A stretch of DNA of 64,000 bases from Paracoccaceae bacterium. GTDB lineage: Bacteria > Pseudomonadota > Alphaproteobacteria > Rhodobacterales > Rhodobacteraceae. Of the stretch, positions 1-64,000 are shown piece after piece. The notes under the pieces are model-generated. The model saw only the letters and a list, made by a program, of their open reading frames with translations. It was not told the DNA's origin and made no database searches. Where the stretch lies: the NCBI GenBank assembly GCA_023383015.1, contig JAHDXW010000018.1:1-64000 (forward strand), in the 5' to 3' direction. The translations under genes were made by a program, and so were the position numbers. Position 1 is the first letter of the stretch, and the number at the start of each line of letters is the position of its first letter.

Positions 1-125
1 CCGCCCGGCTTGCCGGCGTGCGGCGGAAGGCGCTGGCCGCGATCGCCGCGGCCGGGGCGACGGAGGGGGTCGAGGCGGCGCTGGCCGGGGCACTGGCCGA
101 GATCGCGGCACTGGCAGCGACCTAG
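1..125 (+). CDS. 3' end of an unidentified gene
   Basis: Frame 3 is open from the window edge to a TAG at 123-125. The visible 40 residues are Ala-rich and helical-looking and end in EIAALAAT, with no recognisable domain. The GC-rich third positions match the neighbouring genes, so this is probably the C-terminus of a real protein whose start lies outside the window. It runs in the same direction as the glycosyltransferase cluster that follows but is separated from it by about 240 bases. In that gap I see only a short ATGCC/GGCAT hairpin at 201-214 and the ribosome binding site of the next gene. Confidence 0.45.
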   Translation, partial: ARLAGVRRKALAAIAAAGATEGVEAALAGALAEIAALAAT

Positions 126-366
126 AGCGTCTCCTCCGCCCTCCTCCCGCCAGACCGGCCGGGGCGCCCCCCCGGGCAAGCGGCGATTGGCGGTTGCTCC
201 ATGCCCCGCGGCATCGTAAGACCCCGGCGAGGGCAGGGAGAGCCGCCACGCAGCACGGGCGCCGGCGCATGGTCATGACAGGCACCGGGGCCGGCCGGCG
301 ACGGCAGTGGCTGGCCGCCGGTGCCGCCCGCACCGCGCCGGCCCGCCGCCCGGGTCAGGAGGGGCC

Positions 367-888
367 ATGAGCGCGGGCATCGCCGAGGCCATCGCCGCGC
401 TCGATGCGCTCCGGGCGGCCGCGGGCTCAGGCCCGGTGCGGGACGGCACCGCCCCGGTTCCCGGCATCTGGTTCTCGCTGGACGCCGAACGCGGGCAGAC
501 CGAGGGCAGCTATGCCACGCGCCCGGGCACGATGCTCGACCTGCGCATGCATGTGGTCGAGGAGGGGCGCTGGCTGACGCTGAACCTCGACACCGGCACC
601 GAGGATCTCTCGCAGCGGCGGCTGTTGGGCATCTACGCGCGCAGCCGCGCCTCGCGCGCCATGGCGGTGCGCTTGGCCTTGCGCATCGGCCATGCCGAGG
701 GCTTCGAGGACATCCCCTTCCCGCGGCAGATCGTCGGCTTCCCGGAGACCAGCACGCATGTCGACCATGTGCTTGTCGCCGCGTCACCCGCGCTGCGGAC
801 CGAGCCGCACTGGCGCAACCTGATCCTGTGGTTTCCCACCGGGAGCTTCACCTTCGAGCTCGAGGACCTGCGGCTGTTCATGGCATGA
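367..888 (+). CDS. hypothetical protein preceding two glycosyltransferases
   Basis: This encodes 173 aa with no recognised domain. The ATG at 367 is chosen because a strong AGGAGGGG ribosome binding site lies at 357-364; the frame is also open upstream. There is no signal peptide and no membrane segment. The middle is beta-rich (RPGTMLDLRMHVVEEGRWLTLNLD) and the end is aromatic (LILWFPTGSFTFELEDLRLF), which suggests a compact soluble fold. Its TGA overlaps the ATG of the next glycosyltransferase (ATGA at 885-888), so the two are translationally coupled. A role in the same surface-glycan process is inferred from position only. Confidence 0.75.
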   Translation: MSAGIAEAIAALDALRAAAGSGPVRDGTAPVPGIWFSLDAERGQTEGSYATRPGTMLDLRMHVVEEGRWLTLNLDTGTEDLSQRRLLGIYARSRASRAMAVRLALRIGHAEGFEDIPFPRQIVGFPETSTHVDHVLVAASPALRTEPHWRNLILWFPTGSFTFELEDLRLFMA

Positions 889-1850
889 GGCTTTCGGTCG
901 TCATCCCCGTGTGGAACGATCCCGCCGGCCTCTCCCGGCTGCTCGGCGACATCGCCGGGCTCGGGGTCGCCGAGGAGGTGATCGTCGTCGACGACGCCTC
1001 CGACCCGCCCTGCACCGCCGAGGGCTGCCTGCCGCCCGGCGGGTTGGCCGGGGAGCGCCTGGTCTGGCGGCGGCTGGAGGACGCCGGCGGCGCCGGCCGG
1101 GCCCGCAACGTCGGCCTGGACGCGGCCGGCTGCCCGCATGTGATGTTCGTCGACGCCGACGACCGCCTCCTGCCCGAGCTCGGGCCGCTGATGGCGGACC
1201 TCGACGGGCAGGAGTTCGACTTCGCGATCTTCCGCCATGCCGACAGCCGCGCCATCGCCCTCGGCGGGCAGGGGCCGCTCGAGCCCGATGCAAGCCTCTG
1301 GCGCCGCATCGCGGCCGGCGCCGCGCCGCGGCCGCTCGACGGCGCGCAGACCCGGCTGCTCTGCCGCATCTCGGCCTATCCCTGGAACAAGGTCTACCGG
1401 ACCGCCTTCCTGAGGGGCGAGGCCATCCGCTTCACCGAGATCCCCGTGCACAACGACCTCGCGCTGCACTGGGCCTGTTTCATCGCCGCGCGGCGGGTGC
1501 TGGCCAGCGACCGGATCTGCTGCCTGCACCAGGTCTCCGACGACGGCCAGCACCTGACCCTCCGGCGCGACAGCGACCGGCTGCGCGTGTTCGAGGCCCT
1601 CGACGAGGTCGCCGCACGTCTGCGGGCGACGGCCGACGCAGGCCGCTTCGCCGAACCCTTCGTGGAGTTCTGCCTGCGGCTCTTCGACTGGATCCCGGCC
1701 CGCCTCGACAGCCCGGCGGCGCGGGACGAGTTCGCTCTCCGCTCCGGCCGCTTCCTCGGCGCGCTCGGCGCCGACTTCCTGGCGCTCGCGCTCCTGCGCA
1801 ACCCCTCGCTGGCGGGGCCGGCCATCGCGCGGCTGCGGGCGGCGGCCTGA
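885..1850 (+). CDS. family 2 glycosyltransferase
   Basis: This encodes 321 aa. The N-terminus shows the GT-A fold of GT2 enzymes: MRLSVVIPVWNDPAGL, then the nucleotide-binding strand VIVVDDASD, then the metal-binding D-x-D motif in VMFVDADDRL. It presumably transfers a sugar from a nucleotide donor to a glycan or lipid acceptor on the cytoplasmic face of the membrane. No membrane helices are visible. The start overlaps the upstream stop by 4 bases, and the end overlaps the next ATG by one base (TGATG at 1848-1852). Donor and acceptor cannot be read from the sequence. Confidence 0.88.
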   Translation: MRLSVVIPVWNDPAGLSRLLGDIAGLGVAEEVIVVDDASDPPCTAEGCLPPGGLAGERLVWRRLEDAGGAGRARNVGLDAAGCPHVMFVDADDRLLPELGPLMADLDGQEFDFAIFRHADSRAIALGGQGPLEPDASLWRRIAAGAAPRPLDGAQTRLLCRISAYPWNKVYRTAFLRGEAIRFTEIPVHNDLALHWACFIAARRVLASDRICCLHQVSDDGQHLTLRRDSDRLRVFEALDEVAARLRATADAGRFAEPFVEFCLRLFDWIPARLDSPAARDEFALRSGRFLGALGADFLALALLRNPSLAGPAIARLRAAA

Positions 1851-3025
1851 TGCGGGTCTCCTTCATCGTCATCACCTGCGATGCTGCGGCCCATGCCGGC
1901 CGCTGCCTTCAGTCCCTCGCCGCCGCCGCGGCCCCCGGCGACCAGGTGATCATCATCGACGACGCCTCGGCCGACGGCACTCCCGCGGTGATCGCGGCCG
2001 CCGCGCCGGCGCTGGCGGCAGCCACCGGCGCGGCGCCCGACGCCGTGCTGCTCGGCGCCCGGACCTGGGGCGGCATCGCCTCGGCGGCCAACATCGGCCT
2101 GGCGCGCGCCGACGGCGAGGTGGTCGTCTTCGTCGACGGCGAGGGCTGGCTTGCACCGGAGGACTTCCGCATCTGCCGGTCGCGGTTCGAGGCCTCGGGC
2201 GAGGATCTGCTCTTTGCGGGGTTCATGGAGTTCGACAGCGCCGCCGGCACCTTCCGCCCGCCTGCCGACCGCGACCGCTGGGCGCTCGCCGGCACCGGGC
2301 CGGACGAGGCCGGGCGCCGGCTGCTCGCCCTGTCGCTCGACGCCGCCCCCTGGCGGCGGCTGCATCGCCGCAGCCTGATCGAGGCCCACGGGCTGCGCTT
2401 TCCCGAGGGGCCGCTGCCGCACGAGGAGCACCCCTTCCACTGGGCGCTGTGCCTGAAGGCGCGCCGGATCGGCTTTGCCGACCGCATCGTCTGCTTCCGC
2501 CGCGACGCTCCGGCGGCGGGTGCGGCCGGCGCGGATGCCGCCGCCTTCCTCGCCCACTACCGGACGATCGCGGCGATGCTGCCGCCGCAGGACGCGGCGC
2601 TGGCAGCCGCGGCGATGGAGTGGCTGGTCGCGCAGATGGCCCGCCACCTGCCGGTGCTGCCGGCCGGGGCGACCTGGGCCTATGTCCGCCAGGCCGCCGC
2701 CGTGCTGCGCGGCTTTGACCCGGCGGTCTGGCGGGCGCTGGCCGCGCCACGCTTCGCCGGCACCCCGGTCGGCAGCGCCGTCGAGCAGCTCATGTCGCTT
2801 CCCCCCGAGACCGTGGCCGGGCTGTGGCTGGCCGAACGGCAGGCCGCCGGCACCGCCCGGCTGCGCGAGGATCTGGCCGCAATCGCCGGCCGGCTTGACG
2901 GGATCGCCGCGGCGCATGACCGCGCCGCCGCCGCTGCCGCCGGCACGCGCGAAGGGGTCGAGGTGCTGCTCGCCGCGGCCGAACTGCGCGCCCTCGCCGG
3001 CCTCGCCCGGCCCGGCGGCGGCTGA
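1850..3025 (+). CDS. family 2 glycosyltransferase with altered D-x-D motif
   Basis: This encodes 391 aa. It starts MRVSFIVITCDAAAHAGRCL and has the GT2 strand QVIIIDDASADGTP. The position expected to carry the D-x-D metal ligand reads VVFVDGEGWL, that is D-G-E, so metal binding or activity may differ from its upstream neighbour. The C-terminal third is an Ala/Arg-rich helical extension (from about residue 320, VEQLMSLPPETVAGLWLAE onward). It is the third gene of an overlapping three-gene unit and ends 22 bases before the convergent M50 protease gene. GT2 membership is clear; the substrate is unknown. Confidence 0.82.
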   Translation: MRVSFIVITCDAAAHAGRCLQSLAAAAAPGDQVIIIDDASADGTPAVIAAAAPALAAATGAAPDAVLLGARTWGGIASAANIGLARADGEVVVFVDGEGWLAPEDFRICRSRFEASGEDLLFAGFMEFDSAAGTFRPPADRDRWALAGTGPDEAGRRLLALSLDAAPWRRLHRRSLIEAHGLRFPEGPLPHEEHPFHWALCLKARRIGFADRIVCFRRDAPAAGAAGADAAAFLAHYRTIAAMLPPQDAALAAAAMEWLVAQMARHLPVLPAGATWAYVRQAAAVLRGFDPAVWRALAAPRFAGTPVGSAVEQLMSLPPETVAGLWLAERQAAGTARLREDLAAIAGRLDGIAAAHDRAAAAAAGTREGVEVLLAAAELRALAGLARPGGG

Positions 3026-3047
3026 GGCCGCCGGCGCCGTCCGCGCC

Positions 3048-4121
3048 CTACCGGCCCGACAGGATCATGAACTCGCCGACGTTCTCGGCCGTCACATAGC
3101 CCACGACCCGCCCGCCCGGGGCGGCCACCGCCACCGCCGGGGCGGCGGCGCGGTGCATCGCCTCCAGGGCCTCGTCCAGCCGCACCGAGATCGCCACCAC
3201 CGGCACGTCGCGCGCGATCGCCGGGGCGATCGGGCCGGTGCGCCGGCCCTCGGCCAGGGCCCCGAACAGCGCGTGCCGGGTCAGGAACCCCACCAGCCGG
3301 CCGTCCTCGGCAAGCACCGGGAACTCGTGCTGGGTGGTGCGGATCAGCGCATCGGCGGCATCGGCCAGCGAGGCGGACTCGGGCAGCGTCTCGAAGCGGG
3401 TGATCATCGCCGCCCGCACCCCGACATTGCGCGCCGCATCGCGCATGGCCACGTCGCTCGCCTCGGCCTGGGCGGCGATGAAGACGAAGATCGCGATCAG
3501 CACGAGGATCGGGCTGCCGCCCGTCAGCCCCAGAAAGCCGAACAGGAAGGCAAGCACCTGCCCGGCGGTCGCGGCGATGCGCGTCGCCCGCACCCGGCCG
3601 AGGCGCATCGCCAGAAGCGCCCGGAACACCCTGCCGCCGTCCATCGGAAAGGCGGGAATCATGTTGAAGGCGACGAGGAAGAGGTTGACCGCCGCCACCC
3701 GGCCCCAGAACCCCGCCCCGGCATCCTCGATCGCGGCCAGCCGGGCGACGTCGGTGTCGACCCCGAGGACGAGCACCAGCACCGCCCAGATCGCCACGTT
3801 CACCGCCGGCCCCGCCAGCGCCACGGCGATCTCCTGGCCGGGCCGCTCGGGCATCCGCTCCAGCCGGGCAAGCCCGCCGATCGGCAGCAGCGTGATGTCG
3901 GGGGTGGCGATGCCGTAGCGGCGCGCCATCAGCGCATGGCCGTACTCATGGGCCACGACGCAGGCGAACAGCACCAGGATGAAGGCCACGTTCTCGGCCG
4001 CCGCCGCCGGCCCCCCGGCCAGCCAGGCGACCGCGCCGATCCACAGCAGCAGCAGGAAGAAGGTGGCATGAACGCGCAGTTCCGAACCGAAGAGCCGGCC
4101 GAGGGGGAAGGACCAGGTCAT
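3048..4121 (-). CDS. M50-family site-2-type metalloprotease with CBS domains
   Basis: This encodes 357 aa. The zinc site HEYGH lies at residues 58-62 inside a membrane helix, and the second metal-ligand motif NMIPAFPMDGGR follows with Asp161. About five or six hydrophobic segments cover residues 18-215. The last ~120 residues form a pair of CBS domains (VRAAMITRFETLPESASLADAADALI and a second copy near VPVVAISVRLDEALEAM), which in this family bind nucleotides. It is likely an intramembrane protease of the SpoIVFB/S2P type; the target is unknown. It is co-directional with gshB but separated from it by 126 bases. Confidence 0.9.
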   Translation of the reverse strand: MTWSFPLGRLFGSELRVHATFFLLLLWIGAVAWLAGGPAAAAENVAFILVLFACVVAHEYGHALMARRYGIATPDITLLPIGGLARLERMPERPGQEIAVALAGPAVNVAIWAVLVLVLGVDTDVARLAAIEDAGAGFWGRVAAVNLFLVAFNMIPAFPMDGGRVFRALLAMRLGRVRATRIAATAGQVLAFLFGFLGLTGGSPILVLIAIFVFIAAQAEASDVAMRDAARNVGVRAAMITRFETLPESASLADAADALIRTTQHEFPVLAEDGRLVGFLTRHALFGALAEGRRTGPIAPAIARDVPVVAISVRLDEALEAMHRAAAPAVAVAAPGGRVVGYVTAENVGEFMILSGR

Positions 4122-4247
4122 GCGTCATCCTCAGGGCGAACGGGGAGAGGCTAGACCATCCCGGCCGCCGGCACCACCCGCCCCCGCGGGCACCGTGCCC
4201 GCCTGCCCGCCCCGGCAACCCTGCAACCCGGCCGCGCGCGCCCGCGA

Positions 4248-5201
4248 TCAGCCGCCGCCGGCGCGGCAGCGCGCCTCCACCGCCTGCCAGATGCGGGCGG
4301 CAACGTTGATGCCGTCGAAGCGCTCGAGCTCCTGGATTCCGGTCGGAGAGGTGACGTTGATCTCGGTCAGCCAGTCGCCGATCACGTCGATGCCGACGAA
4401 CACCAGTCCCTTCTCGCGCAGCACCGGCCCGATCGCGGCGCAGATCGCGCGGTCGCGGTCGGTCAGCACGGCCTTCTCGGCCCGGCCCCCGACATGCAGG
4501 TTCGACCGCGTCTCGCCGGCCGCCGGCACCCGGTTGATCGCCCCCACCGCCTCGCCGTCGACCAGGATCACGCGCTTGTCCCCGCCCGCCACCTCGGGCA
4601 GGTACTTCTGCACGATCAGCGGCTCGCGCGAGAAGCCGGTGAACAGCTCGTGCAGCGCCGCGAGGTTGCCGTCGTTGGGGTCGAGCCGGAACACCCCGGC
4701 GCCGCCGTTGCCGTAGAGCGGCTTGAGGATGACGTCGCCATGCGTCGCCCGGAACGCCCGGATCGCGGCCAGGTCGCGGGCGATCAGGGTCGGCGGCGTC
4801 AGCCCGGGGAAGCGCAGCACCAGAAGCTTCTCGGGCGCGTTGCGCACCCAGAAGGGGTCGTTGACCACCAGCGTGCGCGGATGCAGCAGCTCCAGCAGAT
4901 GGGTGGTGGTGATGTAGGCCATGTCGAACGGCGGATCCTGGCGCAGCCACACTACGTCCCAGTCGGCGAGGTCGACCTCGGCCTCGGGCCCGAGGCTGAA
5001 GTGGTCCCCCTCCACCCGCCGCACCGCCAGCGGCCAGCCCCGCGCCAGCACCCGCCCGTCGCGGAACACCAGCCGGTCGGGCGTGTAGTAGAACAGGCTG
5101 TGGCCCCGCGCCTGCGCCTCCTCGGCAAGCCGGAAGGTGCTGTCGGCGCGGATGCTGACCGAACCGATGGGATCCATCTGGATCGCGACCCTGAGTGCCA
5201 T
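4248..5201 (-). CDS. gshB: glutathione synthetase
   Basis: This encodes 317 aa, the usual length for the bacterial enzyme. It begins [34 protein letters not shown], a typical GshB N-terminus. The ATP-grasp region includes [18 protein letters not shown] and, near the end, a metal-binding [24 protein letters not shown]. It ligates glycine to gamma-glutamylcysteine using ATP to make glutathione in the cytoplasm. It follows yraN and rsmI in the same direction, the usual alphaproteobacterial order, with 67 bases between yraN and gshB. Confidence 0.96.
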
Positions 5202-5268
5202 CGCCCGCCCCTCCGCGTGCTGCTCCGCGGGCTAGATGCCCCAGCCGCGGCCGCGGTGCAATGGCCGC

Positions 5269-5652
5269 TCAGGCGGCGAGGGCGTTGGCCATCACCGCCA
5301 CCCGGCCGGCGCCGTCGACCAGCGCCACGTCGAAGCGCATCTCGGCATCCTGTCCGCGCGGGTCGTCGGCCAGGAACTCCAGCGCCGCGTCCATGATCCG
5401 CGCCGCCTGCCTCGGGCCTAGGCGGGTGGCGGCGGCGGCGAAGCCCGCCGCTGCCTTGACCTCGACGAAGACATGCGCCGCGCCGTCGCGCAGGACGAGG
5501 TCGATCTCGCCGCTCCGCCCGCGCCAGCGGCGCGCGACCACCCGGGCCCCGGCACGGGCGAAATGGGCGGCCACCGCATCCTCGGCGGCCCGCCCGGAAA
5601 GGTCGGCGCGCCGGCCCGAAAGTCTGCGCGCCGCGCAGGCCGCGCCCCTCAC
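5269..5652 (-). CDS. yraN: YraN/UPF0102 family nuclease-like protein
   Basis: This encodes 127 aa from a GTG at 5650-5652 that overlaps the rsmI stop as GTGA. That start gives the normal family length. The core SGEIDLVLRD...HVFVEVKAAAGF carries the E-I-D...E-x-K residues of the PD-(D/E)xK nuclease fold, preceded by the conserved GRAAEDAVAAHFARAGARVVARRWRG. The family is thought to act on DNA, possibly branched or recombination intermediates, but its role is not firmly established. It lies between rsmI and gshB, its usual neighbours. Confidence 0.9.
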   Translation of the reverse strand: MRGAACAARRLSGRRADLSGRAAEDAVAAHFARAGARVVARRWRGRSGEIDLVLRDGAAHVFVEVKAAAGFAAAATRLGPRQAARIMDAALEFLADDPRGQDAEMRFDVALVDGAGRVAVMANALAA

Positions 5653-6665
5653 CGGCGGCCCCTGAGCGCCAGCGCCGCCTGGTAGACCCGCCGCCGCGGC
5701 AGGCCCAGCGCCGCGGCCACGGCATCGACCGCCTGCCGCAGCGGCCGGTCGGCAAGGGCCTCCTCCAGCATGCTCTGCATCGCCTCCTCCGTCTGTCCGT
5801 CGCGCGGCGGCCCCGCCTGCGGGCGCGGCCGGTCGATCACCAGCACGATCTCGCCGCGCGGATCGGCGCCTCCGAGCCGCAGGGCAAGCTCGCCGAGCGT
5901 GCCGCGCAGCACCTCCTCGTGCAGCTTGGTCAGTTCCCGGCACAGTGCCGCCGCGCGTCCCTCCCCGAGGATCTCGCACAAATCCCCTAATGTTTCACGA
6001 ACGCGCCTGGGCGATTCGAGCAAGACCAGCGTCGCCTGCACATCGGCCAGCCCGGCAAGGAACTCCTGCCGGGCCCGGGGCTGCGGCGGGGGAAAGCCGG
6101 CAAACAGGAAGCGGTCGGTGGGCAGCCCGGCAACCGTCAGCGCGGCCAGCACCGCGGAGGGGCCGGGAACGGCATGGACGGCGACGCCGGCCTCGATCGC
6201 GGCGCGGGCGAGGCGGAAGCCCGGGTCGGCGACCAGGGGCGTTCCGGCGTCCGAGACATATGCCACCGAGCGACCCGCCGCGAGCGCCGCGAGCAGGCGG
6301 GGGCGCATCGCCTCGCCGTTGCGGTCGTGGTAGGGCAGGATCGTCCGCCCGGCCAGCGGGATGGCGTGGATCGTCAGCAGCTGGCGCAGGCGGCGGGTGT
6401 CCTCGGCGGCCAGGAGCTCGGCGCCGGCGAGCACGTCGACGGCGCGCAGCGTGATGTCGCGGGCGGCGCCGATCGGGGTGGCGACGAAATGCAGCCCGGC
6501 CGCGGGCGGCCGCGCGGCCTCTGCGGGTGCCTGCGGCCACCCCGCCCGGTCCGGCCGCCCGGGCGCCTCCGGCCCGGCGGGCACCTGCGTCCCCGCAGGG
6601 GCGCCGGCCGCCCCGGCCGGGCCGGCGGGGGGGGGCGGCGGGCGGGGCGGCGGGCGGGCGGACAT
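5649..6665 (-). CDS. rsmI: 16S rRNA (cytidine1402-2'-O)-methyltransferase
   Basis: This encodes 338 aa. It methylates the 2'-O of C1402 in 16S rRNA with S-adenosylmethionine. Family motifs are LHFVATPIGAARDITLRAVDVL, LLAAEDTRRLRQLL, VAYVSDAGTPLVADPG and VHAVPGPSAVLAALTVAGL. The domain proper starts near residue 57; before it is a Pro/Ala/Gly-rich extension encoded partly by a run of nine G (6627-6635), so the true start is uncertain. I chose the ATG at 6663-6665 because it is the last in-frame Met before the domain and clears the divergent gene. A promoter shared with the divergent lipoprotein gene is expected in 6666-6768. Confidence 0.92.
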   Translation of the reverse strand: MSARPPPRPPPPPAGPAGAAGAPAGTQVPAGPEAPGRPDRAGWPQAPAEAARPPAAGLHFVATPIGAARDITLRAVDVLAGAELLAAEDTRRLRQLLTIHAIPLAGRTILPYHDRNGEAMRPRLLAALAAGRSVAYVSDAGTPLVADPGFRLARAAIEAGVAVHAVPGPSAVLAALTVAGLPTDRFLFAGFPPPQPRARQEFLAGLADVQATLVLLESPRRVRETLGDLCEILGEGRAAALCRELTKLHEEVLRGTLGELALRLGGADPRGEIVLVIDRPRPQAGPPRDGQTEEAMQSMLEEALADRPLRQAVDAVAAALGLPRRRVYQAALALRGRR

Positions 6666-6768
6666 CTGCCGGTGAACCTCCGCACAGGCCGGGATGGCAA
6701 GTTTACTTCGCTCCGGCGACCTTCTAGGCTGCCACGCAGTGCCGTCGGCGCGTCGCGAGGAGGAGCCC

Positions 6769-8001
6769 ATGGTTGCCGTTCTTTCAGCCGCCCGCAAGAT
6801 GTTCGCACGGCTGCGGCCGGGCCGTGCCGCCGCGGCGGCCGGCGGCCGGCTGCGCCGTCCGGCCCTTGCCGCGGCGGCCGTCGCCGCCCTTGCCGGATGC
6901 GACCCGGGGGCGGTGCCGATGGGCGGCGCCGGCCCGGCGATCGACACCCGCGCCGCGGTGCCGGTGGCGCTGCTGGTGCCGTCGGGCTCGGGGCAGGCCT
7001 CCGACGCGGTGCTTGCCCAGGCGCTCGAGAACGCCGCGAGGCTTGCCGTCTCCGATCTCGACGGGGTGCAGATCGACCTGCGCGTCTACCCCACCGCCGG
7101 CCAGCCCGCGCAGGCGGCGGCGGCGGCGGCGCGCGCCGTCGAGGAGGGCGCCAAGATCATCCTCGGCCCGGTCTTCGGCGGCGAGGCCAACGCGGCGGGG
7201 CTGGCCGTCGCCAGCCGCGGCATCAACGTGCTGTCCTTCTCCAACAACGCCGACATCGCCGGCGGCAACGTCTTCGTGCTCGGCCCGACCTTCGCCAACA
7301 CCGCCGCGCGGCTGGTCCGTCACGCCCGCGGCCAAGGCATCACCCGGCTGATGGTGGTGCACGAGCGCACCACCGCCGGCGAGGTCGGCCGCGCGGCGAT
7401 CGAGCGGGCGGTGGCCGCCTCCGGCTCGACGGTTGCGGCGGTGGGCTCGTTCGAGTTCTCGCAGTCGGGCGTCGTGGCCGCGGTGCCGTCGATCGCCGGT
7501 CAGGCGCGCGGGTCGGGGGCGCAGGCGCTGTTCCTGACCGCCGACACCGCCGGGGCGCTGCCGCTGCTCACGCAGCTGCTGACCGAGAACGGCGTCTCGC
7601 CCGAGGTGACGCGCTTCATCGGCCTGACCCGCTGGGACATCCCGGCGGCCACCCTCGCCCTGCCGGGCATCCAGGGCGGCTGGTTCGCGCTGCCCGACCC
7701 CGTGATGTCGCAGCGCTTCGCCGGCCGCTACCAGGCCGCCTTCGGCGCCGCGCCCCACCCCATCGCCGGACTGGCCTATGACGGCATCGCCGCCATCGGG
7801 GCGCTGGTGCGGGCCGGGCGCGGTGATGCGCTGACGCGCGAGGCGCTGACCCAGCCGTCGGGTTTCGTCGGGGTCGGCGGCATCTTCCGCCTTCTGCCCG
7901 ACGGCACCAACGAGCGCGGGCTGGCGGTGGCGCAGGTCCGCAACGCACAGGTGGTTGTGATTGACCCCGCTCCCCGCAGTTTCGTCGGCGCCGGCTTCTG
8001 A
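6769..8001 (+). CDS. LpoA-like penicillin-binding protein activator lipoprotein
   Basis: This encodes 410 aa. A basic N-terminus and hydrophobic helix lead to a lipobox ALAGC with Cys44, so it should be lipidated and probably sits in the outer membrane. The mature part is a type-I periplasmic-binding fold (VPVALLVPSGSG, AKIILGPVFGGEANAAGLAVA, GITRLMVVHERTTAGEVG), as in the C-terminal domain of LpoA, which stimulates peptidoglycan synthase PBP1a in enterobacteria. The LpoA N-terminal TPR part is absent. The ATG at 6769 has a GAGGAGGAG ribosome binding site. It is divergent from rsmI, its usual neighbour, and overlaps the glnD start. Confidence 0.88.
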   Translation: MVAVLSAARKMFARLRPGRAAAAAGGRLRRPALAAAAVAALAGCDPGAVPMGGAGPAIDTRAAVPVALLVPSGSGQASDAVLAQALENAARLAVSDLDGVQIDLRVYPTAGQPAQAAAAAARAVEEGAKIILGPVFGGEANAAGLAVASRGINVLSFSNNADIAGGNVFVLGPTFANTAARLVRHARGQGITRLMVVHERTTAGEVGRAAIERAVAASGSTVAAVGSFEFSQSGVVAAVPSIAGQARGSGAQALFLTADTAGALPLLTQLLTENGVSPEVTRFIGLTRWDIPAATLALPGIQGGWFALPDPVMSQRFAGRYQAAFGAAPHPIAGLAYDGIAAIGALVRAGRGDALTREALTQPSGFVGVGGIFRLLPDGTNERGLAVAQVRNAQVVVIDPAPRSFVGAGF

Positions 8002-10783
8002 CGCCAACGCTGCCGCGGCCGGCGACGACGCGCCGCTGCTGGCACCCGCGGCAATCCTCGACCCCGCCGCCCTGCGGGAGGCGCTGGCCGAGGCGACGGC
8101 AGGGGCGGCGGACGAACGCGCCGTCCGCGCCGCCGCGGTGCGGGTGCTCGCCGCCGCCCGCGCCGCCGGCGGCGCCCGGCTCGAAACGGCCTTCCGCGCC
8201 GCCCCCCGCGCGGCGCGCGGCCTGATCCACGGCCAGGCCGTCCTCACCGACGGGCTGGTGACCGGGGCCCTGTGGGTGGCCGCCGGGCGGCTGCACCCCC
8301 GTCCCAACCCGACCGAGGGCGAGCGGATCGCGCTGCTGGCGGTCGGCGGCTACGGCCGTGCCGAGATGGCGCCGTTCTCGGATGTCGACCTGTTGTTCCT
8401 GTCGCCGTGGAAGATCGCGCCCTGGGCCGAGAGCGTCATCGAATCGATGCTCTACATCCTGTGGGACCTGAAGCTGAAGGTCGGCCACGCCAGCCGCACC
8501 GTGAAGGACTGCCTGCGGCTGGCGCGCGAGGACATCACCATCCGCACCGCGCTGGTCGAGTGCCGCTTCCTTGCCGGCAACGAGCCGCTGGCCGCGGAGC
8601 TGCGCGAGCGGCTGTGGACCGAGCTCTTCCGCTCCACCGGCCCGGAGTTCATCGAGGCCAAGCTGGCCGAGCGGGCCGAACGCCACCGCCGCCAGGGCGG
8701 GCAGCGCTACATGCTCGAGCCCAACGTCAAGGAGGGCAAGGGCGGGCTGCGCGACCTGCAGACGCTCTACTGGATCGCCAAGTACCTGCACCGGGTCGAC
8801 CGCGTGTCCGACCTTGTCGGGCTGGGGGTGTTCACCGCCGAGGAGCATGCGCAGTTCCGCGAGGCCGAGACCTTCCTCTGGGCGGTGCGCTGCCATCTGC
8901 ACCTGATCGCCCGCCGGGCGATGGACCAGCTGACCTTCGACCTGCAGGTCGAGGTGGCGGCGCGGATGGGCTATGACGATGCCGGCGGACGTCGGGCGGT
9001 CGAGCACTTCATGCAGGACTACTTCCGCCACGCCACGCGGGTGGGCGAGCTGACGCGGATCTTCCTCACCGCGCTCGAGGCGCGCCACGTCAAGGGCGCG
9101 CCGGGGCTCTTCCGCGCGCTCGCCCGGCCGCGGCGGGTGAAGCCCGGCTACCGGGTGGTGCACAACCGACTCGGCGTCGCCGATCCCGACCGCTTCCTCG
9201 CCGACAAGCTCAACCTCCTGCGCATCTTCGAGGAGGGGCTGCGCACCGGCCTGCTGCTCCACCCCGACGCGATGCGCCGCATCGCCGCCAGCCTGCACCG
9301 CATCGACGCCGAGATGCGCGCCGACCCCGAGGCCAACCGCATCTTCCTCGATCTGCTGCTGAAACACGGCAACCCGGAGCGGGCGCTGCGCCGGATGAAC
9401 GAGCTTGGCGTGCTGGCCGCCTTCATCCCCGAGTTCGAGCCGATCGTGGCGATGATGCAGTTCAACGTCTACCACCACTACACGGTGGACGAGCACACCA
9501 TCCAGTGCATCAGCGTGCTGGCCCAGATCGAGCGGGGCGAGCTGGTCGAGGAACTGCCGATCGCCTCGCGCATCCTTGCCGACGGGGTCAACCGGCGGGT
9601 GCTCTACGCGGCGCTGCTGCTGCACGACATCGGCAAGGGCCGGCCCGAGGACCACTCCGTCCTCGGCGCCCAGATCGCCCGGCGGGTGGCGCCGCGGCTC
9701 GGGCTGGGCCCCGAGGAGGCCGAGACCGCCGAATGGCTGGTCCGCCACCACCTGCTGATGTCCGACACCGCCCAGAAGCGCGACATCGCCGACCCGCGCA
9801 CGGTGCGCGACTTCGCCCGTGCCGTGAAGACGCGCAAGCGGCTTGACCTGCTGACCGTTCTCACCGTCTGCGACATCCGCGGCGTCGGACCGGGCACTTG
9901 GAACAACTGGAAGGCGATGCTGCTGCGCCGGCTCTATGCCGACACCGCCGATGCGCTCGAGGGCGGGCTCGAGGCGGTCAACCGCGACCGGCGCACCGGC
10001 GAGGCCAAGCGGGCCTTCCGCGAGGCCGCCGCGGGCGCCCTGCCGGGGTGGGAGGCGCGCGACGTCCGCGCCGAACTCGACCGCCACTACGACCCCTACT
10101 GGCAGGGACTGCCGACCGAGACGCAGCTCGTCTTCGCCGGGCTGCTGCGCGGGCTCGCGGCCGACGAGATGAGGATGGACCTGCACCCCGAGCCCGCCCG
10201 CGATGCCACCCGTGCCTGCTTCGTGCTGGCCGACCATCCGGGCATCTTCTCGCGGCTCGCCGGTGCGCTGGCGCTTGTCGGGGCCAACGTCGTGGACGCG
10301 CGCACCTACACCTCCAAGGACGGCTGCGCCACCGCCGTATTCTGGGTCCAGGATGCCGAGGGCGCGCCCTACGAGGAGGGCCGGCTGCCGCGGCTGAAGC
10401 AGATGATCGAGCGCACCTTCCGCGGCGAGGTGGTGGCACGCGAGGCGCTGAAGGACCGCGACCGGCTGAAGAAGCGCGAGCGCGAGTTCCGCTTTCCCAC
10501 CGCCATCACCTTCGACAACGAGGGCTCCGACATCTACACCATCATCGAGGTCGACACCCGCGACCGTCCGGGGCTGCTCTACGACCTCACCCGCACGCTC
10601 GCGGCGGGCAACATCCAGATCTCCTCGGCGATCATCGCCACCTTCGGCGCGCAGGCGGTCGACACCTTCTACGTCAAGGACATGTTCGGGCTGAAGCTGT
10701 GGCGGCGCGACAAGCAGGAGGCGCTGGAGCGCAAGCTGCGCGCAGCCATCGCCGAAGGGGCCGAGCGGGCGCGCGCCACATGA
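7961..10783 (+). CDS. glnD: PII uridylyltransferase/uridylyl-removing enzyme
   Basis: This encodes 940 aa, the usual length. It adds UMP to PII proteins under nitrogen limitation and removes it when glutamine is plentiful. Domains in order are: nucleotidyltransferase with GGYGRAEMAPFSDVDLLFL (about residue 128), HD domain with LLHDIGKGRPEDHS, and two ACT domains (LADHPGIFSRLAGALALVGANVV and VDTRDRPGLLYDLTRTLAAGNIQ). The first usable start is TTG at 7961, directly after an in-frame stop, overlapping the upstream gene by 41 bases; a later GTG is possible. murJ follows with an ATGA overlap. Confidence 0.96.
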   Translation: MTPLPAVSSAPASDANAAAAGDDAPLLAPAAILDPAALREALAEATAGAADERAVRAAAVRVLAAARAAGGARLETAFRAAPRAARGLIHGQAVLTDGLVTGALWVAAGRLHPRPNPTEGERIALLAVGGYGRAEMAPFSDVDLLFLSPWKIAPWAESVIESMLYILWDLKLKVGHASRTVKDCLRLAREDITIRTALVECRFLAGNEPLAAELRERLWTELFRSTGPEFIEAKLAERAERHRRQGGQRYMLEPNVKEGKGGLRDLQTLYWIAKYLHRVDRVSDLVGLGVFTAEEHAQFREAETFLWAVRCHLHLIARRAMDQLTFDLQVEVAARMGYDDAGGRRAVEHFMQDYFRHATRVGELTRIFLTALEARHVKGAPGLFRALARPRRVKPGYRVVHNRLGVADPDRFLADKLNLLRIFEEGLRTGLLLHPDAMRRIAASLHRIDAEMRADPEANRIFLDLLLKHGNPERALRRMNELGVLAAFIPEFEPIVAMMQFNVYHHYTVDEHTIQCISVLAQIERGELVEELPIASRILADGVNRRVLYAALLLHDIGKGRPEDHSVLGAQIARRVAPRLGLGPEEAETAEWLVRHHLLMSDTAQKRDIADPRTVRDFARAVKTRKRLDLLTVLTVCDIRGVGPGTWNNWKAMLLRRLYADTADALEGGLEAVNRDRRTGEAKRAFREAAAGALPGWEARDVRAELDRHYDPYWQGLPTETQLVFAGLLRGLAADEMRMDLHPEPARDATRACFVLADHPGIFSRLAGALALVGANVVDARTYTSKDGCATAVFWVQDAEGAPYEEGRLPRLKQMIERTFRGEVVAREALKDRDRLKKREREFRFPTAITFDNEGSDIYTIIEVDTRDRPGLLYDLTRTLAAGNIQISSAIIATFGAQAVDTFYVKDMFGLKLWRRDKQEALERKLRAAIAEGAERARAT

Positions 10784-12363
10784 CGCCGATCCGCCTGGTC
10801 GCAGGCTTCCTGACCGTCGGCGTGTGGACCTTCGCCAGCCGCATCGCGGGGTTCCTGCGCGACATCCTGATCGCGAGCCTTCTGGGGGCGGGACCGGCGG
10901 CCGAAGCCTTCCTGGTCGCCTTCGCGCTGCCGAACCTGTTCCGGCGCTTCTTCGCTGAGGGCGCCTTCAACATGGCCTTCGTGCCGATGTTCGCCAAGAA
11001 GGTCGAAGCCGGCGAGGATGCCGCCGGCTTCGCCCGCGACGCCTTCGCCGGCCTGGCCGGAATCCTGCTGGTGCTGACGCTGGTGGCCCAGGCGGTGATG
11101 CCCTGGCTCGTCCTCGCGATGGCGAGCGGCTTTCGCGGCGATCCCCGCCTCGACCTCGCAGTCGTCTACGGCCGCATCGCCTTCCCCTACATCCTGTTCA
11201 TCTCGCTGGCGGCGCTGCTCTCGGGGGTGCTGAACAGCCTCGGGCGGTTCGCCGCGGCGGCGGCGGCGCCGGTGCTCCTGAACCTCATCCTCGTCGCGGC
11301 GATGGCAGCGGCGGCGGCGGCGGGCTGGCCGGTGGGCGACGCGCTCGCCTGGGCGGTGCCCGTGGCCGGGATCGCCCAGCTTGCGCTCGTCTGGGCGGCG
11401 GCGGCGCGTGCGGGCTTCCGCCCGCGCCTGGTGCTGCCGCGGCTCACGCCCGAGATGCGGCGGCTGGCGGTGATCGCCGCGCCGGCGGTGCTGGCGGGCG
11501 GGGTGGTGCAGGTCAACCTGCTGGTCGGCCGCCAGGTCGCCAGCTTCACCGACGGCGCCATAGCCTGGCTGGCCTATGCCGACCGCCTCTACCAGCTGCC
11601 GCTCGGCGTCGTGGGCATCGCCATCGGCGTCGTCCTCCTGCCCGATCTCGCCCGGCGGCTGCGCGCCGGCGACGAGGGCGGCGGCCGCTGGTCGTTCAGT
11701 CGCGCGACCGAGTTCGCGCTGGCGCTGACGCTGCCGGCGGCGGTGGCACTGGTCGTCATCGCGCTGCCGCTGGTGGCGGTGCTGTTCCAGCGCGGCGCCT
11801 TCGTCGCGGACGACAGCGCGCGCACGGCTCTGGCGCTGGCCATCTACGGCGCAGGCCTGCCCGCCTTCGTGCTGCAGAAGGTCCTCCAGCCGCTCTACTA
11901 TGCCCGCGAGGACACCCGCAGCCCGTTCCGCTTCGCCGTCTGGTCGATGGTCGTGAACGCGGCACTCGCCGTCGGGCTGATGCCCTGGGCCGGCTTCGCC
12001 GCCGCCGCCTGGGGCACCACCATCGCCGGCTGGGCGATGGCCGCCCAGCTCTGGCACGGGGCGCGCGCGATGGGGCCGGGAGCGCGGCCGGACGCGCGCC
12101 TGCTCGCCCGCCTGCCGCGCATCGCCGCCGCCGCGGCGGTGATGGGGGGGGTGCTCTGGCTCGCCGCGGCAGCCCTCGCCGTCCCTCTCGCCGCGCCGGG
12201 GCTGCGCTATCTCGCGCTCGCCGGGCTGATCGGCCTCGGGATCGTCGCCTACTTCGCCGCGGGCTTCGCCCTGGGCGCCTTCCGGGCCGACGACTTCCGC
12301 AACGCGCTGCGCCGGCGCCGGCCCCCCCCGCCGCAGGGACAAGGGCCAGACGGGCAACCATAG
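10780..12363 (+). CDS. murJ: lipid II flippase MurJ
   Basis: This encodes 527 aa of mostly hydrophobic sequence with about 14 membrane helices. The opening TVGVWTFASRIAGFLRDILIASLLGAGPAAEAFLVAFALPNLFRRFFAEGAF is diagnostic of MurJ/MviN. It flips lipid-linked peptidoglycan precursors across the inner membrane. The ATG is coupled to glnD through ATGA at 10780-10783, an arrangement common in Rhodobacterales. The C-terminal tail is Arg/Pro-rich. A small convergent gene starts 62 bases after the stop. Confidence 0.96.
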   Translation: MTPIRLVAGFLTVGVWTFASRIAGFLRDILIASLLGAGPAAEAFLVAFALPNLFRRFFAEGAFNMAFVPMFAKKVEAGEDAAGFARDAFAGLAGILLVLTLVAQAVMPWLVLAMASGFRGDPRLDLAVVYGRIAFPYILFISLAALLSGVLNSLGRFAAAAAAPVLLNLILVAAMAAAAAAGWPVGDALAWAVPVAGIAQLALVWAAAARAGFRPRLVLPRLTPEMRRLAVIAAPAVLAGGVVQVNLLVGRQVASFTDGAIAWLAYADRLYQLPLGVVGIAIGVVLLPDLARRLRAGDEGGGRWSFSRATEFALALTLPAAVALVVIALPLVAVLFQRGAFVADDSARTALALAIYGAGLPAFVLQKVLQPLYYAREDTRSPFRFAVWSMVVNAALAVGLMPWAGFAAAAWGTTIAGWAMAAQLWHGARAMGPGARPDARLLARLPRIAAAAAVMGGVLWLAAAALAVPLAAPGLRYLALAGLIGLGIVAYFAAGFALGAFRADDFRNALRRRRPPPPQGQGPDGQP

Positions 12364-12425
12364 GGAACGGCCATGCGCCGCCCCGGACCCCGCCGTCCGG
12401 CGCCTGTCGCGGCGCCCGCATCGCG

Positions 12426-12653
12426 TCAGGTCAGGGCCGCCTCGGTGAAGATCATCCCCGTCCGCGGGTCGTATCGCAGCTTGCCCGGAAGCTGCGTCAT
12501 CGCGGCGAGCATGCCGATCTCGCCGGCGCTCAACCCCTGGATCGGGACCACCCGCTGCCCTCCGGGCAGCGGCGGCACGAACTCCATCTCGGCCATGCCG
12601 GTTCGTTGACCGGGGCTCCAGGCAAGGCGAAGGCTGTTCACGACGATGGTCAT
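12426..12653 (-). CDS. small hypothetical protein
   Basis: This encodes 75 aa from the ATG at 12651-12653 (MTIVVNSLRLAWSPGQRTGMAEMEFVPPLPGGQRVVPIQGLSAG...). No known domain, signal peptide or membrane helix is visible. The sequence is balanced and not the Arg/Pro-rich kind seen in shadow frames, which supports a real gene. It could be a small soluble or structural protein; no function can be given. It lies between convergent murJ and the rhomboid-like gene. The 112 bases upstream contain two copies of GACAGGCCGYGTCGC, the second of which forms a GCGACA/TGTCGC hairpin at 12720-12736. Confidence 0.6.
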   Translation of the reverse strand: MTIVVNSLRLAWSPGQRTGMAEMEFVPPLPGGQRVVPIQGLSAGEIGMLAAMTQLPGKLRYDPRTGMIFTEAALT

Positions 12654-12765
12654 GCCGCACACTCCCGGTAACGCATCCGGCCATCCGGCCCCGCGGGACA
12701 GGCCGCGTCGCGGACGCTGGCGACAGGCCGTGTCGCTTTCGCGCCACGCCCGGCAACGTCGGCCC

Positions 12766-13455
12766 TCAGCGCGCCCGCACCCGGCCAACGATCCGCTGCC
12801 AGCCGCCGGGGCTGACGACGAAGGACAGCGCGAACCCGGTGGCAAAGCCCGCCAGCTCGGCCACCCAGCCCATGTCGCGGCCACCCGTCAGGGCCGTCAC
12901 CACAAGCTGCAGCACCGCCAGCACCCCGATCAGCCGGAACGCCCCCAGCCGGCCGCTGCCCGCCGCGCCCGCGCGCATCCACAGGAGCCAGGTGAAGGCG
13001 CCGATCAGCCCGTAGACGGCCGGAAAGCCGCCGTAGACCGGCGCGGGATCGTCAAGGATCAGCCAGAAGGCGACCGCACCGCCCGCCGCCGACAGGAAGA
13101 AGACCGCCGCCACCGCCCAGGGCGCGAACACCTCGCCCACGACCTTGCCGAGGGCAAGCAGGAAGACGAGCACGAACAGCATGTGGGTGAAGCCCTGGTG
13201 GACGAAGGGATGGGCCACCAGCCGCACGACATGGACGGCCGGCCAGCGCCCGGTCTCGGCCATCCAGTCGAAGAGCTCGGGCAGGAAGGCCAGGGCCCGG
13301 ATCGCCTCCAGGCGCCAGCCGATCGCCTGCGGCCCGCCGACCAGCCCCTCCGCCCCGGCCCACAAGGCAAGCTCCACCCCCAGCAGCGGCAGCGCGATGA
13401 GCCACACCACCGCCGGCAGCGGGTTGAGGGGTGGGGCGTTCCGATCCGGCTGCAT
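12766..13455 (-). CDS. rhomboid-family membrane protein lacking catalytic Ser and His
   Basis: This encodes 229 aa with about six membrane helices. The rhomboid layout is recognisable: the HPFVHQGFTHMLF helix (residues 82-94), the YGGFPAVYGLIGA loop-helix (141-153) and the GWVAELAGFATGFAL last helix. In active rhomboids the second of these reads G-x-S-G and carries the nucleophile; here Phe144 takes the Ser position. The partner His of the last helix is replaced by Glu200. It is therefore probably not a protease but a rhomboid-like binding protein. The ATG at 13453-13455 is chosen because upstream in-frame Met codons run into the divergent trpS promoter region. Confidence 0.82.
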   Translation of the reverse strand: MQPDRNAPPLNPLPAVVWLIALPLLGVELALWAGAEGLVGGPQAIGWRLEAIRALAFLPELFDWMAETGRWPAVHVVRLVAHPFVHQGFTHMLFVLVFLLALGKVVGEVFAPWAVAAVFFLSAAGGAVAFWLILDDPAPVYGGFPAVYGLIGAFTWLLWMRAGAAGSGRLGAFRLIGVLAVLQLVVTALTGGRDMGWVAELAGFATGFALSFVVSPGGWQRIVGRVRAR

Positions 13456-13532
13456 CGCGCTGTCCCCGCGGTTGACGCGTCCGGGGGCGAGCGATAAGCC
13501 CTCGCGGCGGCGATTTCCAGACGGGGCCGGAC

Positions 13533-14585
13533 ATGGACGATCGGGCACAGGCGAAGGACACGGCCGGCCGCTTCCGGACGCGCGTGTTCTCGGGCATCCA
13601 GCCGTCGGGCGGGCTGACGCTCGGCAACTACCTCGGCGCGCTCCGCCGCTTCGTGCAGAAGCAGGACGAGGGGATCGAGACGGTCTACTGCCTCGTCGAC
13701 CTGCACGCCATCACCGTCTGGCAGGATCCAGCGCGGCTGCGCGCCAACACCCGCGAGGCCGCCGCCGCCTTTCTTGCCGCCGGCATCGACCCCGGCCGGT
13801 CGATCCTGTTCAACCAGAGCCAGGTGTCGGCCCACGCCGAGCTCGGATGGGTCTTCAATTGCGTCGCGCGCATGGGCTGGCTGGGGCGGATGACCCAGTT
13901 CAAGGAGAAGGCGGGCAAGGACCGCGAGGCCGCCTCGGTGGGCCTGTTCGCCTATCCCAGCCTGATGGCTGCCGACATCCTCGCCTACCATGCCACCCAT
14001 GTGCCGGTCGGCGAGGACCAGAAGCAGCACCTCGAGCTGACCCGCGACATCGCGATCAAGTTCAACCACGACTTCGGGGTCGACTTCTTCCCGGTGGTCG
14101 AGCCGGTGATCGAGGGCGCGGCGACGCGCGTGATGTCGCTGCGCGACGGCACCCGGAAGATGTCGAAGTCCGACCCCTCGGACATGAGCCGCATCAACCT
14201 CGCCGACGACGCCGAGGCCATCGCCCAGAAGATCCGCAAGGCCAGGACCGACCCCGAGCCCCTGCCCGACAGCCTCGCCGCGCTCGACGGCCGGCCCGAG
14301 GCGCGCAACCTCGTCAACATCTACGCCGCCCTCGCCGACACCACCCCCGAGGCGGTGCTGGCCGAGTTCGCCGGTCAGGGCTTCGGCTCGTTCAAGCCGC
14401 GGCTGGCCGACCTTGCCGTGTCGGTCCTCGCCCCGATCGGCGTCCGCATGACCGAATACCTGCGCGACCCCGCCGAGATCGACCGCCTGCTCGGCGCCGG
14501 CGCCGACCGCGCCGAGGCCATCGCCCGCCCGATCCTCGCGCAGACCTTCGACATCCTCGGCATGGTCCGCTCCCGCCGGGGATAG
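13533..14585 (+). CDS. trpS: tryptophan--tRNA ligase
   Basis: This encodes 350 aa. It charges tRNA-Trp with tryptophan using ATP. The class I signature appears as [21 protein letters not shown] (TLGN replaces HIGH) and KMSKS occurs in [12 protein letters not shown] near residue 210. The substrate-pocket motif [18 protein letters not shown] is present. It follows murJ at a short distance, as in Rhodobacterales genomes, with the rhomboid-like gene inserted in the opposite direction. The next gene starts at a GTG 2 bases after the TAG, so the two are probably co-transcribed. Confidence 0.97.
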
Positions 14586-14586
14586 G

Positions 14587-15651
14587 GTGGCGCGCCTCGC
14601 CCGGCTCCTGGCCCTGTTGCTGGCGCTCGCCGCCGCCGCGCTCACGGCGTCCGGGATCCTGCAGCTGGCGACGGCGCCGGCAGGGGCCGCAGTCGTCGGG
14701 CGCAGCGCCGCGGGCATCCGGGCCGTGGTGGAGGCGGCACTCGCCGGGGCCGCGACGCCGGCCGCCGTGGCCGGCCGGCTCGAGGCGCTGCTTGCCGCAG
14801 AGCCGCGCGACTGGCTCGCCATCGCGGCGGTGGAGGAGGTGGCGGCCGACCGCGGCCTTGTCCTGCCGCCGGTGCTGGCCGCCCGGCGGGCGGCGCTGCA
14901 CGCGGCCGACCACGGCCTGGCCGCCCGCGCCGCGGCCTGTGCCGCCTGCATCTGGGACCCGCGGGCCTGCGACCTGACGACCCTTCTGGCCTGCCGCCTG
15001 CCGGTGGACCTCACCCCGGTGGGCGACCTCGCCGGGCTCATGCGCGAGGGCACGCGCCACGCGCTGGGCGAGGAGGTGGACGAGGTCGAGCTCGTCCTCT
15101 CCGGGGTCGGGCTGGTGGCGGTGGCGCTGGCACCGCTGACCGGCGGCAGCAGCGCGGCGATCAAGGCCGGGGCCGGGCTGGCCCGGCTGGCCTGGAAGGG
15201 CGGGCGGCTTGCCCCCGGCCTTGCGGCGGTGCTTGTCCGCGCCGCCCGCGAGGGGCTGGACTGGGCTGGGCTCGCCGCCGTGCGGTCGGCCGACGACCTT
15301 GCCGCCCTCGCCAGGCCGGCAGCCCTTGCCCCGGCGCTGGCGATCGCCGCCGACCTCGGGCGGCTGCAGGCCGCGCTGGGGCTGCGCCGGACGCTGCACC
15401 TCATGCCGCATGCGGCCGACGCGGCCGAGCTGGGCCGGCTGACCCGGGCCGCCGACGCGCTCGGCCCGCGCACCACCGGCGCGCTCGAGATCCTCGGCAA
15501 GGGCCGGCTCATGCGCGCCACGCTGCGGCTGGCCGACGAGGTCTGGGCGGCGGTGGCCGGGGCGCTTTGGCTTGCCGCGGCGGCCGCCTCGGCAGCCGGC
15601 CAGGCCCTCGGCGCGGCCCTCCTGCGGGCGCTCGGCCGGGCGCTCCGCTGA
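14587..15651 (+). CDS. hypothetical protein with N-terminal membrane anchor
   Basis: This encodes 354 aa from a GTG at 14587 immediately after trpS. Residues 1-35 form a signal-like or anchor helix (ARLARLLALLLALAAAALTASGILQLA). A Cys-containing segment (AAACAACIWDPRACDLTTLLACRLP) precedes a hydrophobic stretch near residues 165-205, and a last helix lies near residue 320. The Ala/Leu/Arg-rich composition suggests a helical membrane-associated protein exposed to the periplasm. No family is recognised. Base use matches its neighbours. It converges with the phosphopantetheinyl transferase gene; the 73 bases between are low-complexity CGCCCGCCCG repeats. Confidence 0.7.
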   Translation: MARLARLLALLLALAAAALTASGILQLATAPAGAAVVGRSAAGIRAVVEAALAGAATPAAVAGRLEALLAAEPRDWLAIAAVEEVAADRGLVLPPVLAARRAALHAADHGLAARAAACAACIWDPRACDLTTLLACRLPVDLTPVGDLAGLMREGTRHALGEEVDEVELVLSGVGLVAVALAPLTGGSSAAIKAGAGLARLAWKGGRLAPGLAAVLVRAAREGLDWAGLAAVRSADDLAALARPAALAPALAIAADLGRLQAALGLRRTLHLMPHAADAAELGRLTRAADALGPRTTGALEILGKGRLMRATLRLADEVWAAVAGALWLAAAAASAAGQALGAALLRALGRALR

Positions 15652-15724
15652 GCCCGCCCCCGCCCGCCCGCGCCCGCCCGCGCAGCCGCGCCGCGCCGGA
15701 GGGCCCGCGCGCCGCCGCCGGTGC

Positions 15725-16423
15725 TCAGCCGGGCCAGCCCAGCCGCCAGTGCAGCGTGCATCCCGCCGGCACGGCGGCCGCCGCCAGCCCCTCGGGCAGG
15801 GCGCGCTCGGCGAAGGCCCAGGCAGCGGGGTCGGCCGGCCAGCTTCCCCCCGGACGCAGCCCGACGGGGTCAAGCCGCATCCCGAAGCTTGCCGGATCGA
15901 TGCGCAGCGCATCTCCCGTGGCCTTCATCAGCGCCTCCTTGAGCGTCCAGTATCGCAGGAAGCGGTGGCCGCGGCCGGCCGCCGGGCAGGCGGCAAGGTC
16001 GGCCTGCTCGGCCGCCGTCAGCACTGCGGCGCCCAGATCCTCGGGCCGGTGCGCGCCCGGGGTCTCGACGTCAACGCCGATCAGGTTGCCGATGCCGTCG
16101 CCGGGGCCTTCGCCCACCGCCGCGGCGACCAGCCCGGCGGCATGCGACAGGTTGAAGGCGGGCCCACCCCCGGCCACCACCGGCTTGCCGCCCGGCCCCG
16201 CGGCCAGCCGCCAGCGCGCCGGCGCCATCCTTCCGCCCGCAACCGCCGACAGCGCCCGGCGCAGCAGCGCATGGGCCAGGATGTAGTCGCGCGCATCCCC
16301 GGCCCGGCGGAAGGCATCCGCGCGCGCCCGCTCGCCGGCATCGAGAACTCCCGCCGCCCGCACCACCTCGGCCGCCGGCACCGCGGCGGTGGCCAGCAGC
16401 CAGACCGTCACCGAGCCGGCCAC
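15725..16423 (-). CDS. 4'-phosphopantetheinyl transferase (Sfp type)
   Basis: This encodes 232 aa. The metal/CoA motif IGVDVETPG and the downstream FLRYWTLKEALMKATGDAL (W-x-x-K-E-A) mark the Sfp/Gsp superfamily. It transfers 4'-phosphopantetheine from CoA to a serine of carrier proteins. The length fits the two-domain pseudodimer class, not the short AcpS. It could serve the fatty-acid ACP or secondary carrier proteins such as the ACP-like gene 18 kb away at 34214. It lies 51 bases downstream of the DapA-family gene in the same direction. Confidence 0.9.
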   Translation of the reverse strand: MAGSVTVWLLATAAVPAAEVVRAAGVLDAGERARADAFRRAGDARDYILAHALLRRALSAVAGGRMAPARWRLAAGPGGKPVVAGGGPAFNLSHAAGLVAAAVGEGPGDGIGNLIGVDVETPGAHRPEDLGAAVLTAAEQADLAACPAAGRGHRFLRYWTLKEALMKATGDALRIDPASFGMRLDPVGLRPGGSWPADPAAWAFAERALPEGLAAAAVPAGCTLHWRLGWPG

Positions 16424-16474
16424 TGCGCCCCGCCCCGGCCGCAGCCGGCCCCGACGCCCGCGCCGCGCGCCACC

Positions 16475-17407
16475 CTAGCCCTGGCCCAGCGCCCGCAGCC
16501 GGCGCTCCTGGCGGGCGATCAGCCGGTCGACCTCGGCCGCGCCCGCGGCATCGAGCACCTGCCCCGGCCGGCGCTGGGCCGGCGAGGCGATGGCGCCGCG
16601 CCGCCACAGCGCATGCTTGCGCGCCGCCAGCCCGATGCCCGGCTGCTGCTCGTAGCGCACGAGCGGCAGATAGGCGTCGAAGAGATCCTGCGCCCGGTCC
16701 ATGTCGCCGGCCGCGGCGGCGGCCACGACGCCGACCATCATCTCGGGAAAGGCGAAGCCCGTCATCGCCCCGTCGGCGCCGCGCGCCATCTCCTCGGGCA
16801 GGAACAGCCCGCCGTTGCCGCACAGGATCGACACCCGCCGCTGGCCCGCGGCCTCGGCGGCCCGGATGGCGGTGATCTTGGCCAGCCCCGGCCAGTCCTC
16901 GTGCTTCAGCATCACCACCTGCGGCACCCCGGCGACGATCCGCCCGAAGGTGGCGGGGCTGATCTGCACCCCGCTCGCAAGGGGAAAGTCCTGCACGACC
17001 AGCGGCACCCCAGCGCCCGCGGTCTCGGCGACAAGCGCATAGTAGCCCAGGATCGACTCGTCGGTGCGCAGGCCGGCGGGCGGGGCCACCATCACCCCGG
17101 CGGCGCCAAGGTCCATCACCGCCCGTGTCAGCTCGCCGATCGCGGCCAGCCCCGGCGCCGAGACGCCCACGACCACGGGCCGCCCGCCGGCCCGGGCGAT
17201 CACCCGGGCGGCGACGGCGCGGCTTTCGGCCTGGGTCAGCTTCGGCGCCTCGCCCATCATCCCGAGGATCGTCAGCCCCTCGGCGCCGGCGCCGAGATAG
17301 AGGTCGGTGACGCGGTCGAGGCTGTCGAGGTCGAGCGCCCCGTCGCCGGCGAACGGCGTCACCGCGATGACATGCACCCCCCGCGTGGTGGCATCGATCA
17401 GCGGCAT
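16475..17407 (-). CDS. DapA/NAL-family lyase or aldolase
   Basis: This encodes 310 aa with the (beta/alpha)8 fold of the dihydrodipicolinate synthase/N-acetylneuraminate lyase family. Clear parts are GVHVIAVTPFAGDGALDLDSLDRV, LTILGMMGEAPKLTQAE (replacing the usual GTTGE) and the Schiff-base Lys in QVVMLKHEDWPG. The Y-N-x-P segment of DapA reads VVQDFP here. With an MMGEA loop, this argues against lysine biosynthesis and for a sugar-acid or hydroxy-oxo-acid aldolase. The substrate is unknown. It is divergent from the Ca/Na antiporter across about 200 bases. Confidence 0.85.
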   Translation of the reverse strand: MPLIDATTRGVHVIAVTPFAGDGALDLDSLDRVTDLYLGAGAEGLTILGMMGEAPKLTQAESRAVAARVIARAGGRPVVVGVSAPGLAAIGELTRAVMDLGAAGVMVAPPAGLRTDESILGYYALVAETAGAGVPLVVQDFPLASGVQISPATFGRIVAGVPQVVMLKHEDWPGLAKITAIRAAEAAGQRRVSILCGNGGLFLPEEMARGADGAMTGFAFPEMMVGVVAAAAAGDMDRAQDLFDAYLPLVRYEQQPGIGLAARKHALWRRGAIASPAQRRPGQVLDAAGAAEVDRLIARQERRLRALGQG

Positions 17408-17608
17408 GAACGTCCTCCCTGCTGCGCCGGCCGGCGCGGATGCCCGGAAGGCTATGGCCCGGCCCCGGCATGGTCAACCGGCCCGGGGGGTGCCGGCGGG
17501 GCGACGGCGGGGCGATTTTTCCGCCCGCCCCTTCCCGCGCCGAGCCCGCGCCCCTACCTGCCGGCGCCGGATGCGGCCTGCGGCGGGCCGCCGGCGACGG
17601 AGGCCTGC

Positions 17609-18562
17609 GTGGTCTGGCTTGAACTCGGTGCAGGGCTCATCCTGCTGCTCCTCGGTGGCGAGGCGCTGGTGCGCGGGGCGGTGGGGGTGGCGACGCGGCT
17701 CGGTGTCTCGCCGCTCGTGATCGGGCTGACGCTCGTCGGCTTCGGCACCTCGACACCCGAGCTGATGGCCAGCGTGCAGGCGGCGCTGATCGGCGCGCCG
17801 GGCATCGCGGTCGGCAATGTCGTCGGCTCCAACATCGCCAACATCCTGCTCATCCTCGGCCTGTCGGCGGTGATCCTGCCGGTGGCGACACGGCCGCGCG
17901 CCTTCCGCCGCGACGGGGCGGCGCTCGTCGTCTCGGCGCTCCTGCTTGCCGGCCTCGCGCTGACCGGCACGATCGGCCGGGCCGCGGGCCTGGTGTTCCT
18001 CGCCGGGCTGGCCGGCTACACGATCTACAGCTTCCGCGACGAGCGTCACGCCGCCCCCGACGCACCGCCGGTCGCCGGCCCGCTGTCGCTCGGGGCGGGG
18101 CTGCTCTGGGCGCTCGGCGGTATCGCGGCGGTGGTCGGCGGGGCGGCGCTGCTGGTCGGCTCGGCCGTCGTCATCGCCCGCGCGGCGGGCCTGTCGGAAG
18201 CGGTGATCGGGCTGACGCTGGTCGCCGTCGGCACCTCGCTGCCCGAGCTCGCGACCTCGGTGCTGGCCGCGCTGCGCCGCCAGGGCGACGTCGCCTTCGG
18301 CAACATCGTCGGGTCGAACATCTTCAACATCCTCGGCATCCTCGGCGTGACCGGGCTGGTGGCGCCGGTCGCGGTGCCGGCCGAGGTGCTGGCGCTCGAC
18401 CTCTGGGTGATGCTCGGGGTGACGGGGCTGCTGGCCGTCTTCGCCGTCTCCGGCTGGCGGGTCTCCCGCGGCGAGGGGGCGGTGTTCCTCGTCCTCTACG
18501 GGCTCTACCTGGCGGTGCAGTTCACCCCGGCGCTGCGCGGCGCCCTCGGCCTGCCCGGCTGA
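17609..18562 (+). CDS. calcium/sodium antiporter (CaCA family)
   Basis: This encodes 317 aa with about ten membrane helices in two inverted halves. Both alpha-repeats are visible: VGFGTSTPELMASVQAAL with GNVVGSNIANILLILG, and VAVGTSLPELATSVLAAL with GNIVGSNIFNILGILG. These Glu-bearing repeats bind the cations; the protein exchanges Ca2+ or a related ion for Na+ or H+ across the inner membrane (YrbG-like). The GTG at 17609 is chosen because GGAGG lies a few bases upstream and the first helix begins directly after it. A long open frame upstream of this start is a shadow of the opposite-strand gene. Confidence 0.93.
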   Translation: MVWLELGAGLILLLLGGEALVRGAVGVATRLGVSPLVIGLTLVGFGTSTPELMASVQAALIGAPGIAVGNVVGSNIANILLILGLSAVILPVATRPRAFRRDGAALVVSALLLAGLALTGTIGRAAGLVFLAGLAGYTIYSFRDERHAAPDAPPVAGPLSLGAGLLWALGGIAAVVGGAALLVGSAVVIARAAGLSEAVIGLTLVAVGTSLPELATSVLAALRRQGDVAFGNIVGSNIFNILGILGVTGLVAPVAVPAEVLALDLWVMLGVTGLLAVFAVSGWRVSRGEGAVFLVLYGLYLAVQFTPALRGALGLPG

Positions 18563-18584
18563 GCCGGCCGGGTGCCCCGCCGCC

Positions 18585-18920
18585 CGCGGTCGGTGGCCGG
18601 TCGCTCCTTGAAGAGGCACGGAAGCCGGGACCGCCCCCTCGGTGCAAGGCCCCCGAGCGGTTGCCGGCCTCCCTGATCCCAGGCCCCGCCCGTGCGGCCC
18701 GCACGGGCGCTTCGCGTTCGGCGGGCTGCGTCGCCCCACCGGGGCGACGGTCCCGCCTCACCCCGCGGTCGGGCACTGCCCGTGGCTCTCTGGCGAGGCA
18801 GGGAGGCTGGGAACGTGTGCCTCCGCGCGCGCCCCCACCCGCCTGCGAGCGCCCCTGACACCAGGCCCGGCCCGTGCGGCCAGCACGGACAGCGCGCGAC
18901 CGCCCCCAAGGGCGGGCCGG
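18585..18920. repeat. two diverged copies of a ~150-bp extragenic element
   Basis: Two blocks offset by about 180 bases resemble each other. Both begin CGCGGTCGG (18585-18593 and 18764-18772). Both continue with an AGGCA-GGA/GG-AGGC/CC-GGGA segment, and later carry CCTGATCCCAGGCC (18672-18685) against CCTGACACCAGGCC (18854-18867). Each copy then has a GC hairpin: 18688-18708 is perfect with 9-bp arms, and the second copy has CCGTGC/GCACGG arms around GGCCA. No reading frame stands out. This looks like a duplicated REP/BIME-like extragenic palindromic element. It fills most of the 446-base gap between the antiporter and the ABC permease. Confidence 0.5.
18688..18708 (+). terminator. hairpin, possible terminator of the antiporter gene
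   Basis: GCCCGTGCG-GCC-CGCACGGGC forms a perfect 9-bp stem with a 3-base loop, followed by GCTTCGCGTT. It lies 125 bases after the antiporter stop. No U-tract is present, so termination is only suggested, and it may simply be the palindrome of the repeated element. Confidence 0.35.
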
Positions 18921-18960
18921 GGCAGGTTCCACAGCGGCCGGAACTGCCCTAGGATCGCGG

Positions 18961-18999
18961 CCAGCCAACCGCCCCAGCCAACCGCCCCAGCCAACCGCC
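18961..18999. repeat. 13-bp unit CCAGCCAACCGCC repeated three times
   Basis: Three exact head-to-tail copies of CCAGCCAACCGCC occupy 18961-18999 and end 9 bases before the ABC permease ATG. They sit where the ribosome binding site and 5' untranslated region should be. A 13-bp period is not a multiple of three, so copy-number changes would shift any overlapping frame. No Shine-Dalgarno sequence is visible here, so the repeats may affect initiation. Confidence 0.85.
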
Positions 19000-19008
19000 T
19001 GCGTGCCG

Positions 19009-19956
19009 ATGCTCCGCTTCGCCCTCTCCCGCCTCGTCTCGCTCGGTCTCAGCCTCGTGGCGGCCAGCCTCGTCATCTTCGCCGTCGTCGAGGTCGTCCC
19101 CGGCGACCCGGCGGCCTTCATGCTGGGGATGAACGCCGCTCCCGACACGGTGGCGGCACTGCGGCGGGAACTGGGGCTCGATGCCGCGCTGCCGGTGCGC
19201 TACCTCGGCTGGGTGACGGGGATGCTCGCCGGCGACTTCGGCATCTCCTACACCTACCGGGTGCCGGTGGCCGAACTCGTCGCCGCCCGCCTCGGCGTGT
19301 CGCTGCCGCTTGCCGTCTACGCGCTCCTGCTGTCGACCGCGATCGCCATGCCGGTCGGCCTGCTCGCCGCCGCCCGTCGCGGCCGGGCGGCCGACTGGGG
19401 CGTCATGGCCGGCACCCAGCTCGGCATCGCGGTGCCGAACTTCTGGTTCGCGATGCTGCTCGTCCTCGTCTTCGCGATCGAGCTGCGCTGGTTCGCCGCC
19501 GGCGGCTTCCCCGGCTGGGAGGCGGGCCTGTGGCCCAACCTCAAGGCGCTGACGCTGCCTGCCGTCGCCCTCGCCCTACCGCAGGCGGCGATCCTCGCCC
19601 GGGTGCTGCGCTCGGCGCTGATCGAGACCATGGACCAGGACTACATCCGCACCGCGCGCGCCAAGGGCCTCTCCGGGCGCCAGGCACTCCTCGCCCATGC
19701 GCTGAGGAACGCGATGATCCCGGTGCTGACGATCCTCGGTCTGCAGTTCTCGTTCCTGATCGCCGGCGGCATCATCATCGAGAACGTCTTCTTCCTGCCC
19801 GGGCTCGGGCGGCTGGTGTTCCAGGCGATCACCCAGCGCGACCTGATCGTCGTCGAATCGGTGGTCATGCTGCTCGTCTTCGCGGTCATCCTCGTCACCT
19901 TCCTCACCGACCTCGCCTATGCCGCGGTCGACCCGCGGCTCCGGCGGCGCGGATGA
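19009..19956 (+). CDS. dipeptide-type ABC transporter permease (DppB-like)
   Basis: This encodes 315 aa with six membrane helices. It opens MLRFALSRLVSLGLSLVAASLVIFAVVEVVPGDPAAFMLG, typical of DppB/OppB, and carries the ATPase-coupling EAA motif in DYIRTARAKGLSGRQALLAHALRNAMIPVLT. With the next two genes it forms an inner-membrane importer for peptides or other oligomeric solutes. A GTG at 19003 is an alternative in-frame start. No substrate-binding protein gene is adjacent on either side, so a distant one must serve it. The next permease overlaps by ATGA. Confidence 0.92.
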   Translation: MLRFALSRLVSLGLSLVAASLVIFAVVEVVPGDPAAFMLGMNAAPDTVAALRRELGLDAALPVRYLGWVTGMLAGDFGISYTYRVPVAELVAARLGVSLPLAVYALLLSTAIAMPVGLLAAARRGRAADWGVMAGTQLGIAVPNFWFAMLLVLVFAIELRWFAAGGFPGWEAGLWPNLKALTLPAVALALPQAAILARVLRSALIETMDQDYIRTARAKGLSGRQALLAHALRNAMIPVLTILGLQFSFLIAGGIIIENVFFLPGLGRLVFQAITQRDLIVVESVVMLLVFAVILVTFLTDLAYAAVDPRLRRRG

Positions 19957-20767
19957 GGTGGCCGCCCGCCCTTGCCGTCGGCGCGGCGCTCACGGCGGTC
20001 TTCCTCGGCGCCGCGGCGCTGTCGTTCCTGTGGACCCCCTTCCCCACCGACGGGATGGACATCGCCGCCCGGTTGCGCCCGCCGGGCGGGGCCAACCTTC
20101 TCGGCACCGACCATTTCGGCCGCGACACGCTGTCGATGCTGATGGTCGGCGCGCGCACCTCGCTGGCCGTGGCGGTCATCGCGGTGGGCTTCGGCATGGC
20201 CGCGGGGGTGCCGCTCGGCCTGCTGGCCGCGGCCACCCGCGGCAGCCTCGTCGACGAGGTGGTGATGCGCGGCAACGACCTCGTCTTCGCCTTTCCCGCC
20301 CTCGTCATCGCGATCCTCATCACCGCCGTCTTCGGCCCCTCGGCATTCAACGCCATCCTCGCCATCGGCATCTTCAACACCCCGGTCTTCGCCCGCGTCA
20401 GCCGCGGCGCGGCGCTCGCGCTCTGGACGCTCGACTACGTCCGCGCCGCCCAGGTGGCGGGCAAGGGGCGGGCGCGCATCTCGCTCGAGCACATTCTGCC
20501 CAACATCGCCAACCTGCTGATCGTCCAGGGCACGATCCAGTTCTCGCTCGGCATCCTCGCCGAGGCGGCGCTGTCCTACGTCGGCCTCGGCGCGCCGCAA
20601 GGCACGCCATCCTGGGGGCGGATGCTGGCCGAGGCGCAGACGATGATCGCGCTCGCGCCGCACACGGCCGTCTTCCCCGGGCTGACGATCGTGCTCGCGG
20701 TGCTCGGGCTCAACCTGATGGGCGACGGGCTGCGCGACCTCACCGACCCGCGGCTGCGGCGGGCGCG

Positions 20768-20771
<4 letters not shown>
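19953..20771 (+). CDS. dipeptide-type ABC transporter permease (DppC-like)
   Basis: This encodes 272 aa with six membrane helices. The N-terminal periplasmic loop has LLGTDHFGRDTLSMLMVGARTSLAVAV, a hallmark of DppC/OppC. The EAA loop reads DYVRAAQVAGKGRARISLEHILPNIANLLIV. It pairs with the DppB-like subunit to form the translocation path. Its ATG overlaps the previous stop and its stop overlaps the ATPase ATG (20768-20771), so all three subunits are coupled. Confidence 0.93.
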
Positions 20772-22354
<1,583 letters not shown>

Positions 22355-22428
22355 AGGCGGGGCGGCGGCATCTGGACCTTCCCCGGGCAAGCTGGTTCAG
22401 TGCCGGCACGCCAAGAGGAGGGACCCCC

Positions 22429-23295
22429 ATGGCCACCGGCCACAACATCCGCACCTTCTGGGACGGGCGCTGGCAGGAGGGCGACGCCTTCGTCATGCGC
22501 GCCGCCGACCATGGCAGCTGGCTCGGCACGACCGTGTTCGACGGCGCGCGCTACGCCCACGGACTCGCACCCGACCTCGCCGCCCACTGCGCCCGCCTCA
22601 ACCGCTCGGCCGAGGCGCTGATGATCACCCCGACGGTCCCGGCCGACGGCATCGAGGCCATCGTCCGCGACGGGCTGCGCCTCTACCCGGCTGATGCCGC
22701 CGTCTACATCCGGCCGATGTACTGGGCGATCGACGGCGGCGACCTCGGCGTGGTGCCGAAGCCGGGCTCCACCGGCTTCTGCGTCTGCCTCGAGGAGATC
22801 CCGCTCGCCCCGCCCGGGGCCTCCACCACCCTCACCACCACCCGCTTCCGCCGCCCGACGCTCGACAGCTCGGTCGTCAACGCCAAGGCCGGCTGCCTCT
22901 ATCCCAACAACGCGCGGATGCTGGCCGAGGCGCGGGCCAAGGGCTACGGCAACGCGCTGGTGGCCGACGCGCTGGGCAATGTCGCCGAGACGGCCACCGC
23001 CAACGTCTTCCTGGTCCGCGACGGCGAGGTCTTCACGCCCATCGCCAACGGCTGCTTCCTGGCCGGCATCACGCGCTCGCGCCACATCGCCAACCTGCGC
23101 GCCGACGGCATCACGGTGCACGAGACGGTGCTCGGCTTCGACGACTTCCGTTCCGCCGACGAGGTCTTCCTGTCGGGCAACCTGCACAAGGTGACGCCGG
23201 TGACCGAGTTCGACGGCACCCACTACCAGCTCGGCCCGCTGACCCGCCGGGTGCGCGCGCTCTACTGGGACTGGGCGAAGTCGGAGGGACGCTGA
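22429..23295 (+). CDS. ilvE: class IV (branched-chain type) aminotransferase
   Basis: This encodes 288 aa, fold type IV PLP enzyme. The PLP lysine lies in SSVVNAKAGCLYPNNARMLAEA, and the phosphate-binding and carboxylate segments GNVAETATANVFLV and GITRSRHI are present. It most likely transfers amino groups between branched-chain amino acids and 2-oxoglutarate. A D-amino-acid or 4-amino-4-deoxychorismate role is less likely given the strong fit to branched-chain enzymes of this order. An AGAGGAGGGA ribosome binding site lies just before the ATG at 22429. The symbol is provisional because several paralogues exist in these genomes. Confidence 0.8.
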   Translation: MATGHNIRTFWDGRWQEGDAFVMRAADHGSWLGTTVFDGARYAHGLAPDLAAHCARLNRSAEALMITPTVPADGIEAIVRDGLRLYPADAAVYIRPMYWAIDGGDLGVVPKPGSTGFCVCLEEIPLAPPGASTTLTTTRFRRPTLDSSVVNAKAGCLYPNNARMLAEARAKGYGNALVADALGNVAETATANVFLVRDGEVFTPIANGCFLAGITRSRHIANLRADGITVHETVLGFDDFRSADEVFLSGNLHKVTPVTEFDGTHYQLGPLTRRVRALYWDWAKSEGR

Positions 23296-23303
23296 GGGAC
23301 GCT

Positions 23304-23337
23304 GCCGGCCGCGCACCCCGTTGCCACCGCGGCCGGC
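23304..23337 (+). terminator. stem-loop after the aminotransferase gene
   Basis: GCCGGCCGCG (23304-23313) pairs perfectly with CGCGGCCGGC (23328-23337) around a 14-base loop, starting 9 bases after the stop codon. There is no T-run, so this is a probable RNA stem-loop or weak terminator. Confidence 0.4.
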
Positions 23338-23370
23338 CTCGGCCACACTCCCCCGCCGGAGGGAACCCCG

Positions 23371-23826
23371 ATGCGCAAGTTCCTCGTCGTCCTCGACGAC
23401 AGCCGCGAGTGCCTGAACGCGATGCGGTTCGCCACTCTGCGCGCCGCCCACACCGGCGGCGGCGTGCAGATCCTCGCGGTGATCCCGCCCGAGGAATACC
23501 AGCACTGGATCGGCGTGGCCGACCTGATGCGGGCCGAGGCGCGCGAGCGCATCGAGGCCCATTTCGAGGTCTTCGCGAAGTGGATGCGCAGCCGCCACGG
23601 GGTCGCGCCCGAACTCGTCATCCGCGAGGGCGAGCCGGTGGCCGAGATCCTCGCCCAGATCCGCGACGATACCGAGATCGGCGTGCTGGTGCTCGGTGCC
23701 TCCACCGAAAGTGCCGGGCCGGGGCCGCTGGTGACCCAGCTGTCGCGCTCCTCGGGCGGGCTTCCGGTGCCGCTGACGATCGTCCCCGGCGGGCTGCCCA
23801 AGGAACGGCTGGAGGCAATCACGTGA
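23371..23826 (+). CDS. universal stress protein family
   Basis: This encodes 151 aa with a single Usp fold. It begins MRKFLVVLDDSRECLNAMRFATLRAAHTGGGVQILAVIP and has the nucleotide-loop region VLVLGASTESAGPGPLVTQLSR, a partly altered form of the G-x2-G-x9-G-S/T ATP motif. Usp proteins help survival under stress by mechanisms that remain unclear. A GGAGGG ribosome binding site precedes the ATG. The stop overlaps the start of the MFS gene (GTGA at 23823-23826), so this stress protein is coupled to a transporter. Confidence 0.9.
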   Translation: MRKFLVVLDDSRECLNAMRFATLRAAHTGGGVQILAVIPPEEYQHWIGVADLMRAEARERIEAHFEVFAKWMRSRHGVAPELVIREGEPVAEILAQIRDDTEIGVLVLGASTESAGPGPLVTQLSRSSGGLPVPLTIVPGGLPKERLEAIT

Positions 23827-25058
23827 CCGCACGGGCGCGCGCGCCGGCGCTGGCCGACGGGCCGGCGGCCTGGGCGCGGCTGGCCGCCGCGCTCGGGATC
23901 GGCATCGCCGGCAACGTCGGCATGTGGGCGATCATCGTCATCCTGCCCGCCGTCGAGGCCGAGTTCGGCACCGGCCGCGCCGCCGCCTCGCTCACCTACA
24001 CCGCGGCGATGCTGGGCTTCGGGCTCGGCAACCTCGTGATCGGGCGGGTTGCCGACCGCATCGGCTTCGCCCCGGCGCTGGCCGCCTCCGCGCTCTTGAT
24101 GGCGGCGGGCTTCGCTGCCGCCGCGGCAAGCCCCACGATCGGCGTGCTGACGGCGGTGCAGTTCGTCATCGGGCTCGGCTCGGCCTCGGCCTTCGGCCCG
24201 CTGATGGCCGATGTCTCGCACTGGTTCGAGCGCCGCCGCGGCTTCGCCGTCGGGGTGGCGGCCTGCGGCAACTACCTGTCGGGTGCCATCTGGCCGATGC
24301 TGCTTGCCGGCGTGCTGGCCGACCACGGCTGGCGCGCCGTCTGCCTGGTGCTGGCCGCCGCGGTGCCGGCGATCGTGCTGCCGCTCACCCTGGCCATGCG
24401 CCGCCCCGCACCCGCCGCACTGCACGCCCGCGCCACCCAGGCCGCGGCCGACCGCGCCGCCCGCACCGGCCTGCCGCCGCGGCTGCTGGTGGGGCTGCTG
24501 TTCGTCGCCGGCATCGCCTGCTGCGTGGCGATGTCGATGCCGCAGGTGCATATCGTCGCCCTCTGCGTCGGTCTCGGCTACGGCCCGGCGGTGGGGGCCG
24601 AGATGCTCTCGCTCATGCTCGCCGGCGGCGTCGTGTCGCGGCTCGCCTTCGGGGCCCTCTCCGACCGGCTGGGCGGGGTGCGCACGCTGCTGCTCGGCTC
24701 GACCCTGCAGGGCATCGCGCTGCTGCTCTACCTGCCCTCCGAGGGGATGACCTCGCTCTATCTCGTCAGCCTCGTCTTCGGCATGTCGCAGGGCGGGATC
24801 GTGCCGGCCTATGCGCTGATCGTGCGCGAATACCTGCCCGCGCGCGAGGCCGGGGCGCGGGTCGGGCTGGTGATCATGGGCACGCTGCTCGGCATGGCGC
24901 TGGGCGGCTGGATGTCGGGCTGGATCTACGACGCCACCGGCTCCTACCGGCTGGCCTTCGTCAACGGCATCGCCTGGAACGCGCTCAACCTCCTCCTTGC
25001 GGTGACGCTGGTGCTGCGCAGCCGCGGTCCGCGGCTGCCCGCGGCCGTCCATCCCTGA
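23823..25058 (+). CDS. MFS transporter
   Basis: This encodes 411 aa with twelve predicted membrane helices and a cytoplasmic loop in the middle (RRPAPAALHARATQAAADRAARTG). The motif-A-like loop GRVADRIGF after helix 2 and its second-half copy GALSDRLGGVRT identify the major facilitator superfamily. The pattern resembles the oxalate/formate and monocarboxylate antiporter subgroup; the solute is unknown. The GTG start at 23823 overlaps the stop of the stress-protein gene by 4 bases. Confidence 0.88.
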   Translation: MTARARAPALADGPAAWARLAAALGIGIAGNVGMWAIIVILPAVEAEFGTGRAAASLTYTAAMLGFGLGNLVIGRVADRIGFAPALAASALLMAAGFAAAAASPTIGVLTAVQFVIGLGSASAFGPLMADVSHWFERRRGFAVGVAACGNYLSGAIWPMLLAGVLADHGWRAVCLVLAAAVPAIVLPLTLAMRRPAPAALHARATQAAADRAARTGLPPRLLVGLLFVAGIACCVAMSMPQVHIVALCVGLGYGPAVGAEMLSLMLAGGVVSRLAFGALSDRLGGVRTLLLGSTLQGIALLLYLPSEGMTSLYLVSLVFGMSQGGIVPAYALIVREYLPAREAGARVGLVIMGTLLGMALGGWMSGWIYDATGSYRLAFVNGIAWNALNLLLAVTLVLRSRGPRLPAAVHP

Positions 25059-25079
25059 GGCCGGCAGGGGGGGCCAGCC

Positions 25080-25108
25080 TTGACAGGGGGCGGGCCGGGG
25101 CGCATATC
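25080..25108 (+). promoter_or_regulatory. candidate sigma-70 type promoter for nfuA-tsaB-rimI
   Basis: A perfect -35 hexamer TTGACA (25080-25085) is followed after 17 bases by ATATCC (25103-25108), about 24 bases upstream of the nfuA ATG. The -10 match is only moderate. Position and spacing are right for a promoter driving the three overlapping genes that follow. Confidence 0.5.
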
Positions 25109-25132
25109 CGACCAAACCGCTCGGAGATGGCG

Positions 25133-25690
25133 ATGTTCATCCAGACCGAATCCACCCCCAACCCCGCGACGCTCAAGTTCCTGCCCGGCGAGCCGGTGCT
25201 GGGCCGCGGCGCGGCCGACTTCCCCACCCCCGAGGCGGCCGCCGCTTCGCCGCTGGCGCGGCGCATCTTCGCGGTCGACGGGGTGGCGGCGGTGTTCCTC
25301 GGCGCCGACTTCATCAGCGTCACCAAGTCCGAGGGGGTCGAGTGGCAGCACATCCGCCCCGCCATCCTCGGCGCGGTGATGGAACACTACCATTCCGGCG
25401 CCCCCGCCATCGACGGCACGGCCGCCGAGGCGCATGGCCACGCCTCCGGACCGGATGCCGAGATCGTCCAGCAGATCAAGGACCTGCTCGACACCCGCGT
25501 ACGCCCGGCAGTGGCCCAGGACGGTGGCGACATCACCTTTCACGGCTTTGACCGCGGGGTGGTCTACCTGCACATGAAGGGGGCCTGCGCGGGCTGCCCG
25601 TCATCGACGCTGACGCTCAAGATGGGTATCGAGAACCTGCTGCGCCACTACATCCCCGAAGTCACCGAGGTGCGCCCGGTTGCCGCCTGA
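25133..25690 (+). CDS. NfuA/NifU-type iron-sulfur cluster carrier
   Basis: This encodes 185 aa. The N-terminal Nfu_N domain opens MFIQTESTPNPATLKFLPGEPV. The C-terminal NifU domain carries the cluster-binding C-x-x-C in MKGACAGCPSSTLTLKMGIENLL. It carries a [4Fe-4S] cluster between two subunits and delivers it to target enzymes. The second ATG (25133) is chosen because it gives the canonical N-terminus and correct spacing to GGAG at 25123-25126; the first ATG at 25127 would add Met-Ala. The tsaB start lies inside its last codons. Confidence 0.93.
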   Translation: MFIQTESTPNPATLKFLPGEPVLGRGAADFPTPEAAAASPLARRIFAVDGVAAVFLGADFISVTKSEGVEWQHIRPAILGAVMEHYHSGAPAIDGTAAEAHGHASGPDAEIVQQIKDLLDTRVRPAVAQDGGDITFHGFDRGVVYLHMKGACAGCPSSTLTLKMGIENLLRHYIPEVTEVRPVAA

Positions 25691-26345
25691 GGCGGACCGC
25701 CCGGCCCTCGTCCTCGGCCTCGACACCTCCGGCGCCTGGGTTGCCGCGGCGCTGGTGCAGGGCGGCCGGCCGCTCGCCGCCGGCGAGACGGCGATGGCCA
25801 CCGGCCAGTCCGAGCGGCTCTTCCCGCTCGCGGCGGGCCTGCTGGCCGCCGCCGGGGCGGACTGGGGCGATCTCGATGCGGTCGGTGTCGGCACCGGGCC
25901 GGGCAACTTCACCGGCCTGCGCATTGCCGTCGCGGCGGCGCGCGGCCTCGCCCTCGGCCTGTCGGTTCCCGCCGTCGGTGTCGGCCGGCTCGAGGCGCTG
26001 GCCGAGGGGCTGGGGCGGCCGCTGATCGTCGCCGCCGCCGCCGGCCGCGGGATGGCCGCGCTCGCGCTTGCCAGCGGGGCCGGGGTGGGGGAAGCCGCGC
26101 TCGTGCTCGAGGGCGTCCTGCCCGACCGCTGGCGCGGCTCGGGCCTCGCGGTTGCAGGCGACGGCGCGGCCGCGCTTGCCGCCGCGACCTGCGGTCCGCT
26201 CCTCGTCCCGCCGCTGCCGCTCGCCGTCGCCATCGCCACCATCGCCGGCCGCCGCCGCGCGGCGCCCGCGCCGCGACCCGCCCCGCTTTACCTGCGCCCG
26301 GCCGACGCCGCGCCGATGGCACCGCCGCCGCCTCTCCGGCAATGA
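25680..26345 (+). CDS. tsaB: tRNA threonylcarbamoyladenosine biosynthesis protein TsaB
   Basis: This encodes 221 aa of the ASKHA-fold YeaZ/TsaB family. Motifs are LVLGLDTSGAWVAAALVQ and DAVGVGTGPGNFTGLRIAVAAARGLALGL. It acts with TsaD and TsaE to make the t6A base at position 37 of ANN-decoding tRNAs. The first in-frame start is TTG at 25680, overlapping the nfuA end by 11 bases. The C-terminal half is degenerate, as is usual in this family. It is followed by rimI with an ATGA overlap, the standard alphaproteobacterial pairing. Confidence 0.93.
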   Translation: MPPEADRPALVLGLDTSGAWVAAALVQGGRPLAAGETAMATGQSERLFPLAAGLLAAAGADWGDLDAVGVGTGPGNFTGLRIAVAAARGLALGLSVPAVGVGRLEALAEGLGRPLIVAAAAGRGMAALALASGAGVGEAALVLEGVLPDRWRGSGLAVAGDGAAALAAATCGPLLVPPLPLAVAIATIAGRRRAAPAPRPAPLYLRPADAAPMAPPPPLRQ

Positions 26346-26797
26346 CCCCCGCTGCCCTCGCCGCCCTGCACGCCGCCTGCTTCCGCCGCCCCCGGCCATG
26401 GACGGCGGCCGAGTTCGCCGCGCTCCTCGGCCAGCGCACGACGGTGCTTGCGGCCCTGCCGGACGGCTTCGCGCTCGGCCGGGTGGCCGCCGACGAGGCC
26501 GAACTGCTGACCCTCGCCGTTGCCCCCCACGCCCGCCGCCGCGGCCTCGGCGGGCGGCTCCTTGCCCTCTACGAGGCCGAGGCGCAGGCCCGCGGCGCCC
26601 GCACCTCCTTCCTCGAGGTGGCGGCCGACAACCTGCCCGCCCGCGCCCTCTACGCCGTTCGCGGCTACGCCGAGGCCGGCCGCCGGCCGGGCTATTACGG
26701 GGCCGACGCCGGCGCGCCCGAGGCCGACGCGATCCTGCTGCAAAGGCCGCTCGGGGGCGCCCCGACCGGCCCTGCCGGGGTGCCAGAATCCTGTTGA
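26342..26797 (+). CDS. rimI: ribosomal protein S18-alanine N-acetyltransferase-like GNAT protein
   Basis: This encodes 151 aa. The acetyl-CoA site of the GNAT fold is seen in LLTLAVAPHARRRGLGGRLLALYEAEAQARGA, followed by FLEVAADNLPARALYAVRGYAEAGRRPGYY, which matches RimI closely. It acetylates the N-terminal alanine of ribosomal protein S18. It is the third gene of the nfuA-tsaB-rimI unit. The candidate promoter of the next transporter operon overlaps its stop codon. Confidence 0.9.
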   Translation: MTPAALAALHAACFRRPRPWTAAEFAALLGQRTTVLAALPDGFALGRVAADEAELLTLAVAPHARRRGLGGRLLALYEAEAQARGARTSFLEVAADNLPARALYAVRGYAEAGRRPGYYGADAGAPEADAILLQRPLGGAPTGPAGVPESC

Positions 26798-26822
26798 CCA
26801 GCCGCACCGGCTGCGGCCTTAT
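26794..26822 (+). promoter_or_regulatory. weak candidate promoter for the BMP-type transporter operon
   Basis: TTGACC (26794-26799) overlaps the rimI stop and is followed after 17 bases by CCTTAT. The first gene of the operon starts about 80 bases further on with a GGGAG ribosome binding site. The -10 match is weak. Confidence 0.3.
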
Positions 26823-26901
26823 GGCGGCGATCCGCAAGAGATCCGTCGCAGAACGGGCGCCGCCGCGAACGCTGCGCCCGCAACCAGACCGGGAGACATC
26901 C

Positions 26902-27897
26902 ATGACCCTGATGCAGAGCTTTCTCGGCGCGGCCGCCACGCTCGCGCTGACCGCCGGCGCGGCACTGGCCGACCCCGGCCTCGTGATCGACATGGGCGGC
27001 AAGTTCGACAAGTCGTTCAACGAGGCCGCCTGGAACGGCGCCGAGCGCTGGAAGGCCGAGACTGGCGGCACCTACCGCGACATCGAGATGCAGCAGGAGG
27101 CCCAGCGCGAGCAGTTCGTGCGCCGAATGGCCGAGGCGGGCTCCAACCCAATCGTCGTCCTCGGCTTCCAGAACATGGCGACGCTCGAGAAGGTGGCCCC
27201 GGACTATCCCGACACCCGCTTCGCGCTGATCGACGGGGTCGTCGACCAGCCGAACGTCCGTTCGATCATCTTCGCCGAGCACGAGGGCAGCTATCTCGTC
27301 GGCCTGCTGGCCGCGATGGCCTCGAAGTCGGGCACGGTGGGCTTCGTCGGCGGCATGGACATCCCGCTGATCCGCAAGTTCGCCTGCGGTTACGCGCAGG
27401 GGGTGAAGGCCGCCAACCCCGACGCCCGCATCATCGCCAACTTCACCGGCACCACCCCGGCGGCATGGGCCGACCCCGTCAAGGGCGGCGAGATCGCGCG
27501 CTCGCAGATCGCCCAGGGCGCCGACGTCGTCTATGCCGCCGCCGGGGCCACCGGGCTCGGCGTGCTGCAGGCGGCGGCGGATGCCGGCGTCTACTCGATC
27601 GGCGTCGATTCCAACCAGAACCACCTGTTCCCCGGCTCGGTCCTGACCTCGATGCTGAAGCGCGTCGACAACGCCACCTACGAGGTCTTCAAGGCCGGCG
27701 CCGCCGTCGAGACCGGGCTGGTGCTGATGGACCTCGCCGCCGGCGGCGTGGGCTGGGCGCTCGACGAGCACAACGCCGCGCTGATCACCGACGCGATGAA
27801 GGCCCGCGTCGCCGAGGCCGAGGCGGCGATCACCGGCGGCACCCTCGCGGTGCACGACTACATGAGCGACGACAGCTGCCCGGCGATCACCTTCTGA
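26902..27897 (+). CDS. BMP-family ABC transporter substrate-binding protein
   Basis: This encodes 331 aa. A Sec signal peptide (MTLMQSFLGAAATLALTAGAALA) precedes the mature protein, which starts DPGLVIDMGGKFDKSFNEAAWNGAERWKAETG, diagnostic of the Bmp/PnrA family that binds nucleosides or purine-like ligands. Further family segments are GFVGGMDIPLIRKFACGYAQGVKAA and YSIGVDSNQNHLFPGSVLTSMLKRVD. It is not a lipoprotein. It is the first gene of a four-gene importer with tight spacing. The ligand could be a nucleoside, a purine base or a related compound. Confidence 0.92.
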   Translation: MTLMQSFLGAAATLALTAGAALADPGLVIDMGGKFDKSFNEAAWNGAERWKAETGGTYRDIEMQQEAQREQFVRRMAEAGSNPIVVLGFQNMATLEKVAPDYPDTRFALIDGVVDQPNVRSIIFAEHEGSYLVGLLAAMASKSGTVGFVGGMDIPLIRKFACGYAQGVKAANPDARIIANFTGTTPAAWADPVKGGEIARSQIAQGADVVYAAAGATGLGVLQAAADAGVYSIGVDSNQNHLFPGSVLTSMLKRVDNATYEVFKAGAAVETGLVLMDLAAGGVGWALDEHNAALITDAMKARVAEAEAAITGGTLAVHDYMSDDSCPAITF

Positions 27898-27902
27898 GCT
27901 GA

Positions 27903-29492
27903 ATGGACGCGCGTCCCGCGACGCATGTTACCGGGGGGCGGCCCGACGCGGCCGCCCCAGCCATCGAGCTTCGCGGCATCTCCAAGGCCTTCGGGCCGGT
28001 TCAGGCGAACCGCGACATCTCGTTCCGGGTCGCCCGCGGCACCATCCACGGCATCGTCGGCGAGAACGGCGCCGGCAAGTCGACGCTGATGTCGATCCTC
28101 TACGGCTTCTACAGGGCCGATGCCGGCGAGATCCTCATCAACGGCGCGCCGGTGCGCATCCCCGACAGCCAGGCCGCGATCCGCGCCGGCATCGGCATGG
28201 TCTTCCAGCACTTCAAGCTGGTCGAGAACTTCACGGTTCTGGAGAACATCATCCTCGGCGCCGAGGAGGGACGGCTGCTCGCCCCCTCGCTCGACCGCGC
28301 ACGCGAGGAACTCGCCCGCCTCGCCCGCGACTACGAGCTCCAGGTCGACCCCGACGCGGTGATCGAGGAGCTGTCGGTCGGCCACCAGCAGCGCGTCGAG
28401 ATTCTCAAGGCACTGTTCCGCAAGGCCGACATCCTGATCCTCGACGAGCCGACCGGCGTGCTCACCCCCGCCGAGGCCGACCACCTGTTCCGCATCCTCG
28501 CCAACCTCAGGGCCGAGGGCAAGACGATCGTCCTGATCACCCACAAGCTGCGCGAGATCATGGCGGCGACCGACAACGTCAGCGTCATGCGCCGGGGCGA
28601 GATGGTGGCGACGCTCGCGACCGCGTCCACCAGCCCCGAGGAACTCGCCGAGCTCATGGTCGGCCGCAAGGTTCTTCTCCGGGTCGAGAAGGCGCCCGCA
28701 TCCCCCGGCCGGCCGGTGCTCGAGGTCGACAACCTCAAGGTGACCGACCGCGACGGTGTGGCCCGCCTCAAGGGCGTCTCCTTCGCGGTGCGGGCGGGCG
28801 AGATCCTCGGCATCGCCGGGGTGGCCGGCAACGGCCAGTCGCAGCTGCTCGAGGTGCTGGGCGGCTTTGCCGCGGCCACCGGCACGGTGCGCATGAACGG
28901 CACCGGGATCGACCTGACGGGGCGGCATTCCGACGGCCAGACCCGCCGCGCCCGCAGTATCGCCCATGTGCCCGAGGACCGCCAGCGCCTCGGGCTGATC
29001 ATGGATTTCGCCGCCTGGGAGAACATCGCCTTCGGCTACCACCACGACCCCGCCTACCAGCGCGGGCGGCTGCTGATGGACAACGAGGCCATCCGCGCGG
29101 ACGCCCGCGGCAAGCTGGCCCGCTTCGACGTCCGCCCGCCCGACCCCTGGCTTGCCGCCAAGAGCTTCTCGGGCGGCAACCAGCAGAAGCTCGTGCTCGC
29201 CCGCGAGATCGAGCGCAGCCCCGACCTGCTGCTCGTCGGCCAGCCGACGCGCGGAGTGGACATCGGGGCCATCGAGTTCATCCACCAGCAGCTGATCGCG
29301 CTGCGCGACGCCGGCAAGGCGATCCTGCTCGTCTCGGTCGAGCTCGACGAGATCCTCTCGCTCTCCGACCGCATAGCGGTGATGTTCGACGGCCGCATCA
29401 TGGGCGAGCGGCTGCCCGGCGAGACCGACGAGCGCGAACTCGGACTGATGATGGCCGGGGTGGTTCCCGGGGCCGGCAGGGGGGCCGCCTGA
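27903..29492 (+). CDS. ABC transporter double ATPase, BMP/sugar type
   Basis: This encodes 529 aa with two nucleotide-binding domains. Domain 1 has Walker A GENGAGKST, the variant signature LSVGHQQRVEI and Walker B LILDEPTGVL. Domain 2 has a degenerate Walker A (GVAGNGQSQ, lacking the GKS/T lysine) but an intact SGGNQQK signature, a pattern normal for sugar/nucleoside importers of this class. It powers uptake by the two following permeases. It starts 5 bases after the binding-protein stop and its stop overlaps the next ATG by one base. Confidence 0.93.
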   Translation: MDARPATHVTGGRPDAAAPAIELRGISKAFGPVQANRDISFRVARGTIHGIVGENGAGKSTLMSILYGFYRADAGEILINGAPVRIPDSQAAIRAGIGMVFQHFKLVENFTVLENIILGAEEGRLLAPSLDRAREELARLARDYELQVDPDAVIEELSVGHQQRVEILKALFRKADILILDEPTGVLTPAEADHLFRILANLRAEGKTIVLITHKLREIMAATDNVSVMRRGEMVATLATASTSPEELAELMVGRKVLLRVEKAPASPGRPVLEVDNLKVTDRDGVARLKGVSFAVRAGEILGIAGVAGNGQSQLLEVLGGFAAATGTVRMNGTGIDLTGRHSDGQTRRARSIAHVPEDRQRLGLIMDFAAWENIAFGYHHDPAYQRGRLLMDNEAIRADARGKLARFDVRPPDPWLAAKSFSGGNQQKLVLAREIERSPDLLLVGQPTRGVDIGAIEFIHQQLIALRDAGKAILLVSVELDEILSLSDRIAVMFDGRIMGERLPGETDERELGLMMAGVVPGAGRGAA

Positions 29493-30583
29493 TGGAGGCG
29501 TTGCCGAAATGGGCCGATGCGGTCCTCGTGCCGCTGGTCTCGATCGTGATCGCCTTCGCGCTGTCGGCGCTCGTGATCCTCGCGATCGGCGAGAACCCCG
29601 TCGAGGCAATGCGGCTGATGGTGACGGGGGCGGTCGCCTCGACCTACGGATGGGGCTACACGCTCTTCTACACCACCAACTTCATCTTCACCGGGCTCGC
29701 CGTGGCGGTGGCCTTCCATGCCGGGCTGTTCAACATCGGCGGCGAGGGGCAGGCAACGCTCGGCGGGCTCGGCGTGGCGCTGGTGCTGCTGTCGGTCGGC
29801 TGGCCGCACTGGACGGTGGCACTCGTCGCCGCGGTGGGGGGCGCGATGCTGGCCGGCGCGCTCTGGGCGCTGATCCCGGCCTGGCTGCAGGCCCGCCGCG
29901 GCAGCCACATCGTCATTACCACGATCATGTTCAACTTCATCGCGGCGGCGCTTCTCAACTACCTGCTCGTCAACGTGCTGAAGCCCGCCGGCCAGATGGA
30001 CCCCGCCACCGCCCGCTTCGCGGCCGAGACGGTACTGCCCAAGCTGTCGCAGATCGTCGGCCTGTTCGGCATCCCCTTCAACGCCCGCACGCCGGCCAAC
30101 ATCGCCCTCTTCCTCGCCCTCGGCGCCGCATTCCTCGTCTGGGTGCTGCTGTGGCACACCCGCCTCGGCTACCAGATCCGCGCCTTCGGCAAGTCCGAGC
30201 CGGCGGCGCGCTACGCCGGCATCTCGCCCTTCCGCATCACGCTCTACGCGATGCTCATCTCGGGTGCGCTGGCCGGGCTGATGACCGTCAACACAGTGAT
30301 GGGCGAGGCGCAGCGGCTGGTCATGAACGTCTCCGAGGGCGCGGGCTTCATCGGCATCGCGGTGGCGCTGATGGGCCGCTCGCATCCCGTGGGCGTGGTG
30401 CTTGCGGCCTTGCTCTTCGGCTTCCTCTACCAGGGCGGGGCCGAACTCGAGTTCTGGACCTCGATCCCGCGCGAGCTGATCGTCGTCATCCAGGCGCTGG
30501 TGATCCTGTTCACCGGCGCGCTTGACAACATGGTGCGGGCGCCGCTTGCGCGGCTGTTCCTGGCCGCCAGGGGCCGGCGCTGA
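29492..30583 (+). CDS. BMP-type ABC transporter permease, subunit 1
   Basis: This encodes 363 aa with about nine membrane helices, of the BPD_transp_2 family found in nucleoside and sugar importers. Typical segments are FTGLAVAVAFHAGLFNIGGEGQATLGG and GSHIVITTIMFNFIAAALLNYLLV. It forms half of the translocation channel. Start and stop both overlap the neighbouring genes by one base, so expression is tightly coupled. Confidence 0.92.
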   Translation: MEALPKWADAVLVPLVSIVIAFALSALVILAIGENPVEAMRLMVTGAVASTYGWGYTLFYTTNFIFTGLAVAVAFHAGLFNIGGEGQATLGGLGVALVLLSVGWPHWTVALVAAVGGAMLAGALWALIPAWLQARRGSHIVITTIMFNFIAAALLNYLLVNVLKPAGQMDPATARFAAETVLPKLSQIVGLFGIPFNARTPANIALFLALGAAFLVWVLLWHTRLGYQIRAFGKSEPAARYAGISPFRITLYAMLISGALAGLMTVNTVMGEAQRLVMNVSEGAGFIGIAVALMGRSHPVGVVLAALLFGFLYQGGAELEFWTSIPRELIVVIQALVILFTGALDNMVRAPLARLFLAARGRR

Positions 30584-31548
30584 TGGATTACGCGGCCTTC
30601 CTGTCGATCCTCGAGGGCACCATCCGGCTCGCCACGCCGCTGCTGCTGGCCTGCCTCGCGGGGCTCTTCTCCGAACGGGCGGGGGTCTTCGACATCGGGC
30701 TCGAGGGCAAGATGCTGATGGCCGCCTTCGCCTCGGCGGCGGTGGCGGCGATCAGCGGCTCGGCCTGGATCGGGCTGACAGCAGGCATCGCCGCCTCGAT
30801 GGTGCTGTCGGCGGTGCACGGGCTGGCCTCCATCACCTTCCGCGGCAACCAGCTGATATCGGGGGTGGCGATCAACTTCCTTGCCGCCGGGCTGACGGTG
30901 CTTGTCGCGCAGGATCTCTTCGCGCTCGGCGGCCGCACCCCGGCGCTCGCCGGCGACGCCCGCTTCCAGGGCATCGCGCTGCCCCTGGCCGGAACGCTCG
31001 AGGCGGTGCCGGTGGTCGGGCCGTTTTACGCCCGGGTGATCTCGGGCCATGCGCTGCTCGTCTATGTCGCGGTGCTGGCGGTGCCGGCCACCTGGTGGCT
31101 GCTCTACCGCACCCGCTTCGGGCTCAGGCTCAGGGCGGTGGGCGAGAACCCCGCGGCGGTGGATACCGCCGGCGTCTCGGTGGTGGCGCTCCGCTTCGCC
31201 GCGGTGATGATCTGCGGCTTCCTCTGCGGGCTTGCCGGCGTCTACCTTGCCACCGCGCTGGGCGCGGGCTTCGTCAAGGACATGTCGGGCGGCCGCGGGT
31301 TCATCGCGCTGGCGGCGCTGATCTTCGCCAAGTGGCGGCCGTGGCCGGCGATGGGGGCGACGCTGCTGTTCGGCTTCCTGCAGTCGGTGGCCACCCGCTA
31401 TCCCCGCCTGGACCTTGGGGTGATGGTGGTGCCCTCGCAGTTCATCGACGCCCTGCCCTACATCCTGACGGTGGTGATCCTCGCCGGCTTCGTCGGCAAG
31501 GCGATCCCGCCGCGGGCGGGCGGGGCGCCCTATGTGAAGGAACGCTAG
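30583..31548 (+). CDS. BMP-type ABC transporter permease, subunit 2
   Basis: This encodes 321 aa with about eight or nine membrane helices and the BPD_transp_2 signature TPLLLACLAGLFSERAGVFDIGLEGKMLMAAF. It pairs with the preceding permease. It is the last gene of the importer. A CGGCGCC/GGCGCCG hairpin at 31557-31573 just after the stop may end the transcript. The GntR regulator gene faces it 150 bases away. Confidence 0.92.
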   Translation: MDYAAFLSILEGTIRLATPLLLACLAGLFSERAGVFDIGLEGKMLMAAFASAAVAAISGSAWIGLTAGIAASMVLSAVHGLASITFRGNQLISGVAINFLAAGLTVLVAQDLFALGGRTPALAGDARFQGIALPLAGTLEAVPVVGPFYARVISGHALLVYVAVLAVPATWWLLYRTRFGLRLRAVGENPAAVDTAGVSVVALRFAAVMICGFLCGLAGVYLATALGAGFVKDMSGGRGFIALAALIFAKWRPWPAMGATLLFGFLQSVATRYPRLDLGVMVVPSQFIDALPYILTVVILAGFVGKAIPPRAGGAPYVKER

Positions 31549-31698
31549 CGCCCGCACGGCGCCGGCGGCGCCGATCCGGGGCCAGGGCTCCGGGACAGGC
31601 ATGAAGGATCGGTGACTACACCGTCTTGAATCAAGCAATATCAATGTCATGGATGTGTCCCACGCATGGGACGGCCGCATCCGCGGGACCCGGCGGCC
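31549..31698. other. convergent intergenic region with hairpins and an AT-rich patch
   Basis: This gap separates two converging operons. It holds a CGGCGCC-GGC-GGCGCCG hairpin (31557-31573), an AT-richer stretch with CTTGAATCAAG and two direct ATCAA copies ten bases apart (about 31630-31644), and a GTCCCA-CGCA-TGGGAC hairpin (31657-31672). The hairpins may terminate both transcripts, though neither is followed by a clear T-run. The AT-rich patch is unusual for this genome. Confidence 0.4.
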
Positions 31699-32415
31699 TC
31701 AGCCGGCGATGTGGCGCAGTCCCTGGGTGACGTCGGCGCGCACCGCCAGCCGCAGCGCCGGCTCGTCGCCCGCCTTCAGCGCCGCGAGGATCATCCGGTG
31801 GTGCGGCGGCGCCTCGCTGCGCCGCAGCCGGGCATAGACCTCGCGCATCGTCGGGCCGAGCTGCAGCCACACCGTCTCGACGATCGCCAGCATCGCCGGG
31901 GTCTGGGCGCGCAGGTAGAGGGTGCGGTGGAACTCCAGATTGGTACGGATGTAGCCCACCGCGTCGCCCTTCACCACCGCCTCGGCATTGGCCGAGTTGA
32001 TCAGCGCCAGCCGGTCGATCAGCGCCAGATGCGCCCTCGGCAGGGCGCGGGCGGCCATCTCGGGCTCGATCAGCGCCCGGATTGCCGCAAGCTCCTCGAT
32101 CCGGTCGCCCGACAGTTCCGGCGTCGACACCCGCCCCGACGCCGACAGCGTCAGCGCCCCCTCCGCCACCAGCCGGCGCAGCGCCTCGCGCACCGGGGTC
32201 ATGCTCAGCCCGTGGGCGCGCGCCAGCCCTCGCAGCGTCAGCGCCCGGCCCGGCGGCAGCTCGCCATGCATGACCTGCAGCCGGAGGGTCCGATACAGGC
32301 GCTCATGGGCCGCAAGGGTGCTTTCGGGCGCGCGGGCGGGGGTGGCGGGAAGCGGCGGGCGGGGATGCGCAGGCGGGAACGGCGGCGCGGACGGGGGCGG
32401 GGGCGGGCGGGTCAT
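31699..32415 (-). CDS. GntR-family transcriptional regulator (FCD type)
   Basis: This encodes 238 aa. After a Pro-rich N-terminal tail of about 35 residues comes a winged helix (LYRTLRLQVMHGELPPGRALTLRGLARAHGLSMTPVREALRRLVAEGAL) and then an all-helical FCD ligand domain with metal-ligand-like residues in RTNLEFHRTLYLRAQ and PHHRMILAALKAGD. It probably senses a small organic acid or related metabolite. It could control the facing BMP-type importer (inference). Its ATG lies 8 bases after the YgjP-like gene stop, so the two are co-transcribed. Confidence 0.9.
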   Translation of the reverse strand: MTRPPPPPSAPPFPPAHPRPPLPATPARAPESTLAAHERLYRTLRLQVMHGELPPGRALTLRGLARAHGLSMTPVREALRRLVAEGALTLSASGRVSTPELSGDRIEELAAIRALIEPEMAARALPRAHLALIDRLALINSANAEAVVKGDAVGYIRTNLEFHRTLYLRAQTPAMLAIVETVWLQLGPTMREVYARLRRSEAPPHHRMILAALKAGDEPALRLAVRADVTQGLRHIAG

Positions 32416-32423
32416 CGGCGGCC

Positions 32424-33134
32424 TCAGGGGAGGAAGACAAAGCGGTGCAGCCCCGCCCCCTCGCGGCGCAGCCAGTCGCGGCGGCGGGCGTGGTCGGGCA
32501 CCAGCCCGGCCACCAGCGCCCAGAAGCGGGGACCGTGGTTCATCTCGACGAGGTGCGCGACCTCATGGGCGGCGACGTAGTCCAGCACCTCGGGCGGCGC
32601 CATCGCCAGCCGCCAGGAGAACATCAGCCGACCCGCGGCGCTGCACGACCCCCAGCGCGACCGCGGGTCCGACAGGACGATGCGCGCCGGCCGGACGCGC
32701 AGGGCAGCGGCGTGGCCGGCGCAGGCGGCCGCCAGCCGCTCGCGCGCCGCCAGCCGCAGCCAGGCGGCCACCGCGGGGCCCGACCGGCCGGCGGCCGCGG
32801 GCACCAGAAGGCGGTCGCCCTCCAGCCGCGGGGCGCGCAGCGGCGCGGCCACCAGAAGCCGCTCGGCCCCCTCGACAGGCAGCAGCGCGCCCGCCGCCAC
32901 CGCCACAGGCGCCGGCACGCCGGCGAGGGCGGCGCGGATCCAGTCGGCCCGATCGTGCAGGAAGGCCATCGCGTCGCGCTCGCGGGCGCGCGCGGGCAGC
33001 GTCAGCGTCACCCGCCCGTCGGCACGCGAGACCCGCAGCGTGAACCGCCGCGCGCGAGCCGACCGGCGCAGGACAAGCCCCGCCGGCAGCCCCGCCCCCT
33101 CCTGCCCCGCCCCCTCCTGCCCCGCCGCCGCCAT
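32424..33134 (-). CDS. YgjP/SprT-like zinc metallopeptidase
   Basis: This encodes 236 aa. The C-terminal part matches the YgjP (DUF45) family: VRPARIVLSDPRSRWGSCSAAGRLMFSWRLAMAPPEVLDYVAAHEVAHLVEMNHGPRFWALV, with the zinc motif H-E-V-A-H and a downstream His in MNHGPRFW. The substrate of this family is unknown. The chosen ATG (33132-33134) gives an N-terminus GQEGAGQEGAG encoded by a 15-bp tandem duplication; translation could instead begin after it. The P450-like gene is divergent. Confidence 0.88.
   Translation of the reverse strand: MAAAGQEGAGQEGAGLPAGLVLRRSARARRFTLRVSRADGRVTLTLPARARERDAMAFLHDRADWIRAALAGVPAPVAVAAGALLPVEGAERLLVAAPLRAPRLEGDRLLVPAAAGRSGPAVAAWLRLAARERLAAACAGHAAALRVRPARIVLSDPRSRWGSCSAAGRLMFSWRLAMAPPEVLDYVAAHEVAHLVEMNHGPRFWALVAGLVPDHARRRDWLRREGAGLHRFVFLP
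33090..33119. repeat. 15-bp tandem duplication inside the YgjP-like gene start
   Basis: CCCCGCCCCCTCCTG occurs twice in a row (33090-33104 and 33105-33119) and gives the GAGQE-type repeat at the protein N-terminus. Being a multiple of three, it keeps the frame. It looks like a recent in-frame duplication. Confidence 0.8.
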
Positions 33135-33272
33135 CGCCCCGCCCGTCCCTCCCGGCCGCCCGCCCCTGCCACGGCTGCCGCCGGCAGCATAGCACCGCCG
33201 CGCCGCGCGCACAGGGGCAGCCTTTGGCCGCGACGGCTTGACAGGCCGCGCGCGGCGGTCTCGGCTCACGCC

Positions 33273-34217
33273 ATGAGGGTGGAGATTCGCGACGACCCCG
33301 CCGAGATCCTGCGTTCGCCGGCGCTGGATGTGGTGCCCTACGCCGCCCGGCATGCGGCGCTGGCGGGGCGGCTGGGCATCGACCTGTCGGCCACGGTCTT
33401 CGCGCTCGACCACATCCCGCTCTGCCTCGAGCGTGCCCGCCACCCGCCGATGCGGCGGGCCATCGCCGGGCTGATCGCAGCCGGCACGCCGGCCCTGCGC
33501 GCGGCCCTGCCCGACCTTGTCGCCCGCCATTTCGCCCCTTTCCTCCGACCCGGCCGGATGGAGGCGATGGCCAGCGCGGTGCAGCCCTGCGTCGCGGCGA
33601 TGCTGTCGCGGCTCGCGGGCTTCGAGCTCGGGCTCGGACCCGACACGCTTGTCTCGCGCATCTTCAGCCAGGCCCTCGGTCCCGCCCGCCGCCGGCGCGT
33701 GGAGGAGGAGCTGCGGGAGCTTCAGGCCCGCATCGCCGCCGGCCACCCTGGCGCCGACGCCGGCGAGCGGGGCGCCAGGCTGGCGCTGGCCATCCTTGGC
33801 CACGACGCGCTGACCGCGACCGTGGGGGCCAGCCTTGCGGCCCTGCTGCCGGCCGAGGCGCCGCGCCCCCTGGCCCTGCTGCACTGGGAGGAGACGCCGC
33901 CGCGCACCGGCGTTCCCTACATCGATCGACTGGCGCTGCAGGACGTCCGCGTGGGCGAGCGCGCACTCGACCGAGGCGAGACCATCCGGGCCCGGCTGGA
34001 CAGCTACGAGGGCGCGCCGGCCGAGGCGCGCAACGCCTTCTTCGGCGCCGGGGCGCATCTCTGCCTCGGCCGGCCGCTGTCGCTGGACCTCTGGGCCGAA
34101 CTGGCGCGCCTGATGCGCGCCGCGCCCACTGCCGCGCGGCTGGCCGCAGCGCCGATGCGTCGCGACGACGTCTTCCACATGCCCGAGCGGCTGGAGGTGG
34201 AGGTGACCCCGGCATGA
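33273..34217 (+). CDS. short cytochrome P450-like protein
   Basis: This encodes 314 aa, well below the usual ~400. The heme-ligand motif is intact: FFGAGAHLCLGRPLSLDLW with Cys264. An I-helix-like stretch (LALAILGHDALTATVGASLAALL, about 170-192) is present, but the K-helix ExxR cannot be found: the region reads ALLHWEETPPRTGVPYIDR. The N-terminal substrate-recognition half is shortened. It may hydroxylate or oxidise an acyl group, since an acyl carrier protein gene overlaps its end (ATGA at 34214-34217). A TTGACA lies at 33238-33243, very close to the ATG, with no visible ribosome binding site. Whether it is active is uncertain. Confidence 0.75.
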   Translation: MRVEIRDDPAEILRSPALDVVPYAARHAALAGRLGIDLSATVFALDHIPLCLERARHPPMRRAIAGLIAAGTPALRAALPDLVARHFAPFLRPGRMEAMASAVQPCVAAMLSRLAGFELGLGPDTLVSRIFSQALGPARRRRVEEELRELQARIAAGHPGADAGERGARLALAILGHDALTATVGASLAALLPAEAPRPLALLHWEETPPRTGVPYIDRLALQDVRVGERALDRGETIRARLDSYEGAPAEARNAFFGAGAHLCLGRPLSLDLWAELARLMRAAPTAARLAAAPMRRDDVFHMPERLEVEVTPA

Positions 34218-34495
34218 CCAGCCCCTTGTTGCCGGACGTCCGCGCCGCCGTGGTCGCGGCGCTGGACGAGATCGCCGGCCTGATGTCGAACCCCGAGATC
34301 GGCCCAGCCCTGGCCCGGGGCGAGGACGTGCCCTTCGCGCGCATCGAGATGGACAGCCTGACCCGCTTCGAGGTGATCATGCGGCTGGAGGAGGCGTTCG
34401 GCATCGAACTCGACGACGACGAGGTGCTGGCGCAGGACAGCGTCGGGGGCCTGGCCGGTTTCATCGAGGGGCGCCTTGCCGGACGCGCCGGCTGA
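34214..34495 (+). CDS. free-standing acyl carrier protein
   Basis: This encodes 93 aa, acidic and helical. The phosphopantetheine attachment motif is EMDSLTRFEVIMRLEEAFGIEL, with Ser in D-S-L. It differs from the housekeeping fatty-acid ACP and is placed between a P450-like gene and a hydrolase-like gene, both overlapping it. It probably carries the substrate that the P450-like protein acts on. It would need a phosphopantetheinyl transferase, for example the Sfp-type enzyme at 15725-16423. Confidence 0.9.
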   Translation: MTSPLLPDVRAAVVAALDEIAGLMSNPEIGPALARGEDVPFARIEMDSLTRFEVIMRLEEAFGIELDDDEVLAQDSVGGLAGFIEGRLAGRAG

Positions 34496-35486
34496 GCCGC
34501 CCGGAACGGACTGGGAGCGGTCCGGCGCAGCCCTGATCGCTGCCCTGCGCGCCGCCCGCGGCCGCAGGGCCGAGGCGCTGGTGCTTGAGCTCGAGCGGGT
34601 GCTGACCGCGGGTGAGTACCTCGACCTTGCCGCCACGCTGGCCCGCGAGGGCCACCCGCTCTACGCCGCGCTGGCCGCGCGGCCGGTGCTGGCCGATCTT
34701 GCCGGCCTGCGCCGCCCGCCCACCCCCGTCCGCCGCCAGGCGCTGGGCGAGGAGGCACTCCTGTTCCTTGGCCCGGGGGAACCTGCCGGCAAGACGCTGG
34801 TGATCGGCTTCACCGGGCTCAGGGGCCGGCTCGGCATCCCCACCGCCTGCCTGCTCGAGCGGCTGGACGCCCGCCGCCGCGACCTGCTGCTCTTGCACGA
34901 TGCCTCGAGGTCGCAGTTCCGGCTGGGCTGCCGCGGCCTCGCCCGCGACCTGCCCGGGCTGGTGGGTGCGATCGCCGTGCGGGCCGGCGAGGCGGCCTAC
35001 GCCCGGCGCGTCGCCATCGGCTATTCGATCGGGGCGCTTCCGGCGGCGCAGTACGGGGTGCTGGCAGGGATCGACCGGGTTGTCGCGGTCGGCGCGCGGC
35101 CACGCGACGACGCGCTGCGGCTTGCCCGGCGCCAGGCCGTGCCCACCGCCTTCGACCCGCTGTGCGCCTGCCTAGCATCGCGGCGGCGCGAGCTGCTGTT
35201 CGTCCATGCCGAGCACCATGCGGTCGACCGGGCCTGCGCCGTCGCGCTGGCCCGGACGGCCGGCGGCGTGGCGGTCGCGGTGCGCGGGCAGGAGGTGCAC
35301 GGGCTGATCGATGCGCTGTGGGTGATCGGGGCGCTCGAGCGGTTTCTCGACACCGCCCTCGACGGGCCGATGCCTGCAGCCCGCGGCCGGCCGGCGCGCT
35401 TCGACCCCGGGTCGCTGACGCGGCTGCGCCAGACGCTGGGCAGGCGGCTTGCGGGATGGCGCCGCCGGGCCGCGGGGGCGGGCTGA
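34476..35486 (+). CDS. alpha/beta-hydrolase-like protein linked to an acyl carrier protein
   Basis: This encodes 336 aa from a TTG at 34476 inside the end of the ACP gene; a later start is possible. The segment KTLVIGFTGLRGRLGIPTACLLERLD could be the first strand and oxyanion loop, and RVAIGYSIGALPAAQYGVL has a G-x-S-x-G nucleophile elbow (G-Y-S-I-G). A candidate catalytic His lies in LLFVHAEHHAVDRACAVALA. It may be a thioesterase or acyltransferase releasing the ACP-bound product, but I cannot assign a family. The N-terminal 90 residues are helical and Arg/Ala-rich. Confidence 0.65.
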   Translation: MPDAPAEPPGTDWERSGAALIAALRAARGRRAEALVLELERVLTAGEYLDLAATLAREGHPLYAALAARPVLADLAGLRRPPTPVRRQALGEEALLFLGPGEPAGKTLVIGFTGLRGRLGIPTACLLERLDARRRDLLLLHDASRSQFRLGCRGLARDLPGLVGAIAVRAGEAAYARRVAIGYSIGALPAAQYGVLAGIDRVVAVGARPRDDALRLARRQAVPTAFDPLCACLASRRRELLFVHAEHHAVDRACAVALARTAGGVAVAVRGQEVHGLIDALWVIGALERFLDTALDGPMPAARGRPARFDPGSLTRLRQTLGRRLAGWRRRAAGAG

Positions 35487-35588
35487 CGGCCCGGTGCCGG
35501 CGGCGCCGGGCGCGCCGGGGAAAGCCTTTGACAGCCGGCCGGCTTTGTGGCATCGCCCGGCATCCCGCGACGAATCCGAGGATATCCG

Positions 35589-35918
35589 ATGCCCAAAGAG
35601 GAGTGGGGCGTGAAGCGGCTCTGCCCGACCACGGGGCGGCGCTTCTACGACCTCAATCGCAGCCCGGTGGTCAGCCCGTACACGGGCGAGATCGTGGACA
35701 TCGACGCCAACCGGCGCCGCGGCACGATCCCGCCGCCGCGGGTGGTGGCCGACAAGGTCGAGAAGGAACTCGTCGACGTGCTCGAGGCCGACGAGGACAT
35801 CCTGACCGGCGAGGAGGCCGAGGACGCCGATCTCGACGACGAGCTGCTCGAGGCCGACGAGGACGAGACAGTGTCGCTTGATGACCTGCCGGAGGTCGGC
35901 GGCGACGACGAGGAATAG
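35589..35918 (+). CDS. TIGR02300/FYDLN acid-domain protein
   Basis: This encodes 109 aa starting MPKEEWGVKRLCPTTGRRFYDLNRSPVVSPYTGEIV, the conserved head of the family, then a very acidic tail (EEAEDADLDDELLEADEDE). As I recall, many alphaproteobacterial members carry C-P-x-C-G knuckles; here they read CPTTG and SPYTG, so zinc binding is unlikely. The function is unknown. The ATG at 35589 is chosen because the conserved block starts there. A TTGACA at 35528-35533 may be its -35 element, with only a poor -10 (CATCGC) after 17 bases. Confidence 0.88.
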   Translation: MPKEEWGVKRLCPTTGRRFYDLNRSPVVSPYTGEIVDIDANRRRGTIPPPRVVADKVEKELVDVLEADEDILTGEEAEDADLDDELLEADEDETVSLDDLPEVGGDDEE

Positions 35919-35952
35919 CCGCGCGCCCGGCCACCGGCCAGGGCGGCCTGCA

Positions 35953-35977
35953 GGCCGGCGCACCTGCGCCGGCCTTT
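35953..35977 (+). terminator. Rho-independent terminator between converging genes
   Basis: GGCCGGCGCA (35953-35962) and TGCGCCGGCC (35965-35974) form a perfect inverted repeat, followed by TTTCG. It lies 35 bases after the TIGR02300 gene and ahead of the end of ruvB on the other strand, so it could serve the plus-strand transcript and perhaps both. Confidence 0.65.
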
Positions 35978-36034
35978 CGCGTCGCGCGACCGGCAGCGGC
36001 GCCGGGCGCTGCGCCCCGCACCCGGGCGGCTGCG

Positions 36035-37054
36035 TCACTTGCCGAAGAGTTCGGCCTGCCCGGGCGGGCGGGGGGGCTCGATGCCGAGGTGCCGCCAGGC
36101 GCGCTGGGCCAGCATCCGCCCCCGCGGCGTGCGCTGGATCAGCCCCTGCTGCAGGAGGAAAGGTTCGATCACCTCCTCGATGGCATCGCGCGCCTCGGCC
36201 AGAGCGGCGGCCAGCGTCTCCACCCCCACCGGCCCGCCGGCGTAGTTCTCGGCGATCAGCGCAAGATAGCGCCGGTCGCCCTGGTCGAGGCCGAGCCCGT
36301 CGACGCCAAGCCGCGTCAGCGCACCGTCGGCCAGCGCAAGGCTGATCCGGCCGCCGCCCTCGACCAGGGCGAAGTCCACCACCCGGCGCAGAAGCCGGCC
36401 GGCGATGCGCGGGGTGCCGCGGGCGCGGCGGGCGATCTCGGCCAGCCCGTCGGGATCGGCCGCGACCCCGAGGAGGCGCGCCGCCCGGGTGACGATCGCG
36501 ACGAGTTCGGCCTCCGTGTAGAACTGCAGCCGCAGCGGAATGCCGAAGCGGTCACGCAAGGGCGTGGTGAGCAGCCCCAGCCGCGTCGTCGCCCCGATCA
36601 GGGTGAAGGGCGGCAGGTCGATGCGTACCGTCCGCGCCGCCGGCCCCTCGCCGATCACGAGGTCGAGCGCGAAATCCTCGAGCGCGGGGTAGAGCACCTC
36701 CTCGACCACGGGATTGAGCCGGTGGATCTCGTCGATGAAGAGGACGTCGCGCGGCTCGAGGTTGGTCAGGATCGCGGCAAGGTCGCCGGGGCGCGCCAGC
36801 ACCGGCCCCGAGGTGGTGCGAAAGCCGACCCCGAGTTCGCGCGCGACGATCTGGGCGAGCGTGGTCTTGCCGAGCCCGGGGGGGCCGTGAAACAGCGTGT
36901 GGTCCATCGCCTGGCCACGGCGGCGGGCGCTTTCGACGAAGACGCGGAGGTTGGCGCGGGCCTCCTTCTGGCCGATGAAATCCTCCAGCCGCTGGGGGCG
37001 CAGCGCCCGGTCCTCGTCACCGGGCTGTTCCTCGGGGCGGATGAGGCTGTCCAT
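36035..37054 (-). CDS. ruvB: Holliday junction branch migration helicase RuvB
   Basis: This encodes 339 aa, the usual size. The AAA+ motor shows Walker [16 protein letters not shown], Walker [18 protein letters not shown], sensor-1 [19 protein letters not shown] and the arginine-finger region. The C-terminal winged helix contains [21 protein letters not shown]. Hexamers drive branch migration of Holliday junctions together with RuvA. It starts 3 bases after the ruvA stop in a ruvC-ruvA-ruvB operon. Confidence 0.97.
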
Positions 37055-37057
37055 GCC

Positions 37058-37717
37058 TCAGCCGCGCGGCGCGAGGCGGCGCAGGGCCGCCCGGATCAGC
37101 GCCGGCGTCGCCGCGGCGGGGTCTCCGGCGCCGGCCTCGGCCACCGCCGCTGCCGCCTCGCCCTGGCCGTAGCCGAGGTTGACGAGCGCCGACAGCGCCT
37201 CGGCGGTGGCGGTGGCAGCGCCGTCTGGGGCGGCGGCGGGCACGGTCGCGCCCCGCTGGCCCCGTGCCCTCGGCGCAGTGCCGGCGGCCGCGGCGGCGCC
37301 GGCGCGGGCCATCAGCGCCGGCACCTTGTCGCGGAGTTCCAACGTCACCCGCGCGGCCAGCTTCGGGCCCACCCCCGGCGCCGCCCTCAGCGCCGCCGCA
37401 TCGCCCCTTGCCACCGCGCGGGCAAGCCCCTCGGCGCCCAGCGCACCGGTGAGTGCCAGTGCCGCACGCGCGCCGACCCCCTGGACCGTCTGCAGCAGCC
37501 GGTGCCAGTCGCGCTCGAGCGGGGTGAGGAAACCGTAGAGCTGCCAGAGATCCTCGCGCACCGACATCTCGGTGTGCAGGACCGCGGCCTCGCCCGGCAG
37601 GGGCAGGCCCGCCAGCGTACGCTCGGAGACCTGGACGACATAGCCCACCCCGCCCACGTCGATCAGCACATTGTCCTCGCCGCGGTCGACCAGGATGCCC
37701 GCAAGGCGCCCGATCAT
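37058..37717 (-). CDS. ruvA: Holliday junction branch migration protein RuvA
   Basis: This encodes 219 aa. It begins [28 protein letters not shown], the OB-fold head of RuvA, followed by helix-hairpin-helix segments ([17 protein letters not shown] and [21 protein letters not shown]). A flexible Ala/Pro linker leads to the C-terminal domain that contacts RuvB ([23 protein letters not shown]). Tetramers bind the four-way junction. The ATG overlaps the ruvC stop (ATGA at 37714-37717). Confidence 0.96.
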
Positions 37718-38238
37718 GCCCGCTCCCCGCCGGCGGCGGCCCGCGCCAGCGCCGCGGCCAGCCGATCGGCGCCGCGGCCCTGATGGGCATGGGTAAGCGC
37801 GATGGCCAGCGCATCGGCGGCATCGGGCCCGGCGATGCGGACACCGGGGAACTGCAGCCGCACCATGTGGTCCACCTGCTCCTTGGCGGCGTGGCCGACG
37901 CCGACGACCGTCTTCTTGACCGCGTTCGGCGCGTATTCCCCGATCGGAATGCCCGCCTGCGCCGGCACCAGCAGCGCGATCGCCCGCGCCTGCCCGAGCT
38001 TCAGCGTCGCCACCGCGTCCTTGTTGACGAAGGTCTGCTCGACCGCGGCGCAGTCGGGTGCAAGGCGTGCCACGACGTCGGCAAGCGCACGATGCAGGGC
38101 CAGCAGCCGCGCCGGCAGGCCATCGCCGGCGTCGGTGTGGCAGATGCCGTTGGCGACATGGGTGATCCGGCTGCCCGCAACCTCGATCACGCCCCAGCCG
38201 AGATTGCGCAGGCCGGGATCGAGCCCGAGAATCCGCAT
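37714..38238 (-). CDS. ruvC: crossover junction endodeoxyribonuclease RuvC
   Basis: This encodes 174 aa with the RNase H-like fold. The catalytic acidic residues are visible in [17 protein letters not shown] (Asp7), [12 protein letters not shown] (Glu) and [17 protein letters not shown] (two Asp). It resolves Holliday junctions by paired nicks. It is the first gene of the ruvCAB operon. Its promoter should lie in the 377-base region shared with the divergent DUF1127 gene. Confidence 0.97.
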
Positions 38239-38615
38239 GCCGCCCCCTGAACCGCCCGATGCCCGGCCACGATCCCCACGATCCCGGCCGGCTGTTGCTT
38301 TTTTCCCTCATTAGCACGAAGAGGGAACATTGGCCAGTGCCAGCCCGCCTTGCAGAGGTTGTGCCCGGGGCTTGCGCATGCCGCGCCGTCGGCGCAATCA
38401 ATTTGCCCGCGCCAGGCCCGGCGGGACAGGAAGTTGCAGGCGCGGGGGCCTCCGGCGGTGCGGCGGGAGCCCGATGCTGCATCGCAGAAAGTCATGCGGC
38501 AGATGCAAGGCCGGCATGCTCGCGCCCGGCTTGCGGGCGGATTTCGCCCATCCTAGATGCGCGTCGTGCGGCGGGATGGCCTGCCGCAGTGCAGAATACC
38601 GAAAGGAACAACCCC
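38239..38615. promoter_or_regulatory. divergent regulatory region between ruvC and the DUF1127 gene
   Basis: No gene is evident in these 377 bases. A T6 run (38299-38304) merges into an inverted repeat TTCCCTC (38303-38309) / GAGGGAA (38321-38327) around an 11-base spacer containing ATTAGCAC; this may be an operator near the ruvC promoter. Closer to the DUF1127 gene, TTGCGG (38531-38536) is followed after 17 bases by TAGATG (38554-38559), a fair promoter giving a leader of about 50 bases. The rest is GC-rich and unremarkable. Confidence 0.45.
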
Positions 38616-38813
38616 ATGGCTGCGATCGAAACGACCCGTACCGGGACGGACGTGCGCCTGTTCGGGGGCCGGCTGATCTCGCTCTTCACCGACGCCTTCG
38701 CGACGGCCACGGCGTGGAACGATGTCCGCGTCACCCGCAACGAGCTGCGCAAGCTCTCGGACCGTGAGCTGGACGACATCGGCCTGAGCCGCGCCGACAT
38801 CGAGCGCCTCTGA
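38616..38813 (+). CDS. DUF1127 (YjiS-like) small protein
   Basis: This encodes 65 aa ending RNELRKLSDRELDDIGLSRADIERL, the DUF1127 core. Members in alphaproteobacteria are small, often abundant proteins; some bind RNA and affect phosphate or carbon metabolism. The N-terminal half (RLISLFTDAFATATAWNDVRVT) is an amphipathic helix. A GAAAGGAAC ribosome binding site precedes the ATG. It is a monocistronic unit with two hairpins after the stop. Confidence 0.92.
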   Translation: MAAIETTRTGTDVRLFGGRLISLFTDAFATATAWNDVRVTRNELRKLSDRELDDIGLSRADIERL

Positions 38814-38826
38814 CACCCGCAGATGT

Positions 38827-38881
38827 CGCGGCCCCGCCGGGCCGCGAAAGGGGCCGCCGCGGCAGTGCCGGGCGGCCCCTT
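38827..38881 (+). terminator. tandem hairpins ending the DUF1127 transcript
   Basis: The first hairpin is CGCGGCCC-CGCC-GGGCCGCG (38827-38846). The second pairs AAGGGGCCGCC (38848-38858) with GGCGGCCCCTT (38871-38881) around a 12-base loop. They follow the DUF1127 stop by 13 bases and precede the end of the converging small membrane protein gene, so they may act in both directions. Confidence 0.6.
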
Positions 38882-38901
38882 GCCATTCCCGAAGCGGGGT
38901 C

Positions 38902-39261
38902 TCAGCGCGGAAGGCCGGCCACGATGCCCCGCACCGCGGCCGACAGCGCCAGCGTCGCCGGGTCGGGCTGCATCAGCACCGCGCCCGCCCGCGAAAGCCC
39001 GTCGCCGGCCTGCAGGTCGGCCAGCCGCGCCTCGTAGCCCGCCGCGCCGACATGGGCGTGCACCACCGCCTTTACCCCCGTCAGCGCCGCCGCCGCCATC
39101 AGCAGCGGGACCACCAGCGCCAGCCGGCGCCGCCCGCGCCCGGCCCGCGGCGGTGCGCCCAGCGTGCCCGGCGCCTCGAACCGCCGACCGCTGGCATGGA
39201 TCGTGCGGATACGGCCCAGGCGGCTCTGGAAATCGCGAAAACTGGCGTCTGTAAGGCTCAT
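38902..39261 (-). CDS. hypothetical single-pass membrane protein
   Basis: This encodes 119 aa. A basic cytoplasmic head (FRDFQSRLGRIRTIHASGRRFEAPG, then GRGRRR) is followed by one membrane helix (LALVVPLLMAAAALTGVKAVVHAH) and a short periplasmic part. No family is recognised. It shares direction with prmA but is separated from it by 66 bases. Composition fits the genome and the frame lacks shadow-like features. Confidence 0.7.
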   Translation of the reverse strand: MSLTDASFRDFQSRLGRIRTIHASGRRFEAPGTLGAPPRAGRGRRRLALVVPLLMAAAALTGVKAVVHAHVGAAGYEARLADLQAGDGLSRAGAVLMQPDPATLALSAAVRGIVAGLPR

Positions 39262-39327
39262 AGGCGTCCCCCTCGCCCCACCCGGGGCGTTTCTGGGACC
39301 GGACTGTGGCAGGAATGTGGCGCGCGC

Positions 39328-40212
39328 CTATTGTCCGCGGACGAGGGTCAGCGTCGCCCACTCGCCCAGATTGTCCCGCGATTCGGGCGTGAATCCTGAA
39401 GCACGGTAGGCCTGGAGCACGGCGTCGGCCTGTTCGCAGAGGAGGCCGGAGAGAATCACCCGGCCGCCCGGGGCCAGATGGCGGCCCATGGCAGGGGCGA
39501 GGGCCACCAGCGGCGCCGCGAGGATGTTGGCGAAAGCAAGGTCGAAGGGCGCCGCGGCGACGGTTTCGGGATGATCGAGGCCGGTCGCGACGATGCAGCG
39601 CACCGCCCCGTCCAGCCGGTTGGCGGCAAGGTTAGCCGCGGCCACCTCGATCGCCACGGGGTCGATGTCGGAGGCCAGGACGGGCGCCGCCGCCGGCCAG
39701 ACACGGGCAGCGGCCATCGCCAGAACCGCGGTGCCGCAGCCGACGTCGATGATGCGCGCGGGACGGAAGCCCGACGCGGCAAGCCGGTCGAGCGCGATCA
39801 GGCAGCCCCTGGTGGTGCCGTGGTGGCCGGTTCCGAAGGCCATCGAGGCCTCGATGAGGAGCGCGATGCGCCCCGGACCGGCCGGCACCCGCGGCGCGTC
39901 ATGGCTGCCGTAGAGGAAGAAGCGCCCCGCCTCTACCGGCGCGAGCTCGCGCTGGACATGGGCCACCCAGTCGGTCTCGGGCAGTTCGGAAACGGCGAAG
40001 GCCCGCGCCCCGAAGCCTGCCGACAAGAGCGCAAGCTGGGCAGCATCGGGCGCGGCGGTGAAGTAGCCCTGCACCTCCCACAGGCCCGAGCCGTCCTCGA
40101 TCTCGAAGCAGCCGATGCCCGCGGGCGCGGGGTCCATCGCCTCCATCGCGGTTGCGAGGGCCTCGGCGGGGCCCGGTCCGGGCAGGGTGGTGAAGGCGGT
40201 GAAGCTGGTCAT
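39328..40212 (-). CDS. prmA: ribosomal protein L11 methyltransferase
   Basis: This encodes 294 aa. Class I methyltransferase motifs are MAFGTGHHGTTRGCLIALD, IIDVGCGTAVLAMAAARVW and FDLAFANILAAPLVALAPAM. It trimethylates several residues of ribosomal protein L11 with S-adenosylmethionine. The ATG at 40210-40212 (MTSFTAFTTLPG) fits the family N-terminus better than the upstream Met. The TRAP transporter genes on the same strand end 57 bases upstream. Confidence 0.94.
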   Translation of the reverse strand: MTSFTAFTTLPGPGPAEALATAMEAMDPAPAGIGCFEIEDGSGLWEVQGYFTAAPDAAQLALLSAGFGARAFAVSELPETDWVAHVQRELAPVEAGRFFLYGSHDAPRVPAGPGRIALLIEASMAFGTGHHGTTRGCLIALDRLAASGFRPARIIDVGCGTAVLAMAAARVWPAAAPVLASDIDPVAIEVAAANLAANRLDGAVRCIVATGLDHPETVAAAPFDLAFANILAAPLVALAPAMGRHLAPGGRVILSGLLCEQADAVLQAYRASGFTPESRDNLGEWATLTLVRGQ

Positions 40213-40269
40213 GCCGGGGCGGTTACGCGCCGCGGCGCACGCGGTCAAGCAGACCCGGCGGCGCCGCGC

Positions 40270-41634
40270 CTATCCGGCAAGCAGGCGCGGCAGCCAGAGC
40301 GCGACGGCGGGAAAGGCGAGGATGAGCGCGACGCGCCCGACCTCGGCCAGGAGGAAGGGCACCAGCCCCCGGAAGGTTTCGATCATCGGCACGTCGCGGG
40401 CGATCGCCGAGATCACGAACACGTTCATCCCCACCGGCGGGGTGATCAGACCGAGTTCGACCACGATCAGCGCGAGGATCCCGAACCAGATCTTCAGATC
40501 GTCGGTCGACATGCCGAACCCCGACCCCTCGGCCTGCTGGACCGGGCCGCCGTTCAGGGCCACCAGCACCGGCCAGAAGAAGGGGATCACGAGCAGGATC
40601 ATGCTGAGGCTGTCCATCAGGCAGCCAAGCAGCACCAGCGCGGCGAGCAGCAGCAGCAGGACGGTGAAGGGCTCGAGCCCCGCGCCGACCACGAACTCGG
40701 CCGCCACCTGCGGCAACCGCACCCGGCCGAGGTAAATCTTCAGCATCTCGGCCCCGAGCAGGATCAGGTAGATCATGCCCGAGGTGGCGGCCGTCTCGAT
40801 CAGCACGGCGCGCCAGTCGCGCAGCGTCATCGGCGCCCGCATCAGCCCGAACAGCCAGACCAGGAACACCCCGATCGCCGCCGCGGGCGTCGGGCCATAG
40901 AGGCCTGCGTAGATGCCGCCTATCACCGCCGCGAAGACCGCCAGCACCGGCAGCGCCCCGAGGGTGGCGGCGCGGAACTCCGCCCTCCCGCCGGCGCCGC
41001 CGGCCGGGCCCGCCTGCGGGCGCACGGCGACGTAGGCGGCGATCGTGCCCATGAACAGGACCACGGCGATCAGCCCCGGCACCAGCGCCGCCATGAACAT
41101 GGTGACGATGTTGGCCTCGACGATGATGGCGTAGATCACCAGCACCACCGAGGGCGGGATCAGGATGCCGAGCACCCCGCCGGCGGCCAGCGTGCCGGTG
41201 GCCAGCGCGCCCGAGTAGCGGTAGCGCAGCAGTTCGGGCAGTGCCACCCTGCCCATGGTCGAGGCGGTGGCGAGCGAGGAGCCTGACACCGCCCCGAACC
41301 CCGCGCAGGCGGCGATGGCCGCCATCGCCGTGCCGCCGCGCAGCCAGCCGAACCAGGCGTTGGCGGCCCGGAACAGCGCCTGCGAGAAGCCCGCCCGGGT
41401 GGCCAGGGCCCCCATCAGGACGAACATCGGGATGACCGAGAGGTCGTAGTTCGAGAAGACCCCGTAGGCGAGGGTCTTCAGCTGCGCCAGCAGCACCCGC
41501 GTGCCGTCGGGCACCGCAAGGACCATTCCGCCGCCGCCGGCGAGGATCATCGCATGGGCGACCGGCATCCGCAGCACGATGAGCAGCAGAAGGACCGCAA
41601 GCGCCGCGAAGCCCAGCGCGACAGGGTCGGCCAT
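40270..41634 (-). CDS. dctM: TRAP transporter large permease (DctM)
   Basis: This encodes 454 aa with about twelve membrane helices. DctM features are the opening LRMPVAHAMILAGGGGMVLA, FGAVSGSSLATASTMGRVALPELLRYRYSGALATGTLAAGGVLGILIPPSVVLVIYAII and LITPPVGMNVFVISAIA. It moves organic acids into the cell using a Na+ gradient. Its ATG overlaps the dctQ stop by ATGA. The substrate is not evident; nearby genes suggest a carboxylate linked to the neighbouring catabolic genes. Confidence 0.94.
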   Translation of the reverse strand: MADPVALGFAALAVLLLLIVLRMPVAHAMILAGGGGMVLAVPDGTRVLLAQLKTLAYGVFSNYDLSVIPMFVLMGALATRAGFSQALFRAANAWFGWLRGGTAMAAIAACAGFGAVSGSSLATASTMGRVALPELLRYRYSGALATGTLAAGGVLGILIPPSVVLVIYAIIVEANIVTMFMAALVPGLIAVVLFMGTIAAYVAVRPQAGPAGGAGGRAEFRAATLGALPVLAVFAAVIGGIYAGLYGPTPAAAIGVFLVWLFGLMRAPMTLRDWRAVLIETAATSGMIYLILLGAEMLKIYLGRVRLPQVAAEFVVGAGLEPFTVLLLLLAALVLLGCLMDSLSMILLVIPFFWPVLVALNGGPVQQAEGSGFGMSTDDLKIWFGILALIVVELGLITPPVGMNVFVISAIARDVPMIETFRGLVPFLLAEVGRVALILAFPAVALWLPRLLAG

Positions 41635-42164
41635 CAGCCCTCCCCGCCGCCGGCGGCGGTACGGCCTGCCTCCCACATGCCGACGGCGCCCGCCGCGGCG
41701 GTCAGCACGAGCGAGACCACCGCCACCGCATAGGCCGGCCAGATCGGCACGGCGAGGATCGCGCTGGCCAGCCCGCGGGCGCGCTGGTCGGCAAGCCCCT
41801 CACCCATCCGCCAGGCCAGGAGAAGCCCGAAGGCAGCCGCCACCAGACAGCCGATCGCGCGCAGCGCCGCGACGCCGCGCGGCGGCAGCCGCGCCGTGAA
41901 GATGTCGGCCGACACATTGGCGCCGGCCAGTTGCGCGTGCGGAAGGAAGCAGAACCCTGCCACCGCCGCCAGCATCGCGGTCAGTTCGACCGCGCCCGCG
42001 AAATGGCCCGTCCAGCCGGCCGTGAGGCTGCTTGCCACCTCGAGCACGTTCACGGCCACGATCGCCAGCAGGGCCATGCCCCCCGCCAGCGCCCAGGCCG
42101 CCACCACGCGCTCGACCGCGGCTGGAATGCCGGTGCGACCGCCGGCGCCGGGCCGGCCGGTCAC
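41634..42164 (-). CDS. dctQ: TRAP transporter small permease (DctQ)
   Basis: This encodes 176 aa with four membrane helices (for example AWALAGGMALLAIVAVNVLEVASS and FAGAVELTAMLAAVAGFCFLPHAQLAGANVSADIFTARLPPRG, a typical DctQ loop). The GTG at 42162-42164 overlaps the dctP stop (GTGA), and the stop overlaps the dctM start. It joins DctM in the membrane complex. Confidence 0.92.
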   Translation of the reverse strand: MTGRPGAGGRTGIPAAVERVVAAWALAGGMALLAIVAVNVLEVASSLTAGWTGHFAGAVELTAMLAAVAGFCFLPHAQLAGANVSADIFTARLPPRGVAALRAIGCLVAAAFGLLLAWRMGEGLADQRARGLASAILAVPIWPAYAVAVVSLVLTAAAGAVGMWEAGRTAAGGGEG

Positions 42165-43204
42165 CGGCTGTTCTGGGCAACAAGCTCGCGCGCCCGCGCG
42201 GCCAGCGCCGCCCCGTCGATGCCCTGCCCCGCGACATCGGACGTCCAGCGGTCGACGACCGGTGCCAGGGCGGCAAGGAAGGCGTCGGTCTCGGCTACGG
42301 TCAGCACGACGTGCTCGTTGCCCGCGGCGGTTGCGACACCGATCCCCCATGCCTCGGTCGCCTCCCAGATCGCCCCGGCCTCGCCCCACCAGTCACGCCC
42401 GGTCTCGGCGGCAAAGACCTCCCGGATCTCCGCCGGCAGGGCGTTCCAGCGGTCGGCATTCATCGAGACATGGAACAGCGCGGTCCCGAAGCGCATGCCC
42501 CCCGCCCCCTCGATCTGGTAGCGGGTCTGCTCCTGCAGCTGCAGCGGCGGGATGATCTCGAAGGGGATGATGGCGGCATCGACGGTGCCGCGGGCCAGCG
42601 CCTGCGGCAGTTCGGGAACCGGGGTCGCCACCGGGATCGCCCCCAGCGCCTCGATCGCCCAGGCGCCGGTGCGTGAGGGCGTGCGGATGCGCATGCCGCG
42701 GGCATCCGCCGGCGTCCTTACCAGCCGCTCGCGGGTCTGGATCGCCATCCCGCCGTGGGTGTGCAGCCACAGGACGTGCAGGCCGTCGAAATCGTCGCGC
42801 AGCATGTCGAACATGTCGTGCAGCGCCAGCCCGGCGGCGCGGGCGTCGCCGCTGAAGACTCCCGGAAGCTCGATCACCTCGGACCGCGGATGCAGCCCCG
42901 GCGTGTAGCCGGCGACCGTCCAGACGATGTCGACGACGCCGTCACGGGCCTGGCTGACCAGTTCGGGGGGCGTGCCGCCAAGCGTCATCGAGGGGTAGAT
43001 CTCGATCCCGATGCGTCCCTGCGACCGGTCCATCACCCGCCTTGCCCAGGGTTCGAGCATCTCGCGGTGCGCCGCCGACTGCGGGCTCAGCATGTGGTGG
43101 AGGGTGAAGGCGAACTCCTGCGCGCCGGCAGGCAGCGCGGCGGCCAGCGCGGCGGCCAGCGCCAGCGCCCGCAGTCCATCTCGGAAGGACGCAACGGCAT
43201 GCAT
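42161..43204 (-). CDS. dctP: TRAP transporter substrate-binding protein (DctP)
   Basis: This encodes 347 aa with a Sec signal peptide ending near LAAALPAGAQE. The mature protein has the DctP fold, including the helix after PADARGMRIRTPSRTGAWAIEALGAIPVATPVPELPQALARGTVDA, where an Arg usually grips the carboxylate of the ligand. It delivers an organic acid to DctQM. The ATG at 43202-43204 has AGGGAG upstream. It is the first gene of the TRAP operon and is divergent from the biotin carboxylase gene. Confidence 0.93.
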   Translation of the reverse strand: MHAVASFRDGLRALALAAALAAALPAGAQEFAFTLHHMLSPQSAAHREMLEPWARRVMDRSQGRIGIEIYPSMTLGGTPPELVSQARDGVVDIVWTVAGYTPGLHPRSEVIELPGVFSGDARAAGLALHDMFDMLRDDFDGLHVLWLHTHGGMAIQTRERLVRTPADARGMRIRTPSRTGAWAIEALGAIPVATPVPELPQALARGTVDAAIIPFEIIPPLQLQEQTRYQIEGAGGMRFGTALFHVSMNADRWNALPAEIREVFAAETGRDWWGEAGAIWEATEAWGIGVATAAGNEHVVLTVAETDAFLAALAPVVDRWTSDVAGQGIDGAALAARARELVAQNSR

Positions 43205-43527
43205 GTCGATGTGCTCCCTGCGGTCGGTAGGTCGGGGGCAGCGCGGCAGGATGCCGCGCCGCAGTCCAGCGTGACTTAGAGAACCGCGCCCATCCGGGCA
43301 AGCCTGCCCGTGCCCGCGGCACCACCCGTGCGGCCGGCCGGCGGGCGAGTTGCGCGCGGCGTGGGCCGATGTGACGCCGGCGCCGCACTTGCCCGGCGGG
43401 CTGCGCCGCGGCGCGCCGGGCTCTGGTCCGTGGCCGGCGCCTGCCATAGGGTCGCGCACAGCAGCGGCGGCCCCGCACAGGATGCCGGCGGTCGCCGGCA
43501 CATCAGCCCCGCACGAGGGAATGCGAG
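43205..43527. other. divergent intergenic region, no clear elements
   Basis: These 323 bases separate dctP and the biotin carboxylase gene and must hold both promoters. The region is GC-rich throughout. I see short GC palindromes but no convincing -35/-10 pair, riboswitch or small gene. Confidence 0.5.
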
Positions 43528-44886
43528 ATGACCGAGGGCACGATCCTCATCGCCAACCGTGGCGAGATCGCGGTGCGGATCATCCGCGCCGCGCGCGAGC
43601 TTGGGCTGCGGACGCTGCAGGCGCACAGCAGTGCGGACGCCGGCTCGCTGGCGGTGCGGCTGGCCGATGCGGCGGTCGACATCGGACCGGCTCCGGCCGC
43701 GAAATCCTACCTGCGGATCGATGGTCTGATCGATGCCGCCCGGCGGGGCGGTGCGACCGCGGTTCATCCTGGCTATGGCTTCCTGTCCGAGAACGCGGCC
43801 TTCGCGGCCGCGGTGGAGGCTGCGGGCCTTGCCTGGATCGGCCCCTCGGCCGAGGCGATCCGGCGCATGGGCGACAAGGCCGCGGCCCGCGCCACGGCCA
43901 TCGCCGCCGGCGTTCCCACCGTGCCCGGCAGCGACGGTCCGCTTGCAACCGTCGGGGAGGCGGCGGTGGTCGCCGCGGCGCTGGGCTATCCGGTGATGGT
44001 GAAGGCCGCGGCCGGCGGCGGCGGCCGGGGCATCCGCATCGCCCGCGACCCCGAGGAACTGCTGCGGCTATGGCCGCAGGCGGCGGCCGAGGCGCAGGCT
44101 GCCTTCGGCGACGGCGCGCTGTACCTCGAGAAGGTGATCGAGCATGCCCGGCATGTCGAGGTACAGGTGCTGGGCGACGGGCGGCGCGTCATCCACCTGT
44201 TCGAGCGCGAGTGCTCGCTGCAGCGCCGGCGCCAGAAGCTGTGGGAGGAGGCACCGTCGCCCGTGCTTCCCGACGCGCTGCGCGACGCGCTCTGCGCCTC
44301 GGCGGTCGCACTGGCCCAGTCGGTGGGCTACCGCGGGGCCGGCACCGTGGAGTACCTCTATGACGAGGCGTCGGGCCGCTTCTACTTCATCGAGATGAAC
44401 ACCCGCATCCAGGTCGAGCATCCCGTGACCGAGATGATCACCGGGATCGACCTTGTCCGCGAGCAGATCCGCATCGGCCTCGGCGCCGATCTCGGCATGA
44501 CACAGGCCGCCGTGCGGCGCCACGGCCACGCGCTGGAGGTGCGGCTGAACGCCGAGGACCCGGCCCGCGGCTTCATGCCCCGCCCCGGGCGGATCGACCA
44601 TCTGGAGCTTCCCGGCGGCCCGGGGGTGCGCGTCGACACGATGCTCTTCCCCGGTTACACGGTGCCGCCCTACTATGACTCGCTGCTGGCCAAGCTGGTC
44701 GTCTGGGGCGAGGACCGCGGGCACGCCCTGGCACGGCTGGAACGGGCGCTGGCAGAGTTGCGGATCGAGGGCGTGCCCACGACCGCGGGCCTGCACCGCG
44801 ACCTTGCCGCCGACCCGGAGGTGCGCGCGGCCCGCTTCCACAGCACCTGGCTGGAGGGATGGCTGGCGGCACGCCAGCCGCGGTGA
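43528..44886 (+). CDS. biotin carboxylase (AccC-like)
   Basis: This encodes 452 aa. The biotin carboxylase domains are complete: ILIANRGEIAVRIIRAARELG, HPGYGFLSENAAFAAA, the ATP-grasp loop VMVKAAAGGGGRGIRIA and the active-site EMNTRIQVEHPVTEMITGIDLV. It carboxylates biotin on a carrier protein using ATP and bicarbonate. It is probably not the housekeeping accC, because it is not next to a standard accB. Instead it faces a small biotinyl-domain gene and the PxpABC locus. It converges with that gene at 39 bases. Its job may be tied to the lactamase complex. Confidence 0.9.
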   Translation: MTEGTILIANRGEIAVRIIRAARELGLRTLQAHSSADAGSLAVRLADAAVDIGPAPAAKSYLRIDGLIDAARRGGATAVHPGYGFLSENAAFAAAVEAAGLAWIGPSAEAIRRMGDKAAARATAIAAGVPTVPGSDGPLATVGEAAVVAAALGYPVMVKAAAGGGGRGIRIARDPEELLRLWPQAAAEAQAAFGDGALYLEKVIEHARHVEVQVLGDGRRVIHLFERECSLQRRRQKLWEEAPSPVLPDALRDALCASAVALAQSVGYRGAGTVEYLYDEASGRFYFIEMNTRIQVEHPVTEMITGIDLVREQIRIGLGADLGMTQAAVRRHGHALEVRLNAEDPARGFMPRPGRIDHLELPGGPGVRVDTMLFPGYTVPPYYDSLLAKLVVWGEDRGHALARLERALAELRIEGVPTTAGLHRDLAADPEVRAARFHSTWLEGWLAARQPR

Positions 44887-44925
44887 GGCCGCACCGGGGG
44901 GCGCCCGGGCGACGGGCGGGGTGCC

Positions 44926-45168
44926 TCAGGTCTCGATGGCGGCCAGCGGATCGTCCACGTCCACCAGCCCGTCGTTGTCGGTCATGTAGCCGGCGAAGAT
45001 GCCGCCGCGTTCGGCGCGGACCTCGTTGAACGACTTCATCACCTCGATCAGCCCGACGACGTCGCCCGCTGCCACCGCCTCGCCGTCGGCCTTGAACGGC
45101 GGCCGGTCGGGACCGGGGCGGTGATAGAAGATGCCCGGAAGCTCGGCGCGGATGATGTGGGCGGGCAT
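44926..45168 (-). CDS. biotinyl/lipoyl carrier domain protein (AccB-like)
   Basis: This encodes 80 aa consisting only of a biotinyl domain: PGIFYHRPGPDRPPFKADGEAVAAGDVVGLIEVMKSFNEVRAERGG. The lysine in EVMKS is the expected attachment site (EAMKM in classical AccB). It lacks the long N-terminal linker of AccB. It is the last gene of the minus-strand operon, 32 bases after the GntR gene. It presumably works with the facing biotin carboxylase, possibly as part of the PxpABC-type reaction. Confidence 0.88.
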   Translation of the reverse strand: MPAHIIRAELPGIFYHRPGPDRPPFKADGEAVAAGDVVGLIEVMKSFNEVRAERGGIFAGYMTDNDGLVDVDDPLAAIET

Positions 45169-45200
45169 GGCTCGGCTGGTGTCCCTGTGTGCTGGTCCGG

Positions 45201-45947
45201 TCAGTGCGGCAGGGCCGCGGGTGGCGCGGCGGCGCTGCGGGCGGCCGCCTCGAGGTTGCCGATCACGGCCTCGAGCGGCCTGAGGTGCCGGTCGATGGCG
45301 GCCAGCGTCTGCTCCTCGGACCGGCTGGCCACGGCCTCGAGGGTGTCGCGGTGGAGTGCGACCACGTTGAGCACGTCCTCGTACTGGTCGAAGTACTCCT
45401 GCGCCCGCGCGTAGAGCTGTTCCATGATCTCGTGCTGGTAGTGCGCCAGCAGCGGGCTGCGCGCCGCTCGTCCCATGGCGTAGTGGAACAGGTGGTCGTG
45501 GTGGATGCGCTGCGCCGGACGCCCGCCCAGATGCGCCTCGAGCAGGCGGATCTGGGTCTCCATGTCGGCAAGGTCGGCCTCGGTGGCGTTGCGCGCGGCC
45601 AGCAGGGCGATCGAGGTCTCGATCGGGCGCCGCGCCTCGGCCAGGGCGCGCAGGCTGAAACGCTGCCAGAACGGCGACTGGTTGATCAGCCGCACCGGGA
45701 TCTCGTCGCTGACCACCACCGCGCCGCCGCCGAGGCCACGCCGCGTCTCGACGATGCCGGCATCGCCGAGGATCTTCAGCGCCTCGCCGATGACCGGCCG
45801 GCTGACCTGCAGCATCTCCGACAGTTCCTCGATCTGCGGCAGCCGGTCGCCGGGCTGCACGGCGCCCGAGCGGATCACGAAGGTGATCTGCTCGACCACA
45901 CCCTGCGCCGCCTTGCCATGCGCCACCGGATAGAACTGCCAGGTCAC
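45201..45947 (-). CDS. GntR-family regulator of the catabolic island (FadR/FCD type)
   Basis: This encodes 248 aa. The winged-helix part reads VEQITFVIRSGAVQPGDRLPQIEELSEMLQVSRPVIGEALKILGDAGIVETRRGLGGGAVV, followed by a helical FCD ligand domain (RIHHDHLFHYAMGRAARSPLLAHYQHEIMEQLY, with His residues placed like metal ligands). It is co-transcribed near the end of the long minus-strand operon. It is a good candidate to bind the palindromes in the divergent promoter region at 58561-58706 and to respond to a pathway intermediate (inference). Confidence 0.9.
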   Translation of the reverse strand: MTWQFYPVAHGKAAQGVVEQITFVIRSGAVQPGDRLPQIEELSEMLQVSRPVIGEALKILGDAGIVETRRGLGGGAVVVSDEIPVRLINQSPFWQRFSLRALAEARRPIETSIALLAARNATEADLADMETQIRLLEAHLGGRPAQRIHHDHLFHYAMGRAARSPLLAHYQHEIMEQLYARAQEYFDQYEDVLNVVALHRDTLEAVASRSEEQTLAAIDRHLRPLEAVIGNLEAAARSAAAPPAALPH

Positions 45948-45962
45948 TGTCCCCGCCCGCCC

Positions 45963-46979
45963 CTAGATCTCCTTGCGCCGCCACGCGCCGATGTAAGCCC
46001 GGCAATGCTCGTCACGCCCTGCCAGAACGTCCTCGGCCAGACGGTAGGCGAGGGTGTCCGGCTGCATCCCGAAGGCGCGGGACGGCGGGTTCATCACCGG
46101 ATCGATTATCCCACTCGAGGCCCCCGCTTCAACGGCCATCCGCAGGAAGGCGTCGTTGATGGCCCGCCGGTAGGGAATGCCGAAGGAGACGTTGGAAAAG
46201 CCCCCGGTGATGTGGATCTCCGGCCCCCAGCGGTCGCGCAGGGCCCGCATCGCGCCCAGCGCATGGCCCGGAAAGCTGGCATCGACCGAGACCGGAAAGA
46301 TCAGCGGATCGATGTGGATGTCGGCTGGCGGGATAGCGCGCGCGAGGGCTGCCTCGACCATGCGCGAGGCGTTGGCCACCCGGTCGTCGATACCCGCGGG
46401 CATGCCCTTCTCGCCGGCCGCGGTGACGACGACGGCCGCCCGCCCGTCGCGGGCGAGGTCGAGCGCCTCGAGCCGTTCGAGCGAGGCCGAGTTCACCATC
46501 GGCCGCGGCCCGCCGGGGGCGCAGGCCGCAAGCCCGGTCGCGATGATCTCGAGGTTCGAGGAATCCACCGACAGCGGCAGGCGGCTGATCTCCTGCACGC
46601 AGCGGACCAGCCAGTCCATCGCAGCCTGCTGGCGGTCGAGCCGGATCGACATCTCGTCGACGTTGAGGTCGAGGAAATGCGCCCCCGCCGCCTCCTGCGC
46701 GCGGACGACATGGGTGATGTAGGCCCGCCCGAGGCGGGCGGCGGCGGGGTCGCTGCCCATCCCGGCGAGGATGGCGATGCGGATGTGCTTGACGCGACCC
46801 TCCTCGAAGTCCTGGCCGCGGCGGACCGCGTCGGGGACGGGCAGGTGCAGCGTCGTGCCGTCCTCGCCGGGGAAGGCGATCGCCTCCTGCCCCTCGCCGC
46901 CCACGATCCTGGGGCTCTTGCGCATCAGCACCCGGGTCGCGTGCGTGTTCTCGCCGATCACGATGAAGCGGTCGTCCAT
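45963..46979 (-). CDS. methyltetrahydrofolate:corrinoid methyltransferase (pterin-binding fold)
   Basis: This encodes 338 aa of the dihydropteroate-synthase-like MeTr family. Segments include FIVIGENTHATRV, AGAHFLDLNVDEMSIRLDRQQAAMDWLVRCVQEISRLPLSVDSSNLEIIATGLAA and IHITGGFSNVSFGIPYRRAINDAFLRMAVEAG, typical of enzymes that move methyl groups between a corrinoid protein and tetrahydrofolate. In this operon it would accept the methyl from the corrinoid protein (methyltransferase II). It overlaps the activator gene by 22 bases. Confidence 0.88.
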   Translation of the reverse strand: MDDRFIVIGENTHATRVLMRKSPRIVGGEGQEAIAFPGEDGTTLHLPVPDAVRRGQDFEEGRVKHIRIAILAGMGSDPAAARLGRAYITHVVRAQEAAGAHFLDLNVDEMSIRLDRQQAAMDWLVRCVQEISRLPLSVDSSNLEIIATGLAACAPGGPRPMVNSASLERLEALDLARDGRAAVVVTAAGEKGMPAGIDDRVANASRMVEAALARAIPPADIHIDPLIFPVSVDASFPGHALGAMRALRDRWGPEIHITGGFSNVSFGIPYRRAINDAFLRMAVEAGASSGIIDPVMNPPSRAFGMQPDTLAYRLAEDVLAGRDEHCRAYIGAWRRKEI

Positions 46980-48646
46980 GCCCCCTCCAGGCTGGCGGCC
47001 GGATGCGGGCCGGCCGCGGCACCCGCCGGCGGCATCGGCCGGAACTGGCATCCCTCGACGAAGAGGTCGAAGAAATCCGGCGTGGTTTCGAGTTCGACAT
47101 GCTCGATACGCGCGGTCAGCGCCTCGAGCCGGCGGCGGTCGGACAGTGACAGCAGGGCCCGGCGCGCCCCCCGCAGCGCGGCATTGCCCACCTTGCGCAC
47201 CCGCTCGGCCGGCACCGGCGCAAGCAGGCCGATCTCGACCGCATGGCCGAGGTCGAGCCAGTTGGCGAAGCCGCCGGCAACGTGCAGTGCCCCGATCGCG
47301 GCGGGCGCGAGCCCGCAGTGGCGCAGGAGGATCATCTGGCCGCAGTAGTTGGCCGCCTTGGCCTGGGCGAGATGGCTGACATCGGCACGCGAGAGCGTGA
47401 TGCCGCGGTCGGGCACGACCACGAGGTCGGCGCGCCGGGGCAGCCGGTCGAAGGTGCCCTTCGGCCCCATCACCCCCTGACGGCGCAGCCCGGCCAGGAG
47501 GTCGACAAGGCCCGAGCCGCAGAGCCCTGCCGGCGGGCCGCCGCCGATGGTGCCGAAGGCCAGCGCCGCGCCGTCGGCACCGACCTCGATGCGCTCGATC
47601 GCCCCCTCCTCGCCGCGCATCCCGAAGCGCACGCCGCCGCCCTCGAAGGCCGGACCGGCCGGGCAGGAGGCGCAGACGATGCGCCCGTCGACGGCGATTA
47701 CCACCTCGGTGTTGGTGCCGATGTCGATCAGCATCCGCGGCTGCGGCGCGGGGTCGAGAAAGCCCTCGGCCAGAAGGCAGGCGGCGGTGTCGCCCCCGAC
47801 ATGGCTGGCAAGCAGCGGCAGGCCGATGGCGCGGGTGCGGATGTTGGCCCTGAGCCCAAGGTCGGCCGCAGGCAGTGCCAGGGCCGTCGAGGGCCGCAGC
47901 CCGGCGCGGAACTCGGCCTCTGTCACCGACTTGTAGGGCTTCTGCCCGATCGGCTGGACGTCGAGCCCGAAGAAGAGGTCGCGCATGCAGGAATTGCCGG
48001 CGACGACGATCTCGTAGATCTCCCGCCGCCGGAAGCCGAGAGCCTCGGCCATCGCCGCGATCTCGGCGTTCAGTGCCGCGACCGCCGCCTTCTGCAACTC
48101 CCCCCGCCCGGCGCCGCCGTCATAGGAGATGCGGCTCATGACGTCCGAGCCGCCGAAGCGCTGCGGGTTCTCGAACGACCGGGCGGCGCGCACCTCGCCC
48201 GTGAGCAGGTCGACGAGTTCCAGCGCCACGGTGGTGGTGCCGAGATCGACCGCAAGCCCCAGCGCGTGGCCGTGGAAGCGGTCGACCGCCTCGCCCTCGA
48301 TCAGGACGCGGCCGCCGTCGACGGTCACCGCCGGGTCGGTCGGGCCGGGCGCGGCGCCGCCGCCGCCGCCGTCGCTGCCGAGGATCTGCGGCCGCCGGCG
48401 CAGGGTGCGGAAGCCCACCCTCGCCGCCGGATCGTGCACCGCCGCCTGGCAGGCCAGACGGAAGGCGCCGGTCAGGAAGGCCTCGGCCTCGCTGCGCGGC
48501 GACAGCGCCCCGGCCCCCTCGGTAACCTCGACGATGCACTCGTGGCAGCGCCCGGTGCGCCCGCAGGACGAGGGGACCAGCAGCGCCAGCGCGTCGGCAC
48601 GGTCGAACAGCGTGCCGCCCGGGCCGGACTGCGGCGGCGGCGTCAT
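46958..48646 (-). CDS. corrinoid-protein reductive activator (RACo/RamA-like ASKHA protein)
   Basis: This encodes 562 aa. The N-terminus has a [2Fe-2S] ferredoxin-type cysteine set (SSCGRTGRCHECIVE with Cys28, Cys34, Cys37, then Cys66 in RLACQAA). The remainder is an ASKHA ATPase-like domain: ALGLAVDLGTTTVALELVDL, IYEIVVAGNSCMRDLFFGL, PRMLIDIGTNTEVVIAVDG and LHVAGGFANWLDLGHAVEIGLLAP. Such proteins use ATP to reduce accidentally oxidised Co(II) corrinoid back to active Co(I). It starts by ATGA overlap with the preceding small gene. It defines this operon as a true corrinoid methyl-transfer system. Confidence 0.9.
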   Translation of the reverse strand: MTPPPQSGPGGTLFDRADALALLVPSSCGRTGRCHECIVEVTEGAGALSPRSEAEAFLTGAFRLACQAAVHDPAARVGFRTLRRRPQILGSDGGGGGAAPGPTDPAVTVDGGRVLIEGEAVDRFHGHALGLAVDLGTTTVALELVDLLTGEVRAARSFENPQRFGGSDVMSRISYDGGAGRGELQKAAVAALNAEIAAMAEALGFRRREIYEIVVAGNSCMRDLFFGLDVQPIGQKPYKSVTEAEFRAGLRPSTALALPAADLGLRANIRTRAIGLPLLASHVGGDTAACLLAEGFLDPAPQPRMLIDIGTNTEVVIAVDGRIVCASCPAGPAFEGGGVRFGMRGEEGAIERIEVGADGAALAFGTIGGGPPAGLCGSGLVDLLAGLRRQGVMGPKGTFDRLPRRADLVVVPDRGITLSRADVSHLAQAKAANYCGQMILLRHCGLAPAAIGALHVAGGFANWLDLGHAVEIGLLAPVPAERVRKVGNAALRGARRALLSLSDRRRLEALTARIEHVELETTPDFFDLFVEGCQFRPMPPAGAAAGPHPAASLEGAWTTASS

Positions 48647-48981
48647 CCGCCGTCCTCCGGCGCGGCCGCGGCGCGTCGCGCCGCCGCCTCCTCGCGGATG
48701 CGGCGCAGCTTGGCGCGCGTCATCTCGTAGGTCTCGGGCCGCATCTCCCAGGCCGTGCGGTAATCGAAGCGCCCGTCATGCCCGCAGGCCAGCGCCCGCT
48801 CGGCGCCGGCCGGGGCGGGGCGCTGGTTGCGGCAGCGGAAGCGGGCGGTGCACAGATCCAGCCGGTCGCGATAGGGGCAGCGGTCGCGCGACATCTCCTG
48901 CGCCTGGTCGGCGATCGACGCGAACATCTCGCCGATCTGGCGGATGCGGTCACGGAACGACTCGGGATCGCCGCCGGACAT
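48643..48981 (-). CDS. small four-cysteine protein in a corrinoid operon
   Basis: This encodes 112 aa. Cysteines lie at 35, 44, 50 and 66 (DRCPYRDRLDLCTARFRC and ALACGHDGRFDY). The flanks are helical and charged. The spacing C-x8-C-x5-C-x15-C is not a pattern I can name, but it could bind zinc or an iron-sulfur cluster. It lies between the corrinoid protein and its activator, coupled to the latter by ATGA, which suggests a role in corrinoid reactivation or electron supply (inference). The ATG at 48979-48981 is chosen to follow the corrinoid gene by 10 bases. Confidence 0.75.
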   Translation of the reverse strand: MSGGDPESFRDRIRQIGEMFASIADQAQEMSRDRCPYRDRLDLCTARFRCRNQRPAPAGAERALACGHDGRFDYRTAWEMRPETYEMTRAKLRRIREEAAARRAAAAPEDGG

Positions 48982-48991
48982 TGCCACCGCC

Positions 48992-49741
48992 TCAGGCGTT
49001 GATGCCGAGCAGCCGCTTGGCCTCGGCAACGCAGGCCAGCGCATCCTTTCCGTAGCCGTCCGCGCCCATGTCGTCGGCGAACTCCTGCGTCACCGGCGCC
49101 CCGCCGACCATGATCTGCACGTCGTCACGCAGGCCGGCGTCGATGAAGGCCTCGATCGTCCGGCCCATGTTCGGGACCGTGGTGGTCAGCAGCGCCGACA
49201 TGCCGACCAGCCGCGCACCGCTTTCCTCGACCGCGTCGATGAAGGCGTCGGGCGCGGTGTCCACCCCGAGGTCGACCACCTCGAAGCCCGCCCCGCGCAG
49301 CATCATGATGCAGAGGTTCTTGCCGATGTCGTGCAGGTCGCCCTTGACGGTGCCCATCACCACCTTGCCAGCCGGCGGCACGCCCGACGCCGACAGGATC
49401 GGCTCGATATGCGCCATGCCCGACTTCATCGCCCGCGCGCAGGCCAGCACCTCGGGCACGAAGATGAAGTTCTCGCGGAACTTGATGCCGACCACGCCCA
49501 TTCCGGCGATCAGCCCGTCGTCCATGACCTCGATCGCGACGTGTCCGGCCTCCAGCGCCTCGCGCGTCAGCCGGTCGCAGAGGTGGTGCTCACCCTCGAT
49601 CACCGCCAGCGCGATCGCCTGCATCCGCGGATGGGCGCGCGAGAAGACCCGCAGGTTGCGCTCGATCTCGGCCGGCCGCGTGACGAACTCCTCGATCTCG
49701 CCGCGCAGCGCCTCGTTGGAAATCAGGGAGAAGTCGGTCAT
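48992..49741 (-). CDS. B12-binding corrinoid protein
   Basis: This encodes 249 aa. An N-terminal four-helix B12-binding-2 domain (HHLCDRLTREALEAGHVAIEVMDDGLIAGMGVVGIKFRENFIFVPEVLACARAM) is followed by the cobalamin Rossmann domain with the base-off ligand motif GDLHDIGKNL (Asp135, His137, Gly140), then GMSALLTTTVPNM and IMVGGAPVTQEFADDMGADGYG. It shuttles a methyl group on cobalt between the substrate methyltransferase and the tetrahydrofolate-side enzyme, both encoded in this operon. Confidence 0.95.
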   Translation of the reverse strand: MTDFSLISNEALRGEIEEFVTRPAEIERNLRVFSRAHPRMQAIALAVIEGEHHLCDRLTREALEAGHVAIEVMDDGLIAGMGVVGIKFRENFIFVPEVLACARAMKSGMAHIEPILSASGVPPAGKVVMGTVKGDLHDIGKNLCIMMLRGAGFEVVDLGVDTAPDAFIDAVEESGARLVGMSALLTTTVPNMGRTIEAFIDAGLRDDVQIMVGGAPVTQEFADDMGADGYGKDALACVAEAKRLLGINA

Positions 49742-49756
49742 CCGCAGCCCGCTGGT

Positions 49757-50836
49757 TCAGCCGTTGTTGTGGGAATGGTCGTGATGGTGGCAGCGGGCAC
49801 CGCCGCCGGCGGAGTGCCAGGCCCTCACCGCCCGCGGGATGGCACGAAGGTTCTCGATCGAGGTCTGCAGCGGGATCGCGCATTCGGGGCCGACGAGGTG
49901 GATGCCGGCCTCGAGGTTCGCCAGCACTTCGGCCTCCACCTGCTCGGGATCGCGGGCGAACAGCGTCTCGGGGTTGTTGATGTTGCCGACCAGGGCGCAG
50001 TGGCCGCAGACCGCGGCCATCGATTCATCGGGGCGGTTCTTGGAATCGAAGTGGAAGGCGGCCATGCCGGTCTCGGCGATGTAGGGCATCCGGTCGACGG
50101 TGCGGCCGCAGATGTGCAGGATGATCGGCACCGGCAGCCGGGCCGCAAACTCGGCGTGCAGTTCCTTCAGGAACCGGCGGTAGTAGTCGGCGCTCACGAG
50201 GTCGCCGGTGGCGTGGTCGGGCAGGGTCAGGGCATCGGCCCCGGCCTCGATCTGCGCCAGGCCGTAGGCGATCGTCACCTCCTTCAGCCGCTCGAGCACC
50301 TGCATCGTCTTGCCGGGATCGTCGAGCGCCATCAGCAGGAACGGCTCGACCCCGAAGCCGTGGTAGGCCAGCGACCAGGGGCCCATCGTCTTGCCGATGA
50401 TCGCCACCTCGTCGCCGTGGCGCCGCCGCAGGATGCGGATCGCCTCGGTCACGCAGGCGGTGTCGGGATGGGTCAGCAGGTCGGGCGGGATGCGGATGTC
50501 CTCGACGTCGCGCCAGATCGGCTCGCGCATCTTCACCGTCGGCCAGTTGTCCTTCTGCTCCCACTGGATCTTGCAGCCCAGCGCCGAGGATTCCTGGATG
50601 ATCGAGAACACCGGCATGATCGTGTCGAAGCCGAGCTCGGTGTAGGAGGTCTCGGCCAGGTTGGCCATCTTCTCGGGGATGCGGTTGGCCTCCGGGAAGA
50701 AGGCGTCGGCAAGGTCCATCAGCTCGACCGTCGCCACCGAGGTGGGGTTGCAGACCGGCGTGCGGTCCACCGGCTCGCGGCGCAGCGCCGCGAGCACGCG
50801 CTGGCGGCTGGTCATCGGGCTGATCGGCTGGGACAT
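49757..50836 (-). CDS. UroD-family (MtaA/CmuA-like) corrinoid methyltransferase
   Basis: This encodes 359 aa of the uroporphyrinogen-decarboxylase fold. The zinc motif of the methyltransferase branch is present: IILHICG with His241 and Cys243, and VGPECAIP with Cys319. Such enzymes activate a methyl donor through zinc and pass the methyl to a corrinoid protein. A heme-pathway UroD would not have this zinc set or this context. It ends in a His-rich tail (CHHHDHSHNNG) that may store or sense metal. It lies 15 bases before the corrinoid gene. It is the likely substrate-specific methyltransferase of the operon; no MttB-type gene is present. Confidence 0.88.
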   Translation of the reverse strand: MSQPISPMTSRQRVLAALRREPVDRTPVCNPTSVATVELMDLADAFFPEANRIPEKMANLAETSYTELGFDTIMPVFSIIQESSALGCKIQWEQKDNWPTVKMREPIWRDVEDIRIPPDLLTHPDTACVTEAIRILRRRHGDEVAIIGKTMGPWSLAYHGFGVEPFLLMALDDPGKTMQVLERLKEVTIAYGLAQIEAGADALTLPDHATGDLVSADYYRRFLKELHAEFAARLPVPIILHICGRTVDRMPYIAETGMAAFHFDSKNRPDESMAAVCGHCALVGNINNPETLFARDPEQVEAEVLANLEAGIHLVGPECAIPLQTSIENLRAIPRAVRAWHSAGGGARCHHHDHSHNNG

Positions 50837-50848
50837 CGGTGCCTCCCG

Positions 50849-51499
50849 TCAGTTCGGCTGGTTCTGGGCGCTGGGGGCAACCAGCACGCCGCGACCGGCA
50901 ACCGATTCCTCCTCGCGCATGGCGGCCCGCGCGTTCAGCGCGCGCGGCAGCAGGAGCGCCACGAGGCGGTCGTGGTCATGGCCGCAGGGGAATGCCACGG
51001 CGGGGCCGGCGGCCTCGTCCACCGCCATCTCGGCAAGCTTGCCGAACCCGCCGGCGATCGTGCGCAACCGCACCGACATGTCGCCCGGGGCGTCGGCCGA
51101 CAGCCTGTAGCGGCCTGCGCCCAGCCCCTCGACGTGGTAGCGGGCGCCGCTGCGTGCCTCGTCGGCCTCGGGCGGGCGCAGCGCGGGCAGCGCGGGACCG
51201 GCAAGCTTGCAGACCTCGACGAAAAGCCGCCGGGTGGCCGACAGATGCGCCGCCCCGCAGGGCCAGGCGACCGCATGGGCGCGGGCGCCGGAGGCGACCA
51301 TGCCGCCGAGGTGACAGGCCGCGGCAGCCAGGAAGTCGAGCCGCAGGCCGGCGTCGGGGTGGCAGCTGTAGGAGTGGAAGGCGTAGAAGGGCGTGCCGCC
51401 GGGCGCAAGGTCGCGGTAGAGGGCGACAGTGATGTCGTGGCAGTGGGCATCCATCGGTTGCAGGGCAACCCGGCGGCCAAGCTCCAGCACATGTCCCAT
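50849..51499 (-). CDS. unrecognised Cys/His-rich protein in the corrinoid operon
   Basis: This encodes 216 aa of no family I recognise. It has six cysteines and several paired metal-ligand-like motifs: MDAHCHDITV (residues 16-25), FHSYSCHPDAG (41-51), ACHLGG (61-66), WPCGAAH (79-85) and FPCGHDHD (170-177). There is no signal peptide or clear membrane helix. It starts after an AT-rich gap that may hold a promoter and precedes the substrate methyltransferase by 12 bases. It could be a second substrate-binding subunit, a demethylase component or a hydrolase. It is a good candidate for a new protein family. Confidence 0.7.
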   Translation of the reverse strand: MGHVLELGRRVALQPMDAHCHDITVALYRDLAPGGTPFYAFHSYSCHPDAGLRLDFLAAAACHLGGMVASGARAHAVAWPCGAAHLSATRRLFVEVCKLAGPALPALRPPEADEARSGARYHVEGLGAGRYRLSADAPGDMSVRLRTIAGGFGKLAEMAVDEAAGPAVAFPCGHDHDRLVALLLPRALNARAAMREEESVAGRGVLVAPSAQNQPN

Positions 51500-51538
51500 C
51501 AGACCCGTCCCCTTGCATCCAGCGGGGTGCGCCGGGGC

Positions 51539-51567
51539 ACCCTACCGGACGATTCATAAAACAACAA
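51539..51567 (-). promoter_or_regulatory. possible internal promoter before the methyl-transfer module
   Basis: The 94 bases between pxpC and the Cys/His-rich gene include an AT-rich stretch that stands out in this genome. Read on the minus strand, TTGTTG (51562-51567) is followed after 17 bases by TAGGGT (51539-51544). An inverted repeat GGACGA (51547-51552) / TCGTCC (51586-51591) flanks the AT-rich core. This may let the methyl-transfer genes be expressed apart from the transporter and lactamase genes. Confidence 0.35.
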
Positions 51568-51593
51568 GCCCTTTGACTTATTGGTTCGTCCCC

Positions 51594-52574
51594 TCAGGTC
51601 ACGATCGCGGCCGGGGTGCATTTCCGGCCGAGGTCGCGGGCGAGCGCCTGCGCCTCCTCGACGCCGACCTCCCTGAACCGCAAGATATCTCCCGGACGCG
51701 CCTGGGCAAGCTTCCAGAACACGGCGTAGGGAACCGTCCAGGGGTTGATGAAGCCGCCCATGCTGGGCCCGTCCTGGACGAGGATGATCAGGGTGTCGCC
51801 GGCAAGGTTGACTGCCCCCAGCGGATAGCCCTGGTCGATGATGTTGGCGGGCTGGGCGCCATGCTCCACCGGCTTGTCGCGGGCCCGGCCGGCAAAGCTC
51901 AGGACCGGGCCCTGGAGCCTGTAGCCGGTGCGGTCGCTGCGCCCCGTCAGCACCCAGTCGGTGCCGTAGAAAGTGGCGTGTCCGGCGTCGTCGATCCAGT
52001 CGTCGTTGGGCCCGCGCACCGCCTCGACCTCGTGGCGCTTGCCCTGCCCGATCGGCGGGCGGGCCCCGGGCGCGACCCGCCGGCCGGGGGCCGCCCCGGG
52101 CCGCGGCGCGGGGCCGAGCGGCAGTCCGGCCCCCTCGGACAGCGCATGCCCCCCCAGCCCGCCGACGCCGGCCTTGTGGAAGGTCGCGCGCGAACCCAGC
52201 ATCGGCGGCGTCGCGATGCCGCCGGCGACCGCAAGATAGGCCCGCGCGCCGCTGCGCGCGGGGCCGAGCGCAAGCACCTGGCCGGCCGTCACGGCCACGC
52301 TTTCCCACATCGGCAGGGGCACGCCGTCAAGCGTCGGGCGCATGTCGGCGCCGGTGACGGCAATCAGCCGGTCATCGGTGAAGGCGAGCGTCGGGCCGAG
52401 GAACTGCGCCTCGAGCCCGGCTGTCCCCGGGGGGTTGCCGACCAGCAGGTTGGCCAGCCGGAACGACCATGAATCGAACGGCCCCGAGACCGGGAAACCC
52501 TGGTTGGCAAAGCCGATCCGGCCCGGCCAGTCCTGCACCGAGGTCTCCAGCCCGGGCTTGATGACCTTCAGCAT
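51594..52574 (-). CDS. pxpC: 5-oxoprolinase subunit C-like (biotin-dependent carboxyltransferase family)
   Basis: This encodes 326 aa of the KipA/PxpC family: LKVIKPGLETSVQDWPGRIGFANQGFPVSGPFDSWSFRLANLLVGNPPGTAGLE at the N-terminus and SDRTGYRLQGPVL plus DGPSMGGFINPWTV later. With PxpA and PxpB it forms an ATP-dependent enzyme that opens 5-oxoproline to glutamate, or in relatives other lactams or amides. The related domain of urea amidolyase works with biotin, which fits the biotin carboxylase and carrier genes nearby. It follows pxpB by 12 bases. Confidence 0.92.
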   Translation of the reverse strand: MLKVIKPGLETSVQDWPGRIGFANQGFPVSGPFDSWSFRLANLLVGNPPGTAGLEAQFLGPTLAFTDDRLIAVTGADMRPTLDGVPLPMWESVAVTAGQVLALGPARSGARAYLAVAGGIATPPMLGSRATFHKAGVGGLGGHALSEGAGLPLGPAPRPGAAPGRRVAPGARPPIGQGKRHEVEAVRGPNDDWIDDAGHATFYGTDWVLTGRSDRTGYRLQGPVLSFAGRARDKPVEHGAQPANIIDQGYPLGAVNLAGDTLIILVQDGPSMGGFINPWTVPYAVFWKLAQARPGDILRFREVGVEEAQALARDLGRKCTPAAIVT

Positions 52575-52586
52575 CCCCGGCCCCCC

Positions 52587-53456
52587 TCAGAACCGCGCCG
52601 CCGGGTCAAGCCCGGCCACCCAGGCGCGGTAGGCCGGCACCGAGAACTTCTGGTACTCGACGAGGTTGAAGGCATAGCTCCCCTCCTCCACCTTGCGTTC
52701 GGCTTCGGCGAACTCCTCGAGCGTCACCGGCACGAACCTGACCCGGTCGCCGGGCTTCAGGAGGCAGATCGAATCGCGGAAGACGTCGAAGCGCTGCGCG
52801 GGATCCCAGATCGGAACCGGGATGCGGGCGAAGACCTGGATGCCGCCCGGCAGGTCCTCGGGGTAGATGCCGGTGTTGGCCCCTCCGAGGCCCACGGTGC
52901 CCTTCCTCGTCCACACCCGCGGCGGGTTGTAGCGCGGCACCGACAGCTTGCAGCGCGGGTCGAGCGCCAGCATGAACGGCACCCCCGGCCACCAGCCGAT
53001 CGCCGCCACCCAGTATTCGCTGCCCGAATGCACCCGGACGAGCTGGGCCGTGTCTGCCAGCCCGTTGTGCTGGACGATCAGTTCGGGATCCCAGGTCTTG
53101 GGGGCGATGGTGGCGCAGTAGCGCTCCCAGGCCTCGCGGCTCCAGGGGTCGAGGTAGGCGGTGGGCAGGCAGAACAGCCGGCTCGACAGCTCGAGCTGGT
53201 CGGAGGGCCCGAGCTCGGCCACCAGCCGGCCCAGCGCGTCCGTGACAGCGGCAAAGCTCGTCTCCTCGGGCTCGTAATGGACGAGCAGCGAGGCGAAGGC
53301 GGGCGCCGTCTCGATCACCCCGCGCGGCCGCTCGGCGGCGACGATCGCGGCCAGCCCGTGGGCCATGAAGTTGACCTCGAGGGTCATGTGGTTGCCGAAC
53401 TCGACCAGCAGGTAGCGGTCGCCGGCGGGCAGGAACCGCGGGGTGTCGTAGACCAT
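52587..53456 (-). CDS. pxpB: 5-oxoprolinase subunit B-like (KipI/PxpB family)
   Basis: This encodes 289 aa. It starts MVYDTPRFLPAGDRYLLVEFGNHMTLEVNFMAHGLAAIV and has the family block GWWPGVPFMLALDPRCKLSVPRYNPPRVWTRKGTVGLGGANTGIYPEDLPGGIQVFARIP. It is about 60 residues longer than compact KipI proteins; the extra length includes YLDPWSREAWERYCATIAPKTWDPELIVQHNGL. It pairs with PxpC in the lactam-opening complex. The ATG at 53454-53456 lies 17 bases after the pxpA stop. Confidence 0.91.
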   Translation of the reverse strand: MVYDTPRFLPAGDRYLLVEFGNHMTLEVNFMAHGLAAIVAAERPRGVIETAPAFASLLVHYEPEETSFAAVTDALGRLVAELGPSDQLELSSRLFCLPTAYLDPWSREAWERYCATIAPKTWDPELIVQHNGLADTAQLVRVHSGSEYWVAAIGWWPGVPFMLALDPRCKLSVPRYNPPRVWTRKGTVGLGGANTGIYPEDLPGGIQVFARIPVPIWDPAQRFDVFRDSICLLKPGDRVRFVPVTLEEFAEAERKVEEGSYAFNLVEYQKFSVPAYRAWVAGLDPAARF

Positions 53457-53473
53457 CGAGCTCTCTCCTCCCC

Positions 53474-54235
53474 TCAGGCCGCGGCGGCGAGTGTAACGCC
53501 GGCCGCTATGACCTCGGCGCGGATCAGGGCGAGCATCGCGGCGGCGTTGGGACCGTCGCCGTGGATGCAGATCGAGCGCGCCGCCACCGCGATCTCGCCC
53601 CCGGAGGCGGTCGAGACGACGCCGCGGTCGAGGAAGGCGCGCACCCGGCGGCGGGTGAGATCGAGGTCGACCGCCGCCTTCCGCCGCTCGAGGATCAGCC
53701 GTCCGTCCTCGCCGTAGCCGAGATCGAAGTAGACCTCGGGCACCACGTCGATGCCCGCCCGCGCCGCCGCTGCGGGCAAGGCCAGTCCGGCCACCGGGGC
53801 CGGCCAGTAGAGGCGCGGCTCGGGGCAGACGGCGCGGATCGCCGCCGCCACGGCCTCTGCAAGGCCCATGTCCTCGTTCAGCATCAGGTAGAGCGCCCCG
53901 TGCGGCTTGACGTGGTTCAGCCGCATCCCGCGCGTGGCCAGCATCGCCTGCAGCGCCCCGGCCTGGTAGAGCACCATGGCGTGCGCCTCGTCGGGGCTGA
54001 TCGCCATCCGCCGCCGGCCGAACCCCTGCAGGTCGGGCAGCCCGGGATGGGCGCCGACCGCGGTGCCGGCCGCCTGCGCAAGGTCGATGGTTCGCAGCAT
54101 CGTCAGCGGGTCGCCGGCATGGTAGCCGCAGGCGACGTTGGCGGCCGTCACCTGCGGCACGATCTCGGCATCCGCGCCCAGCGTCCAGTTGCCGAAGCTC
54201 TCGCCGCAGTCGCAGTTGATGTCGATCGTCCTCAT
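53474..54235 (-). CDS. pxpA: 5-oxoprolinase subunit A-like (LamB/YcsF family)
   Basis: This encodes 253 aa. Family motifs are all clear: TIDINCDCGESFGNW, VTAANVACGYHAGDP, VGAHPGLPDLQGFGRRRM, LNHVKPHGALYLML and, near the end, ICIHGDGPNAAAML. This is the catalytic TIM-barrel-like subunit of the PxpABC lactamase. Its ATG overlaps the transporter ATPase stop by 4 bases (54232-54235), so uptake and ring opening are translationally coupled. That favours a dedicated imported lactam over housekeeping removal of 5-oxoproline. Confidence 0.94.
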   Translation of the reverse strand: MRTIDINCDCGESFGNWTLGADAEIVPQVTAANVACGYHAGDPLTMLRTIDLAQAAGTAVGAHPGLPDLQGFGRRRMAISPDEAHAMVLYQAGALQAMLATRGMRLNHVKPHGALYLMLNEDMGLAEAVAAAIRAVCPEPRLYWPAPVAGLALPAAAARAGIDVVPEVYFDLGYGEDGRLILERRKAAVDLDLTRRRVRAFLDRGVVSTASGGEIAVAARSICIHGDGPNAAAMLALIRAEVIAAGVTLAAAA

Positions 54236-55377
54236 GCCCCCTCCCCGGCGGCGCCGACGGCGGCGATCGCCTGGCCGCTGGCGGGATCGAACAGCGCCAT
54301 GTCCCGCGGGGCGGCGTCGAGCACCAGCGCGGACCCCGGCTCGGGGGCGACGTCGGCGGCCACCTCGGCCACCAGCGCCCGCCCCGCGGCCAGAAGGCCC
54401 GGCGCATCCACCGGCGTGCAGACGAGGAAGTTGCTGCGCCCCAGATGCTCCACCAGTTCCACCCGCACGGCAAGGCCGCGCGTGCCGGGCCCAGCCGGCC
54501 GCAGGTGGTGGGGACGGATGCCCACCTCCACCGGCCCGGGCACAAGCCCGGCCGGCGCCGCCAGCACGGCGGCGGCCGGCGCACCCGCGGCGGCCAGCCC
54601 GTCCGGCCCGGCGACCATCGCCAGGAGGTTCATCGACGGGCTGCCGATGAAGCGGGCGACGAAGCGGTTGGCGGGCCTGGCATAGACGGTGTCGGGCGGG
54701 CCCGCCTGCTGCAGGCGGCCACCGTCGAGCACCGCAAGCGTGGTCGACAGCGTCATCGCCTCGGCCTGGTCATGGGTGACGAAGACCATCGTCACCCCGA
54801 GCTCGCGGTGCAGCCGTCCAAGCTCGATCCGCATCGTCTCGCGCAGCTTCAGGTCGAGGTTCGAGAGCGGCTCGTCGAGCAGGAACACCCGCGGCCGGCG
54901 CACGATCGCGCGCCCCAGCGCCACCCGCTGGCGCTCGCCGCCCGACAGCCGGTCGGGGCGCTTGCCGAGCAGATGCGTGATCCCCAGCGTCGCCGCCGTC
55001 GCCTCCAGCCGGACGGCGATCTCGCGGCGCGGCACGCGGCGGTTGCGCAGGCCGAAGGTGATGTTGTCGGCCGCCGTCATGTGCGGGTAGAGCGCGTAGT
55101 CCTGGAACACCATGGCGATGTCGCGGGCCCGCGGCGGCAGCCCGGTGACGTCGCGCCCGTCGATCAGCACCCGCCCCTCGGTGGGCATCTCGAAGCCCGC
55201 GATGATCCGCAGGAGGGTCGTCTTGCCGCAGCCCGACGGGCCGAGGATCGAGAAGAACGCCCCCGGCGCGATCGCCAGCGACACCCCGGCCAGCGACGGG
55301 CGGTCGGCCCCCTGGTAGGTCTTGCCGACGCCCTCGAGAACCACCGGCGCCGCTTCCGCCATCGCCCCGTCCCTCAT
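54232..55377 (-). CDS. ABC transporter ATPase (UgpC/MalK/PotA-like)
   Basis: This encodes 381 aa. The nucleotide-binding domain has Walker A GPSGCGKTTLLRIIAGF, Q-loop VFQDYALYPHM, signature LSGGERQRVALGRAI and Walker B VFLLDEPLSNLD. A C-terminal TOBE/OB regulatory domain follows (EVGIRPHHLRPAG, VELVEHLGRSNFLVCTPVD). The ATG at 55375-55377 overlaps the upstream permease stop. It drives import through the two permeases. Confidence 0.94.
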   Translation of the reverse strand: MRDGAMAEAAPVVLEGVGKTYQGADRPSLAGVSLAIAPGAFFSILGPSGCGKTTLLRIIAGFEMPTEGRVLIDGRDVTGLPPRARDIAMVFQDYALYPHMTAADNITFGLRNRRVPRREIAVRLEATAATLGITHLLGKRPDRLSGGERQRVALGRAIVRRPRVFLLDEPLSNLDLKLRETMRIELGRLHRELGVTMVFVTHDQAEAMTLSTTLAVLDGGRLQQAGPPDTVYARPANRFVARFIGSPSMNLLAMVAGPDGLAAAGAPAAAVLAAPAGLVPGPVEVGIRPHHLRPAGPGTRGLAVRVELVEHLGRSNFLVCTPVDAPGLLAAGRALVAEVAADVAPEPGSALVLDAAPRDMALFDPASGQAIAAVGAAGEGA

Positions 55378-56186
55378 CGCATCGCCCCCAGGCTGATGCC
55401 GCGGGCGAGCTCGCGCTGCAGCAGGAAGACCACCACCACCAGCGGCATGAAGGCGACCATCGCGCCGGCGGTGAGATAGCCCCAGTCGGTCTGGAAGGGG
55501 GTGATGGTGCTGCCCAGCCGCACCGGCAGCGTCACCCAGCGCTCGCGCGTCAGCAGGAAGGCGAACAGGAATTCGTTCCACGCGAAGACAAAGGTGAAGA
55601 TCGTCGTCACGGCCACCCCGCCCTTGGTCATCGGCAGGGCGATGCGGAACAGGGTCGCCACCGGCCCCGCCCCGTCGGCAGCGGCAGCCTCGATCACCGA
55701 GCGCGGCAACTCGGCGAAATAGCCCTGCAGCATCCAGATCGCGAACGGCAGCGAGAACGACAGGTAGACCAGCAGCAGCCCGGCGTAGCTGTCCAGCAGC
55801 CCGACCCGCGACAGCACCAGATAGAAGGGGATGACCGTCGCGATCGGGGGCAGCATCCGCAGCGACAGGATCCACATCGCCATGCCCTCGCGCCCGCGCA
55901 GCGGCGAATGGGCGAGCGCATAGGCGGCAAACGCCGCCAGCACGACAGAGACGACCGTGGCGCCGCCGGCCACCGCGAGACTGTTGAGCAGGAACGGCCC
56001 GTAGGCACGTTCGCCGAACAGCGCCCGGTAGGATTCCAGCGTCGCCACGAAGACGAAGGTGGGTCGCAGCCCGGTCAGCCCGCCGGCGGGCTTGAGCGAG
56101 GTCACCAGCGTCCACAGGATCGGAAATACCCAGACCAGTGCCATCACGCCCAGCGGCACCAGCCACAGGCGCGCCGGCCCCCTCAC
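55374..56186 (-). CDS. ABC transporter permease (MalG/UgpE-like)
   Basis: This encodes 270 aa with six membrane helices. It starts at a GTG (56184-56186) overlapping the stop of the other permease. The coupling EAA loop is ELPRSVIEAAAADGAGPVATLFRIALPMTKGGVAVTTIFTFVFAWNEFLFAFLL, typical of the MalG group. The protein ends GISLGAMR. It forms half of the importer channel. Confidence 0.93.
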   Translation of the reverse strand: MRGPARLWLVPLGVMALVWVFPILWTLVTSLKPAGGLTGLRPTFVFVATLESYRALFGERAYGPFLLNSLAVAGGATVVSVVLAAFAAYALAHSPLRGREGMAMWILSLRMLPPIATVIPFYLVLSRVGLLDSYAGLLLVYLSFSLPFAIWMLQGYFAELPRSVIEAAAADGAGPVATLFRIALPMTKGGVAVTTIFTFVFAWNEFLFAFLLTRERWVTLPVRLGSTITPFQTDWGYLTAGAMVAFMPLVVVVFLLQRELARGISLGAMR

Positions 56187-57115
56187 CCCTGCCCCCTGCC
56201 GACCACGCCCTGGCGCGCGATCGCGCGCACCAGCAGCGTCACGATCACCGACACCAGCACCAGCAGCACCACCGAGGCCGCCGCGGCGTCGCCGATCTCG
56301 AAGGCGACGAAGGCGGTCTCCCAGATCATCACCGGGAAGGTGTAGCTGGCATCCCCCGGCCCGCCCTGGGTGGTGGCGACGATGATCTCGAAGGCGCGCA
56401 GCAGGTCGATCAGCCGCAGGAGCGCGACGATCACGATCACCCGCCTGACCTGCGGCAGCGCGACGTGCAGCGTCTGCTTCCACGGCCCCGCGGCATCAAG
56501 CTCGGCGGCCTCGAAATACTGCGGCGGGATCGCGTGCAGCCCCGCCAGCACGGTCAGGAAGACCAGCGGCGTCCACTGCCAGACGTCGATCAGCACGATC
56601 GCGAGGAGGGCGATCGAGGGCGAACTGAGCCAGCCCACGGGCGGCAGGCCGAGGCCGGTGATGAAGTGGTTCAGGATGCCGAAATCGGGCTGGAACATGA
56701 ACCGCCACATCACCGCCGCGACCACCGGGGCGACGAGGATCGGCATCGCCAGGACGGTCCGCAGCAGGCCCATGCCGGGCAGCCGGCGCATCCGGTGCAC
56801 CCAGACGGCCAGCGCGATCCCCAGCGCAAGCTCCACCGCCAGCGCGGTGACGGTGAAGCTCATGCTGCGCAGGATGGCCACCTCGAATTTCGCCGAGGTG
56901 ACGAGATAGTAGTAGTTCTCCAGCCCGACCCAGCGCGGCGGCCGCACCTGGAAGAGGTTGCGCCGGTAGAGCGATGCCACGACCACATGGATCACCGGCA
57001 CAGCCACAAGAAGGGCCAGCAGCGCCACCACCGGATAGAGCATCAGCGCTGCCTGCAGCCGCTCGCCGCGGCGTGAGGGTGGCGGCGCCACGCTGGTCGG
57101 TCCCCTATCCGGCAT
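56183..57115 (-). CDS. ABC transporter permease (MalF/UgpA-like)
   Basis: This encodes 310 aa with six membrane helices. It begins MPDRGPTSVAPPPSRRGERLQAALMLYPVVALLALLVAVPVIHVVVASL and has the coupling loop IPPQYFEAAELDAAGPWKQTLHVALPQVRRVIVIVALLRLID. It lies 8 bases after the binding-protein gene and overlaps the next permease. It belongs to the carbohydrate uptake-1 class, whose members also import polyols, opines and amino-acid derivatives. Confidence 0.93.
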   Translation of the reverse strand: MPDRGPTSVAPPPSRRGERLQAALMLYPVVALLALLVAVPVIHVVVASLYRRNLFQVRPPRWVGLENYYYLVTSAKFEVAILRSMSFTVTALAVELALGIALAVWVHRMRRLPGMGLLRTVLAMPILVAPVVAAVMWRFMFQPDFGILNHFITGLGLPPVGWLSSPSIALLAIVLIDVWQWTPLVFLTVLAGLHAIPPQYFEAAELDAAGPWKQTLHVALPQVRRVIVIVALLRLIDLLRAFEIIVATTQGGPGDASYTFPVMIWETAFVAFEIGDAAAASVVLLVLVSVIVTLLVRAIARQGVVGRGQG

Positions 57116-57123
57116 GCCCTGCT

Positions 57124-58503
57124 TTACAGGTAGCCCGAGCGGCGGAACAGCGTCTCGACGTCGCGCTTCATCGCCGCGCAGGCGTCCTCGGCCGCGATGT
57201 CGGTTGTCACCAGATCGCCGATGTGCTGGGTGATGATCTGGAACAGCTGTGGCCCCTCGGCGAACTGCGCCAGATGGTGGCCGTTGGCCACGCCCTGGGC
57301 GATCGACCGGAAGACCTGGTACTGCGGCTGCTCGCCCCAGCTGTTCAGGAGTTCGGCGTTTGAGGGCTGGCCGCCGGCGCGGATGAAGGTCTCGGCGTTC
57401 TCGCGCGAGGTGACGAACTTGGCGAAATCGAACGTCGCCTCCTTGTTGACCGACGCCCGCGGGATGGCAAGGCCGAAGCCGCCCTTCATGCCGGTACGGG
57501 CGGGGTCGGGGCTGGCGCCGCCAACGGGGAAGTCGCGCGAGACCAGCTGGTCGTGGAAGCGGGGGTTCTCGGCGGGGTTCTGCAGCGTCATGAAGCCCGA
57601 CCACATCACCTGCTGGTGGCTGATGTCATTCTTGAACGCCTCTGCGTTCTCGAACTCCAGCGCGTTCAGCGATGCCGGGTTCCAGATCCGCGACAGCGCC
57701 TTGAGCATCCGCGCCGCCTCGACCACCGCGGGCGCGTCCAGCGTCACCGCGCCCGAGCCGCGGGCGGGGTCGATGCGGCCGAAGGCGTCCATCTCGTCAT
57801 GCTCGTACCAGCGGCCGCCGTAGGCGTGCATCATCCCGGTGAAGGTCATGCCGAGGAACCACTGGGTCCGCCCGGCGCAGGTCATGAAGCCCGCGTTGGC
57901 CTTTGCCGCGTTCAGCTTCTCGGCGTTGGCGAGGATCGTCTCGAAGGAGGCGGGCTCGGCCAGGCCGAGGGCGTCGAAGACATCGCGACGCCACCAGGTC
58001 ATCATGCAGTTGGCGTCGTGCACGATCGAGTAGGGAACGCCGTCCCAGTCCCAGCTGCCGCGATAGAAGTAGGGCACGCCGTTCATGTAGTAGTCGCGCC
58101 AGCCCGGATCGCTGTCGAAGAGCGCCGTCAGAGGCTCGAGCTTGGGGTGCGACTGGCCGATCAGCACCGGGTCGAAGAGATGGGCGTCGAAGGCCGTCGA
58201 ATCCTCGATCAGGCTGGTGCCGATCCGCTGGTAGTGCTCGGCGTAGGGCGACACGAGGATCTCCACCTCGGTGCCGGGGGTGCGGGCCATGTAGGCCGCG
58301 GCCGAGGCGCGCAGCGCGCCCTCCCAGCGCGGGCCGGGCATGGTGGTGACGACGATCCGGCGGCTCTGGGCGACGGCGGGGCTTGCCAGCAGCCCGCCCG
58401 CGGCGGCCACCGCGCCGAAGGCCGCGCCCCGTCGCAGCACCTCGCGCCGGCTGACGCCGCCGGCATGGCCGGGGAACCTCATGCGGTCGGTCTGGGTGCT
58501 CAT
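57124..58503 (-). CDS. Tat-exported ABC transporter substrate-binding protein (family 1)
   Basis: This encodes 459 aa. The N-terminus has a twin-arginine motif (SRREVLRRGAAFGAVAAAGGLLASPAVAQ), so it is likely exported folded through Tat. The mature protein has the type 1 solute-binding fold (RIVVTTMPGPRWEGALRASAAAYMARTPGTEVEILVSPYAEHYQRIGTSLIED and GFGLAIPRASVNKEATFDFAKFVTS). It is the first gene of the 15-gene minus-strand operon. AGGAGA serves as ribosome binding site, and a good promoter lies upstream. The ligand is probably the substrate of the island. Confidence 0.92.
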   Translation of the reverse strand: MSTQTDRMRFPGHAGGVSRREVLRRGAAFGAVAAAGGLLASPAVAQSRRIVVTTMPGPRWEGALRASAAAYMARTPGTEVEILVSPYAEHYQRIGTSLIEDSTAFDAHLFDPVLIGQSHPKLEPLTALFDSDPGWRDYYMNGVPYFYRGSWDWDGVPYSIVHDANCMMTWWRRDVFDALGLAEPASFETILANAEKLNAAKANAGFMTCAGRTQWFLGMTFTGMMHAYGGRWYEHDEMDAFGRIDPARGSGAVTLDAPAVVEAARMLKALSRIWNPASLNALEFENAEAFKNDISHQQVMWSGFMTLQNPAENPRFHDQLVSRDFPVGGASPDPARTGMKGGFGLAIPRASVNKEATFDFAKFVTSRENAETFIRAGGQPSNAELLNSWGEQPQYQVFRSIAQGVANGHHLAQFAEGPQLFQIITQHIGDLVTTDIAAEDACAAMKRDVETLFRRSGYL

Positions 58504-58560
58504 GCGTCGTCTCCTGTCAGGGGCGCCCGCGGCGCCGAAAGGGAAGAAGGCGGCTTAAAC

Positions 58561-58592
58561 AAAAGATAGTGATCTTTTCCTTTATCTGTCAA
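58561..58592 (-). promoter_or_regulatory. promoter and overlapping palindrome for the minus-strand operon
   Basis: Read on the minus strand, a perfect -35 TTGACA (58587-58592) and -10 TATCTT (58563-58568) are separated by 18 bases. The -10 lies inside the perfect inverted repeat AAAAGAT-AGTG-ATCTTTT (58561-58578). This layout suits repression by the GntR protein encoded in the same operon. The AT-richness is exceptional for this genome. Confidence 0.65.
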
Positions 58593-58632
58593 CGTCAGGG
58601 TGATCCGTTGAGCACGGGAAGTCCGTCCAGCC

Positions 58633-58649
58633 CGGTTGCCAGGCAACCG
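58633..58649. promoter_or_regulatory. 17-bp perfect palindrome in the divergent promoter region
   Basis: CGGTTGCCAGGCAACCG is a perfect palindrome with 8-base arms around one central base. It lies between the two divergent promoters, 9 bases upstream of the plus-strand -35. It could be the site of an activator or of a second repressor; its sequence differs from the two AT-rich palindromes. Confidence 0.5.
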
Positions 58650-58658
58650 CGGGGGATG

Positions 58659-58706
58659 TTGACGCTGCACGAGGCGTAATCTAAAAAGAAAACACCTTTA
58701 CTTTTT
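58659..58706 (+). promoter_or_regulatory. candidate promoter and AT-rich inverted repeat for the plus-strand operon
   Basis: TTGACG (58659-58664) is followed after 17 bases by TAAAAA (58682-58687). The -10 overlaps an inverted repeat with arms AAAAAG (58683-58688) and CTTTTT (58701-58706); inside, AAA and TTT continue the symmetry around CACC after one mismatch. Like the minus-strand site, a palindrome with AAAAG-type arms covers the -10, suggesting shared control of both operons. Confidence 0.5.
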
Positions 58707-58748
58707 TGCCCCGGGCAGGGACCGGGCAGCATTGCGGGGCGCAGGGCC

Positions 58749-60236
58749 ATGGGTGGGGTGACAGCGGCACGGCACGGTCACTGGATCGGCGGCGAATCGG
58801 TTCAGGGCGCCGCCGAGTTCGAGGCGGTCAACCCCACCACCGGCGCGGTCTGGGGGCGCTTCCCGACCGGCTCGGACGCCGAGGTCGACGCCGCGGTGCG
58901 CGCGGCCGAGGCCGCCTTCGCGCATCCCTCCTGGGCGGGGCTGACCGCCACGCGCCGCGGTCGGCTGATCATGGACTGGGCGGCCCTGGTCGCCGCCGAG
59001 GGGCCGCGGCTGGCCCGCATCGAGACCGAGCTGAACGGCAAGCTCCTGTCGGAGATGACGGCGCAGTTCCGCGTCATCCCCGACTGGATGACCTATGCCG
59101 CCGGCATGGCCGACAAGATCGAGGGTCGGGTGATCCCGGTCAACGTGCCCGGCGTGCTGAACTACACGCGGCGCGAGCCCTGGGGGGTGGTCGCCGTGAT
59201 CACGCCGTGGAACTCGCCCACCTTCCTCACCCTGCAGGCGGTGGCGCCGGCGCTGGCGGCGGGCAACACCGTCGTCATCAAGCCCTCGGAGGTGACGCCG
59301 GCGGCGATCATCGAGGTGGCGAGGCTGGCCGGGCAGGCCGGCATCCCGCCGGGCGTCGTCAACGTCGTCACCGGCATGCGCACCACCGGCGAGGCGCTGG
59401 TCGACCATCCCGGCGTGCGCAAGATCGTCTTCACGGGAGGCGTTGCCGCCGGGCGCGAGGTTGCCGCACGGGCGGGCCGGCGCCTCGTGCCCGCAACGCT
59501 GGAGCTTGGCGGCAAGTCGCCGCAGATCGTCTTCGCCGACGCCAATCTCGAGGCCGCCGAGGCGGGGCTGCTGGCCGGGATCTTCGCCGCCGCAGGACAG
59601 TCCTGCGCGGCCGGATCGCGTGCCTTCATCGAGGCCCCCGTCTACGACCGCCTGGTGGCCCGCCTGGTCGAGCGCACCCGCGCCATCCGCCTCGGCGATC
59701 CGACCGAGGCCGGCACCCAGATGGGGCCCGTCGCCAGCCGCGCCCAGCTCGAGAAGGACTGCGGCATGGTCGAGCGCGCGCTGGGCGAGGGCGCCGAACT
59801 GCTGACCGGCGGCCGCCGGGCGGCGGTGCCCGGCCTTCCTGGCGGATTCTTCTTCGAGCCCGCGATCCTCGGCCACGTCCGGCCCGAGAGCGAGCTTGCC
59901 ACGGCCGAGGTGTTCGGCCCGGTCCTCAACGTCGCGCCGTTCCGCGACGCCGAGGAAGCGGTGCGCCTGGCCACCGACACCAGCTACGGCCTTGCCGCCG
60001 GCATCTGGACAAAGGACATCCACCGCGCCCACCGCATGGCCGAACGGATCGGCGCCGGAACGGTGTGGGTCAACATGTACCGTGCCATCGGCTTCAATTC
60101 CCCCTATGGCGGCTACCGGGACAGCGGCATCGGCCGGCTGAACGGCTTCGACGGGATAACCGCGTTCACCCAGGTCAAGAGCGTCTGGGTGGACCTGACC
60201 GACACCCCGCAGGACCCGTTCGTCATCAAGCTCTGA
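58749..60236 (+). CDS. aldehyde dehydrogenase
   Basis: This encodes 495 aa of the NAD(P)-dependent ALDH superfamily. The active site is intact: ITPWNSP (Asn155), KPSE (Lys178), LELGGKSPQ (Glu252) and AAGQSCAAGSR (Cys286). It oxidises an aldehyde to the acid, for example a semialdehyde formed by the aminotransferase encoded next. It is the first gene of a three-gene operon divergent from the transporter/lactamase operon, across a region with shared palindromes. Exact substrate cannot be read from sequence. Confidence 0.93.
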   Translation: MGGVTAARHGHWIGGESVQGAAEFEAVNPTTGAVWGRFPTGSDAEVDAAVRAAEAAFAHPSWAGLTATRRGRLIMDWAALVAAEGPRLARIETELNGKLLSEMTAQFRVIPDWMTYAAGMADKIEGRVIPVNVPGVLNYTRREPWGVVAVITPWNSPTFLTLQAVAPALAAGNTVVIKPSEVTPAAIIEVARLAGQAGIPPGVVNVVTGMRTTGEALVDHPGVRKIVFTGGVAAGREVAARAGRRLVPATLELGGKSPQIVFADANLEAAEAGLLAGIFAAAGQSCAAGSRAFIEAPVYDRLVARLVERTRAIRLGDPTEAGTQMGPVASRAQLEKDCGMVERALGEGAELLTGGRRAAVPGLPGGFFFEPAILGHVRPESELATAEVFGPVLNVAPFRDAEEAVRLATDTSYGLAAGIWTKDIHRAHRMAERIGAGTVWVNMYRAIGFNSPYGGYRDSGIGRLNGFDGITAFTQVKSVWVDLTDTPQDPFVIKL

Positions 60237-60262
60237 GGCCAGCCGCGCGTGAGGAGGACGAC

Positions 60263-61645
60263 ATGCTGAAGCGGACCGGAGATGCCCCCCTGCGCGACCT
60301 TGCCCGCAGGCGGCTGCGCCATTTCCTTGCCGATTTCGCCCGGCTCGAGGACGAGTTCCCGGGCCGCTACCCGCATGTCATCGTGCGCGGCGAGGGCCCC
60401 TATGTGATCGACGACGCGGGTCACCGGCTGCTGGACGCCGGCAACCACCTCGGCGCCTGCAACATCGGCCATGGCCGCGCCGAGGTCGCCAGGGCGATGG
60501 GCGAGCAGGCCGCGCGGCTGGAATTCTCGGCCCTCGATTCGGGCAACTCGCACGACGCCGCGATCCGCTTCGCCGACCGGCTGGCGGGCATGCTGCCGAT
60601 GGAGGACGCCTGCATCTCGTTCTGCGGCTCCGGCAGCGAGGGCAACGAGCTTGCCTACAAGATTGCACGCGCCTGGCATTTCCTGCGCGGCGAACCGGGA
60701 CGGCTGAAGATCCTGTCGCGGGCGGGTTCCTACCACGGCTCCTCCTATGGCGCGATGGCTGCCACCGGCATCGACGCCTTCGGCGCCGGCTTCGGCCCGC
60801 TTGCGCCGGCCTTCGTGCGCATTCCCCAGCCCTCGCACGACCGCTGCCCCTACTGCGCCAACGATACGGCCTGCACCCTGGCCTGCATCGAGGCGACGCG
60901 GGCGATCGTCCGGGCTGAGGGTCCCGGCACCATCGCGGCCATCGTTGCCGAGCCCCTGGCGATCCCCCAGGCGGTCAAGGTTCCGCCACCCGGCTACTGG
61001 CAGGCGCTGGCCGAGATCGCCCGCGAGGCGGGGGCGCTCCTGATCGTCGACGAGGTCGTCACCGGCTTCGGCCGTACCGGACGGATGTTCGGCTGCGACC
61101 ACTGGGGGGTGCGGCCCGACATCATGGTCATGGCCAAGGGCATCTCCTCGGGCTACGTCCCGCTCGGCGCGGTGGCGACATCGGCGCGTGTCAATGCCGC
61201 CTTCGCCGACAAGCCGCTTCTGCACCTCAACACCTTTGCCGGCCATCCGGTGGCCTGCGCCGCCGGCGAGGCGGTGCTTGACATCCTCGAGCGCGAGGAC
61301 CTCGTCGGCAACGCCGCGAGACTCGAGCCGATCCTGCGCGCCCGTCTCGAGGCGATCGCGGCTCAGGTGCCCGAGGTGCTCCGCGTCACCGTCATCGGGC
61401 TGATGGCGAGCGTCGAGGTCGATGCCTCCGCCTGCCCGGACTTGGCTCGCCTGATCCGCCGCGTCCGCCACGAGGCCTATGGCGAGGGTCTGCTTGTGCG
61501 GGTCAACCCCGACGGCACCCGCGCCACCGCATTCTTCTATCCATCGCTGAACGTCACCGAGGACGACATCCTGCGCGGCGCCGCGGCGCTCGGCCGGGCC
61601 TTCCGCACCGCGCTCGACGCCGAGCGCGGCGGGAGGCGGCCGTGA
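60263..61645 (+). CDS. class III (omega-type) aminotransferase
   Basis: This encodes 460 aa of fold type I PLP enzymes. Features are the phosphate-binding FCGSGSEGNELAYKIARAW, PLP-contact LLIVDEVVTGFGRTGRMFG (Asp263) and the PLP lysine in VMAKGISSGYVPLGA (Lys292). A cysteine set RCPYCANDTACTLAC occurs at 194-208. Such enzymes deaminate omega-amino acids, for example 4-aminobutyrate, to semialdehydes. Placed between an aldehyde dehydrogenase and a hydroxyacid dehydrogenase, it fits the step after lactam opening. A GAGGAGG ribosome binding site precedes the ATG. Confidence 0.92.
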   Translation: MLKRTGDAPLRDLARRRLRHFLADFARLEDEFPGRYPHVIVRGEGPYVIDDAGHRLLDAGNHLGACNIGHGRAEVARAMGEQAARLEFSALDSGNSHDAAIRFADRLAGMLPMEDACISFCGSGSEGNELAYKIARAWHFLRGEPGRLKILSRAGSYHGSSYGAMAATGIDAFGAGFGPLAPAFVRIPQPSHDRCPYCANDTACTLACIEATRAIVRAEGPGTIAAIVAEPLAIPQAVKVPPPGYWQALAEIAREAGALLIVDEVVTGFGRTGRMFGCDHWGVRPDIMVMAKGISSGYVPLGAVATSARVNAAFADKPLLHLNTFAGHPVACAAGEAVLDILEREDLVGNAARLEPILRARLEAIAAQVPEVLRVTVIGLMASVEVDASACPDLARLIRRVRHEAYGEGLLVRVNPDGTRATAFFYPSLNVTEDDILRGAAALGRAFRTALDAERGGRRP

Positions 61646-62586
61646 ACGTCCTTTTCCACTACGAACTCGGCGAGGCGCTTGCGGCCCGCGTCGCGGCGCT
61701 GGCCGCGCGCGGGCTGGCGGTGACGGCGGTGACCCAGGCCGACCGTGCGGGCCTTGCCGCCGCCCTGCCGGCGGTGGAGGTGATCTGGCACGTGCTCGAG
61801 CCGATCACCGCCGCCCACATCGCCGCGGCCCCGCGCCTGCGGCTGATCCAGAAGGTGGGCGTGGGCGTCGACACGATCGACCTTGACGCCGCCCGCGCCG
61901 CCGGGGTCGCGGTGTGCAACCTGCCCGGCACCAACACCCCCGCGGTGGCCGAGCACGCGCTGGCGCTGATGCTCGCGGTCCTGCGGCAGGTGACGGCCTT
62001 CGACCGCGAGACGCGCGCGGGCACCGGCTGGGGCTGGCCGCTGGCCCGCCAGAGCCGGCTCGGCGAAATCGGCGGGCGCACCGTGGGTCTCGTCGGCTAC
62101 GGGGCGGTCGGCCGCAGGCTCGGGCCGCTGCTCGTCGCCTTCGGCGCAAGGGTGGTCTATGCCGAGCCCGCGCCGGTGGCCGGCGCGGTCGGAGAGCATG
62201 TGCCGCTCGACCGCCTGCTGGCCAAGGCCGACATCGTCTCGCTGCACGTTCCCTTGACACCCGCGACGCGGGGGCTGATCGACGCCGCGCGGATCGCGCG
62301 GATGAAGCGGGGGGCGATCCTGGTCAACACCGCCCGCGGCGGGCTGGTGGACGCCGGAGCGCTGGCCTCGGCGCTGTCCTCGGGGCATCTCGGCGGCGCC
62401 GGCCTCGACGTCTTCCCCGGGGAGCCCCTCGATCCCGCCTCGCCGCTGCTAGCGGCGCCGAACACGGTGCTGACCCCGCACGTCGCCTGGCTGACGCTCG
62501 AGACGCTGACGCGCAGCCTCGAGATCATGGCCGAGAACTGCGCCCGCGTCGCGGACGGGCGCGACCTCCTGCACCGCGTCGCCTGA
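61642..62586 (+). CDS. D-2-hydroxyacid dehydrogenase family protein
   Basis: This encodes 314 aa. The NAD-binding loop is TVGLVGYGAVGRRLGPLL. Catalytic residues appear in order: Arg in LVNTARGGLVDAG, Glu in GLDVFPGEPLDP and His in VLTPHVAWLT. It reduces a 2-oxo acid or oxidises a D-2-hydroxy acid using NAD(P). The ATG overlaps the aminotransferase stop (61642-61645). Its presence suggests that one pathway intermediate is a 2-hydroxy or 2-oxo acid. Confidence 0.91.
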   Translation: MNVLFHYELGEALAARVAALAARGLAVTAVTQADRAGLAAALPAVEVIWHVLEPITAAHIAAAPRLRLIQKVGVGVDTIDLDAARAAGVAVCNLPGTNTPAVAEHALALMLAVLRQVTAFDRETRAGTGWGWPLARQSRLGEIGGRTVGLVGYGAVGRRLGPLLVAFGARVVYAEPAPVAGAVGEHVPLDRLLAKADIVSLHVPLTPATRGLIDAARIARMKRGAILVNTARGGLVDAGALASALSSGHLGGAGLDVFPGEPLDPASPLLAAPNTVLTPHVAWLTLETLTRSLEIMAENCARVADGRDLLHRVA

Positions 62587-62587
62587 G

Positions 62588-62615
62588 GGCACCGGGCAGC
62601 CGGCGGCCCGGTGCC
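62588..62615. terminator. hairpin between two converging genes
   Basis: GGCACCGGGC (62588-62597) pairs perfectly with GCCCGGTGCC (62606-62615) around an 8-base loop. It starts right after the hydroxyacid dehydrogenase stop and ends 13 bases before the end of the converging gene. It has no clear T-run but could end transcription from both sides. Confidence 0.5.
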
Positions 62616-62628
62616 GCCGGCGGCAGCA

Positions 62629-63642
62629 CTACTCTGCCAGCAGCGCCCTGATCTCGCGCACCAGATGCGCCTTGCAGGCGGCGTCGATCCCGGCCTCGGA
62701 GAGATGGCCGAAGGGCCCCGGGATCGGGCGGAAGCGCGCATCGCGCATCGCCGCGGCATCGCGCTGCATGTCGACGGGCGGGAAGTAGAGGTCGCTCTCG
62801 GCCGGCGCGAGCAGCGCCCGTGCGCGGATCGCCCCCAGCGCCCGGCCGAGGTCGCCGCCGAGGCCGGGCGTCGCGCCGAGGTCGGCCGTCTGCCAGGTGT
62901 GAAGCTGGGTCAAGAGGTTGTTGGCATCCTGCGCGAGCCAGAACGCCTCCCAGAACCGGACGAGGAAGTCGTCGGGGTCGGCAAAGCCCATCCCGCGGTA
63001 GAGATGGTCGCGGTAGAAGGTCTGGCTCAGCGCCCAGCCGGCCCAGACGCGCCCCATCGCCTTCATGCCGGTCTCGGGCGGGCCGTCATAGTCGCCCCGG
63101 TTCCAGGCCGCATCCGCCGTCAGCGCCGCCTTGGCGCCGGCGAGGAAGACGTAGCAGTGCGGCGAGCAGCGCGCCGCGCCGCACATCGCCGCCATCCTCA
63201 CCACGAGCCCGGGGTGCGAGAGCGCCCACTGATAGGCCTGGAAGGCTCCCATCGAGCCGCCGATCACGAGCTCGATCCGCCGCGCCCCGAAATGCTCGGT
63301 CATCAGCCGCGCCTGGGCGCGGACGTTGTCCCGGACGTTGACCGCAGGGAACCGCCCGCGATCGAAGGGCGCGGGCGTGTTGGACGGCGAGGAGGACAGG
63401 CCATTGCCGAACATGCTCGGCACCACGATGCAGTAGCGCCCCGGGTCGAGCGCGCTGTCGGCACCGATGAACCACTCGAGGTCGGCATGGGTGCCGGTGA
63501 ACCAGGTCGGGAAGACGACGAAGTTGTCGCGCCCCGGCGAGGGGGTGCCGTAGACGGCATAGGCCAGCCGCGCGGCGGGCAGCACCGCCCCGCCCTCCAG
63601 CGCGAAGTCGCCGAGTTCGAAGATCGCGTGCGGCGTGCTCAT
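62629..63642 (-). CDS. alpha/beta hydrolase related to homoserine O-acetyltransferase (MetX-like)
   Basis: This encodes 337 aa. The fold resembles MetX: LAYAVYGTPSPGRDNFVVFPTWFTGTHADLEWFIG, VNVRDNVRAQARLMTEHFGARRIELVIGGSMGAFQAYQWALSHP (nucleophile Ser in G-G-S-M-G) and a C-terminal His in IPGPFGHLSEAG. It may be an acyltransferase or a hydrolase of an ester or amide; true methionine-pathway MetX proteins are closer to 380 aa. It is coupled by ATGA to the SDR gene upstream on the same strand, next to the catabolic operon. Confidence 0.85.
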   Translation of the reverse strand: MSTPHAIFELGDFALEGGAVLPAARLAYAVYGTPSPGRDNFVVFPTWFTGTHADLEWFIGADSALDPGRYCIVVPSMFGNGLSSSPSNTPAPFDRGRFPAVNVRDNVRAQARLMTEHFGARRIELVIGGSMGAFQAYQWALSHPGLVVRMAAMCGAARCSPHCYVFLAGAKAALTADAAWNRGDYDGPPETGMKAMGRVWAGWALSQTFYRDHLYRGMGFADPDDFLVRFWEAFWLAQDANNLLTQLHTWQTADLGATPGLGGDLGRALGAIRARALLAPAESDLYFPPVDMQRDAAAMRDARFRPIPGPFGHLSEAGIDAACKAHLVREIRALLAE

Positions 63643-64000
63643 AGCGCGGCCATCCCGCCGTCGGCCATGTAGTTGCCGGCGGCAACGAAGCTCGCCTCGT
63701 CGGAGGCCAGGAACAGGACCATCGGCGCGATCTCCTCGGGCTCGGCGCGCCGGCCGAGAGGGGTGAAGGCGATCAGCGCCTTGGCCTCGTCAGGCGTGAC
63801 CCCGCGCGACATCGGCGTGTCGACATAGCCCGGCAGCAGGCAGTTCACCCGGACGTTGTGCGGCGCATAGGTGACGCCGGCGTTCTTCGACAGCATCACC
63901 GCGGCACCCTTGGCCGTCTGGTAGGCGGCATTGTTGGCCACCCCCGACCAGCCCCAGACCGAGGAGACGTTGACGATCGCGCCGCCGCCGGCCGCCATCA
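63639..64000 (-). CDS. short-chain dehydrogenase/reductase, 5' part outside the window
   Basis: The visible 120 residues are the C-terminal half of a classical SDR. They include the catalytic Ser in GGGAIVNVSSVWGWSG, Y-x-x-x-K in NNAAYQTAKGAAVMLSKN, then VRVNCLLPGYVDTPM and the end FLASDEASFVAAGNYMADGGM. The NAD(P)-binding Rossmann start lies beyond position 64000. It oxidises or reduces an alcohol/ketone pair. Its stop overlaps the ATG of the MetX-like gene. Confidence 0.9.
   Translation of the reverse strand, partial: MAAGGGAIVNVSSVWGWSGVANNAAYQTAKGAAVMLSKNAGVTYAPHNVRVNCLLPGYVDTPMSRGVTPDEAKALIAFTPLGRRAEPEEIAPMVLFLASDEASFVAAGNYMADGGMAAL

Follow-up and report, generated by a model that had tools for sequence, protein, structure and literature searches.

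The locus at positions 44926-58503 of the window (the whole 64,000-nucleotide stretch of Paracoccaceae DNA analysed here) probably comprises two functional modules that lie side by side in one direction, brought together in this lineage and kept apart elsewhere (probability about 0.7). Module A combines an ABC importer with PxpA, a carboxyltransferase (CT) pair and biotin genes. Module B, an autonomous set of six genes (CysHis, UroD, CorP, 4Cys, RACo and MeTr; Table 1), is a widespread, uncharacterised vitamin-B12 methyl-removal kit. The modules are independent of each other: none of 90 related module B loci, from 10 other alphaproteobacterial genomes and 80 further loci, has pxp genes nearby.

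Architecture of the locus

Domain searches recovered the expected domains in all 15 minus-strand genes, and coordinates and matches agree with the gene content and order given in the first-pass annotation. The many 4-base overlaps described there were found at PxpA/ATPase and 4Cys/RACo and nowhere else in the strict sense; the RACo and MeTr genes overlap by 22 bp, the two permease genes probably overlap, and the remaining intergenic gaps measure 8-32 bp, except the one separating PxpC from CysHis, which is 94 bp long. This gap is AT-richer than its flanks and contains a weak hairpin followed by a T-run; such terminator-like hairpins are no more numerous in the region than chance would allow. 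Recent insertion of the methyl module was considered and rejected, as its genes have a GC content of 68-74%, overlapping the 69-75% of the remainder, and no island is apparent. The solute-binding protein gave only weak matches in the plasmid collection (about 20-25% identity) and no substrate clue. Like the window, the Shinella CT cluster has an aldehyde dehydrogenase (ALDH) gene in its vicinity.

Table 1 Features of the locus and its flanks
Feature	Coordinates	Strand	Evidence and remarks
SBP, extracellular solute-binding protein	57124..58503	-	SBP_bac_1, Pfam PF01547 E 1e-16
ABC permease 1	56183..57115	-	BPD_transp_1; start taken from sequence
ABC permease 2	55374..56204	-	BPD_transp_1; start uncertain
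ABC ATPase, UgpC/MalK type	54232..55362	-	ABC_tran, TOBE_2; NCBIfam PRK11650 382 bits
PxpA, LamB/YcsF hydrolase	53474..54235	-	PF03746 E 1e-81; PDB match UPF0271
PxpB-like carboxyltransferase C/D subunit (CT_C_D), urea-carboxylase type	52587..53456	-	PF02682
PxpC-like carboxyltransferase A/B subunit (CT_A_B), urea-carboxylase type	51594..52574	-	PDB best 3va7; tree
Inter-module gap, 94 bp	51500..51593	-	Weak terminator-like hairpin 51583-51562
CysHis protein, 216 aa, tandem duplication	50849..51499	-	Two CGxxH motifs
UroD-fold methyltransferase, MtaA/CmuA family (URO-D)	49757..50836	-	Predicted zinc site H241, C243, C319
CorP, corrinoid protein	48992..49741	-	Two domains, B12-binding_2 and B12-binding; DLHDIG motif
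4Cys, four-Cys protein	48643..48981	-	Probable detached N-terminal domain of RACo
RACo, reductive activator	46958..48646	-	2Fe-2S and ASKHA; PDB 3zyy E 5e-73
MeTr, methylcorrinoid/tetrahydrofolate methyltransferase, pterin-binding	45963..46979	-	PF00809 E 2e-21
GntR/FCD transcriptional regulator	45201..45947	-	PF00392 and PF07729
BCCP, biotin carboxyl carrier protein	44926..45168	-	Motif EVMKS; PF00364; PRK07051 89.6 bits > 87
BC, biotin carboxylase	43528..44886	+	PRK12833 739 bits > 686; absent from first-pass annotation
Aldehyde dehydrogenase, divergent, possibly related	58749..60236	+	PF00171; absent from first-pass annotation

Separate occurrence of the two modules

Lactamase and methyl transfer had initially been read as one pathway, in which a methylated lactam, imide or urea derivative, once imported, would lose its methyl group to the corrinoid system before the Pxp/biotin set opened it, all from one operon. 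The small gaps and overlaps and the one sigma70-like site (58592-58563, upstream of the solute-binding protein gene, the first gene) speak for such a pathway. All genes point the same way, and the biotin carrier is encoded on the far side of the methyl module, as would be natural for one pathway; both modules may therefore share a single substrate in this organism. The 94-bp gap with its hairpin, however, falls exactly at the module boundary, and the distribution of the genes argues against the pathway more broadly. The six-gene module was found in 10 of 384 other sampled genomes of the class (gene order conserved in all 10) and in none of 294 others of the order, as well as in 80 further named genomes, mostly Poribacteria, Latescibacterota, Gemmatimonadota and Alphaproteobacteria. 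Its hosts, Acidobacteria included, are mostly sponge symbionts and other uncultured bacteria, living in sponges, seawater, deep lakes and soil.

The co-occurrence that the first-pass annotation suggested looking for was absent from most genomes: no PxpC homologue (E<=1e-20) was detected in 6 of the 10 module-bearing alphaproteobacterial genomes, and the close PxpC type (E<=1e-60) was missing from 44 of 49 further module-bearing genomes. That type is rare in the class (5 of 366 other genomes), and three of the five carry the module, a point in favour of the single pathway; the co-occurrence nevertheless comes mainly from one family (f81), where type and module are found together in all four sampled members. 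Both are also present in five further alphaproteobacterial genomes, and wherever co-occurring copies were mapped, in f81 or elsewhere, they lie on different contigs. Since the joint operon was seen, as far as we searched, only here, and pxp genes are missing from all 90 loci, the single-pathway reading is unsupported as a conserved arrangement and we regard it as unlikely; a gene order confined to one genome is also what the first-pass annotation had named as grounds for abandoning it. A literature search found nothing joining 5-oxoprolinase and corrinoid methyltransferase.

Module A as a probable biotin-dependent carboxylase set

The description of module A as a PxpABC lactamase was retained for PxpA, which passes its family test (PRK05406.1-3, 276 bits against a cut-off of 226), whereas the PxpB- and PxpC-like proteins score as urea-carboxylase-like carboxyltransferases with BC and BCCP genes nearby. 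The PxpB-like protein reached 160 bits with TIGR02712 (urea carboxylase) and 82 bits with TIGR00370 (PxpB), its PDB matches being PH0987 and urea carboxylase 3va7; the PxpC-like protein reached 272 bits with TIGR02712 and 164 bits with NF045499 (PxpC). Both fall far under the 5-oxoprolinase equivalog cut-offs (81.6 against 145.55 bits for PxpB; 164.3 against 500 bits for PxpC) and, as separate subunits, also under that of TIGR02712 (272 and 160 against 1303.85 bits). In a tree, the window's PxpC clusters with CT pairs of marine Alphaproteobacteria, apart from E. coli PxpC and from its own family's five-gene pxp sets.

The carboxylase gene converges on the biotin carrier gene at a spacing of 39 bp and, with BCCP and the CT genes (51594-53456), completes a biotin-dependent carboxylase set; its product is 58-68% identical to BCs adjoining other pxp-type CT pairs. 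Because the PxpB- and PxpC-like proteins resemble urea carboxylase and BC faces the biotin carrier, module A is probably of a biotin-dependent, urea-carboxylase-like type, and the ATP-dependent opening of 5-oxoproline by PxpABC, as first suggested, is not the best model. An ordinary 5-oxoprolinase working without biotin, beside unrelated (fatty-acid type) biotin genes, would agree with the clear family membership of PxpA and with the E. coli pxpBCA cluster, which has no adjoining BC or carrier gene; we consider it very improbable given the scores above, the adjacency of BC and CT pair in every set of the family examined, and the grouping of PxpA, BCCP, BC and both CT subunits in Thermomicrobium, Thioclava and Methylobacterium.

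All five families of those plasmid-borne, biotin-type sets are present in the window, but its CT subunits fall into a different clade that is more like urea carboxylase, and the methyl module interrupts its set, in which BC is convergent. Among solved structures, the CT-A/B subunit comes nearest to urea carboxylase/urea amidolyase (K. lactis, 3va7, 5i8i), with which module A may share biotin-dependent N-carboxylation; the window differs in having separate polypeptides, with PxpA replacing allophanate hydrolase. In the biotin-dependent scheme, the importer would bring in an amide-, lactam- or urea-like compound, BC, biotin carrier and CT subunits would carboxylate it, and PxpA would hydrolyse the carboxylated product.

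Enzymes of the methyl-transfer module

A complete corrinoid methyl-transfer system had been proposed for module B, and the families and motifs of UroD, CorP, RACo and MeTr bear this out. UroD exceeds the curated cut-off of TIGR01463 (253.7 against 235.4 bits), and its nearest PDB match is the methylcobalamin:CoM methyltransferase 4ay7 (E 6e-53). H241, C243 and C319 are invariant in 10 orthologues and align, as an HxC...C motif, with the 4ay7 segments LHICG and C-G-I, which we take to hold the zinc ligands, in keeping with the zinc methyltransferase named in the first-pass annotation. One weak UroD-like match was found in the rest of the genome, on another contig, and matches in the plasmid collection were only about 24-30% identical. 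RACo has Fer2 (2Fe-2S), middle and ASKHA domains, with PF00111, PF17651 and PF14574 above their cut-offs and cluster cysteines in CGRTGRCHEC; MeTr scores 190.6 bits with PRK07535, under the cut-off of 259.

CysHis adjoins UroD in 79 of 80 loci, and its profile matched 7 of 230 genomes, all UroD-bearing and each time at the UroD site, a distribution that marks it as an obligate partner of the methyltransferase. C81, H85, C172 and H176 (the two CGxxH motifs) are invariant in 72 sequences, and the two halves align with each other (Prob 97), indicating a tandem duplication. The AF2 model (pLDDT 91) matched no PDB fold, its profile gave nothing significant among PDB sequences, and no CysHis match was found in the plasmid collection.

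4Cys is present in 37 of 38 module genomes, mostly fused to RACo; 28 relatives carry the fusion (24 of the 25 loci L172-L196, plus L017, L025, L027 and L029), which identifies the window's separate protein as the probable detached N-terminal domain of the activase. Its four cysteines are invariant; a profile search of PDB sequences returned nothing significant, and the predicted structure is of low confidence (pLDDT 66).

Direction of methyl flow

We propose that UroD, together with CysHis, would move a methyl group from the substrate to Co(I) of the corrinoid protein and that MeTr would pass it on to tetrahydrofolate, while RACo would re-reduce inactive Co(II) with ATP; 4Cys may be an added electron-transfer or docking part. 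Folate or methionine genes or PF13769 occur in 28 of 42 RACo-bearing loci. Because relatives add genes for MTHFR, its C-terminal type (MetV-like) and homocysteine S-methyltransferase to the module, tetrahydrofolate is the most likely end of methyl flow, as had been suggested. Across the 90 loci, only folate and methionine genes recur among the flanking genes, the others being lineage-dependent and giving no consistent substrate clue.

The proposed direction is provisional, since MtaA, the relative closest to UroD among solved structures, transfers from the corrinoid to a thiol; we infer it, and likewise the substrates of both modules. Flow in reverse, from methyl-tetrahydrofolate through the corrinoid to a thiol via UroD, as in MtaA with coenzyme M, would serve methionine synthesis or S-methylation; the kinship with 4ay7 and the recurrent MTHFR and homocysteine S-methyltransferase genes would suit it. 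We judge it quite unlikely: of the 11 alphaproteobacterial genomes with the module, 10 have a MetH above its curated cut-off, so that the module is not needed for methionine and was rejected as a methionine synthase, and in O-demethylase and chloromethane systems a UroD-superfamily methyltransferase acts on the substrate side, together with an H4folate methyltransferase (PMC13222342).

Relation to known corrinoid systems

The six-gene module was not found described in the literature. The glycine betaine system MtgB/C/A likewise uses a corrinoid protein and sends methyl groups to folate, but MtgB is a TMA-methyltransferase-type enzyme rather than a UroD, and the window's corrinoid protein stays under the MtgC cut-off (186 against 370 bits). 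A roseobacter version of that system is known (PMC12478193). The Cdm/O-demethylase systems have a UroD-superfamily MTI, corrinoid protein, H4folate MTII and activating enzyme (PMC13222342), and module B corresponds to them in its UroD-fold methyltransferase, corrinoid protein, H4folate-side methyltransferase and ATP-dependent activator. It differs in its UroD, an MtaA/CmuA-family member that has a predicted HxC...C zinc site and an obligate CysHis partner, in the extra four-Cys domain of its activator, and in its hosts, mostly uncultured sponge, seawater, lake and soil bacteria and not acetogens. Type 1 mlp clusters of anaerobes, defined by at least two MtaA-like proteins (Mlps) and no H4folate methyltransferase within 20 kb (Kountz and Balskus, PMC10418091), share an MtaA-like UroD protein, a corrinoid protein and a reductive activase with module B. 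The cluster here has a single Mlp, its UroD, with MeTr inside the 20-kb range and two additional conserved proteins.

Tentatively, with somewhat less than even confidence, CysHis could be the founder of a new fold family and the substrate-side half of a class of corrinoid demethylases not described before. Such enzymes would be widespread among sponge symbionts and other uncultured bacteria, would use some methylated compound that is abundant there, and would be served by a RACo extended by a four-Cys domain.

Implications

The joint operon, as a local assembly, is the less informative part of the locus and cautions against inferring a pathway from one gene order. Anaerobes are the best-known hosts of corrinoid demethylases; module B could feed methyl groups from its substrate into the folate metabolism of sponge, seawater, deep-lake and soil bacteria. 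It would also give roles to two uncharacterised families, one an obligate methyltransferase partner whose fold has no match, the other an additional RACo domain, and the window's genome, lying outside the uncultured phyla, may offer a tractable host for the module.

Gene content and layout

The row of fifteen minus-strand genes described in the first-pass annotation is present, and Pfam and NCBIfam bear out every family named in it; for the two proteins that it could not place, here CysHis and 4Cys, a listing extended to E 5 shows no significant family match. A biotin carboxylase (BC) gene, convergent with the biotin carrier (BCCP) gene and 39 bp from it, had been overlooked. Genes of the row overlap or are spaced by 8–32 bp, the sole exception being 94 bp between PxpC and CysHis. 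This gap has 60% GC (window, 73%) and contains a weak hairpin with a T-run; as hairpins of this kind are about as common in shuffled sequence, only its position is noteworthy. The gene for the solute-binding protein has a sigma70-like site upstream. Elsewhere in the window, a Bmp-family binding protein and nucleoside-type ABC importer, accompanied by a GntR/FCD regulator, form an ordinary purine-nucleoside-type importer.

Coordinates of features discussed in the text (G000 is the window's own genome)
Feature	Location	Coordinates	Strand
Bmp-family binding protein and nucleoside-type ABC importer	window	26068-31548	
GntR/FCD regulator	window	31699-32415	
Biotin carboxylase (BC)	window	43528-44886	+
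Fifteen-gene row	window	44926-58503	-
MetH, one piece	G000, contig C43	24269-26587	
MetH, other piece	G000, contig C20	88577-89890	
Second UroD-like match (L002)	G000, contig C6	112222-113112	
Shinella cluster (L143)	Shinella sp. PSBB067	1745-14887	

An independent methyl-transfer module

Of 384 other genomes of the class, 10 have UroD homologues with 70–80% identity; of 294 others of the order, none does. Around all ten homologues of the class, the order and direction of CysHis, UroD, CorP, 4Cys, RACo and MeTr are kept, and the genes for methyl transfer are a module in their own right. A scan of 84,980 species genomes returned 214 relatives, the best 80 of which (72–80% identity), used for locus comparison, belong to Poribacteria, Latescibacterota, Gemmatimonadota, Acidobacteria, Alphaproteobacteria and a few others. 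CysHis lies upstream of UroD in 79 of these best 80 loci, a contig end cutting the exception (L108), and a profile search of 230 genomes of the class matched CysHis in seven, each of which has UroD and carries CysHis at that same position; from this adjacency and restriction, CysHis is an obligate partner for UroD proteins of this clade. In many Poribacteria the remainder of the core is elsewhere in the genome. CysHis-UroD pairs of that phylum standing apart from CorP and 4Cys-RACo (L043, L049, L061 and others) are flanked by beta-propeller (PQQ_2) and beta-lactamase-like genes.

C81, H85, C172 and H176 of CysHis are common to 72 of 72 sequences, and its halves, each carrying one CGxxH motif, are homologous to one another (hhalign probability 97, E 5e-11). 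AlphaFold2 predicts the structure with confidence (pLDDT 91, pTM 0.86); Foldseek against the PDB gave no match at E <= 0.001 (best E 0.34, TM about 0.2), leaving the fold unmatched among solved structures.

In the window and six other Alphaproteobacteria, 4Cys has a gene of its own, whereas 24 of 25 fetched loci (L173-L196) and four of ten Alphaproteobacteria (L017, L025, L027, L029) have it in a single open frame with RACo. Because it is fused there to the RACo N terminus, before the 2Fe-2S domain, 4Cys is a detached domain of the RACo activator. Of 38 module genomes tested, 37 contain it, including 31 of the 32 whose locus is split; its four cysteines never vary (CPYR...D.CT....C...C), and we infer metal or Fe-S cluster binding.

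Direction of methyl flow and substrate

With a score over the cut-off, UroD falls in the MtaA/CmuA family, and it retains the HxC...C zinc ligands of a predicted site (alignment to 4ay7); CorP has two B12 domains and a DLHDIG motif, and MeTr is a pterin-binding methyltransferase. The claimed transfer of the methyl group to tetrahydrofolate stands as the favoured direction, since folate and methionine genes join the loci of relatives: 28 of 42 RACo-bearing loci include MTHFR fused to a MetV-like C-terminal domain, homocysteine S-methyltransferase or PF13769, and in genome G418 MTHFR and the C-terminal domain have a gene each, both divergent from CysHis. Flow in the reverse direction is a rival reading, made less likely by MetH, which 10 of 11 genomes have. 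In the window's own genome MetH is in two separate pieces on two contigs, which suggests a split methionine synthase, an arrangement reported for roseobacters. Further corrinoid-protein matches there lie on contigs C38 and C2, and a second, weak UroD-like match (26% identity) has one in-frame TGA.

As O-, S- and halogen-demethylation are known from UroD-superfamily enzymes (PMC10418091), a rather doubtful preference, from family alone, would be for an S-methyl, O-methyl or halomethyl donor over a quaternary amine.

The pxp and biotin genes

The proposed PxpABC lactamase holds for PxpA, an ordinary LamB/YcsF protein; PxpB and PxpC stand at a distance from the E. coli type. Against urea carboxylase they reach 160 and 272 bits, but against the PxpB and PxpC equivalogs only 82 and 164 bits, far under the cut-offs; among solved structures PxpC is closest to K. 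lactis urea carboxylase, with E. coli YbgK behind. In a tree of 46 CT-A/B carboxyltransferases, PxpC groups (support 99/98) with CT pairs of marine Alphaproteobacteria, apart both from E. coli PxpC and from the corresponding protein of the five-gene sets (PxpA, BCCP, BC, CT, CT) of its own family, some long branches making its exact placement uncertain. Since BC and a carrier bearing an EVMKS site adjoin, these genes are most simply read as a biotin-dependent carboxylase plus hydrolase.

The nearest named relative of the pxp/biotin and importer set is the Shinella cluster (PxpA, ABC importer, the same CT pair type, APH-family kinase, class III aminotransferase, BCCP, BC, ALDH), likely catabolic for a hydroxylated amine or lactam. 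CT-C/D and CT-A/B pairs, two in tandem (L165, L166; genomes G580, G488), and the 4–6 CT-A/B copies of genomes in one family (f81), adjoining enolase-superfamily and BKACE-like genes, represent an uncharacterised expansion of biotin-type carboxyltransferases.

One pathway or two

That lactamase and methyl transfer form one pathway is not borne out as a conserved arrangement: no pxp-type genes lie near the core in the ten other genomes of the class that have it, nor within up to 10 kb in the best 80 of 214 loci. The close PxpC type is missing in 6 of these 10 genomes and in 44 of 49 module genomes beyond them. All four f81 members and five other Alphaproteobacteria have it, in the mapped cases on contigs other than that of the module, so that co-occurrence is mostly due to kinship. 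In the window, the biotin carrier comes after the methyl module and the two parts are thus interleaved. One substrate could serve both in this organism, but the association is not a conserved one.

Among systems already described, the closest are those of the UroD type for O-demethylation and chloromethane (PMC13222342), type 1 mlp clusters (PMC10418091), whose cluster definition leaves out the window locus, and the Mtg system (PMC12478193). No description of CysHis or of a four-Cys RACo domain was found in open-licence literature. The interest of the locus rests on the methyl module and not on the joint operon.
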